From: Candidatus Polarisedimenticolaceae bacterium
Lineage (GTDB): Bacteria; Acidobacteriota; Polarisedimenticolia; Polarisedimenticolales; DASRJG01
Direction of reading: 5' to 3'
Assembly: GCA_036376135.1 (NCBI GenBank)
Contig: DASVAW010000093.1
Location: 1-54,196, forward strand
DNA: 54,196 nucleotides
Shown: piece by piece, positions 1 to 54,196 of the stretch
Position numbering within the stretch: the stretch's first letter is position 1
How the letters are laid out: each line of letters opens with the position of its first letter
Translations under genes and position numbers: made by a program
The notes under the pieces: generated by a model
The model's database searches: none
What the model saw: only the letters and a program-made list of their open reading frames with translations
Told to the model about the DNA's origin: nothing

Positions 1-157
<157 letters not shown>

Positions 158-366
158 GTGTGGATCCGATGGGCAAGCCCACCGGTTCGCTTGCATTGGA
201 GCCTGGCTTCCTCTCGGAAGCCTTCTTTGTTGAAGCAGACCTCGCAAGACTGGCACGCTCTATTTAGTTTTCAAAGAACATCGCAGGGACAGAACGGCCT
301 TCCGACCGTCCGGACGGCCTCGGGACTATGTCGTCCGAGTTACCGATCCCGTGCGAAGCGCGGAGA
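158..366 (-). promoter_or_regulatory. rRNA operon leader with boxA-like antitermination site
   Basis: About 210 bases between the probable promoter and 16S contain no gene. On the minus strand, TGTTCTTTGAAAACTAAATA (280-261) resembles the boxA element (TGCTCTTTAACA) at which NusB/NusE assemble antitermination complexes on rRNA transcripts, and similar strings precede 16S genes in many bacteria. A perfect 7-bp stem (GGCTTCC at 205-211 with GGAAGCC at 216-222) lies between it and 16S and may be part of a processing structure. Function is inferred from position and motif. Confidence 0.6.
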
Positions 367-415
367 ATACTAGCAGTGATTCAGACCGACGCAAGAGGTC
401 AACTCAATTTTTTTT
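367..415 (-). promoter_or_regulatory. probable rRNA promoter
   Basis: Read on the minus strand, an A8 tract (415-408) precedes TTGACC (402-397) and TTGCGT (394-389), and TAGTAT lies at 372-367. TTGCGT to TAGTAT has 16-bp spacing. TTGACC is a better -35 hexamer but lies 24 bp from TAGTAT, too far for normal sigma-70 geometry. The A-tract is where an UP element would be expected. The promoter call rests on position upstream of the rRNA leader plus these hexamers, and the precise -35 is undecided. Confidence 0.45.
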
Positions 416-465
416 GCCCGGACCGATCGAAGCCTAAATTGTTGCAAAGACAGGAGTTACAGACC

Positions 466-1692
466 TCATTTCGTCGACTTCCGCGCCTCCTTCAGCATCT
501 CCTGGACTTCGGCCTTGTCCGCCGCGTTGGGGCTCACTTTCAGGTAGGTCTCCAGGAAGGTGATCGCCCCTTTCATGTCGCCCTTTCGCAGCAAGGTGAA
601 CCCGAGCTCGCGGTTTCCCTCGGGGAAGTCGGGGTCGACCTCCAGGGACTTGCGATAGGCCATCTCCGCCTTGTCCTCGTCGCCCCGATTCGAGTAGTTC
701 GCGCCGATGTTGAACCACCGCTTGGGATCGGGCTTGGCGACGCTCTCCAGCTGCTTGAGGATCGCCTCCGCGTCCGCCTCGCGCCCGAGGTCGGTGTACA
801 GCGACACCAACTCCAGGTATGCGCCCGCATCGGACGGGGCCAGGGCCACCGCTTGCTCGAAGGCCTTTGCAGCCTCTTCTTTGCGACCCAGGTCCAGCAG
901 GATGATCCCGAGGTTGACGAACGGTGCAGCCTCCCCCGGCGACAGGTCGGCCTCCTCCCGGAGCAGCGTCACGGCCCGCTCCTTGTCCCCGGACTCGTAA
1001 CTTGCCGTGGCCAGTTGCGCGCGGACACCCGGCTGAGCGGGATTCAATTCGAGCGCCCGCTCCAGGTGGACCTTCGCTTCGGCGGCGCGCCCGACTTGGA
1101 GGGTGCACACGCCGAGCAGGTAGAGCGCCGCAGGATCGTCCGGGTTGGCCTCGAGGAAGTTCTTCAGCATCCCTTCGGCTTCCGCATGTCGGCTTTCACG
1201 GATCGCCCGGCTCGCTTCGCCGAGCATGTCCGGCCCGCCCGCGGCGGGGACTCCTCCCCCGCTCGCGACCGGAACCCCGAGGATCGCAGTGAATTGCACG
1301 GTGGAGGAAGGCTCGATGCCCATTTCCTCGGTCGTTCGACCGTCTGAGACGGCCACATCCGCGTCGAACGTGACGTCCTTGCGGATGTTCTTCACCACGA
1401 CGTGGAGGGCACCGAGCTTCAGGTCGCCCTTCGTCACGGCGAGTCGATAAGGACCGGGATTGAGGAACGGGATCTTGAATCGCCCGTCCTTCTTCGTCTT
1501 GATCGACTTCGTGCCCCCTCGCTCGGGCGCGGTGATCGCTGAGACCTCAGCCTCCGCAACGGGCGTACCGTCCGCGGTCGCGACGGTGCCCTCGAACGTG
1601 ACGGCTCCCGGTCGCTGAGCCCGGGCCGATAAAGGCATCGCCACCGCGGCGACGAAACCCAACGCTATTCCCATGCCTCGCATTGCGGTCAT
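466..1692 (-). CDS. secreted carboxypeptidase-regulatory-like / TPR protein
   Basis: This 408-residue protein begins with a signal peptide (hydrophobic core ending near SARAQ). A carboxypeptidase-regulatory-like beta-sandwich covers about residues 30-110 (GTVATADGTPVAEAEVSAIT pattern, GRFKIPFLNPGPYRLAV). Tetratricopeptide repeats run from about 155 to 400, with the usual A-LY-LG and AL-LNP patterns. The ATG at 1692 is preferred over an upstream in-frame ATG because GGGAGG lies 6 bp before it and the signal peptide then starts correctly. It is divergent from the VWFA gene at 1809 and is a paralogue of the protein at 22012-23247. TPR proteins generally scaffold protein complexes. No catalytic residues are evident, and a periplasmic or surface scaffold is inference. 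Confidence 0.85.
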   Translation of the reverse strand: MTAMRGMGIALGFVAAVAMPLSARAQRPGAVTFEGTVATADGTPVAEAEVSAITAPERGGTKSIKTKKDGRFKIPFLNPGPYRLAVTKGDLKLGALHVVVKNIRKDVTFDADVAVSDGRTTEEMGIEPSSTVQFTAILGVPVASGGGVPAAGGPDMLGEASRAIRESRHAEAEGMLKNFLEANPDDPAALYLLGVCTLQVGRAAEAKVHLERALELNPAQPGVRAQLATASYESGDKERAVTLLREEADLSPGEAAPFVNLGIILLDLGRKEEAAKAFEQAVALAPSDAGAYLELVSLYTDLGREADAEAILKQLESVAKPDPKRWFNIGANYSNRGDEDKAEMAYRKSLEVDPDFPEGNRELGFTLLRKGDMKGAITFLETYLKVSPNAADKAEVQEMLKEARKSTK

Positions 1693-1808
1693 TCCGGACC
1701 TCCCTCGCTTGGATCGGCCATTATAGGAATCTCGACAGATCCGCCTCTCGGGAACGGTCACGGGCCTGGCGCGCGGGGCACGGTTAGAATGGCCCTTCGG
1801 GAGTGCTC
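1693..1808. promoter_or_regulatory. divergent promoter region
   Basis: This 116-bp gap separates two outward-facing genes. On the minus strand a perfect TATAAT (1725-1720) lies about 28 bases before the TPR-protein start. On the plus strand TAGAAT (1785-1790) lies 18 bases before the VWFA start. Neither has a convincing -35 hexamer at 16-18 bp, so only the -10 assignments are proposed. Confidence 0.4.
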
Positions 1809-3512
1809 ATGTCGCGACGGCTTCGACAACACGTGGTTGCCATGATGCTCGCCCTCACGGGCCCGGCCTTGGCGATCGAACGCGCCTCGGAACCTGCCGC
1901 TCCCGCTTCACCCATCGATACGGGCTACGAGGAGCGCGTAACCGTTCAGCTCGTGCAGATCAACTTCATCGCGGTGGACAAATCCGGCCGGCCGGTCGTC
2001 GACTTGAAGCCCGAAGAGATCGAGATCATCCACGGGCGTGAGAGGCAGACGGTCGCCTTCCTGCAGCCCTATTATCAGCCGCTCGCCGAAGAGGCGCCGT
2101 ACGAATCAGCACCCCAGGGGGCCGGCGGGCGCCCCGAACCGACGCCGGCGCAGGGAACCGCTCCGACGCTGCGGCCAGACACGACCACGCGGCGCTGGTT
2201 CCTGCTCGTCTTCGACAACTACCTGACCTCACCACGAACCCGGCTCGAGTCGATCGAGGCCGCGCGGTCATTCGTGTCGCAGAAGCTGGGCCCGCTCGAC
2301 CGCGTGGGTATCGCTGTTTTCGACGGCACCTTGCAGGTTCTCCAGAACTACACTTCGGACCAATCGAAATTGCTCGGCGCGTTGACCCGAGCGTTGCAGT
2401 TCACCGAGCACGCGGCGGAAGATCGGTCCCGCGCGGTGAAGGGCCTCGTGGATTCCATGGAACATTGCGCGACGGCGGTCGATGCGCCGTCGCGTCCGCT
2501 GTGCGCGCAGCGCATTGTCGACGACTACGAGAACACGCGCGTTCGGGAAGCGGACGCCCTCGCGACGGCGGTCGTGACCCTCTTGCGATCGTCGCGCGCG
2601 ATTCCCGACCCGAAGGCGGTGATCCTGTTCTCCGAGGGTTTCCCCCAGGATCCGGGCCAGGACGCCCGCGACGCGGCCGAGGCTGCGATGGGCTCCGAAG
2701 TGTCCCGGTACGTGTCGTCGCGCAATCGCCACACGATGCGTGAGAAGATCGACGCCATCGTCGTCGCGGCTGCGGAAACCAAGGCCTCCTTCTTCACGAT
2801 CAATCCTGGGGGTGCGTCCCGGCTTACCACGATCAGCGCGGCGAACGGGCGTTTCGCGGACAACCGCACCAACGTCATTCAGGTCGACCCGTACCGAACC
2901 GCGGAGTTGAACGCGCAGAATTCGCTTTCGGACGTCGCCACACGCACGGGCGGTGTGGCGCTTCAGGGCGCGGACGTCAGACGCGAGTTGGAGCGGATCG
3001 ACGCGCTGTCGCCCGCCCTTTACACGGTCGGCTACTACCCTACGTTGAAGGCGCTGCTGGACGACCGTCGGGAAGCGAGGATCCGGATCCTCCGGAAGGG
3101 CGTTCGGGCCGAATACCGGCGTGAGGCCGGCCCCCTGCGCGACGCGCCGCCGCTTGTCGGCTCCCTCGAGGTCGAGCCGGAATCCTGCGGTGCGGACGGC
3201 CGGCGAAACGTCGTCGTCCGGCTTCGCCTGGATCGATCGAGCCTCACCTTCAGTCGGCAGAAGAAGAGCGTAACGGCCAACTTCTCCGTCTACACGCGAT
3301 TCGTTCCCGCCGGTCGCGTCGTCGCGACCTCGGACGACTATCGCTTCTTCAATATCAGCAACACCGGGGAGGAGCACGCCTCGGGCGAGATTCCGAACCC
3401 CGTGATCGAACAGCGCTTCGCCCTTCCCTGCGCGGCCGTGACGATCCACGTCACCGCGTCCGACGGGACCTCCGGGGCGATCGGCGACTTCTCGGGATCC
3501 GTAGGGCCTTGA
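1809..3512 (+). CDS. VWFA-related acidobacterial-type secreted protein (copy 1)
   Basis: This 567-residue protein has a signal peptide (MMLALTGPALA). A short beta-domain follows (VTVQLVQINFIAVDKSGRPV...LKPEEIEI), then a von Willebrand A-like domain from about residue 128. The layout matches the 'VWFA-related Acidobacterial domain' family. The expected metal site DxSxS is degenerate: the strand reads FDNYLTSP near residue 134. ATG 1809 is chosen over GTG 1803 because GGGAG (1799-1803) is 5 bp upstream of the ATG. The stop overlaps the TTG start of the next gene (TTGA). Copy 2 at 5359 shares whole blocks such as FTINPGGA and LRLRLDRSSL. Family function is unknown; an envelope adhesion or assembly role is inference. 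Confidence 0.9.
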   Translation: MSRRLRQHVVAMMLALTGPALAIERASEPAAPASPIDTGYEERVTVQLVQINFIAVDKSGRPVVDLKPEEIEIIHGRERQTVAFLQPYYQPLAEEAPYESAPQGAGGRPEPTPAQGTAPTLRPDTTTRRWFLLVFDNYLTSPRTRLESIEAARSFVSQKLGPLDRVGIAVFDGTLQVLQNYTSDQSKLLGALTRALQFTEHAAEDRSRAVKGLVDSMEHCATAVDAPSRPLCAQRIVDDYENTRVREADALATAVVTLLRSSRAIPDPKAVILFSEGFPQDPGQDARDAAEAAMGSEVSRYVSSRNRHTMREKIDAIVVAAAETKASFFTINPGGASRLTTISAANGRFADNRTNVIQVDPYRTAELNAQNSLSDVATRTGGVALQGADVRRELERIDALSPALYTVGYYPTLKALLDDRREARIRILRKGVRAEYRREAGPLRDAPPLVGSLEVEPESCGADGRRNVVVRLRLDRSSLTFSRQKKSVTANFSVYTRFVPAGRVVATSDDYRFFNISNTGEEHASGEIPNPVIEQRFALPCAAVTIHVTASDGTSGAIGDFSGSVGP

Positions 3513-5320
3513 GCAAGGGCATACGGCCGGGCCTCGCCGCCGCCCTGACGGCGCTTTGCGTCGTCGCCGCCTGCCGGCCCGCCGAGACCGAACACGCCCG
3601 GCACGTGATCCTGGTGACGCTGGACACCGTCCGCGCGGATCGAATCGGTTGTTACGGGAGGCCCTCCGCGGGGACGCCCTGGCTCGACGGCCTCGCAGCG
3701 CGCGGGATGCGGGTGGAGCGCGCCTACGCCCCAGCGCCGATCACGCTCCCGTCGCACGTCTCGCTGCTCAGCGGACTGATTCCCCCCCACACGGGGGTGC
3801 ACGACAACGGCGACACGAAGACCGTTCCGGGCGTCCGGATGCTCGCCGAACGCCTGTCGGAAGCGGGGTTCTTCACCGCGGCCGCCGTCGGCGGATTCCC
3901 GGTAGCCTCGCGTTTCCCCGTCGCGAGAGGCTTCCAGCAATTCGACGACCGGTTCGTGGACGCGAGGAATCCCGCGGGGCTCGAACGGGATGCCGGGGAA
4001 GTCGTCCGTGCGGCCATCAGGGCGGCGTCGGGTCGCGGCGGTCGCCGCTTGTTCCTCTGGGTCCACCTGTTCGACGCACACGACCCCTACGAACCTCCGG
4101 ATCCCTGGCGATCGCGATACAAGGAGGATCCGTACCAGGGAGAGATCGCGAGGGTCGATGCCGCCCTGGCCGATCTCGAGAGCGGACTGCGGCCCGTGCT
4201 CGGGGCCGAGCCCACGCTCTGGGTGGTGGTGTCCGACCACGGCGAGGGTCTGGGGGAACACGGTGAGGAAACCCACGGCTTCTTTCTCTACGAACCGACC
4301 GTCCGTGTCCCGCTGCTCCTCGCCGGGCCGGGAGTCGAAGCCGGCCGCGTAATCCCGGGACCGGTCGGCACCGTCGACGTGACCCCAACCATCCTCGACC
4401 GAGTTGGCGTCCCGGTCCCTCCAGGGCTCGACGGACGCCCCGTAACCGCGTCCGGCTCCGGTCGACCCATCGCGATCGAAACGCTGCTGCCGGCCCGGCA
4501 TTACGGATGGAGTGCGCTCCATTCCGCGGTGGACGGGCGCAAGAAGTACATCGAGGCGCCTCGAGCGGAGTTCTACGACGTCGTGGACGATCCGCAGGAG
4601 GCCCACAACCGCCTCGGCGAGTGGAACGAGGAAGCCGAGGAGCTGGCGGGCTGGCTTCGGGAGTTGCGCGGATCGGGGCGCGACGCTTCCGCCGCGTCGC
4701 CGGACCCTCGCTTGGCGAGCCTCGGGTACGTGGGTTCCGGGGCGAGCAAGCCTCGAAACGGAGCGCCCGCGGATCCCAAGGACATGCTCGCGATCTACCG
4801 CGACTTCCAACGTGTAGGCAGGCTCCTGGAGTCAGGCCGTCCCCAAGACGCCCTCCCCGTCCTCGATCGGCTGACCCGGGCCGGTGAGACCGACGGAATC
4901 CGATTCCAGCGGGCGCGGGCGCTCCGCATGCTCGGGCGCCTCTCGGAGGCCTCGGAGGAGCTCGCTCAGCTCGAGGGCTTTCCCGGCGCCTCGCTGGAAC
5001 GAGCACGGATCGCTGCGGCCATGGGGGACGGCCCCCGGACCCTTCGCGAGGCGAACAAGCATCTCCTGGAGGCACCGAGTGACGCCGAAGGCCTCCTCTT
5101 CCGGGGAGCGGGGCGGGAGATGACCGGAGACCCCGGGGCGGCCGAGGCGGACTACCGCGCCGCTCTGGAGGTGAACCCGGCGTTCGGCGCGGCCTCCCTC
5201 CGCCTCATCCGGCTGGTCGTGCTCGCCGGCAGGGTCGAGGAGGCACGTTCGCTGCTTCGGCTGCACCTCACCCGTCATCCCGACGATACACTCGCTCGGA
5301 ACCTGCTCGCGGAGCTGTAG
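3509..5320 (+). CDS. sulfatase-like lipoprotein with C-terminal TPR repeats
   Basis: This 603-residue protein has a signal peptide with lipobox VAAC (Cys22), so it is probably a lipoprotein. The sulfatase/alkaline-phosphatase fold shows LVTLDTVRADRIGCYG (metal ligands Asp39, probably Asp44), FDAHDPY, and SDHGEGLGEHGEETHG. At the usual C/S-x-P-x-R nucleophile site it reads TLPSH (Thr79 to His83), so the formylglycine-forming Cys/Ser is absent and it is unlikely to be a classical sulfatase. A Thr nucleophile is known in other phosphatase/phosphotransferase branches of this superfamily. LASLGYVGSG at about 404-413 joins the enzyme domain to TPR-like repeats. It starts with TTG overlapping the upstream VWFA stop, indicating translational coupling. 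Substrate unknown. Confidence 0.85.
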   Translation: MSKGIRPGLAAALTALCVVAACRPAETEHARHVILVTLDTVRADRIGCYGRPSAGTPWLDGLAARGMRVERAYAPAPITLPSHVSLLSGLIPPHTGVHDNGDTKTVPGVRMLAERLSEAGFFTAAAVGGFPVASRFPVARGFQQFDDRFVDARNPAGLERDAGEVVRAAIRAASGRGGRRLFLWVHLFDAHDPYEPPDPWRSRYKEDPYQGEIARVDAALADLESGLRPVLGAEPTLWVVVSDHGEGLGEHGEETHGFFLYEPTVRVPLLLAGPGVEAGRVIPGPVGTVDVTPTILDRVGVPVPPGLDGRPVTASGSGRPIAIETLLPARHYGWSALHSAVDGRKKYIEAPRAEFYDVVDDPQEAHNRLGEWNEEAEELAGWLRELRGSGRDASAASPDPRLASLGYVGSGASKPRNGAPADPKDMLAIYRDFQRVGRLLESGRPQDALPVLDRLTRAGETDGIRFQRARALRMLGRLSEASEELAQLEGFPGASLERARIAAAMGDGPRTLREANKHLLEAPSDAEGLLFRGAGREMTGDPGAAEADYRAALEVNPAFGAASLRLIRLVVLAGRVEEARSLLRLHLTRHPDDTLARNLLAEL

Positions 5321-5323
5321 CCC

Positions 5324-5340
5324 GCCTGCCGCCGGCAGGC
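5324..5340 (+). other. small stem-loop between sulfatase-like and second VWFA gene
   Basis: GCCTGCC (5324-5330) pairs perfectly with GGCAGGC (5334-5340) around a 3-base loop, followed by CTTTCTC. It sits 4 bases after the upstream stop and 18 bases before the next start. The U-run is poor, so it may be a weak terminator or a processing/stability hairpin inside one operon. Confidence 0.4.
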
Positions 5341-5358
5341 CTTTCTCGAGGAGGCCCC

Positions 5359-7041
5359 ATGCGCTCCTTGCCCACGGCCCTCGCACTTTTCGTTGTGGTG
5401 GCTCGGGCAACCCCGGCAGCGCCCGCCGCGGTTCCGGCCGCCGAAAGACCGACCGAACGCAACCTCGTCGAGCGCGTAACCGTCAGGCTGATCCAGCTCA
5501 ACTTCGTGGCCGTCGAAGACGACGGTCGGCCGGTGACCGACCTCCGCGCAGAGGAGGTCGAGTTGCGCATCGACGGCGTCCGCACGCCGCTCGCCTTCCT
5601 GCAGGGCCAATCGCCTTCGCCGGTGACCCCGGAGCCGCGGCCAGGAGGTCTTGCCAATCCCGAAGCTACGCCCCCACTCGACACCCGGAGGACGCCGGGC
5701 GGCGTGCCCACCGATGCCGACCGCGGGCGGTGGATCGTCTTCCTGTTCGACCACGTCCAGGCCTCGCCGCGGACGCGGGTCGAGTCCCTTCTCGCCGCGG
5801 AGTCGTTCCTGATGCAACGCCTTCGCCCCGCCGATCGCGTTGCGATCGCGGTCTTCGACTCCCGCCTGCGCTTTGTCCAGAATTTCACCCGCGATCGGTC
5901 GAGCCTGCTCGCCACGATCGAGGGACTCCGGGCGGGAACGCCGCGCGCGTCGGCCGAACGCGCGCGTGCCATCGACCAGCTGATCCTCGAGCTCCAAAAC
6001 TGCCGCGACCGTGGCGCGAGCGCGACGGAGCAGTGCGCGAATCGGGTGGTTACGTCGTACGCGGACGACCGGGTTCGCGAGCTCGATGCCTTCGCCTCCG
6101 CGCTTCGCTGGGTCCTGTACGCCGTGGCAGGCGTCCCGGAGGCGAAGACCGTCGTGGTCTTCAGCGAGGGGGTCTCCCGAGATCCGTCGCGGGACGGCAC
6201 GGATGCCGCGGCTGCGGTGCTCGGCATCGGAACGAGTCGCACCGGCGGTGCGGCATCGCGATTCGAAACCGAGGAGCGATTCGACGAGGTCGCCGAGGCT
6301 GCGTCGCTCGCGAAGGCCGCCGTCTTCACCATCAATCCGGGCGGAGCCCCGCGGATGACCTCCCTCAGCGCGGCACGCCCCGGCACCGAGGCCGGAGCCG
6401 GCAACGCGCTCCAGATCGACCCGTGGCGCTCGGCGGAGCGAAACGCGCAGCAGTCGCTGCAGGAGATCTCCTGGCGCACCGGGGGGATCGCCGCGCAAGG
6501 TGCCGATGTGCTTGCCGAGCTCGAGCGGATCGACGCCGTGTCGGCGGCGCTTTACACGCTCGGGTACTACGCGTCCGACGGAGAGCCCGCGGAACGCAAG
6601 GTCAAGATCCGCGTCCTTCGCAAGGACGTGAAGGCCGAATTCCAGCGGGATATCCCTCCCCCGCCTCCCGACCGGGCCCCGATCGCAGGGCAGTTCGTGC
6701 TGGAGTCCGGCGCCTGCGACGAAGCGGGCCGAAGACCCGTCACCTTGCGCCTTCGCCTCGACCGATCGAGCCTCGCCTTCACGCGCCTCGCCGGCAAGTT
6801 CGTCGCGAACTTCTCCATGTTCCTTCGCATCGCCCCGGGCGCGGGGGGGCCCCCGGACTTCGAGGACTTCCGGACGCTGAGTGTCTCGAGCCCCGTGCGC
6901 GAGCACGAGTCCGGCCGACCGGCGGATCCCACCGTGGAGCAACGACTGACGCTGCCCTGCCGAGCCTACACCGCGATCCTCACCGTCACGGATGCGGGTA
7001 GCGGATCCCGGCGGGAATTCGTGGAGTCGATCGCCGAGTGA
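5359..7041 (+). CDS. VWFA-related acidobacterial-type secreted protein (copy 2)
   Basis: This 560-residue protein has an Ala-rich signal peptide. The same beta-domain as copy 1 follows (VTVRLIQLNFVAVEDDGRPV), then a VWA-like domain starting near residue 125 (FDHVQASP at the degenerate metal site) and a C-terminal beta domain (LRLRLDRSSLAFTRLAGKF). The ATG at 5359 has GAGGAGG 5 bp upstream. It is clearly paralogous to the gene at 1809, and the two flank the sulfatase-like gene. A strong inverted repeat follows the stop. The role is unknown. A secreted structural or ligand-binding protein is inferred from domain type, and the altered MIDAS suggests metal-dependent ligand binding may be weak or different. 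Confidence 0.9.
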   Translation: MRSLPTALALFVVVARATPAAPAAVPAAERPTERNLVERVTVRLIQLNFVAVEDDGRPVTDLRAEEVELRIDGVRTPLAFLQGQSPSPVTPEPRPGGLANPEATPPLDTRRTPGGVPTDADRGRWIVFLFDHVQASPRTRVESLLAAESFLMQRLRPADRVAIAVFDSRLRFVQNFTRDRSSLLATIEGLRAGTPRASAERARAIDQLILELQNCRDRGASATEQCANRVVTSYADDRVRELDAFASALRWVLYAVAGVPEAKTVVVFSEGVSRDPSRDGTDAAAAVLGIGTSRTGGAASRFETEERFDEVAEAASLAKAAVFTINPGGAPRMTSLSAARPGTEAGAGNALQIDPWRSAERNAQQSLQEISWRTGGIAAQGADVLAELERIDAVSAALYTLGYYASDGEPAERKVKIRVLRKDVKAEFQRDIPPPPPDRAPIAGQFVLESGACDEAGRRPVTLRLRLDRSSLAFTRLAGKFVANFSMFLRIAPGAGGPPDFEDFRTLSVSSPVREHESGRPADPTVEQRLTLPCRAYTAILTVTDAGSGSRREFVESIAE

Positions 7042-7053
7042 GGCCGACAAAAA

Positions 7054-7083
7054 GAAGAGGGGGCCCGGTCGGGCCCCCTCTTC
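7054..7083. terminator. bidirectional terminator between convergent genes
   Basis: A perfect 13-bp inverted repeat (GAAGAGGGGGCCC at 7054-7066 with its complement at 7071-7083) surrounds a GGTC loop. It lies between the stop of the plus-strand VWFA gene (7041) and the stop of the minus-strand receptor (7105), so it can serve both. A-rich sequence before the stem on the plus strand gives a short U-run on the minus-strand transcript. Confidence 0.8.
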
Positions 7084-7104
7084 GCGGCCAAGGCCGTTCC
7101 GACG

Positions 7105-10100
7105 TTACCAGGTCAACGCAAAATTCAGGCGGTAAGCCCGAGGCGTCTGCAAGTTGGTGCCCGCCGTGCCGTAGGCGGTCGGGAAGCCCAGCGTGTAGTT
7201 CGTGCGACGCTGGGCGGCCGACCCAGGAGCCTCGAACCAGGTCGAGCTCACGACCAGGGTGTTCTGCTCGTTCGTGACGTTGAAACACTCGAACATCGCC
7301 TCGAAGTTCGTGTTCTTGCTGAACTTGAACCGATACTTCGCGGAAAGGTCGAGGTTCCAGGCGTTGGGTTCGCGGCCCGTGGAGCCGCGCGGGTCGGTGA
7401 AGTGCTGCACGGTAGCGACCTGATCGCCGGTCAGCGCATTGGCACAGGGTGCGCTGGCGAGACACTCGGTCCCGAGCGGCAGGTCCTGAGTGCCGTTGTA
7501 TCCCGGTCCGACGATCTGGCTGTACGTGCGGTTACGCGCCCACGGGTTGCCCGCCCGGAAGTCGAAGATCGACCCGACCGAGAGGCCGTGCCTCGCGCTC
7601 TTGAGGGGAATCTCGTAGCTCGCCTGGAACTTCACGGCGTGCTTCACGTCGAACGACAGCAGTCCGTACCGATTCTGGGTGGCGTCGGGAACGTCATAGG
7701 CGCCGAACGAGTCGAACCCGTTCTCCGTCTCGACGTTGCCCTCGGTCTTGGACCAGACGTAGTTCGCGCGCAGTTCCCAGTTGTTGGCGAAGCGCTTGTC
7801 GGCGGTCAGGATGACCCCCTCGTAGGAGCGCTTGGCGTCCTCATTGATCCCCAGGGTCTGGATCTGCCGGGAGGTGACGACGTCGGGCGGCGTGAACACG
7901 TAGTCGAAGTCGAACGTCTGCGTGATGATGTTGTCCCAGTCGCGCTTGACGTACTTCGCGCCGACACCGAAGGTCGGATTGAACTGGAACTCGTACCCCA
8001 AAGTGTATTCGTCGATCGACTGGGGCTGGATGCCCGGCTCGAAGAGGTTCGATCCCGGATCGGGACGGACCTCGAAGAGCGTCTGCCAGCCGGTCGGGCT
8101 TCCCGAGGGTCCGGGAGGATTCGGGAAGTTGGCATTGAACAGGAAGTTGTACGACGACTGGCCGCCCGCGCCGCGCACGAACGGCGATAGCGTCGTGATG
8201 TTGACGCCCGCGAGGTAGCGGGACGCGGTCGCCTTGACGAGGTGTTTGCCCTGGCCGGTGACGTCCCACGCGACGCCCAGGCGCGGCGCGAAGCCGTCGT
8301 CCTTGATGATCTTCTCTCCGACGTCGTTGCGGTTGTCGGACTTCTCCCAGCGCAACCCGAGGTTGAACGCGAGGTTCTCGTTCAGCTGCCACTCGTCGTT
8401 GACGTAGAGGGCGGTGAACTTGTTGATCGGGATCGCGGTGTTCGGCTCCGCGTAGTCGATCATGTAGAAGAACGCGCGGTTCGCCGGATCGTCCGGATCG
8501 GCGAGCGCGTCCAGGCGGTAGAAATACGTGAGCGAGTTCCCCTGGATGATCGACGCGCCGACCCGGTCCTGTTCCTTGTAATCCGCGCCGATCTTGATCG
8601 TGTGGCTCCCGATGGAGTCGGTGTCCAGGAACTTCGTGGCCTGCAGTTCCCACTGCTCGCGGCGCCGATCCTCGGGGGTCTCGTCGAAGATGTTGGCGTC
8701 GTAGGTGTCGTTCGGGATGGCGCCGAACGGATCGTACGGACCTTCGATCGCGGGACCGTTGCCGGCCGCAGGACCGGAGCCGAGCGCCTCGTCGAAGATG
8801 AACTGCGGTTTCGACGGGATCGGAGTGAGCGGCTGGATCTTGAAGGAGTTCTTGAACCGCGTGTACTTGAAGTCGGTGGTCAGGGTCGGGGACCAGTTCG
8901 CCGTCCAGTTCAGGATGTACGAGAAGCCGCCCTGGCCCTGGAGGTCGACCGTATAGCTGTCGTAGCAATCCCCGCCGAAGAACAGCTGGCCGTAGCAACG
9001 CGTCGTGCGGGCCGGATCCTCGAAGAAGCTGTACTGGAAGCGATGGTTGTTCGTCGCCTGCCAGGTCAGCTTCAGGGACGGGATGTCCCCGTCGAAGAAG
9101 TTGATGTAGGTCCCGTTCCCCGACGTTCCGCCGGTCGGGTTGCCGAGCACGGCGTTCGCGCGGTTGTCGATACGGTCGTAGCTCATGAAGAACCAGGCCG
9201 TGTCGACGACGATGGGCCCGCCGAGCGTCAGGCTCATGCGGTTCGTTTCCTTGTCGGCCCCCGGGTCGTAGGTCGTTCTCCGGGCCGGCCGGTTGTAGGT
9301 GAACCCGAGCCCCTGCCCGGCGGTCACCGGCGCGGCGAACTCTCCTTCGGACGCGGGAGAATAGAGCCGGGTCCAGCGCGGGGCGCTGATCACGTCGCGG
9401 AACGAGCCCGTGAACTCGTTGCCCCCCGACTTGATGGTGACGCTCGTCAGGCCACCCTGGAACTCGCCGTATTCCGCCGAGACGCCGGTCAGCTTGATCT
9501 CGACCGACTCGATCGCGTCGAAGTTCACGTTGGAGCCGAACGTCCCCGTGACCGGGTCGCGCGTCGAGACGCCGTCGACCAGGTACTGATTGGAGCTCGA
9601 AGTACCGCCGAGGACGTTCGGGTTCGAACCGCCGGTCACGCCGGGGGCGAACTGAACGAGCGACTGGTAGCTGCGTCCGGCGGGCAGGCTGTCGGTGAAG
9701 GCCTTGTCGTAGTTCCCCGCCGACTCCGTCGCCGTCTTGTCGACGACCGGACGGGTCGCGGTGACCGTGACCGTCTCGGACAGCTCGCCTTCCTTGAGCA
9801 CGACGGGAAGCTGAGTCGTCCGGTCCTTCTGGATGTCGGTCTCGATCGACAGGGTGATGTACCCCTGAAGCTGGGCGACGACGGTGAACTTGCCCTGCGG
9901 AAGATCGGGAACGAAGAAATTGCCTTCCGCGTCGGTGATGCGCACCACGTCGCGGATCAGCTCGGGGGAGCGCACCTGGATGGTGACGCCGACGAGGGGT
10001 TCGCCCTTTTCATCGGCCACCTTGCCACGGAGCGTTCCGTAGAGGGTGGAGCCGGCCAGCACCTCCCCGCCCGCAAGCCACATCAGCGGCAGGGCGAGAA

Positions 10101-10134
10101 GCGCGCCGACCAGGAGTCTCGAGAAGCGTCGCAT
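7105..10134 (-). CDS. TonB-dependent receptor, Oar-like, with carboxypeptidase-regulatory N-terminus
   Basis: This 1009-residue outer-membrane protein has a signal peptide (LLVGALLALPLMWLAGG...). A carboxypeptidase-regulatory-like domain follows at about 27-110 (GTLRGKVADEKGEPLVGVTI), then the segment ETVTVTATRPVV. Next come a plug domain (QYLVDGVSTRDP, IESVEIKLTGVSAEYGEFQGG) and a long beta-barrel ending in LNFALTW, with the terminal aromatic typical of BAM substrates. The ATG at 10134 is favoured because AGGAGG lies 7 bp upstream; an ATG two codons earlier is only 1 bp from it. It lies 40 bp after the porin-like gene, probably in one operon and hence under that gene's promoter. Substrate unknown; related families import large or complex ligands or serve in adhesion. 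Confidence 0.93.
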   Translation of the reverse strand: MRRFSRLLVGALLALPLMWLAGGEVLAGSTLYGTLRGKVADEKGEPLVGVTIQVRSPELIRDVVRITDAEGNFFVPDLPQGKFTVVAQLQGYITLSIETDIQKDRTTQLPVVLKEGELSETVTVTATRPVVDKTATESAGNYDKAFTDSLPAGRSYQSLVQFAPGVTGGSNPNVLGGTSSSNQYLVDGVSTRDPVTGTFGSNVNFDAIESVEIKLTGVSAEYGEFQGGLTSVTIKSGGNEFTGSFRDVISAPRWTRLYSPASEGEFAAPVTAGQGLGFTYNRPARRTTYDPGADKETNRMSLTLGGPIVVDTAWFFMSYDRIDNRANAVLGNPTGGTSGNGTYINFFDGDIPSLKLTWQATNNHRFQYSFFEDPARTTRCYGQLFFGGDCYDSYTVDLQGQGGFSYILNWTANWSPTLTTDFKYTRFKNSFKIQPLTPIPSKPQFIFDEALGSGPAAGNGPAIEGPYDPFGAIPNDTYDANIFDETPEDRRREQWELQATKFLDTDSIGSHTIKIGADYKEQDRVGASIIQGNSLTYFYRLDALADPDDPANRAFFYMIDYAEPNTAIPINKFTALYVNDEWQLNENLAFNLGLRWEKSDNRNDVGEKIIKDDGFAPRLGVAWDVTGQGKHLVKATASRYLAGVNITTLSPFVRGAGGQSSYNFLFNANFPNPPGPSGSPTGWQTLFEVRPDPGSNLFEPGIQPQSIDEYTLGYEFQFNPTFGVGAKYVKRDWDNIITQTFDFDYVFTPPDVVTSRQIQTLGINEDAKRSYEGVILTADKRFANNWELRANYVWSKTEGNVETENGFDSFGAYDVPDATQNRYGLLSFDVKHAVKFQASYEIPLKSARHGLSVGSIFDFRAGNPWARNRTYSQIVGPGYNGTQDLPLGTECLASAPCANALTGDQVATVQHFTDPRGSTGREPNAWNLDLSAKYRFKFSKNTNFEAMFECFNVTNEQNTLVVSSTWFEAPGSAAQRRTNYTLGFPTAYGTAGTNLQTPRAYRLNFALTW

Positions 10135-10174
10135 GGTCATGCCTCCTGAGCAGGTCTTTCGCGTTGCGTCCGGG

Positions 10175-11518
10175 TCAGAATTTCGCCGTCGCACTGACGT
10201 ACAGGCGGCGCGAGGTGCTCTTTCCGAACAGCGGCTCTTCGTTGCCGATCGCCGTGCCCGGGAACAGCTGGGCGAAGCAGAAGTCCAGGGTCAGGTTGTT
10301 GCCGTACGCGTAGCGCGCGGCGACGCCGAACTCCTGGCCGAGGTTCTTGTTGGTGGCGGTCGGGCTGATCTCCGTGTTGCGCATCATGCGTTGCGCCACG
10401 CCCATCAGGGTGATCCCGTTCGTGATCTCGGCCTCGAAGCCGACCTGGATCGCGCGGAGGCCCGGCGCGCCGCCGATGTAGGTGCGGCCCCACGTGCCGT
10501 TCCAGAAGTCGAGCATGCCGTAACGGTTGTGGAAGTCCTGCGCGAGCGGGTTGAAGGTCTCGACGTCCGCGCTCGCCGGGTCGTCGCCCGAGAAGTCGGC
10601 GTACAGCCCGTAGACCTTCGACGTCCGGCCGTTGCGCTCCCAGCGCCAGCCGAGCGAGGCCTCGAACGCGTCGGCATTCGCGTCCTGGAGGAGCAGCGTG
10701 TTCTCGTCCACGGTGCGACCGTCCTGGATCGCGGCGTTGGCCTTCGCGAAGAAGCCGGTCGCCGGGTTGTAGGCGTACCGGCCGGTGTAGGTGAAACGCT
10801 TGTCGATGAACGACGGACCGCCGATGGACTCCAGCGAGGTGTGGTTGAAGTTGTAGAGGACGCCGAGATCGACCTCGACGTTCTCGCCGAACTTCATCGA
10901 CTGGTACAGGACGTAGAAGTCCCAGTCGCCGGTGTTGTCCTCGGAGGCGGAGACATCGGTGAGCAGCTCGGGATTGTCGAAGTCGGCCACCTTCGCCCAG
11001 ACGAGCGAGAGGGCGCCCCAACGATTGCCGATGTCCGCGCGCGCGGCGTCCCACGACAGGCCGCCGTAGAAGTCGTTGTCGCCCGCGAGCCATTCGTCGC
11101 CGAGCACGACCTCCTGGCGCCCGAGCCGAAGGTCGAGTTTCTCGCCGAAGACCTGCTTCGCCTCGATGTACGCTCGGTACAGGCTCAGTTTCCCGAAGGT
11201 GAAGTCCAGCGTCGATCCACCCTTCACCGGCGTGTAGTCCTCGCCGGCGGCCCCGAGACCCTGCACGTCGAAGAGGACGTTGACGTCCCGATCGAGTGAG
11301 ATCTGGGTCCCGATGTTCGCGCGGTACCCGATGTACCCGATCTTGTCGTCCCTGCCGAGGAACGAGTCGCTCAGGTTGTCGTTGTACTCCGGCCGAACGC
11401 GCAGGCTGCCGAACCAGTCCCACTTCGCGGTCGAGCCGTCGCCCTCCTCAGCGCTGAACGCCGGCATGACGCCCAACGCCATGACGCCGAGCGCCGCCAG
11501 AACCTTCCACCGTCTCAT
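10175..11518 (-). CDS. porin-like outer-membrane beta-barrel (alginate-export-like)
   Basis: This 447-residue protein has a signal peptide (LAALGVMALGVMPAFSAEE) and alternating beta-strand patterns throughout. FGSLRVRPEYNDN and LRLGRQEVVLGDEWLAGDNDFYGGL resemble the alginate-export (AlgE-like) porin family, and it ends in ATAKF with a C-terminal Phe, the usual barrel-insertion signal. AAGGAGGA lies 8 bp before the ATG. The family is often annotated 'alginate export', but nothing here shows alginate is the substrate; a general porin for sugars or acids is equally possible. It is probably the first gene of an operon with the downstream TonB-dependent receptor, driven from the -24/-12 element at 11673-11688. 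Confidence 0.8.
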   Translation of the reverse strand: MRRWKVLAALGVMALGVMPAFSAEEGDGSTAKWDWFGSLRVRPEYNDNLSDSFLGRDDKIGYIGYRANIGTQISLDRDVNVLFDVQGLGAAGEDYTPVKGGSTLDFTFGKLSLYRAYIEAKQVFGEKLDLRLGRQEVVLGDEWLAGDNDFYGGLSWDAARADIGNRWGALSLVWAKVADFDNPELLTDVSASEDNTGDWDFYVLYQSMKFGENVEVDLGVLYNFNHTSLESIGGPSFIDKRFTYTGRYAYNPATGFFAKANAAIQDGRTVDENTLLLQDANADAFEASLGWRWERNGRTSKVYGLYADFSGDDPASADVETFNPLAQDFHNRYGMLDFWNGTWGRTYIGGAPGLRAIQVGFEAEITNGITLMGVAQRMMRNTEISPTATNKNLGQEFGVAARYAYGNNLTLDFCFAQLFPGTAIGNEEPLFGKSTSRRLYVSATAKF

Positions 11519-11672
11519 CGTGCAGGTCCTCCTTCGCTATCGTTGAGACCTATCGCCTTCACCGTCCCGCCGCTTCGCCCCTCTCGGCGGCGGCAGGCGC
11601 ACACGAATCGAGCTCTCCCGGTATCCCCTTCGAACTCAACCCCCGGGCGTAACTCACCGAACGTGGTCCGAA

Positions 11673-11688
11673 AGCAATCCCCGTACCC
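11673..11688 (-). promoter_or_regulatory. candidate sigma-54 (-24/-12) promoter for porin-receptor operon
   Basis: On the minus strand the string reads GGGTACGGGGATTGCT. Aligned to the RpoN consensus TGGCACGNNNNTTGCW it keeps the GG at -24, A-C-G of the first block, the full TTGCT of the second block, and exact spacing. Transcription would start near 11662, giving a leader of about 144 nt. The same element, at the same spacing, occurs before the second receptor gene (19667-19682). No good sigma-70 pair was seen in this gap. Confidence 0.55.
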
Positions 11689-11702
11689 CGGGAACGACTT
11701 CT

Positions 11703-11729
11703 GTAAGTCATTCGTTTGCATGACTTTAC
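11703..11729. promoter_or_regulatory. imperfect inverted repeat upstream of -24/-12 element
   Basis: GTAAGTCAT (11703-11711) is followed 8 bases later by ATGACTTTAC (11720-11729), its complement with one extra T. It sits about 40-65 bases upstream of the predicted start site of the porin operon. This could be an activator-binding site for a sigma-54 enhancer-binding protein or another regulator. The remainder of the 277-base gap (11519-11795) shows no gene. Confidence 0.35.
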
Positions 11730-11795
11730 AATTCGCACTTCGGCTGCGCCGGACCTCCGTCCGGCCGCTTTTTTGAAGGCGTCCAAACTCTTGAA

Positions 11796-14036
11796 TCAAC
11801 GGGACGGCAGCCGTGGGAGGAGTGGAGCGAGCTTGGGGTCCGCCTCGGCGGCGCGCCGTATCGCCGGGTCCGCGCTCAGTGCCAGCGCCCGGGCGAGGTA
11901 CTCGAGCGAGGTCGCCTCGCGACCGGCTTCCGCCGCGACGCTGGCCAGGGCGAGCGCGGTACCGGGGCTGTCCGGAGCCAGCTCCCAGGACCGCTCGAGA
12001 TCCCGGGTGGCCTCGGCGAGCCTTCCCTCCGCCGCGCTCCGGACCCCGCGGACGAAGCAGGCTCGCGCGAGCCATCGGCCGACCGACCTCCCCTCGCCGA
12101 AGCGGGCCAGGGCCTGCTCGAGCCGCTCCACCTGGCCCTCCAGCACGCCGGCCTCCTCGGCGCTCGCGGCGGCGAACGTCGCGATCGCGGGATGCGCCCC
12201 GGCACTCCACATCCGGTCGGCCTCGCGCAGCGCCAAGTCCGGGCGTCCGGCGGCACGGAGGAAGATCCCGAGATTCAACTCCGGGAAGAGCCGGCGGGCG
12301 CTGCCGGGCAACGATCCCCGAACGGGACCGACCCGCGACGCCAGCTCGGCCTGCGTGCGGTCGAGGCTCACGCGCCCCGCCGGGGTCGTCCCCTCCTCGC
12401 GCACCCAGACCGCGGCCGCGCGATCGACGTGGACGAGCACCCACGCCGAACTCGCCGCGAGCCGCGCGACGAGTCCGGGGGTCTCCATCGCCGCGTGATC
12501 CAGGATCGCGATCCGCACGCCGTATCGGGCGTGGAGGGACTCGGGATCGACGCGGCCCGCCATGACCTGCTCGCGATACTCCTTCAGGAACGATACGGGG
12601 TACATCGACGTGTTGTCGGCGATGAAGACGCCCCCGGGCGGGCGGAGCTCGCGCAGGAGCCACCCACTCGTGTCGAAGTTGTTGAGCACCGTACCCGCGG
12701 GTCGCGCGCGCGCGACGTACGCCGTCGCCTCGACCGGGAATCGGCCGGCGTCCCATCCCCAGCCGGTCCATCCCGGTGCGCGATAGGTCCCCGGAGGCAG
12801 GTGATCGGCGAGTCGCGCCCACGCGACGAAGAGCACGACTCCCGCCGCGACGAACGCGCTCGCTTCACGACGGCGGAAGAGGCGCTCCCACGCCCCCTGG
12901 ATGGAGGGAAGCGCAAGCATGGCGGCGACCGGCGGCACCAGGGCGAGGTTGCGGATCATCGGGATCGCGAGGATCGAGAACCCGACGAAGGCGATCGGTT
13001 CCAGCCGACGCCCCTCGCGCCAGGCGGACGGCGCCTCGACCGCGGCGGCGACGGCCACGGCGATCGCGAGGCGGTAGGGCCATCCACGCGCCGCGTCCGT
13101 CGGAAGCACGCACCAGGCCACCGCAAGGACGAAGCCCACCGCGCCGCGAACCGGAGGGGAGGAGCCGCCGCGCCGGAGGGCGAACACGAACCCGAGCACC
13201 ACCGCGATTCCCAGCACTGCCCACGTGGCCGGTCCGGCGCCACGAAACAGCTCGGTCGTCGGAACGAACTCGGTCAGCGCCCCCCGAAGCACGGGCTCCC
13301 GACGCAGCAGCGCGAGTTGCTCGACCGGCCACGCCAGCGCGCGGAATCCCTGCGGGTGCGTCAGGCACGCCACGGCCGCGGACGCCATCACCAGCGCACC
13401 CCGGCGGAGGGAAGTCGCGCGACCCGCTTCGCCGATGGCGCCGCGGCGGTCCCCCGCGAGACCCGCGGCAAGCCCCGCGGCGGCGACGAGCATGCCGTTG
13501 ACGAAGTAGCCGTGGAAGTGGATCCAGAGCCCGATCGCGGCGGGCAAGGCCCAGCGAAGGGTCCTCCACGGGATCGCCCCGCCGACCGCGACGAGCGTGA
13601 AGGCGAGAAACACGTGGGAGAGGGTGTCGGGGCGAGGCTCGAGACGGTAGGCGTTCGCGACGAGGACGATCGACGTGCCCACGAGCGCGGGACCCGGCCG
13701 GGCTCCCCCTCGCCGGAGCAGCGCCATCCAGGCGGCCGCGACGAGCGCGCACAGGCCGATCTGGTACGCCATGAGCGCGTGTTCGCCGCCGGCGCGATCG
13801 ACCGCCGCCACCAGGACCGAGGCCAGCCACTTGTCCTCGACGTAGCGGTAACCGGGAAACGGATGGACGAACGTCGAGACGCCGATGGGGGCTGCGCCGT
13901 CGAGGATGGCCCGGCCGACGGCGACCTGCTGCGGGAGGTCGGGATCGACGAGACGGTGCGCGCCGAACGCCGCGCCCAGGAGCAAGACGGCGACGAGGGC
14001 GACCCAACGGCTGCGGCGCGGGGCGGTCGCGGTCAC
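11796..14036 (-). CDS. GT-C-like multi-spanning membrane protein with TPR-like C-terminus
   Basis: This 746-residue protein has about ten or more hydrophobic helices in the first ~430 residues and a soluble C-terminal third. The first periplasmic loop (VDPDLPQQVAVGRAILDG ... YRYVEDKWLASV) matches the acidic loop pattern of GT-C-fold membrane glycosyltransferase-like proteins that commonly read DPDLWWHLATG. The C-terminus (ELNLGIFLRAAGRPDLALREADR and onward) is TPR-like. It starts with GTG, and the upstream gene's TGA overlaps it as GTGA (14036-14033), so the two are translationally coupled. A sugar or phosphosugar transfer role is inferred from fold resemblance and the phosphodiesterase partner. 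No acceptor or donor can be named. Confidence 0.7.
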   Translation of the reverse strand: MTATAPRRSRWVALVAVLLLGAAFGAHRLVDPDLPQQVAVGRAILDGAAPIGVSTFVHPFPGYRYVEDKWLASVLVAAVDRAGGEHALMAYQIGLCALVAAAWMALLRRGGARPGPALVGTSIVLVANAYRLEPRPDTLSHVFLAFTLVAVGGAIPWRTLRWALPAAIGLWIHFHGYFVNGMLVAAAGLAAGLAGDRRGAIGEAGRATSLRRGALVMASAAVACLTHPQGFRALAWPVEQLALLRREPVLRGALTEFVPTTELFRGAGPATWAVLGIAVVLGFVFALRRGGSSPPVRGAVGFVLAVAWCVLPTDAARGWPYRLAIAVAVAAAVEAPSAWREGRRLEPIAFVGFSILAIPMIRNLALVPPVAAMLALPSIQGAWERLFRRREASAFVAAGVVLFVAWARLADHLPPGTYRAPGWTGWGWDAGRFPVEATAYVARARPAGTVLNNFDTSGWLLRELRPPGGVFIADNTSMYPVSFLKEYREQVMAGRVDPESLHARYGVRIAILDHAAMETPGLVARLAASSAWVLVHVDRAAAVWVREEGTTPAGRVSLDRTQAELASRVGPVRGSLPGSARRLFPELNLGIFLRAAGRPDLALREADRMWSAGAHPAIATFAAASAEEAGVLEGQVERLEQALARFGEGRSVGRWLARACFVRGVRSAAEGRLAEATRDLERSWELAPDSPGTALALASVAAEAGREATSLEYLARALALSADPAIRRAAEADPKLAPLLPRLPSR

Positions 14037-16150
14037 GAGCCCGCGTCGAGCTCGCGCAGGAGCGCCTTCGCCTCCCCGGAGGTCGGGTCCTTCGCGAGCG
14101 CGAGGCGAAGCGCTTCGCGGGCCTCCGCGCGTCGTCCGGCGATCGCGAGCGCCCTCGCCCGCAGGATGTGCGAGGCCGCGTTTCCTCCCGTCGCCGTCAC
14201 GAGCCGATCGAACAGCCCGATCGCATCCGCAAATCGCCGCTGGTACAGCCGGAGGTTCCCGAATCGCTCGAGCGCGCCGGGAAGCGACGGGTCGAGCTCG
14301 AGCGCCTTCGCGTACGATCGCTCCGCCGCGACGAGGTCCCGCCGCTCCTCGGCCGCGACGGCAAGCCCCACGCAGGCGCGCGCGCGGTCCGAAGGAACGT
14401 CGCCGAGCTCGTACGCCGCGCGGAACCAGCGCTCCGCCTCCGCCACCCGTCTATCCTGGATCAGGATCTGGGCGTAGAAGAGCGCGGTGCGGGGGTCGGA
14501 CGCGTCGAGGGCGAGCGTGCGCTCGAGTCCGCGCAACGCCTCCTCGCGGCGGCCGGCCTTCACGTAAGCCTCGGCCAGGTAGGCATTCGCGGTTACGAGA
14601 TCGGGAGCCAACTTCACGGCGCGCTGCAAGGGCACGATCGCCTCCGCGGCCCGCTGCATCTGAAGGAGGACGAGCCCCTCGCCGACCCACCCGAGCGTGA
14701 AGGTCGGCGCATCGCGCTGGAGCTCCCGGATGACGCGCAGCGCCTCCTCGCGTTTCCCGCGCGCGGCCAGGATCAAGGCCATGTTGTAGCGATTGAGCGG
14801 GACGGCGGCCTGTCCCTGCGTCGGCCCTCCCGCGGCGCGCTCCGCTCCCGGCGCTCCGCCGACGTAACCGAGGGCGCGCAGCTTCGCGATCGTCTCGTCC
14901 TCGCCGGGGATGTCCCCCGCCTCCCCCTTCGCGCGCTCTCCGGCGGTTTCGTAGTCCGGCACGGTGCGGATCGGCTCCGCGAGGGTCCCGGGGACGAACG
15001 CCGCGTCGATCGAGCGGCCGACGAGGTTCTCCGCGAGCGGCAGCCCCGCCAGCCGGGCGATCGTCGGAAAGACGTCGTAGACGCTCGCTTCGGGAATCTC
15101 TCCGGGTCCTTTCACCCCGCGACCCCAGGCGACGACGATCCCCTCCGCGCGGTGGCTGAGCGGCGCCTGGTTTCCATACCGGTTCTGCGTGGACAGGCGC
15201 GGCCGGCGCGGACCGACCTTGAAGCCGTGATCGCTCACGACGAGCACCGTCGTCTTCGCGGGGTCGACGGAGGCGAGGACATCACCCACGACGCGATCGG
15301 CCTCCGCGTAATACGCGTCCCACACCGGCCCGAACCGGGCGACCTCGGCGTCGCTCGCCCACGGAAGGCGCGGCGGCTGGTATTCGCCGAAGAGGTGGCC
15401 GACGGCGTCGGTTCCCTCGAGGTACACCGCCGCGATCGTGGGCCGGTACCTTCGGATCAGCTCCGGCGCCAGTCGACGGTAGAGCTCGGTCGTCCGGAGG
15501 ATCCCCACGAAGGTCTCGAGCTTCTCCGGGTCGGGCGCGAGCGACCCGGGACCGAAGAAAGTCATCGCGTGCGCGTCTCCGATCGCGCGGTCGACCTCCC
15601 CCCGCGCGCGCTCGATCTCCGCCGCGACCTCGGGGGGGTGGGCGAGACCCGTCGTCGCGCGCGTGGCGCCGCCCGCGATCTGGTGCGACCCCGCGCGGTC
15701 GGAGACGAGGAACCCTCGGACCGGCTCCGCGGGCCAGCTCGCGTACCAACCGACGACGCCGACGGAGAGCCCCTGCTCGGTCGCCACGTTCCAGAAGGCG
15801 CGCACGCGCCGCTCGTCGGAGCGCACCGGCTCCTCGACGCCGTCGCGCTTGGTGAGGAACCCGACGATCCCGTGGTCCTCGGGGTGCCGCCCCGTCGCGA
15901 TGCTCGTCCAGACGATCGGCGACAGGAGCGGATTCTCCGCGCGCAGAACACCCCAAGCTCCCTCGCGCCGCAGCCGCGAGAGGTTCGGAATTCTCCCGTC
16001 CCGCTCGAGACGATCGAGGATCTCCCAGTCCGCGCCGTCGAGGCCGACCACGAGCACCTTCGTATCGGGGCTGGGAGGGAGCGTGCCCGTGGAAGGGGTG
16101 GAACACGCGGGGAGGAAGAGCAGCAGAGCCGCGAGGGCGAGCCGGCGCAT
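14033..16150 (-). CDS. type I phosphodiesterase-like lipoprotein with TPR repeats
   Basis: This 705-residue protein has a signal peptide and lipobox LPAC (Cys16). The N-terminal enzyme domain belongs to the alkaline phosphatase/nucleotide pyrophosphatase superfamily: VVGLDGADWEILD (metal ligand Asp38), SPIVWTSIATG (predicted nucleophile Thr82), YLEGTDAVGHLF and VVSDHGF. The junction motif LRALGYVGG lies near 428-436, followed by TPR repeats to the end. An upstream frame extension was rejected because the ATG at 16150 begins the signal peptide. TATACT at 16165-16160 could be its -10. It overlaps the downstream GT-C-like gene by GTGA. A periplasm-facing phosphodiesterase tethered to the membrane is the likely form; substrate unknown. 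Confidence 0.88.
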   Translation of the reverse strand: MRRLALAALLLFLPACSTPSTGTLPPSPDTKVLVVGLDGADWEILDRLERDGRIPNLSRLRREGAWGVLRAENPLLSPIVWTSIATGRHPEDHGIVGFLTKRDGVEEPVRSDERRVRAFWNVATEQGLSVGVVGWYASWPAEPVRGFLVSDRAGSHQIAGGATRATTGLAHPPEVAAEIERARGEVDRAIGDAHAMTFFGPGSLAPDPEKLETFVGILRTTELYRRLAPELIRRYRPTIAAVYLEGTDAVGHLFGEYQPPRLPWASDAEVARFGPVWDAYYAEADRVVGDVLASVDPAKTTVLVVSDHGFKVGPRRPRLSTQNRYGNQAPLSHRAEGIVVAWGRGVKGPGEIPEASVYDVFPTIARLAGLPLAENLVGRSIDAAFVPGTLAEPIRTVPDYETAGERAKGEAGDIPGEDETIAKLRALGYVGGAPGAERAAGGPTQGQAAVPLNRYNMALILAARGKREEALRVIRELQRDAPTFTLGWVGEGLVLLQMQRAAEAIVPLQRAVKLAPDLVTANAYLAEAYVKAGRREEALRGLERTLALDASDPRTALFYAQILIQDRRVAEAERWFRAAYELGDVPSDRARACVGLAVAAEERRDLVAAERSYAKALELDPSLPGALERFGNLRLYQRRFADAIGLFDRLVTATGGNAASHILRARALAIAGRRAEAREALRLALAKDPTSGEAKALLRELDAGS

Positions 16151-16159
16151 GACCGCCGC

Positions 16160-16165
16160 AGTATA
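16160..16165 (-). promoter_or_regulatory. candidate -10 element for phosphodiesterase operon
   Basis: The minus strand reads TATACT ten bases before the ATG at 16150, just downstream of the terminator of the preceding receptor gene. No -35 hexamer is recognisable in the T-rich terminator tail upstream. Such a short leader would leave little room for a Shine-Dalgarno site, and none is obvious. Confidence 0.35.
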
Positions 16166-16170
16166 GGCAA

Positions 16171-16206
16171 GAAAGAAAAAGGGGGAGGGATTGCTCCCTC
16201 CCCCTT
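16171..16206 (-). terminator. rho-independent terminator of receptor gene 2
   Basis: On the minus strand a perfect 12-bp stem (AAGGGGGAGGGA at 16206-16195 with its complement at 16190-16179) with a 4-base loop is followed by a T-rich tail (TTTTTCTTTCTT to 16171). It begins 27 bases after the receptor stop at 16233. This is a textbook intrinsic terminator and isolates the receptor from the downstream phosphodiesterase gene. Confidence 0.9.
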
Positions 16207-16232
16207 CGCCGCTCACGCGGGTGTGGGACCGA

Positions 16233-19200
16233 TCAGAAGGACCAGCGCGCGTTCAGGCGGACCTGCCGGGGGCCCTGGAACAGCACGGTCTGGCCGTAGT
16301 CCGGGTCGGGGATGCCGGCCTGGCGCTCGACCTGGTCGTTGACGCGGACCGCCTTCTGCGAGTTGAGCGCGTTGACGACGACGACGCCGAGCTGCAGGTC
16401 GCCCATCTTCAACTTGCGCGTCCAGTTGAGGAGGAGGTCGATGTTCATCGTCTTCGGCGTGCGGCCGAGATTGCCGCGACTGACCTTGGTGAAGTCGTAG
16501 AGGAAGAACCCGCTGAAGACGAGGGGATCCGACTGCTCGAGCTCGATCGGTCCGGTCGCCAGGCACAAGCCGTCCTGGCAGCCGACGACGTCCGCGCCGA
16601 GAAGCTCGAGATCGGCCTGCGTGGATTCCGACCACCACCCGTAGATCGGGTCGGTGCCGGGGATCTCACCGGCGTTCTGGTAGTTCGGGTGTGCGAGCAT
16701 CGAGGTTCGGGGCGTCCCCGAGGCGTAGTTGAACGAGGCGCCCGCGGTCCATCCGTTCTCCCACTGATACGAGCCGTAGAGCTTGAGGGAGTGCGGGCGA
16801 TCGGTGTTGAGCGGGCCGCTGCCGAACTGGGTCGACAGGAGCGGCGAGTTCGGGAAGTCGTACAGGGAGGAGATGTTCGGGTCGTCCTGCTGGTTGTCGT
16901 TGCGGTACAGGCCTTCATAGAAGCCCCGCAGCCGCGCGTACCGGTAGTTCGCGAAGAACAACCAGTTGTCCGAGAACCGCTTGTTCAGGACGAGCTCGAT
17001 CGCCTGGTACTTGCGATCGGGAGCCGGGAACGTGGACGGCGTGTTCTCGCCGGGATTCGCCAGCACATACGCGCTGAACGCCTCGACGCCGTAGTCCGGG
17101 AACGGGTTGAAGGGGTACCCGTACCCGAGGCCGTAATAGAAGTTCTGGGTCGCCTCGACGGCGCTCAGCTGGATGTCCTCGAGAGCGCGTCCCTGCTCGC
17201 GGTAGATCCCGCGCACTTCGAGGGACAGGTCCTTCGAGAGCTCCTGCTGGTACCCGAGCACGATCTCATCGACGTACGGGAGCTTCGTTCCTTCGGTGAG
17301 GACGGAAGGATCGAGCCCCTGGAAGAAGATCGCGGAGTTCGGGTTGCCGAGGTGGTCGTTGAGGCCGGTGTAGTTGGGGATGTCGTATCCGCCGTAGCGG
17401 TAGAGGGAGAGGCCGATTTCGTTCGAGAGTGCGCGGATCGCGAGGTCGTTCGGGATCCGCTCGAAGTAACGGGAGGCGTTCGCGTAGATCTTGCTGCGGC
17501 CGTCCCCCGTGACATCGAAGGTCGCGCCGATGCGGGGCGAATACGCCCAGTCGAACTTGTAGTCCTGCGCGGTGTAGTCCGTCGAACCGGGGATGCGGGT
17601 CAGAGCTCCCGGGAACGCGGGGTCGAGCGCGACGCGCTGGAACGGAACCGTGTATTCGCCGGAACCCGCGATCTCCTGCTGGCTCGCGCGGAGGCCGAGC
17701 TTGAGGTTCCAGCGGGTGCCGATCGACCAGGTGTCCTGGATGAAGAAGTTCAGCTCCGTCGAGGTGGTCGGCGGAGGAAGCGGGCTGAAGCGCGCGCGGG
17801 TGACGCGGAAGTTGTTGTTCGCGCGACCGGTCACGAGGTAACCGGCCGTCGAGCGCAGGTTGATGTAGCAGTCGTCCCCGGCCGGGGCGACGGCGCAGTC
17901 CACGAGGCCGGCGCCCTGCGTGTTGTAGTCCTGGTCGCTGTTGACGTCGATCGGGATCTGGAAATCCCTCGGATCGCCGGGGTACTGCTGGTCCTCGGAG
18001 AACTCGAGGTCGTAGTAGTCGACGCCGAACTTGAGCTCGTGATTCGCGAGCGCCCAGGTGGCGATCGCCTTGACCTGAAGGCTCTTGTCTTCCTGGGGCG
18101 CGAGGAATCCCGCGCCGCCGTACCGCCAGACGGTCCCGGTGCCCGGGCTGTCCGGAGCGCACCCCGCGAGACCCAGGACGCAGCGCAGCTCGCGCTGGTC
18201 GGTGAGGGTCGGCTTGTTGAGGGCCAGCGTCTCGTCGAACTCGCCGGTCTTCTGCGAGACCTGCGCCTGGACGAAGAAGTTCGGGGCGAGCACGCCGTCG
18301 TATTTCAGCGAGAAGTTGTCCGCGCCGTAGCTGATTCGCGACTGGCCGCCCCCCTGGGCGTAGTCGAGGAAGGTCAGCGACGTGGAGTTGTTCACGTCCT
18401 GGGTCGTCCGCTGCGCGCCGTTGGCGCCGCGGGACGGGTCGCCGAAGCCGGTGAGCTCGACGCGGTGGTTCGGGTTCAGGTACCACGTCAGCTTCGCCGC
18501 CCAGTTGTTGCTCGTGCGCTCGCGCTCGATCGTCTGGCCGGCGGTCGCGAATTGGCGCGTGCCGACACCGGTCTGGTCGCCGGTCTGGGACAACGGGATC
18601 AGCTGGTCCTCGATCGTGAACGCTTCCTTGGTGGTGACCTGGTTGTAGGCGAGGAAGTAGAAGAGCTTGTCCTTGATGATCGGCCCGCCGACCGAAAGGT
18701 CGAGGTCGGTCGTCGACATGGAGTCCTGGTTGGACGCTCCGACGATGAGGTCGACCTGCTTGTAGGCGCTCATGAGCCCCTTGGGCTGCACGAAGACGCC
18801 GACCGCGCCGTCGATGTTGTTGTTCCCCGACTTCACGATCGTGTTGATCACGCCGCCGGTGGCCTGGCCGAACTCGGCGTCGATGGCGCCGGTCTTGACC
18901 TGGATCTCCTCGAGGAACGCGTACGTCACGCCGCTCCCCAGCGAGCCGTAGACGCCGCTGTAGGTTCCGAGGCCGCCGTACCCGCCGTTCGTGATGTTCA
19001 CGCCGTCGACGAGGTAGGAGTTCTCGAGGCCGGTCGAGCCGGAGATCGAGTAGTTCCCCTGCCCGGTGCCGCCGCCGCTCTCGACGCCCGGCGCGAGCGC
19101 GAAGGTCTGCGAGAAGTTGCGACCCACGGGGATGAAGTCGACGTACTTGTCGACCGTGAACGTGCCCCCGATGGTCGTCGTCTTCGGATCGACCAGCGGC

Positions 19201-19574
19201 GCCTCGGCCGTGACCGTCACCGCCTCGACCTGCCCCGCCGTCAGCACGAACGGAACGGAGCGACGCTGCGTGACGCTGACCAGGATGTCCTTCTGCACGA
19301 CCGTGCCGAAGCCCTGCTTCTCGACGCGCAGCTCGTACTCGCCGGGAGGCAGGTTGGCGAAGAGGTAGGTGCCCTGCGCGGTGGTCTGGATGCTGATCGG
19401 AGCGCGCGCGCCGCTGGCCGTGACCTTCACGCCGGCGATGGGCTGCCCGTTCACATCGGTGACCTTTCCCTCGATGGCTCCGGTCGTCGCCGTCGTCTGG
19501 GCGAAGACCGGCATGGCCATGAGGATCGCGCCGAGGGCGATCGCGGCGACCCTCAGCCAGAACTTCGAATTCAT
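16233..19574 (-). CDS. TonB-dependent receptor, Oar-like (second copy)
   Basis: This 1113-residue protein has a signal peptide (VAAIALGAILMAMPVFAQ). A carboxypeptidase-regulatory-like domain follows at about 30-110 (GAIEGKVTDVNGQPIAGVKV, YLFANLPPGEYELRVEKQGF). Next is a plug domain (YLVDGVNITNGGYGG, LEEIQVKTGAIDAEFGQATGGVI), then a large barrel ending LNARWSF with terminal Phe. The ATG at 19574 is set by GGAGGAGG 7 bp upstream and the signal peptide; the frame stays open for another kilobase over the antisense of the neighbouring gene, which is not real. It is paralogous to the receptor at 7105 and a single-gene unit with its own terminator and -24/-12 promoter. Ligand unknown. Confidence 0.93.
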   Translation of the reverse strand: MNSKFWLRVAAIALGAILMAMPVFAQTTATTGAIEGKVTDVNGQPIAGVKVTASGARAPISIQTTAQGTYLFANLPPGEYELRVEKQGFGTVVQKDILVSVTQRRSVPFVLTAGQVEAVTVTAEAPLVDPKTTTIGGTFTVDKYVDFIPVGRNFSQTFALAPGVESGGGTGQGNYSISGSTGLENSYLVDGVNITNGGYGGLGTYSGVYGSLGSGVTYAFLEEIQVKTGAIDAEFGQATGGVINTIVKSGNNNIDGAVGVFVQPKGLMSAYKQVDLIVGASNQDSMSTTDLDLSVGGPIIKDKLFYFLAYNQVTTKEAFTIEDQLIPLSQTGDQTGVGTRQFATAGQTIERERTSNNWAAKLTWYLNPNHRVELTGFGDPSRGANGAQRTTQDVNNSTSLTFLDYAQGGGQSRISYGADNFSLKYDGVLAPNFFVQAQVSQKTGEFDETLALNKPTLTDQRELRCVLGLAGCAPDSPGTGTVWRYGGAGFLAPQEDKSLQVKAIATWALANHELKFGVDYYDLEFSEDQQYPGDPRDFQIPIDVNSDQDYNTQGAGLVDCAVAPAGDDCYINLRSTAGYLVTGRANNNFRVTRARFSPLPPPTTSTELNFFIQDTWSIGTRWNLKLGLRASQQEIAGSGEYTVPFQRVALDPAFPGALTRIPGSTDYTAQDYKFDWAYSPRIGATFDVTGDGRSKIYANASRYFERIPNDLAIRALSNEIGLSLYRYGGYDIPNYTGLNDHLGNPNSAIFFQGLDPSVLTEGTKLPYVDEIVLGYQQELSKDLSLEVRGIYREQGRALEDIQLSAVEATQNFYYGLGYGYPFNPFPDYGVEAFSAYVLANPGENTPSTFPAPDRKYQAIELVLNKRFSDNWLFFANYRYARLRGFYEGLYRNDNQQDDPNISSLYDFPNSPLLSTQFGSGPLNTDRPHSLKLYGSYQWENGWTAGASFNYASGTPRTSMLAHPNYQNAGEIPGTDPIYGWWSESTQADLELLGADVVGCQDGLCLATGPIELEQSDPLVFSGFFLYDFTKVSRGNLGRTPKTMNIDLLLNWTRKLKMGDLQLGVVVVNALNSQKAVRVNDQVERQAGIPDPDYGQTVLFQGPRQVRLNARWSF

Positions 19575-19874
19575 CCGGTTGCCTCCTCCTGAATGGTTCC
19601 GAACCCCGCGGACCCCGCCTCCCTCACGGAGACGTTGCCCGAACACGGAGCGCATTTTCGGAGGAAAGCAATCGCAGGGCCAAGGAACCCCCTTCCGCAG
19701 CGAAACGCGAAGTCTTGGTGCGTCAGCAGGTTGCCCGATGCGAGCCGGCAGCGAAGCGTCGCGATTCCGCCTCGCTCGATTCAAGGTTTTGGATGAGAAC
19801 AGGGAATCGGATTCGCCGTGCAGTCGGCTGCCCCTCGTTCGCAGCGTTCGGGGCGAGGCGTTATCCTCCGGCGC
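19575..19874. other. 300-bp divergent intergenic region
   Basis: This gap lies between receptor 2 (minus) and VWFA copy 3 (plus) and holds no convincing gene. It contains the -24/-12 element at 19667-19682. GAATCG occurs twice as a close direct repeat on the minus strand near 19760-19790, upstream of that promoter, and could be an activator site. No strong sigma-70 pair was found for the plus-strand gene; GTTATCC sits just before its ATG. Confidence 0.5.
19667..19682 (-). promoter_or_regulatory. candidate sigma-54 (-24/-12) promoter for receptor 2
   Basis: The minus strand reads TGGCCCTGCGATTGCT. Against TGGCACGNNNNTTGCW it matches TGGC, the C of CAC, and all of TTGCT, with the required spacing between GG and GC. 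The base before it is T, also matching consensus. The predicted start near 19656 leaves a leader of about 80 nt before the strong Shine-Dalgarno site. Confidence 0.6.
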
Positions 19875-22031
19875 ATGCGCGTGATCCGCCGCCCGCTCGC
19901 CCTCGCCGGACTCGCCGGCGCCGTCGCCTTCGCCGCTCCGGCACCGCCCCCCGTGAAGGCTCCCGCCGTGGAGAAGGTCGTGGTGCGGCTCGCGCAGTTC
20001 GACGTCGTCGTGCGCGACAAGGAAGGGAAGCTGATCCGGGGGCTGGAGGCGAAGGACTTCGTCGTCCTCGAGGACGGCTCTCCCCTCGACGTCGTCGCGG
20101 TCGATTCCTGGGAGTCGCTCGAGAAGGCGGCCGCCGCCGAACCCGCCCCGGCGTCCCCCGAGCCGGTCCCCGAACCCCAGACCGGCGACGCCCCGTCGCC
20201 CACGCCCGCGGCCCCGAAAAAGGACGAGGATCAACGCGCGTTCCTGATCCTCTTCGACAATCTCAACGCGTCGACCGCGATGCGCCTGACCCAGGCCAAG
20301 CGGGCGGCGACGCGATTCGTCCGCGAGAACCTCCGCGCCAACGACCTGGCGGCGGTTTACACCCTCGACCACGCGCTCCGGCCGATCTCGCCCTTCTCGA
20401 CCAACCCCGAGGAGACCGTGCGTGCCGTGGAGAAGGTCGCCTGGTTCGAAAGCTCCACGTTCTCGGAGCAGATCGCGGAGTCGATCCTCGCCTACCAGTC
20501 GGAATCTGCGGCGAGTCGGATGCAGGGCCGCCTTCAGAACGCCGCCCCGATCGAGGGCGGAAGGCTCGACTGGACGCGCCAGCACGTCTACCGGAGCCTC
20601 GCCTCGCTCGCCGAGGTCTTCCACTCGCTTCCCGGGCGACGCGTCCTGGTGCTCGTGTCGGCGGGGTTCCCGATGACCGCGCCGGGGGACGTGGAGCGCC
20701 TGCGCGGGGGGTTCACGAACGAGTTCCGGGACCTCGTCAAGGCCATGGGGCGCTCGGGGGTCGCGGTCTACACGATCGACGTCGGCGACGATCTCGCGAT
20801 GGGGGACGTGAAGAACCGCATCGACTGGCGCGTCGCCGTCGGCAAACTCGGCATGGACGAGTCGTTCATGGCGGACCTCGGGTTCGACTCCGCGTTCGGG
20901 ACCGGGTCGGCCTCGTCCCGGCGGGAGTTCCTCGGCGTGCTCGCCAACGAGACCGGCGGGCGGATGTTGACGAGCAACGACCTGAACCGGGCGTTCGAGA
21001 CGATCCAGGAGGACACGGCGAACTACTATCGCGTCTCGTGCCGCGTCCGCGAGCAGGCGGGGGACGCCCGCTACAGGCGCATCGTCGTGAAGGTCCGCGG
21101 AATCGACGACGCGCGCGTCACCGCGCGGCGCGGCCGCTACTCCGACGTGACGCCGAATCCCTCGAGCGCGGGAACGGCGGCCTCCGACCGGATCGAACGT
21201 TACGCGCGCCTGCTCCTGCGCACGAGCGCAACGACCCTCCCGGCGCCGTCCGACAAGAGCATCCCCGTCGCGATCGTCGCGGAGGTCGTCGGTCCGGTCG
21301 TCCTCGCCCCCGACACCGAAGGGGCCGGGCGCGTGGAGCTCGACTTCGTCGCGGTGGCGCGGGTCGCGGGCGAAGTCGTCGGCCGCTACTCGCGCCGCGT
21401 GAGCGTGCGCGTGCGGCCCGAGGGGCTCGAGGCGGTCCGCCGGGGATTCCGGGTCGAGGGGAGGATCGACCTCCCGGCGGGGATCTACGACCTGCAGACG
21501 ACGGTGCGCCTGGAGGAACCGGCGCAGCTGGCGATGTGGAGCGGGCCGATCGCCGTGCCTCCCCCCGGGCGAGGCACGGGATTGCGCTTCGCGGGGGCGA
21601 TCCTCGCCCGCGAGTCGGAGCCGCTTCCGCTCCTGGCCAAGGCGGAGCTGAAGGCGGACGCGAAGGACGCCCTCGCCCTTCCGCAGGGGCTGCGCCTGCT
21701 CCCTCCCGTGGACCCCGCCTTCCAGGGACGGGAGTCGGCGCTGGTGTTGTTCTGGCTCGAGGGCCTTCCGGTGGGGGACGCTCCCCCACGCTTCACCATG
21801 GACGTGACCGCGGTCGGCCCCGAAGGGGCGACCTCCCCTCTCCCCGGAGGGATCGTCTTCTTCGAGCCCGACGGCGAGCGGTATCGCGGCGTGCTCCGCG
21901 CGTCGCTCGCGGGCCTGGCGCCCGGGGCCTGGCAGATCCGCGTCGCCGCGCTGGGGGAGACTCCGGAGGCGCGCGCGGAGGCGCGCCTGCCGATCGTGGT
22001 CGAGGCCGCGCCTACTTCTTCATCGCCTTGA
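19875..22031 (+). CDS. VWFA-related acidobacterial-type protein, long form (copy 3)
   Basis: This protein is 718 residues from the ATG at 19875, which begins a signal-like segment (LALAGLAGAVAFAAPAPPP). The short beta-domain reads VVVRLAQFDVVVRDKEGKLIRGLEAKDFVVLEDG. The VWA-like domain begins near residue 122 with ILFDNLNAST, a degenerate DxSxS site as in the other two copies, and contains RRVLVLVSAGFPM. An extra C-terminal region of about 300 residues, absent from copies 1 and 2, is rich in predicted beta strands (RVELDFVAVARVAGEVVGRYSRRV). A GTG 57 bases upstream is a possible alternative start. The last 20 bp overlap the convergent TPR gene. Function unknown. Confidence 0.85.
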   Translation: MRVIRRPLALAGLAGAVAFAAPAPPPVKAPAVEKVVVRLAQFDVVVRDKEGKLIRGLEAKDFVVLEDGSPLDVVAVDSWESLEKAAAAEPAPASPEPVPEPQTGDAPSPTPAAPKKDEDQRAFLILFDNLNASTAMRLTQAKRAATRFVRENLRANDLAAVYTLDHALRPISPFSTNPEETVRAVEKVAWFESSTFSEQIAESILAYQSESAASRMQGRLQNAAPIEGGRLDWTRQHVYRSLASLAEVFHSLPGRRVLVLVSAGFPMTAPGDVERLRGGFTNEFRDLVKAMGRSGVAVYTIDVGDDLAMGDVKNRIDWRVAVGKLGMDESFMADLGFDSAFGTGSASSRREFLGVLANETGGRMLTSNDLNRAFETIQEDTANYYRVSCRVREQAGDARYRRIVVKVRGIDDARVTARRGRYSDVTPNPSSAGTAASDRIERYARLLLRTSATTLPAPSDKSIPVAIVAEVVGPVVLAPDTEGAGRVELDFVAVARVAGEVVGRYSRRVSVRVRPEGLEAVRRGFRVEGRIDLPAGIYDLQTTVRLEEPAQLAMWSGPIAVPPPGRGTGLRFAGAILARESEPLPLLAKAELKADAKDALALPQGLRLLPPVDPAFQGRESALVLFWLEGLPVGDAPPRFTMDVTAVGPEGATSPLPGGIVFFEPDGERYRGVLRASLAGLAPGAWQIRVAALGETPEARAEARLPIVVEAAPTSSSP

Positions 22032-23247
22032 GGGTCTCGCGGGTCTCCTCCGCGAGCGGCCCCTTGGAGTCGAGCTCGAGCGACTTGCGCATCGCGGCCA
22101 CCGCCTCGTCGATCTTGCCGTCGCGCAGGAGCAGCCGGGCGTTGAGCGCGTGCGCCATCGCGAGGTCGGCGTTGCCGGCGCCCGGCAGGTCGAGCACCTG
22201 CCGGAACATCTCCCCCGCCTTCACGTAGTCCTTCTTGTTGAAGTAGCTGATCCCGACGTTGAGAAACGCTTCCGGGCTCGCGGCGCCCACCTTCTGCGCC
22301 TGATCGAGCACCTCCTTCGCCTTCTCGGGCTGGCCCATGCGCGTGTGGATCGCCGCGATCTCGAGGTACGGCTCGGGACGCGAGGGGTCCAGCGCGGCCA
22401 CCTGCTGGAACGCCTCGAGCGCGCCGGCGTCGTTCTTGAGGTCGAGCCGCGCGAGCCCGAGTCCGATGAGCGCCTCGGTGCGCAGTTGCGCGGTCTGGGT
22501 CGTGTCGAGCTCCTGGAGGAATAGCGGCTCGGCGTCGGCCGGACGCCCGAGCCGGCGCAGGAGCTGGGCGCGCAGAAGCGCCGCCCCTTCGAACTTCGGG
22601 TTCAGCTCGAGCGCCTTCGCGAGCGAGGCCTGGGCCTCTTCGTCCTGCTGGCTCGTCCCGAGGCAGAAACCGCGGAGGTAGTGCCCCAGGGCGCCGTCCG
22701 GCTTCGCCTGGATCCCGGCGTCGATCTGCGGGAGCGCACCCGCGCAGTCGCCCGCCTGCACCTGGGCCACGATGGCGTTCCACGACGCCTCGGCGGCGCC
22801 GGGGGGCGGCGCGCCTTCCGCCGCGACCGGAGCCACCTCGCCCATCGTGACGTCGGCGTTGACCTCGGAGGCATCCGCGATGTTGAGCGTCGGGGGCTTG
22901 GCGGGGTTCGGCCGGCCGTCGATCGCCCAGAGCTCCTTCTTCTGCATGTCCACCGCGCGCGCCTTGAGATTGGCGATCGCCTTGCCGGGAAGCTCCACCG
23001 CGAGGTGGTAGTCGCCCGGACGCACGAGGGCGAAGAAGAAGGCCCCTTTCTTGTTCGTCTTGCCCGCGACCTTGATGCCCCGCGAGTCGGGCGTGGGCTC
23101 CAGCGAGACCGTCAGTCCCTCGAGGGGCTGTCCCGCCTCGTCGTGCACGGTGCCGAGCACGCGGCCCTGCTGGGCGAAGGCCGCCGAGGCGGCCAGACAC
23201 GCGAAGACGACGCCGAGCGCCGCCGTGCGAAGCGAATGGGAGGTCAT
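22012..23247 (-). CDS. secreted carboxypeptidase-regulatory-like / TPR protein (second copy)
   Basis: This 411-residue protein has a signal peptide ending AAFAQ. A carboxypeptidase-regulatory-like domain covers about 27-110 (GRVLGTVHDEAGQPLEGLTVSL, AFFFALVRPGDYHLAVELPG). TPR repeats run from about 150 to the C-terminus (ALGHYLRGFCLG, AFLNVGISYFNKKDYVKAGEMF). AGGAG lies 7 bp before the ATG. The architecture and length match the protein at 466-1692, so they are paralogues, and each stands next to a VWFA gene (one divergent, one convergent). No enzymatic motif is visible. A scaffold partner of the VWFA proteins is an inference from this repeated neighbourhood. Confidence 0.87.
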   Translation of the reverse strand: MTSHSLRTAALGVVFACLAASAAFAQQGRVLGTVHDEAGQPLEGLTVSLEPTPDSRGIKVAGKTNKKGAFFFALVRPGDYHLAVELPGKAIANLKARAVDMQKKELWAIDGRPNPAKPPTLNIADASEVNADVTMGEVAPVAAEGAPPPGAAEASWNAIVAQVQAGDCAGALPQIDAGIQAKPDGALGHYLRGFCLGTSQQDEEAQASLAKALELNPKFEGAALLRAQLLRRLGRPADAEPLFLQELDTTQTAQLRTEALIGLGLARLDLKNDAGALEAFQQVAALDPSRPEPYLEIAAIHTRMGQPEKAKEVLDQAQKVGAASPEAFLNVGISYFNKKDYVKAGEMFRQVLDLPGAGNADLAMAHALNARLLLRDGKIDEAVAAMRKSLELDSKGPLAEETRETLKAMKK

Positions 23248-23337
23248 GCCTTCACTCCTGGGGACCGGCCCCGATGCGACTCACCGACCGGCCGATTCTA
23301 GGGGGACCGGCTCGCGGGATGCCAGCGGGTGGGCATA
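23248..23337. promoter_or_regulatory. short divergent promoter region
   Basis: Ninety bases separate the two divergent starts. On the minus strand TAGAAT (23300-23295) is a good -10 candidate for the TPR protein, 47 bases from its ATG, without a clear -35. The plus-strand gene has only a GGGTGGG Shine-Dalgarno-like run before ATG 23338, and no promoter for it is evident here. Confidence 0.35.
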
Positions 23338-26199
23338 ATGCGGTCCGTGCGTCAGCGTTTCATCCTCGCCGGCGGAGCCTCGGTTCTCGCGATCGCAGCG
23401 GTCGCCACGTCGATCCAGCGGATCCCCGAAGGATCGATCGGGCTGCGGCCGGGAGCGGTCGTCGACGCGGGCCTCGGGTTCGCCCCGCCGTGGGGCCGGG
23501 CGACCGTCGTGCGGGCGGGCGGCAAGGCCGCCCTCGCCGGACTGACGTTCCGGACCCCCGAAGGCTCCGAGCTCGTCTTCGACGTCGACGTGGACTACAC
23601 GCTCGCGACGACGATTCCCGACAAGTTCCGGGACGACGCCGCGCGGCGCGGCCTCGACGCCGCCCTCGGGACGCTCGCCGGGCACGTGCTGCAGGACCTG
23701 GGAGAGCGCTCGGGGGCGGAAGCGCTCCTCTCCGACCCGTCGACGCTCGAGGCGGCGTTGCGCGCCGCGTTCGGCTCGAACGGCGTCACCGCGACGCGGG
23801 TGAGCGCGCGCTCGACGATGGGGGACGAGGTGCTCGGCCGCCGCCGGACCGCGGAAGCCCGGGAGCGAGTGCGGCCGATGTCGGCGCGTCGCCTCGTGGT
23901 CGTGGGTTGGGACGGCGCGGACTGGGAGATCCTCGACCCGATGCTCGCCGCCGGCCGGATGCCCCATCTCGCCGGGATGCTCGCCTCGGGAGTGCGTGCC
24001 GACCTGCGCTCGTACGATCCGATGTTCTCGCCGCTGTTGTGGACGACGATGGCGACCGGAAAACCCCCGACCCAGCACGGCATCGCGGACTTCCTCGTCA
24101 AGGACCCGGGCACCGGGAAACGCCGCCCCATCACGAGCGACTTCCGCAAGGTGAAGGCGCTCTGGAACATCTGCGGCGACCTCGGCCGCGAATCGGGCTG
24201 GGTGGCCTGGTGGGCGACCTTCCCCGCCGAGCCGATCCGCGGAACGATGGTCTCCGAGCTGCTCGCTTCGGTCTCGATGCGCGGCGCCGACGCTGCCCTC
24301 GCGGTGAAGGGGATCGCGAGTCCCGAGTCCTGGCTTTCGGAGCGTCGCGACCTGATCGTCGCCGCAGCCGACGTCACCTACGAGGAGATGGCCCGGCTGT
24401 TTCCCGTCGCGCGCGCCGAGTTCGAGGACGCGAGACGGCGCGCTCCCGAGGAACAGGTCGACCCCGACTCCAAGGCCGCTCCCGACCCGCTGACGTTCAC
24501 CGTGAAGCTGCTCTCCGCGACGCGCACGTACCATAACGTCGGGGTCGACATGCTGAAGTCCGGGCTTCCGGTCGTGTCCATCTACTACGAAGCGCCGGAC
24601 ATGATGGGGCACCGCTTCCAGCACTACATGCCGCCGAAGATGGCGATGGTTTCGGACGAGGAGTTCGCGCGTTTCCGCGACGCGGTGGGGAACTACTACG
24701 AGGTGCAGGACCGGATGCTCGGCGAGGTGCTCGCCGCGGCGGGGCCGGATGCCGACGTCGTCCTCGTCTCCGATCACGGCTTCCGCAACGGCGACGACCG
24801 ACCGACGGACGTGGCGCCCTTCACGACCGGCCAGCCGGCGGAGTGGCACCGTCCGTGGGGGATCTTCGCCGCCCGCGGACCGTCTTTCCGGACCGGCCGG
24901 ATCGGGCCCGCGAGCCTCTACGACATCGCCCCGACCCTCCTCTATCTGCAGGGATTCCCGCAGGCCGACGACATGCCGGGCCGCGTCATCGAGGCGGCGC
25001 TTCGCCCCGGGCTTCTCGCCTCGCGCTCCCCCTCACGGATCCGCAGCTACGAGCTCGTCGGCGATCGCATCGCGCGACGGGCCCCGGCGGAGATCGATCC
25101 CGCCGCCATGGAAGAGATGATGGCGAACCTGCGCGCACTCGGGTACGTCGGGGGCGAGACCACCGATCCGGTGACCGCGCCCGCCGCAACCGGAGCCGCG
25201 ACGGCGCCGGAGACGGCGGCGGGCGGGGACGCCTCGCAGACGCAGGTTTACTACCACCGGAATCTGGCCACCTATCACCGCAAGCAGGGAAACCTCGCCG
25301 CCGCCGAGCAGGAGCTGCTTCTGGCCAACGAGCGCCAGCCGTTCCCCAAGACCTACGCCATGCTCGGCGAGGTGCGGGCGTCGCAGGGGCGTTTCGCCGA
25401 AGCGGCGGAGGCGATTGAGGAGGGATACCGCACGATCCCCTCGATGATGGAGCCCGAGAGCCTCCTCTGGCTCGTGGAGATGTACCTGCGGGCGGGGAAC
25501 CCCGGGGCGGCGGGGACGGTCGTGTCCCGCCTGGGCTCGCGGGCGACCGCCGCGGTCCGTGAAGCGATCCAGGGGCGCCTCGCCGACGCGGCCGGAAACG
25601 TCGACGCGGCGACGGCCGCCTATGAGCGGGCCCTCGCGCAGGATCCCCTGCTGGTCTCGGTGGCGATGCGCCTCGGGGACCTCTACCGGGCGCGGGGGGC
25701 GCCGGGGCGGATCGTGCCCTTCCTGGAGCAGGGGGTCGCGAAGAACCCGAAAGCGGACGCGTATCACCACCTGCTCGGAGAGCTTGCCCTTGCGGGCGGC
25801 GATGCGAAGGGGGCGCACGCCCATTTCCTCCGCGCCGTGGACATCCAGCCGGAGAACGGTCTCTACCTCGGCCACCTCGCAAACGCCGCGGCGGCCCTCG
25901 GGCGTACGGCCGAAGCCCGGCAGTCGCTCGAGTGGGCCGAGCGATGGACGGGACGCGAGGCCCCCTCCTGGATCGCCATCGGGGGCGCCTGGGATCGACT
26001 CGGCGAGCCCGACCGGGCCCTGGCCGCGTTCGCGAAGGCCCGGGAGTTCGGCGCGCAGGGTCCCGCCCCCGAGATCGGCACGATCCTCGCCCTCGCCCGG
26101 GCGGGGAGGGTGGCGCAGGCGCGCCGCGCCCTCGCCGAAGCCACGCAACGATTCCCCGAAAGCCGGGCTCTGGCGGACCTCGCCGCGCGTTTGCGCTGA
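23338..26199 (+). CDS. band-7/SPFH-like domain fused to phosphodiesterase and TPR repeats
   Basis: This 953-residue protein has an N-terminal membrane anchor (about residues 8-25). About 28-160 resembles a band-7/SPFH domain: RIPEGSIGLRPGAVVDAG, GLGFAPPWGRATVV, then TPEGSELVFDVDVDYTLA. From about 185 an alkaline phosphatase/nucleotide pyrophosphatase domain shows VVVGWDGADWEILD (Asp192), SPLLWTTMATG (predicted nucleophile Thr236), YYEAPDMMGHRF and LVSDHGF. The junction LRALGYVGG (near 598-607) leads into TPR repeats to the end. ATG 23338 is preferred to GTG 23329 because a G-rich Shine-Dalgarno run precedes it. Related phosphodiesterase-TPR proteins lack the N-terminal domain, as the gene at 14033 shows. 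A membrane-tethered phosphodiesterase is likely; substrate unknown. Confidence 0.82.
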   Translation: MRSVRQRFILAGGASVLAIAAVATSIQRIPEGSIGLRPGAVVDAGLGFAPPWGRATVVRAGGKAALAGLTFRTPEGSELVFDVDVDYTLATTIPDKFRDDAARRGLDAALGTLAGHVLQDLGERSGAEALLSDPSTLEAALRAAFGSNGVTATRVSARSTMGDEVLGRRRTAEARERVRPMSARRLVVVGWDGADWEILDPMLAAGRMPHLAGMLASGVRADLRSYDPMFSPLLWTTMATGKPPTQHGIADFLVKDPGTGKRRPITSDFRKVKALWNICGDLGRESGWVAWWATFPAEPIRGTMVSELLASVSMRGADAALAVKGIASPESWLSERRDLIVAAADVTYEEMARLFPVARAEFEDARRRAPEEQVDPDSKAAPDPLTFTVKLLSATRTYHNVGVDMLKSGLPVVSIYYEAPDMMGHRFQHYMPPKMAMVSDEEFARFRDAVGNYYEVQDRMLGEVLAAAGPDADVVLVSDHGFRNGDDRPTDVAPFTTGQPAEWHRPWGIFAARGPSFRTGRIGPASLYDIAPTLLYLQGFPQADDMPGRVIEAALRPGLLASRSPSRIRSYELVGDRIARRAPAEIDPAAMEEMMANLRALGYVGGETTDPVTAPAATGAATAPETAAGGDASQTQVYYHRNLATYHRKQGNLAAAEQELLLANERQPFPKTYAMLGEVRASQGRFAEAAEAIEEGYRTIPSMMEPESLLWLVEMYLRAGNPGAAGTVVSRLGSRATAAVREAIQGRLADAAGNVDAATAAYERALAQDPLLVSVAMRLGDLYRARGAPGRIVPFLEQGVAKNPKADAYHHLLGELALAGGDAKGAHAHFLRAVDIQPENGLYLGHLANAAAALGRTAEARQSLEWAERWTGREAPSWIAIGGAWDRLGEPDRALAAFAKAREFGAQGPAPEIGTILALARAGRVAQARRALAEATQRFPESRALADLAARLR

Positions 26200-26272
26200 G
26201 TCGAAGCGCTGGGCTAGGATTCGGCCCGTTGTGACCGCTTCGAGGTGGGCGCAAGCCCACCTTTTTCTTTTT
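26191..26272 (+). terminator. intrinsic terminator / probable attenuator before rimP
   Basis: AGGTGGGC (26243-26250) and GCCCACCT (26255-26262) form a perfect 8-bp stem with a GCAA loop, followed by TTTTTCTTTTTC. It ends 15 bases before the rimP start, leaving no room for a promoter after it. Upstream, TTGCGC (26191-26196) and TAGGAT (26215-26220) are 18 bp apart and could start transcription near 26227. It may therefore both end the preceding gene and act as a leader attenuator for the nusA operon. Confidence 0.7.
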
Positions 26273-26286
26273 CTGCGGGACGACGC

Positions 26287-26787
26287 GTGGCCAGAGACGA
26301 ACTCCAGACCCGGCTCGAAAGCATGGCGGCTCAGGCGGCCTCCACCCGGGGGGTGGAGGTGGTCGAGGTGCTCCTGCGTCGACAGGGGCGCCATTCGGTG
26401 CTGCGGATCGACATCGACCGCCCCGGTACTCCGGGGGTGACCCTCGAGGACTGTGAGGCGGTGAGCCACACCCTCGACACCCTGCTCGAGGCCGATGACC
26501 CCTTCGGCGACGTTCCGTACGATCTTCAGGTCTCCTCCCCCGGTCTCGATCGCCCCATCCGGAACCCCGAGGACGTCCGAAGGAACCTCGGCAGACGCGT
26601 CGTCGTGAACACGCGCGTGCCGGTGGACGGCCGACGCGCGTTCAAGGGGGTCCTCGCCGGCGGCGATGCGGCGGGATTCCGGGTCCTGCGCGACGACGGA
26701 GTGGAGGTCGGCGTGACGTTCGAGGTGGTCGAACTCGCCCACCAGGACCTCGACCTTCCCCCCACCCCGCGACGGGGAAAGCGTTGA
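26287..26787 (+). CDS. rimP: ribosome maturation factor RimP
   Basis: This 166-residue protein is of usual length for RimP, which assists 30S subunit maturation in the cytoplasm. The family signature VSSPGLDRPI is present, with the preceding GVTLEDCEAVSHTLDTLLE helix and an N-terminal VEVVEVLLRRQGRHSVLRIDID strand pair. A GTG at 26287 (VARDEL) is preferred to an upstream frame start that would lie inside the terminator stem. It is first in the order rimP-nusA-infB, which is conserved across bacteria. Confidence 0.93.
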   Translation: MARDELQTRLESMAAQAASTRGVEVVEVLLRRQGRHSVLRIDIDRPGTPGVTLEDCEAVSHTLDTLLEADDPFGDVPYDLQVSSPGLDRPIRNPEDVRRNLGRRVVVNTRVPVDGRRAFKGVLAGGDAAGFRVLRDDGVEVGVTFEVVELAHQDLDLPPTPRRGKR

Positions 26788-26977
26788 TTTCGGCGTGGTA
26801 TAGTGCGCGGCGCGTCGCTACGGGTCTTCCTGAAGGGCGGGGTGCGCGGACGCGGCGGACGCGCCACCTCAACCGTCGTTCCCACGAACGACCCGCCTCG
26901 AGCGGGCTAGCGGACCGAGCAGCGCGGACCCGGGCCTTCACGGGCCTCGGTTCCCGCCGCACGGGAGTGGTCTTGCC
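26788..26977 (+). promoter_or_regulatory. 190-bp structured rimP-nusA spacer with extended -10 candidate
   Basis: There is no credible gene in this gap. TGGTATAGT (26796-26804) fits an extended -10 promoter (TGnTATAAT). A perfect 7-bp stem, GTCGTTC (26875-26881) with GAACGAC (26886-26892), and smaller GC-rich stems follow. This spacer is long for an otherwise tightly packed operon and may hold an internal nusA promoter with a structured leader. Confidence 0.4.
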
Positions 26978-28372
26978 ATGAGCAGTGAGTTGTTCCAGAC
27001 GATCGAGATCATCGGCCGGGAGAAGGGCATCGACCCGGATGTCATCATCCAGGCCGTCGAAGAGGCGTACGCGGCCGCGTCCCGGAAGTACTACCGGAGC
27101 AAGGAAGACTACGGAGCCCGCTTCGACCGCGCGTCGGGGCGGTTCGTGGTCTTCGCGAAGCACACCGTGGTGACCGAGGACGAGCTGATGGACCCCCACA
27201 CCGAAATGACGGTGGAGGAGGCCCGTGAGGTCAAGCCCGACGCCGAGGTCGGCGACGTGATCGAGACCCCGAAAGAGGGGTACGACGCGCCTCTCACCCG
27301 CATCGCCGCCCAGGCCGCGAAGCAGGTCATCTATCAGAAGGTCAAGGAAGCCGAGCGGGAGATCGTCTGGCGCGAATACGGCGACCGCATCGGCGACCTG
27401 CTCACCGGTGTCGTGAAGCGCTTCGACCGCGGCGACATGATCCTCGACCTCGGCCGAACCGAGGGGGTCATCCCCCGCCGCGAGCAGTCGCGCGCCGAGC
27501 ACTACAACCCCGGAGACCGCATTCGCGCGGCGCTCATCAACGTCGACAAGGTCGGCAAGGGCCCGCAGCTGATCCTCTCGCGGGGGAGCGAGCTGCTGGT
27601 CAAGAAACTCTTCGAGATGGAGGTCCCGGAGATCTACGACGGGACCGTCCAGATCGTGAACGTCGCGCGCGACCCCGGCGAGCGCAGCAAGGTCGCGGTC
27701 CGCTCCAAGGACCGCGACGTCGATCCGGTGGGCGCCTGCGTGGGGATGAAGGGCTCCCGCGTCCAGGCGGTGATCCGCGAGCTGCGCGGCGAGAAGATCG
27801 ACATCGTCCAGTACGACGACGACATCGCGCACTACGTCCGCAACGCGCTGAACCCCGCGGCGATCAACCGCGTGTCGGTCCGCGACTACGAAGAGCGGGA
27901 GATGGAGGTCATCGTTTCCGAGGACCAGCTCTCGCTCGCGATCGGCAAGAAGGGGCAGAACGTCCGACTCGCCTCGAAACTCGTCGGCTGGCGCCTCGAC
28001 ATCAAGAGCGAGGCGGAAAAGAAGGCCGAGATCGAGGCGGAGATGGAACGGATGGCCGAGGCCTCGCGCGAGCTCGCGAGCATCCCCGGCGTGAATTCGT
28101 CGATGGTGTCGCGCCTTCTGGACGCGGGTTTCCGCAGCATCGAGGAGATCTCGCTCGCGTCGCTCGAGGATCTGCTCAGCATCGAAGGCATCACCGAGGA
28201 CGAGGCGATCGACCTCCACGACGCGGCCGAGACCGCGCTCGAGGAGCGGATGCGCCAGATGGAAGAGGAGGAGGCCGCGGCCGCCGAGGCGGAAGCGATC
28301 TCCGAGTCGGAGCCCGAAGCTTCGCCCGAACCGGGCGAAGGCGAAGGCGACGGCGAAGCCGACCGAAGCTAG
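26978..28372 (+). CDS. nusA: transcription termination/antitermination factor NusA
   Basis: This 464-residue protein has the NusA order. The N-terminal RNA-polymerase-binding domain reads LFQTIEIIGREKGIDPDVIIQAVEEAY. An S1 domain follows near 135-200 (GVVKRFDRGDMILDLGRTEGVIP), then KH1 and KH2 (PVGACVGMKGSRVQAVIRELRGEKIDI; LSLAIGKKGQNVRLASKL). A short C-terminal helix-hairpin-helix/acidic region (LASIPGVNSSMVSRLLDAGF) follows. It has one such C-terminal unit and an acidic tail rather than the two full AR repeats of Escherichia coli. It binds RNA polymerase and RNA at pauses, terminators and rRNA boxA sites. It lies in the rimP-nusA-infB operon; no ylxR gene lies between nusA and infB. Confidence 0.97.
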   Translation: MSSELFQTIEIIGREKGIDPDVIIQAVEEAYAAASRKYYRSKEDYGARFDRASGRFVVFAKHTVVTEDELMDPHTEMTVEEAREVKPDAEVGDVIETPKEGYDAPLTRIAAQAAKQVIYQKVKEAEREIVWREYGDRIGDLLTGVVKRFDRGDMILDLGRTEGVIPRREQSRAEHYNPGDRIRAALINVDKVGKGPQLILSRGSELLVKKLFEMEVPEIYDGTVQIVNVARDPGERSKVAVRSKDRDVDPVGACVGMKGSRVQAVIRELRGEKIDIVQYDDDIAHYVRNALNPAAINRVSVRDYEEREMEVIVSEDQLSLAIGKKGQNVRLASKLVGWRLDIKSEAEKKAEIEAEMERMAEASRELASIPGVNSSMVSRLLDAGFRSIEEISLASLEDLLSIEGITEDEAIDLHDAAETALEERMRQMEEEEAAAAEAEAISESEPEASPEPGEGEGDGEADRS

Positions 28373-28390
28373 GACCGGAACGGAGACTGC

Positions 28391-31081
28391 ATGCCGGGCG
28401 TACGCGTCTACCAGCTCGCGAAGGAACTCAAGGTCCAGAGCGCGCTCATCCTCGAGCTGCTCGACCGGATGGGCCGCGAGGTCCGCTCGGACCTCTCGGC
28501 GATCGACGAGCCGACGGCGAAGCTCGTCCGCGAGCGTCTGACGGCGGCCCTGGAAGCCGAGAAGCGGCGGCTCGTCGAGCACCCCGCGGAGGTCGCCGAG
28601 CCGGCCCAGGAAGCCGCCCCGGTCGAGGTGGAGATCCTCGTCGAGCCGGAGGTGCCGCCCACCCCCGCCCCCGCGCCGCCGGCCGTCGCGGAACTCCCCG
28701 CCGAGCAGGCCGCCGCGCCCGCGGAGCCGGTCGCCGAGGCGGCGGAGCCCGCCGTCGCCGCGGTGCCGGAGCCCGAATCCGTACCGGTCGCCGAACCCGC
28801 CGCCCCCGCAGCGCCCCCGGTCGCCGAAAAGCCGGTCGCGCCGGCGCCGACCCCCGCGCCGAGACCGGTGGCGGCCGCCCCGGCCTCCCAGCCGGCGGCG
28901 GCCTCCCCCGCGCCCGCCGCTCCGGCCCCCGGCCAGCCGCGCGCGCCGCGTGTCTTCGCCGCCCGCCGGACGACGCCGATCATGGTTCCCCCGCGAGGGG
29001 CACGTCCCACCGGTCCCTCCGCTCGCCCCGGCATGGGCGGCCCCGGCGCTCCCGGCGCCCGCCCCCCGATGGGGCCCCCCGGCGCCCGCCCCCCCCTGGG
29101 GGTGCGAGGTCCCGCAGGTCCCGGTGCTCCGGGCGCTCCCCGTCCCGGTCAGCCCGGCCCCGGCGGCCCGCCGCCTCCGGGAGCGCCTCGCCCCGGCCAG
29201 CGTCCGGGAGGCGAACGCGATCGCGGCGAGCGCGGGCGCAAAGGGAAGGGCGCCGAGGCCCCTCCGCCGATCGCCCGGGTGCGTCCCGACCTCCCTCCGG
29301 TCCCCGAGAACATCACCCTCTCCGAGGCGGTGACGGTCAAGGAGCTCGCCGAGAAGCTCAACCGCAAGTCGAAGGACGTCATCGCGAAGCTGATCTCGCG
29401 CGGGGTGCTCGCGACGATCAACCAGCCCCTCGACCCGCAGATGGCGATCGACGTCGCCAAGGAGTTCGGGTCGACGGCCGAGATCGTCACCTTCGAGGAG
29501 GAGCAGCAGCTCCAGGAGATCCTCGACCCGAAGCTCGCCGCGGCCGCGGCGGCTTCCCCCGCCAAGATGGTCCGCCGCCCGCCGGTCGTGACGGTGATGG
29601 GCCACGTCGACCACGGGAAGACCTCGCTGCTCGACGCGATCCGCGAGGCGAACGTCGTCTCGACGGAGCACGGCGGGATCACCCAGCACATCGGCGCCTA
29701 CCAGGTCGAGGAGAAGGGCCGCAAGCTCACCTTCCTCGACACCCCGGGCCACGAGGCGTTCACGATGATGCGCGCCCGCGGCGCACGCGTGACCGACATC
29801 GTCGTGCTCGTCGTGGCCGCCGACGACGGCGTGAAGCCGCAGACCCTCGAGGCGATCGACCACGCCAAGGCGGCCGGTGTGCCGATCGTCGTGGCGATCA
29901 ACAAGATCGACAAGCCCGACGCGCGCCCCGAGCGCGTGAAGCAGCAGCTCGCCGATCGCGGCATCCTGATCGAGGAGTACGGCGGGCAGACCGTCGCCTG
30001 CCAGATCTCCGCGAAGAAACGCACGGGCATCCAGGACCTGCTCGACATGATCCTGCTCGTCGCGGACATCGCCGACCTCAAGGCGAATCCCGACCAGCCG
30101 GCGACGGGTGTCGTGCTCGAGGCGCGCCTCGACCGCGCGCGCGGCATCGTGGCGACCGTGCTCGTCCAGCAGGGCACGCTGAAGGTCGGCGACCCCTTCA
30201 TCGCCGGCAACGCCTACGGCAAGGTCCGGGCGATGTCCGACGAACACGGGCGCCGCGTCGACGAGGTCGGCCCGTCGAGCCCCGTCGAGGTCATGGGCTT
30301 CCAGAGCGAGCCCGCGGCCGGAGACGCCTTCCAAGGCGTCGTCGACGAGCAGAAGTCCCGGCAGATCGCCCAGTTCCGCCAGGAGAAGGCGCGCCAGGCG
30401 GCGCTCGCGAAGTCCTCGCGACGCACCCTCGAGAGCCTCTCCCGCGAGATCGCCGAAGGGCAGATCAAGGAGATGCAGGTCCTCGTCAAGGCGGACGTGG
30501 CGGGCTCGCTCGAAGCGCTGCAGCAGGCGATCGGCGAGCTCCCCAAGGACAAGGTCCGCGTCGAGGTTCTCCGCGCCGGCACCGGTGCCATCACGCAGGC
30601 CGACGTCCTCCTCGCCGCCGCGTCGAGCGCGATCGTCGTCGGGTTCAACGTCCGTCCCGACCGGGCGACGTCGGAGCTCGCCCGCCAGGAAGAGGTGGAG
30701 ATCCGCCTCTACACGATCATCTACGACCTCGTGAACGAGCTGAAGGCCGCGATGGTGGGGCTGCTCGAGCCGACCCTCAAGGAGTCGATCCTCGGCCAGG
30801 CCGAGGTCCGGCAGCTGTTCAAGGTCCCGAAGATCGGCGTGATCGCCGGGTGCTACGTCACCGACGGGCTCCTCAAGCGGACGGCCGACGTGCGGCTGAT
30901 CCGGGACAACGTCGTGATCTACACCGGCAAGGTCGGCTCGCTGCGCCGCTTCAAGGACGACGTCTCGGAAGTGAAGAACGGCTTCGAGTGCGGGATCGGC
31001 ATCGCCGGCTACAACGACCTCAAGGAAGGCGACGTCATCGAGTTCTTCACGATCGAGAAGATCGCGCAGCAGAGCCTCTAA
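28391..31081 (+). CDS. infB: translation initiation factor IF-2
   Basis: This 896-residue GTPase begins with the IF2 N-terminal helical domain (VRVYQLAKELKVQSALILELLDRMG). About 260 residues of Ala/Pro- then Gly/Pro-rich low complexity follow, then a second IF2_N segment. The G domain starts near residue 400: GHVDHGKTS (G1), DTPGHEAF (G3), NKIDKPDA (G4). Domains II-IV end in VIEFFTIEKIAQQ. It recruits fMet-tRNA to the 30S subunit. The long disordered linker is typical of GC-rich genomes. It is 18 bp after nusA, with GGAG before the ATG. Confidence 0.98.
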   Translation: MPGVRVYQLAKELKVQSALILELLDRMGREVRSDLSAIDEPTAKLVRERLTAALEAEKRRLVEHPAEVAEPAQEAAPVEVEILVEPEVPPTPAPAPPAVAELPAEQAAAPAEPVAEAAEPAVAAVPEPESVPVAEPAAPAAPPVAEKPVAPAPTPAPRPVAAAPASQPAAASPAPAAPAPGQPRAPRVFAARRTTPIMVPPRGARPTGPSARPGMGGPGAPGARPPMGPPGARPPLGVRGPAGPGAPGAPRPGQPGPGGPPPPGAPRPGQRPGGERDRGERGRKGKGAEAPPPIARVRPDLPPVPENITLSEAVTVKELAEKLNRKSKDVIAKLISRGVLATINQPLDPQMAIDVAKEFGSTAEIVTFEEEQQLQEILDPKLAAAAAASPAKMVRRPPVVTVMGHVDHGKTSLLDAIREANVVSTEHGGITQHIGAYQVEEKGRKLTFLDTPGHEAFTMMRARGARVTDIVVLVVAADDGVKPQTLEAIDHAKAAGVPIVVAINKIDKPDARPERVKQQLADRGILIEEYGGQTVACQISAKKRTGIQDLLDMILLVADIADLKANPDQPATGVVLEARLDRARGIVATVLVQQGTLKVGDPFIAGNAYGKVRAMSDEHGRRVDEVGPSSPVEVMGFQSEPAAGDAFQGVVDEQKSRQIAQFRQEKARQAALAKSSRRTLESLSREIAEGQIKEMQVLVKADVAGSLEALQQAIGELPKDKVRVEVLRAGTGAITQADVLLAAASSAIVVGFNVRPDRATSELARQEEVEIRLYTIIYDLVNELKAAMVGLLEPTLKESILGQAEVRQLFKVPKIGVIAGCYVTDGLLKRTADVRLIRDNVVIYTGKVGSLRRFKDDVSEVKNGFECGIGIAGYNDLKEGDVIEFFTIEKIAQQSL

Positions 31082-31093
31082 CCGGAGGGGCCG

Positions 31094-31393
31094 ATGACCG
31101 TCGGCGTCCTCACGTTCGAGCTGCACCTTCCGGGCGCGCGCTCGCTGAAGGACAAGCGCCAGATCGTCCGCAGCCTCAAGGAGCGCCTGCGCTCGCGCCA
31201 CAACGTGGCGGTCTCCGAGCTCGAGGAGCATGCGGAGCTGTGGCAGCGAGCCACCCTCGCGATCGTCTCGGTGGCGGGGCGGCGCGATCCCCTCGAGCGG
31301 CTGTTCGAGACGGTCCTGGCCGAGTCGGAGTCGCAGGTCCCCGGACACGTGCTTTCGCCCTCGACCGAGTTCCTGGAGGGAGACCTCGCATGA
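31094..31393 (+). CDS. DUF503 / YlxP-like protein
   Basis: This 99-residue protein shows the DUF503 signature at its N-terminus: TVGVLTFELHLPGARSLKDKRQ, then IVRSLKERLRSRHNVAVSELEEHAELWQRATLAI. Members are small ferredoxin-like-fold proteins usually located between infB and rbfA, as here. A ribosome-associated role is suspected from context but not shown by this sequence. GGAGG precedes the ATG 12 bases after the infB stop. Its TGA overlaps the rbfA ATG as ATGA, so translation is coupled. Confidence 0.93.
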   Translation: MTVGVLTFELHLPGARSLKDKRQIVRSLKERLRSRHNVAVSELEEHAELWQRATLAIVSVAGRRDPLERLFETVLAESESQVPGHVLSPSTEFLEGDLA

Positions 31394-31743
31394 CGAGCCA
31401 CCGGCTCTCCCGCGTCAACGAGCAGATCCTGACGATCCTGGCGGAAGCGGTGCGCGACGAGGTTCGCGACCCGCGGGTCCAGGGCCTCATCACCCTCACC
31501 GGCGTCCGTGTGACCCAGGACATGGACCTCGCCCGGGTGTACGTCTCCGCGCTGGGCTCCGAGCCCGAGCGCGTCGCCGCGGTCAAGGCGCTCAATCACG
31601 CGGCGCCGTTCCTGCGGCGCATCGTCGCGCAGCGCGCGGGGCTGCGACACACGCCGCGCCTCGAGTTCCTCGCCGATGCCAGTCTCGAGACCGGCGCCCG
31701 TGTCGAGCGGGTCCTCAAGGACATCGAGAACGAGGAACGATGA
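31390..31743 (+). CDS. rbfA: ribosome-binding factor A
   Basis: This 117-residue protein has the RbfA single KH-like fold pattern. It opens [26 protein letters not shown], then [25 protein letters not shown], and closes with [25 protein letters not shown]. It binds late 30S precursors and helps 16S 5'-end maturation. The ATG at 31390 overlaps the stop of the DUF503 gene, and its own stop overlaps the truB ATG (ATGA at both ends). Length is normal for the family. Confidence 0.96.
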
Positions 31744-32600
31744 GCCCTCCCGAGGGGCTCCTCCTGGTCGACAAGCCGGAAGGACCCACCAGCCACGACG
31801 TGGTCGCGCTCGTCAAGCGTCGTCTCGCGGCGTCGAAGGTCGGACACGCCGGGACGCTCGATCCGATGGCCTCCGGCCTTCTTCCCCTCGCGCTCGGGCG
31901 CGCGACGCGTCTGATCCGGTTCCTGCCCGCCGCCCCGAAGGTGTATGCCGGCTCGATCCGGCTCGGCCTCGCGACGACGACCGACGACGTGACCGGGGAG
32001 GCGTTGTCGCGCCACGACGGTCCCGCTCCGCCGCTCGCGGAGGTGATCGCGGCCGCCGCCCGATTCTCCGGGCGCCTCCTCCAGCACCCCCCCGCCTTCT
32101 CCGCCCGCCGGGTCTCGGGGCAGCGGATGTACCGGCTCGCGCGCAGGGGAGAGGCGGCGGTGGGCCCGCCGGTCGAGGTGGAGGTGTACCGGTTCGACCT
32201 CGCGGCGACCGGCGATCCGTGGAGCTTCGCCTTCACGGTGGCGGTCTCCTCCGGGACGTACGTCCGCTCCCTCGCCAGGGACCTCGGGGCCGCCCTCGGG
32301 TGCGGCGGGACGCTCGAGACGCTCCGCCGGACGGCGATCGGCCCCTTCCGCGTCGAGGACGCCGTCGCGATCGCGGGGGACGCCGCGCTCGATCCCGCGC
32401 GGATCGTCCCGCTGGAAGGGATGCCCCTGGGGTTGCCGGACGCCGCGCTCGACGACGCCGCCGCGTCGCGATTCGCCTCGGGGGTGGCGATTCCGTGGGA
32501 TCAGGGCGAGGGGCTGTTGCGCGTGACGGCCCCCGGGCGGCTCGTCGGGGTCGGCGAGGTCCGGAACGGTCTTCTCGCACCGCGGGTGGTCGTGTGCTAG
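31740..32600 (+). CDS. truB: tRNA pseudouridine(55) synthase
   Basis: This 286-residue protein has the TruB N-terminal motif [22 protein letters not shown] and the catalytic motif [20 protein letters not shown], whose Asp attacks uridine 55 in the T-loop. [23 protein letters not shown] and [18 protein letters not shown] are also family blocks. A short C-terminal domain ([15 protein letters not shown]) follows. It lies directly after rbfA with an ATGA overlap, the conserved operon order. Confidence 0.97.
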
Positions 32601-32669
32601 ATTCCCGCGGTTCCTGAAGTCCTTTTTCTGACCCGCTCGCATCTGTCGACGGGTTCGGAGGTCGGCGAG

Positions 32670-32939
32670 ATGCCGCTCAATCCCCAGCACAAGTCCGAGT
32701 TGATCGAGTCCTACAAGACCCACGGCACCGATACCGGGTCGCCGGAGGTCCAGATCGCGCTCCTCACGAAGCGGATCGAGCACCTCACCGAGCACTTCAA
32801 GTCCCACGCGAAGGACCACCACTCGCGCCAGGGGCTGCTCAAGATGGTCGGCAAGCGCCGTCGCCTGCTCGATTACCTCAAGCGCAAGGACCTCGATCGT
32901 TATCAGCGCGTCATCGGCCGCCTCGGCATCCGCAAGTAG
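32670..32939 (+). CDS. rpsO: 30S ribosomal protein S15
   Basis: This 89-residue protein is the standard S15 length. It contains [53 protein letters not shown], the diagnostic block (helices that bind the 16S central domain). GGAGG lies upstream of the ATG. The 69-bp spacer after truB contains GACCCG and CGGGTT, a possible small stem just before the ribosome-binding site. S15 leaders are autoregulated in several phyla, but no known type was recognised here. Confidence 0.98.
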
Positions 32940-33115
32940 CGGAGAGGCGGGCCTACGGCGCCCAGAAGGCACGGGACCGCGGGGCCGGGAAACCGGCTCG
33001 CTCCCGTGCGTGAAGCTTTGGAACGGAGAACCCTGGGGCCGTGGGAGCCCCGCAATGGGCCCTTGTGCCTGCGCGGAGCGCGCGGCTCGGGCCGTACGAG
33101 AGGTAGGCGGTCGTG
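32940..33115 (+). promoter_or_regulatory. rpsO-pnp intergenic stem-loop
   Basis: GCACGGGA (32969-32976) pairs with TCCCGTGC (33002-33009). Inside it GCCGG (32984-32988) and CCGGC (32993-32997) close a GAAA tetraloop. The resulting two-part hairpin spans 41 nt and has no U-run, so it is not an ordinary terminator. In Escherichia coli the same intergenic position carries an RNase III-cleaved stem used for PNPase autoregulation; a similar role here is inference. Confidence 0.55.
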
Positions 33116-35425
33116 ATGCGACGCAAGGAAATCGAGATCGGCGGGAAACCGCTCGTCGTCGAGACGGGCAAGGTGGCGAAGCAGGCGGACGGATCGGTGA
33201 TGGTCCGTTACGGCGACACGGTGGTCCTCGTCACCGCGTGCGCCGCGAAGGAGCCGCGGCCGGGGATCGACTTCCTCCCGCTGACGGTCGACTATCGCGA
33301 GAACACCTACGCGGCCGGAAAGATCCCCGGCGGGTTCTTCCGCCGTGAGGGCCGCCCCAACGAGAAGGAGATCCTCTCCTCGCGGCTCATCGACCGCCCG
33401 CTGCGCCCGCTTTTCCCCGACGGCTGGGGGTGCGAGACGCAGATCGTCGCGTTGCTGCTCTCGTCCGACCAGGAAAACGACTCGGACGTCCTGGCGGTCA
33501 CCGGCGCCTCCTTCGCGCTGGCCATCTCGGACATCCCCTTCCCCACGCCGATCGCGGCGGTCCGCGTCGGCCTGACCGCCGACGGCGCGTACCTTCTCAA
33601 CCCGACCTTCACCCAGCTCGAGACGAGCCGGCTCGACCTCGTGGTCGCCGGCTCGAAGGACGCGGTCGTGATGGTCGAGGCGGGATCGAAGGAGGTCTCC
33701 GAGGCCGAGATGCTCGAGGCGATCCGGCTCGGGCACGAGGCGATCCGGAAGATCGTCGCGGCCCAGGAGGAGCTCGCGAAGGAGTGCGGGAAGGCCAAGC
33801 GCACCTTCACGAAGGCGCCGGAGCCCGAGGGAGTCCGCGAGAGGCTCGACCGCGAGTGGAAGCCGCGCCTGGCGGAAGCGATGCGGATCAAGGCGAAGCT
33901 CGACAGCTACGCCAAGGTCGACGCGCTGAAGAAGGAGATGCTCGCATCCTTCGGCGAAACCGAGGCCGAGGCCAGGTCGTTCGCGTCGAAATACTGGTAC
34001 GAGCTGCAGGATCACATCCTCCGCGAGGAGGTCTTCGAGCGGGGCGTGCGCCTGGACGGGCGCGCGTTCGACCAGGTCCGTCCGATCACCTGCGAAGTGG
34101 GGGTTCTCCCCCGCACCCACGGCTCCGCGCTGTTCACGCGCGGCGAGACGCAGGCGCTCGTGACGGTCACCCTCGGGACCTCGGCCGACGCGCAGAAGCT
34201 CGACTGGGTGGAGGGCGAGTCCTTCCGTCGCTTCATGCTGCACTACAACTTCCCGCCGTTCTCCGTCGGCGAGGTCAAGTTCCTCCGCGGCCCGGGTCGT
34301 CGCGAGATCGGCCACGGCGCCCTCGCCGAGCGTTCGCTCGTCCCGCTCGCGCCCAGCGAGGAGAAGTGGCCCTACACGATCCGCATCGTGTCGGACATCC
34401 TCGAGTCCAACGGCTCCTCGTCGATGGCGAGCATCTGCGGCGGCTCGCTCGCGCTCATGGACGCCGGCGTCCCGATGGACGCCGCGGTCGCGGGCGTGGC
34501 GATGGGGCTCATCAAGGGGGACACGAAGTTCGCGGTGCTGACCGACATCGCCGGTGCCGAGGACCACCACGGCGACATGGACTTCAAGGTCGCGGGGACC
34601 CGGAACGGGATCACCGCGCTCCAGATGGACATCAAGATCGGCGGCGTGACCCCCGAGATCATGGCGCAGGCCCTCGATCAGGCGCTCCGCGGCCGGCTGC
34701 ACATCCTCGACCGGATGCAGGAGTCGATCCAGACGCACCGCGCCGAGATCTCCCCCTTCGCCCCGCGGATCATCACGATCCAGATCCACAAGGAGAAGAT
34801 CCGCGACGTCATCGGCCAGGGCGGGAAGACCATCCGCTCGATCGTCGAGCGCACGGGCTGCAAGATCGAGGTCCACGACGACGGCCGCGTCGACATCGCC
34901 TCGACCGACGAGGCGGCGGCGCAGAAGGCGGTCGAGATCATCCGCGAGCTCACGGCCGAGGCCGAGCTCGGCAAGACCTACCTCGGCAAGGTGGTGCGCG
35001 TCGTGAACTTCGGCGCGTTCGTCGAGATCATGCCGGGCGTCGAAGGACTTCTGCACATCTCCGAGATCGCCGAGCAGCGGATCGCCCAGGTGCAGGACGA
35101 GATCGACGAGGGCGACGAGGTCCTCGTCAAGGTGATCGAGATCTCCGAGGGGCGCGTGCGCCTGAGCCGCAAGGCGGTCCTGCGCGAGCAGCGCGGCGAG
35201 ACCGGGCCGCCGCCGGAAGGGGAAGGCGGCGGACGTCCGCCTCGCGACGGCGGGTACCGAGGGGGGGACCGCGGGGGGCGCGGGCCGCGTCGGGGCCCGC
35301 GCGGCGGCGGCGGCGGACACCACGGCGGCGGCCCGCGCGGCGACCGTCCCGCCGACGCGTTGCAGGGCGTCCCGCAGGGGGGCGGTCGCGGCGAAGGCGG
35401 CCCCGGCGGCGACGACCGCGACTGA
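33116..35425 (+). CDS. pnp: polyribonucleotide nucleotidyltransferase (PNPase)
   Basis: This 769-residue protein contains two RNase PH-like cores, the second starting near [40 protein letters not shown] domain ([22 protein letters not shown], about 551-612) and an S1 domain (about 617-690) follow. It degrades RNA 3' to 5' with phosphate and is a degradosome member in many bacteria. The extreme C-terminus (about 705-769) is an unusual Gly/Arg-rich tail, an RGG-like RNA-binding or phase-separating segment. ATG 33116 is preferred to the adjoining GTG 33113. It follows rpsO after a 176-bp spacer and precedes the MshEN gene by 6 bp. Confidence 0.97.
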
Positions 35426-35431
35426 GGCCCG

Positions 35432-36595
35432 ATGTTCGGAGGACGCGTCGCAAGGCATCTGATCGAGACGGGGCGGCTCACGCAGGCCCAGCTCGACGAG
35501 GCCGTGCGCACGCAGGGCTTCTTCGGCGGCCAGCTCGAGACCTACCTGCTCAAGCTCGGCTACGTGGACGAGGCGACCCTCGGCGCGGCGCTCACGGAAG
35601 CGTCGGGGGTCCCCTTCGCCGCGGTCGAGCAGCTCCGGGCCATCCCCGACGACGCGATGCGCAGCGTGCCGGCGGCGATCGTCGAGAAGCACCGGGTCTG
35701 CCCGTTCCGGGTGGAGGACGGCCGCTTGCGGATCGCCACCCTCAACCCGCGCGACCTCGCGGCGATCCGCGAGATCCAGCAGGCCTCCGGCCTTCCCGTG
35801 GATCCGTGGATCACGACGGAGTTCCGCCTCTACCAGGCCCTCGAGCGCCACTGGAAGATCCGTTACCCCGGCGTGAAGGCGATCACCCTCGCCCCGCCCG
35901 CGAACCTCCCTCGGCGGCCGTCGGCCGCGGCCGGCCCCTCCGTCGAGGAGACCCCGCCGCAGTTCGGTCTGGACGGTCTCCCGCTCGACGCCGAGGCGCA
36001 CCACGCGCTCGACGTCTTCGCGTCGCCGGCCCCGATCGCGGAGCCGGATCCCGCTTCCGAGCCGGTCCGCGCGATGCCGGCGGAACCGGCTCGACCCGTG
36101 GAACCGACCCTCCTCGCCGATCTCGAGGAGGCCCTGGTCACCGCCCGCGACCGTGACGCCGTCGCCGACGCCCTCCTGGGATTCACGAGCCTTCGCGTGC
36201 GTCGATCGGCGATCTTCGCCGTGGGGAAAGACGGCGTGAAGGGGCTCGCGGGACGCGGCCGTGCCTTCGAGTCCGAGAAGCTCCGGCGCGTGTCCCTTCC
36301 GCCCGGGTCCGGGACGATCTTCGACACCGCGCTCGGAAGCCGCGACTTCTACTTCGGCGTCGTGCCGGCGCTCCCGCCCAATCGCGACCTCTACACGGCG
36401 CTGGGCGGGCGCCTCCCCGCGTCGGTGCTGATCCTGCCGATCCTGGTGAAGGAGCGGACGGCCGCCCTCCTCTACCTCGACGACGACGACGAGCGGATGC
36501 TCAATCCCGACATCGCCTCCATGCGACGGGTCGCGATGAAGGCCGGGCTCGCCTTCGAGCTGCTGCTCCTGCGCAACAAGCTTCGCGAGATCTAG
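35432..36595 (+). CDS. stand-alone MshEN (GspE N-terminal)-like protein with GAF-like C-terminus
   Basis: This 387-residue protein shows two tandem MshEN half-motifs in residues 1-60: GRVARHLIETGRLTQAQLDEAV and GGQLETYLLKLGYVDEATLGAAL. The rest of the GspE N-terminal fold follows (VPFAAVEQLRAIPDDAMRSVPAAIVEKHRVCPF). There is no Walker ATPase domain. A variable Pro-rich linker leads to a C-terminal GAF-like region (SVLILPILVKERTAALLYLDDD). MshEN domains bind cyclic di-GMP in type II secretion and pilus ATPases; here the first half reads RVAxxLI rather than RLGxxLV, so binding is uncertain. It is 6 bp after pnp and ahead of a strong terminator, so it is the last gene of the operon. Confidence 0.75.
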   Translation: MFGGRVARHLIETGRLTQAQLDEAVRTQGFFGGQLETYLLKLGYVDEATLGAALTEASGVPFAAVEQLRAIPDDAMRSVPAAIVEKHRVCPFRVEDGRLRIATLNPRDLAAIREIQQASGLPVDPWITTEFRLYQALERHWKIRYPGVKAITLAPPANLPRRPSAAAGPSVEETPPQFGLDGLPLDAEAHHALDVFASPAPIAEPDPASEPVRAMPAEPARPVEPTLLADLEEALVTARDRDAVADALLGFTSLRVRRSAIFAVGKDGVKGLAGRGRAFESEKLRRVSLPPGSGTIFDTALGSRDFYFGVVPALPPNRDLYTALGGRLPASVLILPILVKERTAALLYLDDDDERMLNPDIASMRRVAMKAGLAFELLLLRNKLREI

Positions 36596-36634
36596 AAACG
36601 GAAAGGGCGCCCTCGCGGGCGCCCTTTCCGTTTC
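36595..36634. terminator. strong bidirectional terminator
   Basis: A perfect 18-bp inverted repeat (36595-36612 with 36617-36634) surrounds the loop TCGC. Its core is GGAAAGGGCGCCC, and the left arm starts on the last base of the MshEN gene stop codon. It lies between convergent genes ending at 36595 (plus) and 36656 (minus), so it serves both. TTTCCGTTT on the right arm provides a partial U-run. Confidence 0.88.
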
Positions 36635-36655
36635 CCGACCCGTGGGAACTCCCGA

Positions 36656-37798
36656 CTAGCGGTACACCTCGACGCGGTCGCCCAGGCGCACCTCGCGAAC
36701 GGTCTGCACGATCTTCGCCGCGGAGGTGCCGTCCCCCACGGTGAGCACGACGGCCCGGCCGAGCATCTGGCGCGGCAGCTCGGGAACGTCGCGGTAAAGC
36801 GTGAGCAGGGTTCCGGGCTTCACCCCCGCGGCCGACCCGAGGTCGGTGTAGATCACGTGACCTTGCCCGGTCGCCTGGAGCTTGTCCTTCGCGGTCACCA
36901 CGTACCCCTGCTCCCCCCCCGAAGGGTCGACGGCGTAGCGGTCGAACGGGGGAAGGGTGCGGGTCGCGGGGGCCTCCAGATCGGTCCACGGCACGATCTC
37001 GTCGCTGTCGCGCATCGTGGTGCACGACATCGAGATGACCGCGATCGCGGTGTTCTCCTGGGCGGCGAGGACCTGGAGCTTTCCGAGGCGGAGGATCATG
37101 GTGCCGAGCGCCTGTCCCGTGACCGGGTGCACGACGGCGGAGCCGCGACGGATCACGGCGAGCTGCTGGCCGGCGGCGACGCCCTGGGCGGAACCGCGAT
37201 TGAGGTAGACGACATCGCCGTCGGCGACCTCCTTGCGCTCCATCTCGCGGCCGGCGATCCAGGTCTCGGAGGCCTGATGCTCGGTCTCGATGAACCCCGA
37301 ACAGTAGAGATCCGCCGTGTCCGCGAGCGGCACCAGCGGCGGAGGCATCGGCGCGACCGGGGCCGGCTTCTCGGCCGGCGCCTCGGGGGCGCCGGTGCCG
37401 GTCTCGGCATCGGCGGTCGGCTCGGGGGCCGGCTCACCCGCGGGGGGTCCCTCGGGAGGCACGACCTCGGGCTTCCCGGGAACGTTCAGGGGATCGCCGG
37501 GGTAGATCCAGTGGCTGTCGAGCACGTACCGGTTCTGGTCCCAGACCTGCGGCCAGAGGTAGGGATTGTCGAGCCACTTCCCCGCGAGGTCCCAGAGGGT
37601 GTCCCCCTTCTGGATGATGTAGGCCTCCGGAGTCGCCTGCGGAGGGTCCCACGGCGTCCAGTGGCCGTCGGGCATTTGCTTCAGGTTCTTCGGCGGCCGG
37701 GTCGAGGTGCTCTTCGAGGCAGCGTCCTCGGCGTACGTCGCACCGAACGCGAGGACCGCGATCACCCCCCAAGCCCCGAGCTTCAGCGCTTTGCTCAT
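36656..37798 (-). CDS. secreted LysM domain protein
   Basis: This 380-residue protein has a signal peptide (LGAWGVIAVLAFGATYAE). A LysM domain spans about residues 60-110 (YIIQKGDTLWDLAGKWLDNPYLWPQVWDQNRYVLDSHWIYPGDPL), which would bind peptidoglycan N-acetylglucosamine units. A Pro/Glu/Ala-rich linker (about 112-155) precedes a C-terminal region with repeated short beta domains (VYLNRGSAQGVAAGQQLAVIRRG; IYTDLGSAAGVKPGTLLTLYRD). Those two units look like a duplicated fold. AGGAG precedes the ATG. It is transcribed alone from a good sigma-70-like promoter. Role: periplasmic or cell-wall-associated, precise function unknown. Confidence 0.85.
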   Translation of the reverse strand: MSKALKLGAWGVIAVLAFGATYAEDAASKSTSTRPPKNLKQMPDGHWTPWDPPQATPEAYIIQKGDTLWDLAGKWLDNPYLWPQVWDQNRYVLDSHWIYPGDPLNVPGKPEVVPPEGPPAGEPAPEPTADAETGTGAPEAPAEKPAPVAPMPPPLVPLADTADLYCSGFIETEHQASETWIAGREMERKEVADGDVVYLNRGSAQGVAAGQQLAVIRRGSAVVHPVTGQALGTMILRLGKLQVLAAQENTAIAVISMSCTTMRDSDEIVPWTDLEAPATRTLPPFDRYAVDPSGGEQGYVVTAKDKLQATGQGHVIYTDLGSAAGVKPGTLLTLYRDVPELPRQMLGRAVVLTVGDGTSAAKIVQTVREVRLGDRVEVYR

Positions 37799-37885
37799 CC
37801 GCAGCTCCTATGCCCGCCGCTCCATTCCCGGTCCCCCGTCGATCACCCGGGGGAATCCCAGAGACCGGGACGGCAAATCGCCGGC

Positions 37886-37913
37886 AAATATAGGCCCGAC
37901 AATGCGGAATTCA
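37886..37913 (-). promoter_or_regulatory. sigma-70-type promoter for LysM gene
   Basis: On the minus strand TTGAAT (37913-37908) and TATATT (37891-37886) are separated by 16 bp. This is the best-matched sigma-70-like pair found in the window. The -35 overlaps the stop codon of rsmD, so the LysM gene can be expressed independently of the upstream operon. The leader would be about 80 nt. Confidence 0.6.
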
Positions 37914-38465
37914 AGACAGGTAAAAGTCGAGGGCCGTCCGGCCATAAACCGAGGTCCGGGTGAGCGCCCATCCCTGGGGGGGCTGGGCCGGCTCGGACCG
38001 GGTATCGCGCTCGAGGACGATCGACGCCCCGGAGGGGAGGACCCCCGAAACCACGAGCGCCTCGAGGAAGTGTGGACCTGCCCCGTCGGCCCACGGCGGA
38101 TCGGCGAAAACCCAGGCAAACGGCCCCTCGACGCGGCGGCCGCGCAGGAGAGCCACGGCGTCCCCCTGGACGAGCCGGCAGCGGTCGGCGATCCCCAAGG
38201 CACGGGCGTTCTCCCGGATCGCGTCGGAGGCGAGCCGCCCCGACTCGATGAAAACCGCCTCGTCGGCCCCCCGGCTCAACGCCTCGAACCCGAGTGCCCC
38301 GCTCCCCGCATAGGCGTCGAGGACGCGCCCGCCGGGAAGGCGCTGGCCGAGAATGTCGAAGAGGGCCTGGCGGACCCGGTCGGAGGTCGGACGCAGCCCC
38401 GGGGCCTCGGGGACGCGGAGCCGCCGGCCCCTCAGGTCTCCGGCGACGATCCGGACGAGACCCAA
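37911..38465 (-). CDS. rsmD: 16S rRNA (guanine966-N2)-methyltransferase RsmD
   Basis: This protein is 184 residues from a TTG start. The family opening VRIVAGDLRGRRLRVPEAPGLRPTSDRVRQALFDILG is followed by the SAM-binding motif VLDAYAGSGALGFEALSRGA and the catalytic motif VFADPPW (N-methyltransferase DPPY/W type). It methylates G966 of 16S rRNA. The stop of the upstream helicase gene lies 2 bases before this TTG, and a CTG overlapping that stop is a less likely alternative. Length is normal. The end of the gene overlaps the next gene's promoter. Confidence 0.93.
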   Translation of the reverse strand: MGLVRIVAGDLRGRRLRVPEAPGLRPTSDRVRQALFDILGQRLPGGRVLDAYAGSGALGFEALSRGADEAVFIESGRLASDAIRENARALGIADRCRLVQGDAVALLRGRRVEGPFAWVFADPPWADGAGPHFLEALVVSGVLPSGASIVLERDTRSEPAQPPQGWALTRTSVYGRTALDFYLS

Positions 38466-38467
38466 GG

Positions 38468-39684
<1,217 letters not shown>

Positions 39685-39685
<1 letters not shown>

Positions 39686-40902
39686 CAGACCAGGGCCTCG
39701 ATCTCCGCGTCTTCGAGCAGGCGGTTGGAGCGTTTGGCGGCCTCGAAGATGCGCGCCACGCGCTCCTCCGTCGCCGGGATCCCCTTCGTCTCGAGCCAGT
39801 ACACCACGTTCGACTTCCCGCTCATGGGCCCCACGCGGATCTTCTGCGCGAAGCCGAAATCGGCCGCGGGCACGCCGGAGTAGACGCGGTCCACGAGCCA
39901 GCCGTCCCCCATGCGGAACGCCTTGATCACCGCCGCGGCGTGTACGCCGGTCGCCGTCTGGAAGGCATCGGCCCCGACGACCGGGTAGTTGTCGGGGATG
40001 GGGACGCCCAGGGCGTCGGCCGCCGTGCGGGAGTATTCGCCGAGCTTCGTCAGGTCGCGGTCGATCCACCCCAGGAGCCTGAGGTTCACGAGCATCAGAT
40101 CGAGCTCCATGTTCCCCGAGCGCTCGCCGACGCCGAGCGCGCAGCCGTGCACGCGGGTCGCCCCCGCGGCGAAGGCCGCGAGGCCGTTGGCGAGCGCCAG
40201 GCCGCGGTCGCGGTGGCCGTGCCAGTCGATCCCGACCTCGCGCCCGCCGGCTTCGTCCAGGGCTTCCCGCACGAATCTCACGAGCGCGGTCGCTCCCCAC
40301 GGCGTCGCGTGCCCGGTCGTGTCGGCGACGACCACGCGCCGCGCCCCGAGCCGCACCGCTTCCTGGTAGAGGCGCCGGATCGTCTCGGGTTTCGAGCGGG
40401 TCGTGTCCTCGGCGACGAACAGGACCGGAAGGCCCGCGGCCACGGCGATCGTGATCGCCTCCGCCGACCGGCGGAGGAGGAACTCCTCGTCCCAACCCTC
40501 CGTGTACTGGCGGATCGCGGAGGAGCCGATGAAGAGCGAGACCTCGATCGGGACGCCGCTCGCGCGGGCCACCTCAACGATCGGCTCGACGTCTCGGGGA
40601 AGCGTCCGTGCGGTGCAGTTCGGCGCGATGTCCAGTTTCGCGTCGCGGATCTCGCGGCACAACGCCTCGACGTCGGCCGCCGCCCGCGGACCCGCGCTCG
40701 GGATCCCGACGTTCGCGGCCTCCACGCCGAGGTCGTCCATCAGGTGCAGGAGCCGGAGCTTCTTTTCGATCGGGGGATCGAGGACCGACGGCGACTGCAG
40801 CCCGTCCCGAAGGGTCACGTCGTTGAGCATGACCTGCGCCGGACGCATGGGCGGAAGGGCCGCCGCCGCGTGGTTCCAGTCGTGGATCAACTCCTCGCGC
40901 AT
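39685..40902 (-). CDS. DRE-TIM metallolyase-like enzyme (isopropylmalate/homocitrate synthase-HMG-CoA lyase superfamily)
   Basis: This 405-residue TIM-barrel protein shows NDVTLRDGLQ (catalytic Arg32-Asp33-Gly-Leu-Gln36). The metal-site strand WHGHRDRGLALAN aligns with the HxHN(D) block of the superfamily but has Arg where Asn or Asp is usual. GVGERSGN is the expected glycine-rich segment. Near the C-terminus GPMSGKSNVVYWL corresponds to GKHSGRHAV of homocitrate synthases but lacks the His. Family members condense acetyl-CoA with 2-oxoacids or cleave HMG-CoA; the altered residues make the reaction uncertain. GGGCGAG precedes the ATG, and it lies 21 bp after the TonB-like gene. Confidence 0.8.
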
Positions 40903-40923
40903 CTCGCCCGGGATGCTATCAGA

Positions 40924-42006
40924 CTAGAAGTACCCGCGATCCTTCAGGTATTGCAGGCTCCTGCGCATCTGCTTGATCTCCCCTTCGGCGATGAACATCG
41001 CGCGAACGGTTTCCTGTCCGCGCGGGAAATCCGCCGGAAGCGGGGGCAGGACGACTTCGCGGAGGGCGTCGGCGGCGGAGTCGTCGAGCGGGTAACACCC
41101 CGACTCGGTCTCGATCGACACGCCGACCACCTGCCCGTCCTTGGTGATCGTGAACCGGACCACGTTGCGGTGGTCGAGCGCCCAGCTCTGGTTCTCCGCC
41201 GCCCAGCGTTCGAATACCCCCGACGTCATCCAGAGACGGTTGTGCCAGGCGCGCCAGATCGCGATGTAGATCGCGCGACCGTAGTCTCCCCAGTCGTAGT
41301 CGACGCTTTCGAACTGCAGGTTGCCGACGCCGTACCCGACGAACGGGAGCGAGGAGAGGTCGAGCGGGCCTCCCTCCCCCTTGCCGCCGCCTTTCGGCCC
41401 CTTGTTCGACGGCGCGAGGTCCGGTTTGGGGAGGGCCTGCTGGAAGCTCCGGATCCGCCCGGCGAGGTCGCGCGGCGCGATCGACGTCCGACCGGCCTCC
41501 TCGCGGTCGGGCACTCCCGGCGCGGGATCGGGAAGCGGCCCGCCGCGCGCCCCGCCCTTCGGCCGGGAGTCCTCCATCCCCGACGAGCGCGACACCTTCG
41601 GCGTCTCCGGGGGAGGACCCTCCGGGATCCGGCGGTTCGGCTCCATCCGGTATCGCGCGTCGCGAGGAGGATCGACGGGAGGAGGCGTCTCCTTCCGCAG
41701 CCGCATCTCCTCCGCGGGAGCCTTGGGAGCCGGCGCGGGAGCCGGCGCGGGACTGGACGGCGGGGGCGCGGGAGGCCTCGGGCTCATGAAGACGACCGGC
41801 GGCGACGCGGCGACTTCGGGACTCGCCGGCTGCACCTGCGCGAGGGTCTGCTGCTTCCAGTCGGGCATGACGAGGATCCCGATCACGATCAGCAGGTGGG
41901 CGATCACCGACAGCAACACCGCGAGCTGCATCCGGAAGATCCGGCGAAGCGCCGCGGTTTCCTCGTTCTCGAGGGGCTCCGGGCCCGTCAGGTGGAGTTG
42001 CTGCAT
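40924..42006 (-). CDS. TonB-like energy transducer, proline-rich
   Basis: This 360-residue protein has a single N-terminal membrane helix (LAVLLSVIAHLLIVIGILVM, about 28-48). A long Pro/Ala-rich periplasm-spanning linker follows (PRPPAPPPSSPAPAPAPAPK and onward), then a C-terminal domain with VVRFTITKDGQVVGVSIETESGC and LPPLPADFP, the pattern of TonB/TolA-type C-terminal domains. It would link inner-membrane proton-motive energy to the outer-membrane receptors, of which two are in this window. No exbB or exbD lies nearby. The ATG at 42006 lies inside the upstream gene's last codons (19-bp overlap). Confidence 0.82.
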   Translation of the reverse strand: MQQLHLTGPEPLENEETAALRRIFRMQLAVLLSVIAHLLIVIGILVMPDWKQQTLAQVQPASPEVAASPPVVFMSPRPPAPPPSSPAPAPAPAPKAPAEEMRLRKETPPPVDPPRDARYRMEPNRRIPEGPPPETPKVSRSSGMEDSRPKGGARGGPLPDPAPGVPDREEAGRTSIAPRDLAGRIRSFQQALPKPDLAPSNKGPKGGGKGEGGPLDLSSLPFVGYGVGNLQFESVDYDWGDYGRAIYIAIWRAWHNRLWMTSGVFERWAAENQSWALDHRNVVRFTITKDGQVVGVSIETESGCYPLDDSAADALREVVLPPLPADFPRGQETVRAMFIAEGEIKQMRRSLQYLKDRGYF

Positions 42007-43025
42007 CGTTGGGCGACCCGGTGGAAAGTCTGGCGCACCCGGGAGAATTCCGCCCGTGGCACCGTCGGGTGCACGCGGTTGGTCAACAGCACGTAGATCC
42101 GCGGGACACGGGGCTCGATCCAGACCGAAGTCCCGGTGAACCCGAAGTGGCCGACCGCGTCGTCGTCGAGCACCCCGCGCACCGATTCGGTGAGCGGCGC
42201 GAAGGTGAAGCCGAACGACCGCGTCCCCTCCCCGGCGACCGGGGCGAGCATCCGGCGCCGCGCCGGCGAGTCCAGGACGTGGCGCGCGATCGCGGCGACG
42301 GCGTCGGCGGTCGCGAAGAGGCCGGCGTGCCCGGCGACGCCGCCCAGCCCCCAGGCGTTCCCGTCGTGAACCGCGCCACGGATGACCTCCGTCCGGAACG
42401 GATGATCGTGCCCGGCCTCCCCCGCGAGCTCGCGCTCGAAGGCGTTCCCGCGTTCGGTGGGAGCGGCGTCCTCGAATCGGTCCGAGGTCCCCGCGTATCC
42501 CGCGCGGGCGAGGCCGAGCGTGGCCGCGATGCGCACGTCGAACAGGACGTCGAGGGGACGTCCGAGCGCCCGCTCGATCGCGATGCCCAGGAGGATGTAC
42601 CCGAGGTCGGAGTAGAGCGTGGTGCCGGGGGGAGCGGCCGCCGGCTCCGCGGCGATCGCCGCGAGATAGGCCTCCCGCGTCGATCCGGAGAGATAGAGCG
42701 GCCGCCAGGGCGGAAGCCCGGCACGGTGGGCGCCGAGGTCCAGGAGGGTGGCGCGCTCCCACGCCGAGCCCGAAAGCTCGGGAAGCCAGGCCCCCGCGGG
42801 AGCGGAGAGATCGATCGCGCCGCGATGCTCGGCCAGGGCCGCGAGGAGCGCCGTCGCGAGCGGCTTCGTCAGCGACGCGAGGTCGAAGGGGGTCTCGAAC
42901 GTCACGGACCCCGCGGCGCCCCGGGCGAGCGTCTTGCCGGAGGACTCCACGTGCCAGCAGGCGCCGGGCATCGAACCGGCGGAGACCTCGGCCTCGACGA
43001 ACGCGCGGAGCGGGTCGCTGCTCAC
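41988..43025 (-). CDS. beta-lactamase-like serine hydrolase
   Basis: This protein is 345 residues from a GTG start. It matches the class C beta-lactamase/penicillin-binding-like family: FDLASLTKPLA contains the S-x-x-K nucleophile (Ser51, Lys54), TTLYSDLGYILLG the Y-S-N/D motif, and HFGFTGTSVWIEP the final H-x-G-like strand. No signal peptide is visible, so export is unclear; many such enzymes act on D-amino-acid peptides or esters rather than antibiotics. GTGA overlap with the upstream oxidoreductase, and it ends inside the TonB-like gene start, so it is fully embedded in the lipid A operon. Confidence 0.87.
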   Translation of the reverse strand: MSSDPLRAFVEAEVSAGSMPGACWHVESSGKTLARGAAGSVTFETPFDLASLTKPLATALLAALAEHRGAIDLSAPAGAWLPELSGSAWERATLLDLGAHRAGLPPWRPLYLSGSTREAYLAAIAAEPAAAPPGTTLYSDLGYILLGIAIERALGRPLDVLFDVRIAATLGLARAGYAGTSDRFEDAAPTERGNAFERELAGEAGHDHPFRTEVIRGAVHDGNAWGLGGVAGHAGLFATADAVAAIARHVLDSPARRRMLAPVAGEGTRSFGFTFAPLTESVRGVLDDDAVGHFGFTGTSVWIEPRVPRIYVLLTNRVHPTVPRAEFSRVRQTFHRVAQRCSNST

Positions 43026-43969
43026 ACGCGACCGGGGTTCGCGGCGATCGCGTCGCGGACCCGGAAGGCGAGCTCGAGGGCGCGACGACCTTGGAGGCCG
43101 TCCACCGGGGGGGGTGTCCGGGAGGCCACGGCGTCGAGGAACGCGTCGAGCTCGATGGCGAGAGGCTCCCCGTCCTCGACCGGCAGGTGGTCGTGCGCGA
43201 TCCCGGGAGCTCCGTCGGCGCCGAAGGCGAGCTTCCAGCGCTCGACCGTCTTCGCGCCCGTGTCGCACGCGATGTACGTGCGCGACTGGAAGACGCGAAT
43301 GCGGCGAAGGCGCTCGGCCGAGATCCGGCTCGCCGTGAGGTTCGCGACGCATCCGCTCGCGAGGCGGATCCTGGCGTTGGCGATGTCGACCTTGTCGGTC
43401 AGCGCCGCCACCCCGACCGCGTCGACGGAGACGGCGTCCGTGCCGTCGAGGAACAGCAGGAGGTCGAGGTCGTGGATCATGAGGTCGAGGATGACGTCGA
43501 CGTCCGTCGACCGCGCGGAGAACCCCGCGAGACGGTGGATCTCGAGGAATCGCGGGGCGTCCACCGCCCTCGCGAGCGCCCGCATCGCCGGGTTGAAACG
43601 CTCCGTGTGCCCCACCATCACGAGACGGCCGGACGCGGCCGCCTGTTTCAGGATCGCGTCGGCATCTTCGAGGGAGGAGGCGATCGGCTTCTCGATCAGG
43701 ACGTCCGCGCCGCCGGCGAGCAGGATCTCCGCCGCCTCGCGGTGGTGGACGGTCGGCGTCGCGACGCTCGCCGCCTCCACCTTCCCCACGAGGTCGCGGG
43801 CCTGCGCGAACGCCTGGCACCCGAACTCCTTCGCGATCTCTCGGGCGCGCTCGGCGTTCGCGTCCGCGACGCCGACGAGCCGGCATTTCGGATTCGACGC
43901 ATAGAGGCGCGCGTGGTGGCGACCGAGATGGCCGACGCCGACGACGCCCACCGGGACCGGCGCGCTCAC
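43022..43969 (-). CDS. Gfo/Idh/MocA-family oxidoreductase, lpxA-linked
   Basis: This 315-residue protein has an N-terminal Rossmann fold (VGVVGVGHLGRHHARLYAS) and the EKPIA motif near residue 95, then a beta-sheet domain with DLMIHDLDLLLFL containing the conserved His of the family. Gene order places it directly after lpxA, with overlap GTGA, where lpxB often stands. In Acidithiobacillus a Gfo/Idh-type enzyme (GnnA) oxidises UDP-GlcNAc at C3 so that a transaminase (GnnB) can form the amide-linked lipid A precursor. No GnnB-like gene is in this window, so assignment to that activity is only a hypothesis. Confidence 0.85.
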   Translation of the reverse strand: MSAPVPVGVVGVGHLGRHHARLYASNPKCRLVGVADANAERAREIAKEFGCQAFAQARDLVGKVEAASVATPTVHHREAAEILLAGGADVLIEKPIASSLEDADAILKQAAASGRLVMVGHTERFNPAMRALARAVDAPRFLEIHRLAGFSARSTDVDVILDLMIHDLDLLLFLDGTDAVSVDAVGVAALTDKVDIANARIRLASGCVANLTASRISAERLRRIRVFQSRTYIACDTGAKTVERWKLAFGADGAPGIAHDHLPVEDGEPLAIELDAFLDAVASRTPPPVDGLQGRRALELAFRVRDAIAANPGRV

Positions 43970-44748
43970 CGGCACACCCCGCGCTTGGCGGTGCGGACGA
44001 AGTCGAGGAAGTACGCGACCTCCGGGATGTGGCCGAGCTCCTGCTCGACTTTCCGCTGCGCCTGCTCCAGGAGGAGCTTCGAGCGGAACAGCGTCATGTA
44101 GCAGCGCTTGATCCCCTCGATCGTCTCGGTGGAGTAACCGCGGCGCTTGAGCCCCACGAGGTTGATGCCGTGCGTCGCCGCGCGGTTCCCCACGGTGATC
44201 ACCCACGGGAGCGCATCCTGCGTCACGACCGAATACCCCCCGATGAAGGCGAACTTCGCGACCCGGCAGAACTGGTGGACGCCGCTGTAGGCGCCGACGG
44301 TGGCGTCGTCGCCGACTTCGACGTGCCCCGCGAGGGTCGCCGCGTTGGCGAAGATGCAGCGGGAGCCGACCTGTCCGTCGTGGGCGATGTGCGCCTGCGC
44401 CATGAGGAGATTGTCGTCGCCGATCCTCGTGATCCCGCCCCCTCCGGGCGTGCCGCGGTTCACCGTGACGTATTCGCGGATCGTGTTGCGCGCCCCGATC
44501 ACGAGCCCGGTCGGCTCTCCCTTGTACTTGAGGTCCTGGGGCGGCCCACCGAGCGAAGCGAAGGGGGACACGGCGTTGTCGGGACCGAGCGTGGTCCGGC
44601 CGTCGATCACGACGTGCGACTCGAGGCGGCAGCGGTCGCCCACGACGACTTCGGGTCCGAGGACGCAGAAGGGGCCGATCACGACGTCGTCGCCGATCGT
44701 CGCGTCGGGATGGACCACCGCCCTGGGATCGATCGCCGCAGCGCCCAT
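43966..44748 (-). CDS. lpxA: acyl-ACP--UDP-N-acetylglucosamine O-acyltransferase
   Basis: This 260-residue protein is built of left-handed hexapeptide repeats (IGDDVVIGPFCVLGPEVVVG). The catalytic block reads LMAQAHIAHDGQVGSRCIFANAATLAGHVEVGDD, with the general-base His near residue 121, followed by GVHQFCRVAKFAFIGGYSVV. A C-terminal helical bundle (YSTETIEGIKRCYMTLFRS) is present. It acylates the first sugar nucleotide of lipid A. It lies 4 bp after fabZ in the order lpxD-fabZ-lpxA seen in many Gram-negatives. Its stop overlaps the next gene as GTGA. Confidence 0.97.
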   Translation of the reverse strand: MGAAAIDPRAVVHPDATIGDDVVIGPFCVLGPEVVVGDRCRLESHVVIDGRTTLGPDNAVSPFASLGGPPQDLKYKGEPTGLVIGARNTIREYVTVNRGTPGGGGITRIGDDNLLMAQAHIAHDGQVGSRCIFANAATLAGHVEVGDDATVGAYSGVHQFCRVAKFAFIGGYSVVTQDALPWVITVGNRAATHGINLVGLKRRGYSTETIEGIKRCYMTLFRSKLLLEQAQRKVEQELGHIPEVAYFLDFVRTAKRGVCR

Positions 44749-44752
44749 CGTC

Positions 44753-45196
44753 CTACTCCCGGTCGACCATCGCCGAGAGGATCTCCGCCTCGGCGGCGAG
44801 CTGGCCGTCCACTTCCGCGATCCCCCGCATCTTGCAGGTGCGGGAGCGGAGCTTCAATACCTCCATGGTCAAGCGGAGCTGATCCCCGGGAACGACCGTG
44901 CGCCGGAACCGCGCCTCGTCGATGCCGGTGAAGAAGACCAGGCGTTTCTCGCGATCGGGCATGTCGTGCAGCAGGAGCACCGCTCCGGCCTGCGCGAGCG
45001 CCTCGATGATGAGGACGCCGGGCATCACCGGCGCTCCCGGGAAGTGCCCCTGGAAGAAGGGCTCGTTGATCGTGACGTTCTTGATCGCCACGACGCGCCG
45101 GCCGGGCTCCATCTCCAGCACGCGGTCGACCAGCAGGAACGGATACCGGTGCGGAATCGAGTTCATGATCCCGCGAACGTCCAACGGTGCGCTCAC
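44753..45196 (-). CDS. fabZ: 3-hydroxyacyl-ACP dehydratase FabZ
   Basis: This 147-residue hot-dog-fold enzyme starts at a GTG overlapping the lpxD stop (GTGA). The active-site block is PHRYPFLLVDRV, followed by FFQGHFPGAPVMPGVLIIEALAQ, which carries the catalytic His and Glu. It dehydrates 3-hydroxyacyl-ACP, drawing on the same pool as LpxA and LpxD, which explains its position between them. Length is typical. A longer upstream frame was rejected because it lies wholly inside lpxD. Confidence 0.97.
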   Translation of the reverse strand: MSAPLDVRGIMNSIPHRYPFLLVDRVLEMEPGRRVVAIKNVTINEPFFQGHFPGAPVMPGVLIIEALAQAGAVLLLHDMPDREKRLVFFTGIDEARFRRTVVPGDQLRLTMEVLKLRSRTCKMRGIAEVDGQLAAEAEILSAMVDRE

Positions 45197-46236
45197 GCCT
45201 CCCCCTTCGCCCGGTTCTCGAGCGCCTCGAGCCGGGCGCGCAGCTCGCGCAGCTCGGCGCGGAGCTCCGGGAGCTTCTTCAGCGCCGCCTGGGCGCGTTT
45301 CCATTGCCGGTGATCCACGGCGGGAATCCCCGCGACGAAGGACCCCGCGGGAACGTCGGCGAAGACCGCCGTCTTCGCGGCGACGACCGTGCGTTCCCCG
45401 ATCTCGAGATGCCCGGCCGACCCCGACTGCCCGGCGAAGACCCCGTACGCGCCGACGCGGGTGCTGCCGGCGATCCCCGACTGCGCCGCGAGCAGGCATC
45501 CCTTCCCGAGGGAGACGCCGTGGGCCACCATCACGAGGTCGTCGATCTTGGTGCCGTCTCCGACCACGGTGTCGTCGACCGCGCCGCGGTCGACCGCCGC
45601 GTTCGCGCCGATCTCGACGTCGTCGCCCACGACCACGCGGCCGACCTGCGGGACCTTGTGGTGGACCCCTCGCGACGTCGCGAAACCGAACCCGTCGGCG
45701 CCGAGCACGACGCCGGCGTGCACGAGGCAACGCGCGCCGACGACGCTCCGAGGGTAGAGCACGACGCGCGGCGCGAGCACGGTGTCGTCCCCGATCACGC
45801 ACCCTTCGCCGACGACCACACCCGCGCCGACGACGGCACGCGCGCCGATCGAGGATCGGTCCCCGATCACCGCGAACGGCCCGACCTGAACCGCCTCCCC
45901 CAGCCGGACCTCCCGCCCGAGGCGCGCGTCCGGGGAGATTCCCGGAACCGGTCGCGACGGGGGGTAGAGCAGGTCGAGGATCCCGGCGAGCGCGAGGTAC
46001 GGTTCCGCGATCTCGAGCAGGGTCCTTCCGGCAAGCTCGGTCCCCGGAGCGACGAGCACGGCGCCGGCGGCGGTGGCCTCCGCCGCGCGCCGGTACCGCG
46101 GGTTCGTCAGGAAGGCGAGCTCGGTCGGCCCGGCGCGCTCGAGGCTCGCCACCCCCGTGACCCGCAATTCGGGGTCGCCGATCACGCGACCGCCGAAACG
46201 GGCCGCGAGCTCGCCGAGTTTCGGAGCCTGGGACAA
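45193..46236 (-). CDS. lpxD: UDP-3-O-acylglucosamine N-acyltransferase
   Basis: This 347-residue protein has an N-terminal uridine-binding domain (LGELAARFGGRVIGDPELRVTGVASLERAGPTELAFL). A long run of hexapeptide repeats follows, with VMVAHGVSLGKGC containing the catalytic His and a C-terminal helix (ALKKLPELRAELRELRARL). It adds the second acyl chain in lipid A assembly. The start is TTG, one base after the ompH stop; no better start is visible. Size is close to that of well-studied LpxD proteins. Confidence 0.96.
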   Translation of the reverse strand: MSQAPKLGELAARFGGRVIGDPELRVTGVASLERAGPTELAFLTNPRYRRAAEATAAGAVLVAPGTELAGRTLLEIAEPYLALAGILDLLYPPSRPVPGISPDARLGREVRLGEAVQVGPFAVIGDRSSIGARAVVGAGVVVGEGCVIGDDTVLAPRVVLYPRSVVGARCLVHAGVVLGADGFGFATSRGVHHKVPQVGRVVVGDDVEIGANAAVDRGAVDDTVVGDGTKIDDLVMVAHGVSLGKGCLLAAQSGIAGSTRVGAYGVFAGQSGSAGHLEIGERTVVAAKTAVFADVPAGSFVAGIPAVDHRQWKRAQAALKKLPELRAELRELRARLEALENRAKGEA

Positions 46237-46237
46237 C

Positions 46238-46801
46238 CTAGGGCTTCTTGGGCGCCGGGGCGGCCGGCTTGGGAGCCGCCGCAGCCGGGGCCGGGATGAG
46301 CTTGTTGAAGCGGTCGACGAGCGCGGTCGTCACGTCGATCGAGCTGGCGGCGTAGGCGACGAGGCTCTTCTCGAGGATGAGGTCGAACCCCTCGTCGCGG
46401 CCGAACTGCTCCACGACCTGCAGGAGCTGGTTCTGGAAGCGGTTCTGCGCCTCCTGCACCTCGATCTGCAGCTCGTTGCGCGCCGACTCCTGGGCCTGGT
46501 TGAGCTCGAGGGCGAGCTTCTGCCCCTCCTTCTCGAGGGCCTGGCGCTTCTCGGCCGACAGCGACAGGGCCTGCGCCTGCAGCTGCTGCTGGATGTCCGC
46601 CACCTTCTTCTGCTTCTCCTGCAGCTCCGCGCGCTTCTTGTCCTGGAGCGAGGTCAGCTGCCCGGCGATGCGCTTGCCCTCGTCGGTCTCCTCGGAGATG
46701 CGGCCGGCGTCGAAGACGGCGATCTTGGTGGCCCCCTGCGCGAACGCGGGAAGGGCCGCGAGGGTGAAGGCGGCGAGGGTCAATCCGACGGTCTTGCTCA
46801 T
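46238..46801 (-). CDS. OmpH/Skp-like periplasmic chaperone
   Basis: This 187-residue protein has a signal peptide (LTLAAFTLAALPAFAQ). An opening strand (KIAVFDAGRISEET) precedes a long coiled coil from about residue 40 to 130 rich in Gln, Lys and Glu. A C-terminal FDLILEKSLVAYAASSIDVTTALVDRFNK closes the trimer core. A Pro/Ala/Lys tail follows. Skp-type proteins hold unfolded outer-membrane proteins for BamA, the gene directly upstream in the operon. AAGGA precedes the ATG. Fold and neighbours agree; sequence of this family varies widely. Confidence 0.92.
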   Translation of the reverse strand: MSKTVGLTLAAFTLAALPAFAQGATKIAVFDAGRISEETDEGKRIAGQLTSLQDKKRAELQEKQKKVADIQQQLQAQALSLSAEKRQALEKEGQKLALELNQAQESARNELQIEVQEAQNRFQNQLLQVVEQFGRDEGFDLILEKSLVAYAASSIDVTTALVDRFNKLIPAPAAAAPKPAAPAPKKP

Positions 46802-46824
46802 GGGAGTCCTTTCTTCGGGCCGGT

Positions 46825-49473
46825 TCAGAAGCTCCTGCCGATCGAGAAGGTGAACGCGCTGGTCCGATCCTGCGGGAGCTTGCGGATCGGGGCGCCGTAG
46901 ATGAGACGCAGGGGTACGGGGAAGACCGGGATGTAGAAGCGGACCTCGACGCCCCACGCGGCCCGGACGTCGTCGAATCCCCACGGCTGGTCCTCCATGA
47001 GCGCGTTCCCCACGTCGAGGAACACCGCCGCCTCGACCGGGCTCTGCCCCGAGAACGGGATCACGTACTCCAGCTGCGCGAGGTAATAACGGTCGCCGCC
47101 GACGTCGACGAGGTCGCGCTCGTCGACGACCCCGTCGAGGGTGAGGTCGAAGTCGCTCGTCGGCCGATTCGAGGGGTCGTCGGTGACCTCGACCACGTAC
47201 TGCCGGCTCGGGTCGAACCGGATGTACCGGAGCGGCGCGACCGCGCGCGTCTCGAAGACGCGGGGCCCGGTCGTGTCGCCGCCCAGCCAGAACCGCTCGA
47301 ACCGGGGAACGCCGTTGATGTTCGAGGAGCTCGGAGCGGCCCCGCCCTGCCAGGCCTTGATCTGGCCGGCCTCGGCGTGCAAGCCGAAGAAGGTGCGCCG
47401 CGGCCCGCGCTTGAACCCGGTGTAGTTGAGGCGGGGGCGGAGGTAGTTGGTGTCGCCGCCGAGGGGGCCGCCCGCGACCTGCATGTCCGCGGAGAACTGC
47501 CAGCCCGCGCTGGGACGGTACGGGTTGTTGATGCGGTTGTAGGCGAAGGTCGGGGTGAAGCTCGAGATCTCGTTCTCGGCGACGGTCGTCGAGAAGTTGA
47601 AGCCCTTGGTGCGGACCCGCTCGAAGTCGTAGCGCGCGCCGACGCTCGAGAAGTTGCCGAGCAGCCGGCCCAGGGCGATCCCGAATCCGGAGCCCGAGCT
47701 GGACTGCGTCGAGTTGTAGTCGATGTCGCGGCGGAACAGGCTGAATCCCGCCGACCAGGGCCGCCCGAGGAAATACGGCTCCTGAAAGGCGATCTGGTAG
47801 CGGTTCGCGTTGCCTCCCACCTGGACCGAGGCGGAGAACACCTGCCCCCGGCCGAGAAGGTTGCGCGTGGAGTAGTAGCCGGTGAAGAACGCGCCGTCGA
47901 GTCCCGAGTAGCCCCCGCCGACCTGGACCTCGTTGCGCCCCTTCTCCTCGCCGGGGACGGTGACGCGGACCTTGTCCTTCCCCTCGACCGGCGTGACCGT
48001 GACGTCCTCGCGCTTGGCCTCGAAGTAACCGAGCTGGTTGACCTTGTTCACCGACAGATCGAGCAGCGACTGGCTGAAGAGGTCCCCCTCGGCGAGCCGG
48101 AACTCGCGGCGGAGGACCCGGTCCTGCGTCGCCGAGTTCCCGGCGAACTCGATACGGTCGACGGTGTACTGCTTGTCCTCGGTCACGATGATCTTCACGT
48201 CGGCGACGGGGTCGTCCCCCGGCCGGCGCGTGATCTCGCGCCGCGCGGTCGCGTAGGCGTACCCCTTGTCCTGGTACTGACGCTGGATCGACTGGATCGA
48301 AAGGTCGAGCAGGCCGTTGTTGAACACGAGGCCGGGCCGGAGGAAGACCATTCGTTTCTTGATGTCGTCCTCGGAGTACACCGTGTTGCCGGTTACGGTG
48401 ATCTCGCCGGACTTGTATTGTTTCCCCTCGACGACCGGCACGGTGAGGTAGGCCCAGCGCTTGACCTTCGGCTCCTTCTTCTTGACGTCCTTCTCCGCGC
48501 GCTTGAGGGCCTTCTCGGCCTCCTTGCGCTCGCGCTCGGCGCGCTTGCGGATCTGGCGCTCGGACTGCGGCTTGAGGTCGTCCGGGGAGATCGGCGCCGT
48601 GTCCGGCTTGGGCGGCTCGGAAGCGGGCTCGGGCGCCGGCGCCTGGGCGGCGACGTCGGCCGCGGTCTTCCCGGCGTCCCGCCCCTTCTCGCGGACCTCC
48701 ACGACCGGCGGGCGCAGCTCCACGTCGAGATACCCGGTGTTCAGATAGAGGTCGCGGATGCCGCCCGTGTCCTGGTCCCACTTCGCCGGGTGGTAGAGGT
48801 TCTTCTGCGAGAGGGGCCACCACCAGCGCCACTCCTGCGTCAACTTGAGCTGCTTGAGCATCTTCCGGTCGGAGTAGATGGTGTTGCCGACGAACTCGAT
48901 CTCCCGGATGCGCGTCTTGGCGCCGGGCCGGATCTCGAAGCGCACGGTCGCGGTGGAGGTCGTCGGCTCCGCGAGCGTGTAACGGACGGCGGGGTCCAGG
49001 TACCCCTTCTCGCCGAGCAGGAGGCGGATCTCCTGCTGCGCGTCGAAGATCGTGCGCAGGTTCAGGGGCTTGCCGACGTCGAGGCTGACCTTCTTTTCCC
49101 GGAGCCGGTCCTCGATGGAGGTGCGGGTCAGGACCTTGTTGTCCTCGTAAGTGATCCCGGTGAGCACCCGCCGCTCCTTCGCGCGGATGATGAGCACCTT
49201 CCCGCCGCCGGCGCCGTCCTCGGCCTCGATCGAGAGGTCGTCGAACAGGCCGAGGTCCCAAGCTCGCTTGTACGCGGCACGGATGCGCGCCGGCTCGTAC
49301 GGGTCCCCCGCCCGGATCCCGAAGGCCCGAAGGAACGCCTCGTTGGACATGCGCACGAGACCCTGCACCTCCACGCCTTCGACCGTTCCGGTCTGGGCGC
49401 GTGCGGGGAACGGAGCGAGCGTTGCGACGCAAAGGGCGAGGCCCAGCGCCGCGATGGTCGAGCGAAGCGTCAT
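46825..49473 (-). CDS. bamA: outer-membrane protein assembly factor BamA
   Basis: This 882-residue protein has a signal peptide (LGLALCVATLAPFPARAQ) and five POTRA-like repeats (VEGVEVQGLVRMSNEAFLRAFGI; IREIEFVGNTIYSDRKML; SGEITVTGNTVYSEDDIKK; VDRIEFAGNSATQDRVLRREF). A 16-strand barrel follows, ending with QDRTSAFTFSIGRSF. The last residue Phe is typical. An insertion of about 80 residues, Pro-rich then Lys/Glu/Arg-rich, lies near residues 258-337 inside a POTRA beta-hairpin. BamA inserts outer-membrane proteins such as the two receptors and the porin here. It starts the lipid A/OMP operon. Confidence 0.96.
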   Translation of the reverse strand: MTLRSTIAALGLALCVATLAPFPARAQTGTVEGVEVQGLVRMSNEAFLRAFGIRAGDPYEPARIRAAYKRAWDLGLFDDLSIEAEDGAGGGKVLIIRAKERRVLTGITYEDNKVLTRTSIEDRLREKKVSLDVGKPLNLRTIFDAQQEIRLLLGEKGYLDPAVRYTLAEPTTSTATVRFEIRPGAKTRIREIEFVGNTIYSDRKMLKQLKLTQEWRWWWPLSQKNLYHPAKWDQDTGGIRDLYLNTGYLDVELRPPVVEVREKGRDAGKTAADVAAQAPAPEPASEPPKPDTAPISPDDLKPQSERQIRKRAERERKEAEKALKRAEKDVKKKEPKVKRWAYLTVPVVEGKQYKSGEITVTGNTVYSEDDIKKRMVFLRPGLVFNNGLLDLSIQSIQRQYQDKGYAYATARREITRRPGDDPVADVKIIVTEDKQYTVDRIEFAGNSATQDRVLRREFRLAEGDLFSQSLLDLSVNKVNQLGYFEAKREDVTVTPVEGKDKVRVTVPGEEKGRNEVQVGGGYSGLDGAFFTGYYSTRNLLGRGQVFSASVQVGGNANRYQIAFQEPYFLGRPWSAGFSLFRRDIDYNSTQSSSGSGFGIALGRLLGNFSSVGARYDFERVRTKGFNFSTTVAENEISSFTPTFAYNRINNPYRPSAGWQFSADMQVAGGPLGGDTNYLRPRLNYTGFKRGPRRTFFGLHAEAGQIKAWQGGAAPSSSNINGVPRFERFWLGGDTTGPRVFETRAVAPLRYIRFDPSRQYVVEVTDDPSNRPTSDFDLTLDGVVDERDLVDVGGDRYYLAQLEYVIPFSGQSPVEAAVFLDVGNALMEDQPWGFDDVRAAWGVEVRFYIPVFPVPLRLIYGAPIRKLPQDRTSAFTFSIGRSF

Positions 49474-49545
49474 GCGGACATCATCACCGTCGGACGTCCC
49501 CTCGCCGCGCTCCGCGCGAAATCGCGCGAAATGGACGCAGCACCC

Positions 49546-49586
49546 CTTTCGGGACCGGGGGGTCCCGAAAGCGGCGCGCCATTGTA
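49546..49586 (-). promoter_or_regulatory. bamA promoter candidate and 5' hairpin
   Basis: On the minus strand TACAAT (49586-49581) is a good -10. A perfect 11-bp stem with a CCCC loop (CTTTCGGGACC at 49571-49561 with its complement at 49556-49546) starts where transcription would begin. There is no U-run, so it is better read as a 5'-end stabilising hairpin than a terminator. No matching -35 was found. Confidence 0.45.
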
Positions 49587-49612
49587 GCCCCTGGGGAAAG
49601 GGGGCGCCCGGC

Positions 49613-52045
49613 TCAGCTGCCCGACGGCTCCGGTACCGCCGATCGGAACCCGGGCTTGCCGTCCTCGAGGAAGACCTCGATCGCACCGGCTTCCGCCGTG
49701 ACGCTCCCGCGGATCAGCGCTTCCGAGAGCGGATCCTCGATGTAGCGCTGGATCGCGCGACGAAGGGGGCGCGCCCCGTACGCCCGGTCGGTGCACGTCG
49801 TCTGGACCAGCCAGTCGCACACCTCGTCCGACACGACGATCTCGATCCCGCGGTCGATCAGCGCGCCGTTGACCCGGCGGATCATGATCCGGGCGATCCC
49901 CCGCAGCTGCTCCTCGCTGAGGGCGTCGAAGACGACGACCTCGTCGATGCGGTTGATGAACTCGGGGCTGAGGGTCCGCTTCATCTCGTTCATCACGAGG
50001 TCCTGGCGGTCCTTGAACTGGCTCTCCCGGTCGTCGCTCTTGAAGCCCATCTTCCCGCCGGTGCGGGCGACGTGCTGGGAGCCGATGTTCGAGGTCATGA
50101 TCACGATCGTGTTCTTGAAGTCCACGACCTCGCCGTAGGCGTCGGTGATCATCCCGTCCTCGAGCACCTGCAGGAGGATGTTCAGGACGTCCGGATGGGC
50201 CTTCTCGATCTCGTCGAGGAGGATCACGCTGTAGGGCTTGCGCTTGATCCGCTCGGTGAGCTGGCCGCCCTCCTCGTGGCCGACGTACCCCGGGGGCGAG
50301 CCGATCATCTTCGCGATCGCGTGTTTCTCCATGTATTCGGACATGTCGAAGCGCACGAGCGCCTTTTCCGATCCGAACAGGAACTCCGCGATCGTCCGGG
50401 CGACCTCGGTCTTCCCGACGCCGGTGGGGCCGAGGAAGATGAACGAGCCGATCGGCCGATTGGGGCTCTTGAGCCCCGCCCTCGAGCGGCGGATCGCCCG
50501 CGCGAGCGCCGAGATCGAGGCGTCCTGCCCGACGATCCGCTCGTGGAGGTAACCCTCCATGTTGAGGAGTTTCTCCATCTCCTCCTGCTGGACCGACTGG
50601 ATGGGGATCCCCGTCCACCGCGCGATCACGTCCTCGACGTCGGCGCGCGTCACGTCGAGGATGCGGTTCGACTCCTCCTCGTAGCGCTGCTTGAGCTCCT
50701 CGTGCCGGCGCCGGAGGGTGACCTCCTTGTCGTGGTACGCCACCGCCTCGTCGAAGTCCTTCCGCGCGAGGGCGTTTTTCATCCCGTCGACGGCGCGGCG
50801 GAGGTCCTGCTCGACCTTCCGGATCTCGGCGTAGGAGATGCGTTTCCCCAGCTTCACCCGGGCCCCCGCCTCGTCCAGGACGTCGATCGCCTTGTCGGGA
50901 AGGAACCGGTCGGTGATGTAGCGGTTGGACTGGTAGACCGACGCGCGCACCGCCTCCGGCTCGAACCGCACGCCGTGGAAGCGCTCGTAGCGCTCCTTGA
51001 CGCCCTCCAGGATCGAGAAGGTCTCGTCCTCGGTGGGCGGGCGCACGCTGATCGGCTGGAACCGGCGCACGAGGGCGCGGTCCTTCTCGATGTACTTGTG
51101 GTAGTCGCGGGGGGTCGTCGCCCCGATGCACTGCACCTCGCCGCGGGAAAGCGTCGGCTTGAGGATGTTCGCCGCGTCGAGCGAGCCCTCCGCGGAGCCC
51201 GCCCCGATCAGCGAGTGGATCTCGTCGATGAACATGATCACGTCGTCGGAGGAGGTGAGCTCCGAGATGATCCCCTTCAGGCGCTCCTCGAACTGGCCGC
51301 GGTACTTCGTCCCCGCGACCACGAGCGAGAGGTCGAGCGCCAGGATCCGCTTGTTGAGGAGCGTCGGCGGAACGTCGGCGTCCACGATGCGCGTCGCCAG
51401 CCCCTCCACGATCGCGGTCTTGCCGACGCCGGGCTCGCCGAGCAGGACGGGGTTGTTCTTGCGTCGGCGCGAGAGGACCTGCACGACGCGCTCGAGCTCG
51501 GACTCGCGTCCGATGAGGGGGTCGAAGACGCGCCGCTGCGCCATCTCGGAAAGGTCGCGCGCGAACTCGTTGAGGAACGGCGTCTCCTTCTTCTTCTTCG
51601 GGAGCTGCCGCCGCTTGTAGATGTTGACGACGTCCTCGCGCACCGCGAACAGGCGCATGCCGCGCTCGACGAGCATCCGCCCGGCCACCGAGTCCTCCAG
51701 CCGCAGGAGGCCCAGGAGCAGGTGCTCGGTCCCGATGTGCGGGTGCATGAGGCGCTCGGCCTCCTCCTCGGCGCACTGGAGGACCTTCTTCGTCTCCTCG
51801 CTGAACGGGATCTCGACCGAGGTCGACAGCTTCTCGCGAGGCGGATTCCGGCGCTCGAGCTCGGCCTGGAGGAGGTCCATCGAGACGTTCGCGCGCGTGA
51901 ACAGCTCGCGGGTGGTCTCCTCGCCCTCCTTCAGGAGACCGAGCAGGAGGTGCTCGGTCCCGATGACCTTCCCCCCCTGCTGGCTCGCCTCGTAGCGGGC
52001 GAGGAACAGGATGCGTTTCGCCTTCTCGGTGAATTTCTCGAACAT
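49613..52045 (-). CDS. clpC: ClpC-type AAA+ unfoldase
   Basis: This 810-residue protein has two N-terminal Clp_N repeats (IGTEHLLLGLLKEGEETTRELF; IGTEHLLLGLLRLEDSVAGRML). AAA1 contains GEPGVGKTAI and FIDEIHSLIGAGSAEGSLDAANILKP. A UVR/M-domain (LRRAVDGMKNALARKDFDEAVAYHDKE) and AAA2 (GPTGVGKTEVARTIAE) follow. The M-domain with a UVR motif distinguishes ClpC from ClpB. In AAA2 the ClpP-contact tripeptide position reads MGF (GGKMGFKSDD), a variant of the usual hydrophobic-GF. It unfolds proteins for ClpP. It follows lolD by 47 bp and may be in the same transcript. Confidence 0.95.
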   Translation of the reverse strand: MFEKFTEKAKRILFLARYEASQQGGKVIGTEHLLLGLLKEGEETTRELFTRANVSMDLLQAELERRNPPREKLSTSVEIPFSEETKKVLQCAEEEAERLMHPHIGTEHLLLGLLRLEDSVAGRMLVERGMRLFAVREDVVNIYKRRQLPKKKKETPFLNEFARDLSEMAQRRVFDPLIGRESELERVVQVLSRRRKNNPVLLGEPGVGKTAIVEGLATRIVDADVPPTLLNKRILALDLSLVVAGTKYRGQFEERLKGIISELTSSDDVIMFIDEIHSLIGAGSAEGSLDAANILKPTLSRGEVQCIGATTPRDYHKYIEKDRALVRRFQPISVRPPTEDETFSILEGVKERYERFHGVRFEPEAVRASVYQSNRYITDRFLPDKAIDVLDEAGARVKLGKRISYAEIRKVEQDLRRAVDGMKNALARKDFDEAVAYHDKEVTLRRRHEELKQRYEEESNRILDVTRADVEDVIARWTGIPIQSVQQEEMEKLLNMEGYLHERIVGQDASISALARAIRRSRAGLKSPNRPIGSFIFLGPTGVGKTEVARTIAEFLFGSEKALVRFDMSEYMEKHAIAKMIGSPPGYVGHEEGGQLTERIKRKPYSVILLDEIEKAHPDVLNILLQVLEDGMITDAYGEVVDFKNTIVIMTSNIGSQHVARTGGKMGFKSDDRESQFKDRQDLVMNEMKRTLSPEFINRIDEVVVFDALSEEQLRGIARIMIRRVNGALIDRGIEIVVSDEVCDWLVQTTCTDRAYGARPLRRAIQRYIEDPLSEALIRGSVTAEAGAIEVFLEDGKPGFRSAVPEPSGS

Positions 52046-52092
52046 GCGCGATCACCTCGGCAACCGCGGCGGCGGTTACGGGGGAACGACCG

Positions 52093-52851
52093 TCATCGTA
52101 GCATCCGATCGGGACCCCCCCCGTCGGCCCCGCCCCCTTCGAAATACGACGAGGCCTCTCCCGCGTCCAGCACTCGCAAGCGGCCGTCTTCCAGCCGCAG
52201 CACGCGATCGCAAGAAGACGCCAGCCGACCGCTGTGCGTGGCGACCACGAGTGCGAAATCGTGATCCCGCTGGAGCTCCCGGAGCAGCGCGAAGGTCGAC
52301 GCCCCCGTCCGGGGGTCGAGGTTCCCCGTCGGCTCGTCCGCAAGGACGAGGGCGGGCCCCGGGGCCACCGCGCGCGCGATCGCCACCCGCTGCTGCTCGC
52401 CGCCGGAAAGGGCGCCCGGCACGTGGTCGATCCGGTCGCCCAGCCCCAGGCGCGCGAGGAGCGCGCGGGCGACGGGCTCGCCGCCGGTCCGGCGGCCGAT
52501 GCGGAACGGCATGACCACGTTCTCGAGGGCGGTGAGCTCGGGGAGGAGGTGGTGGAACTGGAACACGAATCCGACGTGGCGATTGCGGTACCCCGCGAGC
52601 GAGGCGGTGTCGCCGGCAAAGACGTCGGCGCCGCGGAAACGCAGGGTCCCCGCCTGCGGTCGGTCGAGGCCCCCGAGCACGTGCAGCAACGTCGACTTCC
52701 CCACGCCGGAGTCCCCCACGACGGCGACCGCCTCGCCGGGAAGGACCGTCAAGTCGAGGCCCCGGAGGACTTCGATGGCGCCGCCCGCGCCGGGGTACGC
52801 CTTCACGATCCCGCGCGCGTCGAGCAGAGGCTCACTCGTAGCGAAGGGCAT
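52093..52851 (-). CDS. lolD: lipoprotein-releasing ABC transporter ATPase LolD
   Basis: This 252-residue ABC ATPase has Walker A GDSGVGKST, Q-loop FVFQFHHLLPELTALENVV, signature LSGGEQQRVAIARA, Walker B ALVLADEP and switch His (VVATHS). FQFHHLLPELTALENVVMP is the LolD-type pattern. It powers release of outer-membrane lipoproteins together with the adjacent permease. It overlaps that permease gene by 20 bp. A Gly-rich C-terminal tail of about 20 residues is not part of the usual fold. Confidence 0.92.
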   Translation of the reverse strand: MPFATSEPLLDARGIVKAYPGAGGAIEVLRGLDLTVLPGEAVAVVGDSGVGKSTLLHVLGGLDRPQAGTLRFRGADVFAGDTASLAGYRNRHVGFVFQFHHLLPELTALENVVMPFRIGRRTGGEPVARALLARLGLGDRIDHVPGALSGGEQQRVAIARAVAPGPALVLADEPTGNLDPRTGASTFALLRELQRDHDFALVVATHSGRLASSCDRVLRLEDGRLRVLDAGEASSYFEGGGADGGGPDRMLR

Positions 52852-54061
52852 CCACCGGCTCCAGGCGCGCGGCCTTGATCGCGGGGTACAGCGTGGCGGT
52901 GAAGGCGATGGCCAGCGCGACGAGCCCCACCGCGACGACGTCGCCCGCGCGCACGGCGAACGGGACGTGGTCCATGAAATAGACGTCGGGATTCAGCGGG
53001 ATCATCCGCCACCGGTCGAGCGCCCCGGCGGCGACGACGCCGAGCGCAAGCCCGGACGCGGTGCCCGCGAGTCCGATGACCGTCCCCTGCAGCATGAACA
53101 CGCGGGCGATCTCGACGGGTTTCGCCCCCATCGAGGTGAGCGTGCCGATCTCGCGGATCTTGTCGTTCACCATCAGGATCAGGGTCGAGACGATGTTCAG
53201 CGAGGCGACGACGACGATGAGGCCGATCGCCAGGAACAGGATCAGCTTCTCGGTGTTGAGCGCCTTCATCAGGTCCGCGTTCTGCTCGAGCAGGTCCATG
53301 ACGATCCACCCCTCGCCGAGGGCGCGGGCGATCTCCCCCTTCCGGAGCTCGAGCTTCGCGAGGTCGTCGATGCGCACCTCGACCCACGAGGCGCGGCCCC
53401 CGGCGTCCACGAGTCCGCGCGCCGCGTCGAGGGTGAGATAGGCCCGCGTGGCGTCCTGCCCGGCGGAGCGGAACGTCCCGACGACCTCGTACACGCGGCT
53501 TCTCGGAATCGGGGCGAAGGGGGTCAGGCGCATCTTCGGGACCACCACCCGGACGGTGTCCCCGGAGCCGACGCCGATCCTGCGGGCGAGATCGCGTCCG
53601 AGCACGATCCCGTGCGCGCCCGCCTCCCCCCGCAGCGGCGCGAACGGATCGCCGCCCGACCCTTCGAGGTCGACGACCTTGTCGTGCCTAACCGGATCGA
53701 CGCCGTGCACCTCCCCGTAGCCGGGAACCCCCGTCGTGTCCGCCGTGATCATCGCGGGGGTGTACACGACCGCCCCCGCGGCGACGACGCCGGGCACCGC
53801 CGCGACGCGTTCCGCGAGCGCGTCGGCCCCTTCGATGGAGGGGCCCCCCGCGGCGAGGACCTGGAGGTGGGCGCTTCCGCGGAGGATCCGGTCGCGGACG
53901 TCCTTCTCGAACCCGCTCGCGAGGGCGAGCGCGATGACGAGCGCGGCGGTCCCCACCGCGAACCCCGCCACCGAGATGAACGTGATCACCGAGAGGAACG
54001 ACCGGCCCCGGTGGAACCGGAGGTACCGGAGGGCCAGCGTCCACTCGAACGATGCCGGCAC
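52832..54061 (-). CDS. lipoprotein-releasing permease LolC/LolE
   Basis: This 409-residue protein has one N-terminal helix (FLSVITFISVAGFAVGTAALVIALAL, about 22-48), a periplasmic MacB-like core of about 220 residues, and three C-terminal helices (LILFLAIGLIVVVASLNIVS and two more). The N-terminal FEWTLALRYLRFHRGRSFLSVITFISVAG and C-terminal LYPAIKAARLEPVDALRYE are diagnostic of the LolC/LolE family. Only one permease gene is present here, so it may form a homodimer, as in LolF-type organisms, or have a second permease outside the window. Confidence 0.93.
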   Translation of the reverse strand: MPASFEWTLALRYLRFHRGRSFLSVITFISVAGFAVGTAALVIALALASGFEKDVRDRILRGSAHLQVLAAGGPSIEGADALAERVAAVPGVVAAGAVVYTPAMITADTTGVPGYGEVHGVDPVRHDKVVDLEGSGGDPFAPLRGEAGAHGIVLGRDLARRIGVGSGDTVRVVVPKMRLTPFAPIPRSRVYEVVGTFRSAGQDATRAYLTLDAARGLVDAGGRASWVEVRIDDLAKLELRKGEIARALGEGWIVMDLLEQNADLMKALNTEKLILFLAIGLIVVVASLNIVSTLILMVNDKIREIGTLTSMGAKPVEIARVFMLQGTVIGLAGTASGLALGVVAAGALDRWRMIPLNPDVYFMDHVPFAVRAGDVVAVGLVALAIAFTATLYPAIKAARLEPVDALRYE

Positions 54062-54074
54062 GCGCGCTCCCGTC

Positions 54075-54196
54075 CTAGTTCGCGAAACCCGCCGCGGGGA
54101 GCGCGAGCCGCAGCGCCTGCTCGGCGGCCGCGACCCCCGCCTCGGAGGCGACCGCCCAGAGGCGGATCCCGCGGACGCCGTCGTTCTCGAGACGCG
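54075..54196 (-). CDS. C-terminal fragment of an unrecognised protein
   Basis: An open frame enters from the right edge and ends at TAG (54077-54075), 13 bases before the permease start. The visible 39 or so residues (RLENDGVRGIRLWAVASEAG, then VAAAEQALRLALPAAGFAN) are Ala-rich and not recognisable. Close spacing suggests it is co-transcribed with lolC/E. It is not the C-terminus of lysyl-tRNA synthetase, a frequent neighbour of lol genes. Confidence 0.5.
   Translation of the reverse strand, partial: RLENDGVRGIRLWAVASEAGVAAAEQALRLALPAAGFAN

What the first reader, a model, noticed from the sequence alone, without database searches (positions are those of the whole stretch)
23338..26199. Band-7/SPFH-like domain fused to a phosphodiesterase and TPR repeats
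The N-terminal 160 residues (membrane anchor, IPEGSIGLRPG..., TPEGSELVFDVDVDYTLA) look like the start of a band-7/SPFH domain. They are followed by a complete phosphodiesterase-type domain with Thr236 as predicted nucleophile, then TPR repeats. SPFH proteins normally form membrane-microdomain rings; coupling that to a phosphodiesterase in one chain would make an oligomeric, membrane-organised enzyme. The sister protein at 14033 lacks this module.
Basis: partly seen in the sequence, partly recalled or inferred. Interest (0 to 1): 0.6.

Follow-up and report, generated by a model that had tools for sequence, protein, structure and literature searches.

The report
Membrane-scaffold domain fused to phosphodiesterase
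An Acidobacteriota bacterium, and relatives in at least two other phyla, carry a protein in which a membrane-anchored scaffold domain of the kind that normally builds rings (SPFH/band-7) is joined in one chain to a phosphate-ester-cutting enzyme and a protein-binding repeat tail; its substrate is unknown, but the combination is real, recurrent and apparently undescribed.

Summary
Confirmed. Window 23338-26199 (+) is one 953-aa frame: a transmembrane helix, a complete SPFH/band-7 domain (about residues 26-178), a type I phosphodiesterase (about 184-605) with all seven metal/nucleophile positions, and about 9 TPR repeats. The window's own N-terminus scores nothing in Pfam, but 33 of 45 aligned relatives match Band_7 at E<=1 (best 2.5e-13). 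An HMM built only from distant paralogues finds the window domain at 36.8 bits (shuffles at most 7). AlphaFold models it at pLDDT 91.6, and the 50 best PDB fold matches are all SPFH or vault proteins. The fusion recurs, often in several copies, through this class of Acidobacteriota, in other Acidobacteriota and in two further phyla. Planctomycetes/Bacteroidetes relatives and the window's lipoprotein-like sister lack the module. Unlike known SPFH proteins, the coiled-coil/C-terminal cage wall is missing and the enzyme sits in its place. Best reading: an inner-membrane-anchored, probably periplasmic, self-assembling enzyme scaffold; ring formation, topology and substrate are inferred. Orthologues are linked to a TonB/Oar-like receptor gene. 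No paper found in the held library describes the architecture.

The parts
23338..26199 (+). SPFH-phosphodiesterase-TPR gene, 953 aa (GTG at 23329 is an alternative start)
   Evidence: single ORF; full-length relatives with the same order; full-length AlphaFold model mean pLDDT 89.2, pTM 0.80
23347..23412 (+). N-terminal transmembrane helix, residues 4-25, with the Arg-rich tail MRSVRQR at its start
   Evidence: helix in the model; hydropathy 2.07 over 18 residues, no second hydrophobic segment of that strength
23413..23871 (+). SPFH1+SPFH2 (band-7) domain, residues 26-178, ending in a short helix 162-178; no long coiled coil follows
   Evidence: AlphaFold pLDDT 91.6; Foldseek PDB top 50 all SPFH or vault; profile vs PDB: prohibitin 2.9e-10, HflK 5.3e-9; Band_7 in 33 of 45 relatives; independent HMM test
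23887..25152 (+). type I phosphodiesterase/NPP-like catalytic domain, about residues 184-605: D192, T236, D421, H425, D479, H480, H504
   Evidence: PF01663 2.1e-24; residues invariant in 35 relatives; fold matches Xac NPP, ENPP1, ENPP3
25153..25245 (+). low-confidence linker, residues 606-636
   Evidence: pLDDT < 50 over 607-633
25246..26196 (+). TPR superhelix, residues 637-953, about 9 helix pairs
   Evidence: TPR families down to 6.8e-14; alternating helices in the model
22012..23247 (-). neighbour: CarboxypepD_reg + TPR protein
   Evidence: Pfam; conserved beside the orthologues in L051 and L052
19818..22031 (+). neighbour: acidobacterial VWA-domain protein
   Evidence: TIGR03436 2.4e-48; conserved in L051 and L052
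16233..19700 (-). neighbour: TonB/Oar-like outer-membrane receptor (CarboxypepD_reg, Plug, OMP_b-brl_4); the mechanical frame runs on to 20624, true start not fixed
   Evidence: Pfam; homologue next to or near the SPFH-PDE gene in 10 of 11 orthologous loci with readable flanks
26245..31081 (+). downstream rimP-nusA-infB block, same strand
   Evidence: ORFs (gene names read from the sequence); same order in L051 and L052

Best explanation
It is a membrane-anchored phosphodiesterase built on an SPFH scaffold. SHOWN by computation: one chain made of a transmembrane helix, a complete SPFH1/SPFH2 domain, an NPP-type metal-dependent phosphodiesterase with a full active site, and a TPR superhelix. 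INFERRED: the Arg-rich N-tail stays in the cytoplasm and the rest faces the periplasm, as in HflK/HflC. SPFH domains pack side by side on the membrane into a ring or patch; because the chain has no coiled coil or C-terminal cap, the assembly would be an open crown carrying phosphodiesterase heads and TPR arms instead of a closed cage. The TPR arms would recruit partners, plausibly the linked TonB/Oar-like receptor, VWA and TPR proteins. The enzyme would cut phosphodiester (or related) bonds of an envelope lipid, glycan or imported nucleotide-like substrate close to the membrane.
For: Pfam Band_7 in 33 of 45 relatives and above cut-off in the window's own orthologue L052. Fold prediction and Foldseek. 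Profile-to-PDB hits to prohibitin, HflK/C, Erlin, QmcA, stomatin. HMMs without the window plus shuffled controls. Profile-profile match of the orthologue NTDs to the genome's own free-standing SPFH proteins, E 8.4e-5, collinear. Phosphodiest 2.1e-24, active-site residues invariant, fold near Xac NPP and ENPPs. The architecture is complete in one chain of another phylum with all three Pfam domains above cut-off (L156). Published structures place SPFH1 on the membrane and show SPFH-SPFH contacts between neighbouring subunits (PMC12624060). Conserved TonB linkage.
Against: The window's own N-terminus alone does not reach Band_7. No oligomer test was possible. Solved SPFH cages also use CC1/CC2 and the C-terminus for intersubunit contacts, and these are absent here. 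Membrane topology rests on a short Arg-rich tail; the class-wide charge bias around the helix is weak, and the Planctomycetes relatives look cytosolic because they lack any N-terminal anchor. Gene neighbours of the paralogues are housekeeping genes (ruvCAB, metK, rimP-nusA-infB), which say nothing about substrate.
Confidence: 0.6

Rival explanations
1. The SPFH domain is present but only anchors and positions a monomeric or dimeric phosphodiesterase at the membrane; no ring forms, because the cage-forming coiled coil is lost.
For: Only a short helix (162-178) separates SPFH2 from the enzyme. The NTD has diverged fast: in L059, L014 and L065 it is barely recognisable, and the sister does without it, apparently using a lipid anchor instead.
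Against: The SPFH fold, the conserved G45/P51/G76 and the EG turn persist across relatives and the domain is kept in other phyla; a bare anchor would not need 150 residues of ordered SPFH.
Confidence: 0.3
2. Cytoplasmic orientation: the helix inserts N-out and the phosphodiesterase-TPR works in the cytoplasm, as the anchor-free relatives probably do.
For: Most Planctomycetes and Bacteroidetes relatives start at the phosphodiesterase without signal or helix; some SPFH proteins, such as stomatin, face the cytosol (general knowledge).
Against: The seven-residue tail MRSVRQR carries three Arg, which disfavours its export; the sister is lipoprotein-like; the orthologues are linked to an outer-membrane receptor gene.
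Confidence: 0.2
3. The enzyme domain is a repurposed member of the superfamily (binding or transfer rather than hydrolysis), the chain being mainly a TPR scaffold.
For: No substrate is known; phosphonoacetate hydrolase and NPPs are the nearest solved sequences and only distantly.
Against: All metal ligands and the Thr nucleophile are invariant in 35 relatives.
Confidence: 0.1
4. The N-terminal resemblance is a chance match or an alignment artefact.
For: The window sequence alone hits nothing in Pfam.
Against: Shuffled and reversed controls, HMMs without the window, Band_7 in most relatives, and the fold search.
Confidence: 0.02

Closest known systems
HflK/HflC, prohibitin, Erlin (N-anchored SPFH proteins)
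   Same: [quoted passage not shown] nearest by profile and by fold
   Different: They continue into coiled coils and a C-terminal cap and have no enzyme domain; here a phosphodiesterase and TPRs replace these parts
NPP / alkaline-phosphatase superfamily type I phosphodiesterases (Xac NPP, ENPP1/3; PF01663)
   Same: Same fold, Thr nucleophile, two-metal ligand set
   Different: No SPFH scaffold or TPR tail; sequence identity about 12-15% in the fold alignments
Phosphodiesterase-TPR proteins of Planctomycetes/Bacteroidetes and the window's own sister at 14033
   Same: Homologous enzyme plus TPR tail
   Different: No SPFH module; anchor-free or lipoprotein-like
SPFH with NfeD partners, some NfeD carrying a ClpP-type protease (known SPFH-enzyme coupling)
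   Same: SPFH scaffold coupled to an enzyme
   Different: There the enzyme is a separate operon partner (PMC2636767 and PMC13086221); here it is fused in the chain and is a phosphodiesterase

Membership tests
SPFH/band-7 (PF01145) | SPFH fold directly after an N-terminal membrane segment | tested here: met
   all 50 listed PDB fold matches are SPFH or vault
SPFH/band-7 (PF01145) | Pfam Band_7 above the curated cut-off | tested here: inconclusive
   Window alone: no hit. Orthologue L052 30.4 bits vs cut-off 23.6; 33 of 45 relatives match at E<=1, best 2.5e-13; other phyla L097, L100, L106, L156 above cut-off
SPFH/band-7 (PF01145) | C-terminal coiled coil and cap that close the cage (seen in solved assemblies; not part of the Pfam domain itself) | tested here: not met
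   Only helix 162-178, then the enzyme from 186
SPFH/band-7 (PF01145) | Ring oligomerisation on the membrane | not testable with these tools
   No multimer prediction or biochemistry available
Type I phosphodiesterase/NPP (PF01663) | Family profile and fold | tested here: met
   2.1e-24, 87.2 bits vs cut-off 23; Xac NPP among the fold matches
Type I phosphodiesterase/NPP (PF01663) | Thr nucleophile plus Asp/His ligands of two metals | tested here: met
   D192, T236, D421, H425, D479, H480, H504 invariant in 35 sequences; role assignment by analogy with NPP, from general knowledge
Type I phosphodiesterase/NPP (PF01663) | Phosphodiesterase activity | not testable with these tools
   needs an assay
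TPR proteins | Tandem helix-pair repeats | tested here: met

The most novel reading that the evidence does not exclude
A new class of SPFH machine: an open membrane ring whose coiled-coil cage wall has been replaced by phosphodiesterase heads and TPR arms, giving a multivalent envelope enzyme linked to an outer-membrane TonB receptor, ancient and expanded to several copies per genome in one class of Acidobacteriota.
Probability: 0.35. Interest if true: 0.8.

Novelty: new variant of a known kind. Interest (0 to 1): 0.58.

Why it matters
SPFH proteins are universal membrane organisers whose function is debated because most carry no activity of their own. A family in which the SPFH module is hard-wired to an enzyme makes the question 'what does an SPFH assembly do?' testable with a catalytic read-out, and it also tests whether the SPFH domain alone, without coiled coil and cap, can assemble. 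It also points to a large uncharacterised, probably envelope-located enzyme family that is multi-copy in one class of Acidobacteriota.

Tried and rejected
Direct Pfam and NCBIfam scans of the window's N-terminus gave nothing useful, so the case was built through relatives and then checked back on the window sequence with HMMs that exclude it. Reading function from neighbours of the paralogues was rejected: the striking conserved block yebC-ruvC-[paralogue]-ruvA-ruvB and the metK neighbourhood are most simply housekeeping synteny. Charge statistics around the helix over all relatives were too weak to settle topology, partly because rows were trimmed just before the helix. Literature searches for the architecture or the enzyme family found no description; the 2009 classification and a 2026 survey of SPFH proteins mention no such fusion in the passages read. 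The tree was a quick one with a simple model; it shows the SPFH label strongly clustered (8 changes against about 38 for shuffles) but cannot decide between one fusion with losses and two or three fusions.

Full report
OBSERVATION. The frame 23338-26199 (+) encodes 953 residues without interruption. Pfam assigns Phosphodiest (PF01663) at 186-495 with E 2.1e-24 and several TPR families over the C-terminal third, but nothing credible to the first 180 residues; NCBIfam adds nothing there. In an alignment of 35 full-length relatives D192, T236, D421, H425, D479, H480 and H504, the positions that bind metal or act as nucleophile in NPP enzymes (roles by general knowledge), are all invariant.

IS THE N-TERMINUS SPFH? 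Whole-genome searches found full-length relatives in most genomes of the same class. Their regions upstream of the enzyme were cut out and aligned. Scanned one by one, 33 of 45 matched Pfam Band_7 at E<=1, the best at 2.5e-13, although the window itself did not. The window's orthologue L052, which shares its gene neighbourhood, is above the curated cut-off (30.4 vs 23.6 bits). A profile of the alignment finds prohibitin (2.9e-10), HflK (5.3e-9), Erlin, HflC, QmcA and stomatin in the PDB. To avoid circularity, HMMs were built without the window: from 22 distant paralogues only, 36.8 bits (E 3e-8 for 178,000 sequences); from nine orthologues, 54.3 bits; from all others except its nearest relative, 63.4 bits; about 300 shuffles of the window domain reached at most 7.3 bits and the reversed sequence 2.8. 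AlphaFold gave the window domain pLDDT 91.6 with the beta-rich SPFH1, the mixed SPFH2 and a short final helix, and all 50 listed PDB fold matches are SPFH proteins or the vault protein, which contains a related fold. TM-scores are modest (about 0.35-0.55 of the query), probably because the anchor helix and subdomain angles differ. The orthologues' profile also aligns collinearly with the genome's own free-standing SPFH proteins (hhalign E 8.4e-5, probability 60%).

ONE GENE OR TWO? The single-frame order holds in dozens of genomes. The full-length model (pLDDT 89.2, pTM 0.80) shows SPFH, then the enzyme starting at residue 186, a disordered linker 607-633, then TPR helices. Fold search of the full model returns TPR superhelices and Xac NPP/ENPP1/ENPP3.

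DISTRIBUTION. The domain profile run over 119 Acidobacteriota genomes finds long frames (about 950-1070 aa) in nine genomes, all of this class, and mostly ordinary SPFH-sized frames of about 300 aa elsewhere. Three further long frames (809-1140 aa) outside the class also carry the enzyme domain after the N-terminal module (L161, L162; the third is the genome of L138). Many genomes of the class hold several copies; the window's genome has at least a second one (G000:C129). Outside Acidobacteriota, loci from Krumholzibacteriia, UBP1 and Eisenbacteria records have the fusion, with Band_7 above cut-off, and surveys of the phyla of two of these gave further long frames of 758-816 aa. Of those fetched, L156-L159, L166 and L167 were confirmed to hold both domains; in L160 no long enzyme frame was found in the stretch fetched. 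L156 has Band_7, Phosphodiest and TPR all above cut-off in one protein. In a tree of 115 enzyme domains the SPFH label needs 8 changes against a shuffled mean of 38; the Planctomycetes/Bacteroidetes group is a separate, starred branch without SPFH.

NEIGHBOURHOOD. In the window, L051 and L052 the gene stands between a TonB receptor/VWA/TPR group and rimP-nusA-infB. In seven other orthologues (L053-L056, L058, L059, L065) the TonB-type gene is directly upstream on the same strand; L057 is the exception among loci with readable flanks. Eight genomes of this class gave only 4-15 matches to that receptor family, so the linkage is unlikely to be chance, though it may partly be inherited synteny. 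A different paralogue lies inside yebC-ruvC-[gene]-ruvA-ruvB in about ten loci, and a third beside metK.

MECHANISM. Shown: architecture, completeness of both domains, intact active site. Inferred: periplasmic orientation (Arg-rich seven-residue tail before the only strongly hydrophobic helix; lipoprotein-like sister; outer-membrane neighbour), ring formation (general property of solved SPFH assemblies; SPFH-SPFH contacts between neighbours described in PMC12624060), and recruitment by TPRs. The absence of coiled coil and cap is the main reason for doubt about closed cages. Substrate is unknown; a membrane-near phosphodiester such as a lipid head group or decorated glycan is the most natural guess, with low confidence.

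NOVELTY. Literature searches in the held library found no description of the fusion; the prokaryotic SPFH classification of 2009 mentions fusion only for the partner NfeD with a protease (PMC2636767). Subscription papers and InterPro could not be checked. I file it as a new variant: both halves are known families; their permanent union with loss of the cage wall is, as far as could be checked, not described.

Noticed in passing
L036, L038, L040, L042, L043, L044, L046, L047, L048, L050: A paralogous SPFH-phosphodiesterase-TPR gene lies inside the Holliday-junction operon (yebC-ruvC-[gene]-ruvA-ruvB), conserved in about ten loci of the class.
   Followed up: partly
L068-L070: Another SPFH-phosphodiesterase paralogue group sits next to metK (S-adenosylmethionine synthetase).
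   Followed up: no
window 14033-16216 (-): Sister phosphodiesterase-TPR protein with a lipobox-like LPAC and no SPFH module: apparently two ways of membrane-anchoring the same enzyme in one genome.
   Followed up: partly
L014, L059, L065: Orthologue subgroup whose N-terminal domain has decayed almost beyond recognition (24-29 bits) while the enzyme (and, in L059 and L065, the TonB neighbour) is kept.
   Followed up: no
L033, L034, L037, L063, L064: A further paralogue group shares conserved neighbours, including a predicted SpoIVB-type S55 peptidase, a family without Pfam match and a protein-kinase-like gene.
   Followed up: no
window 7105-10194 (-): A second TonB/Oar-like outer-membrane receptor (OMP_b-brl_4) in the same window.
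   Followed up: no
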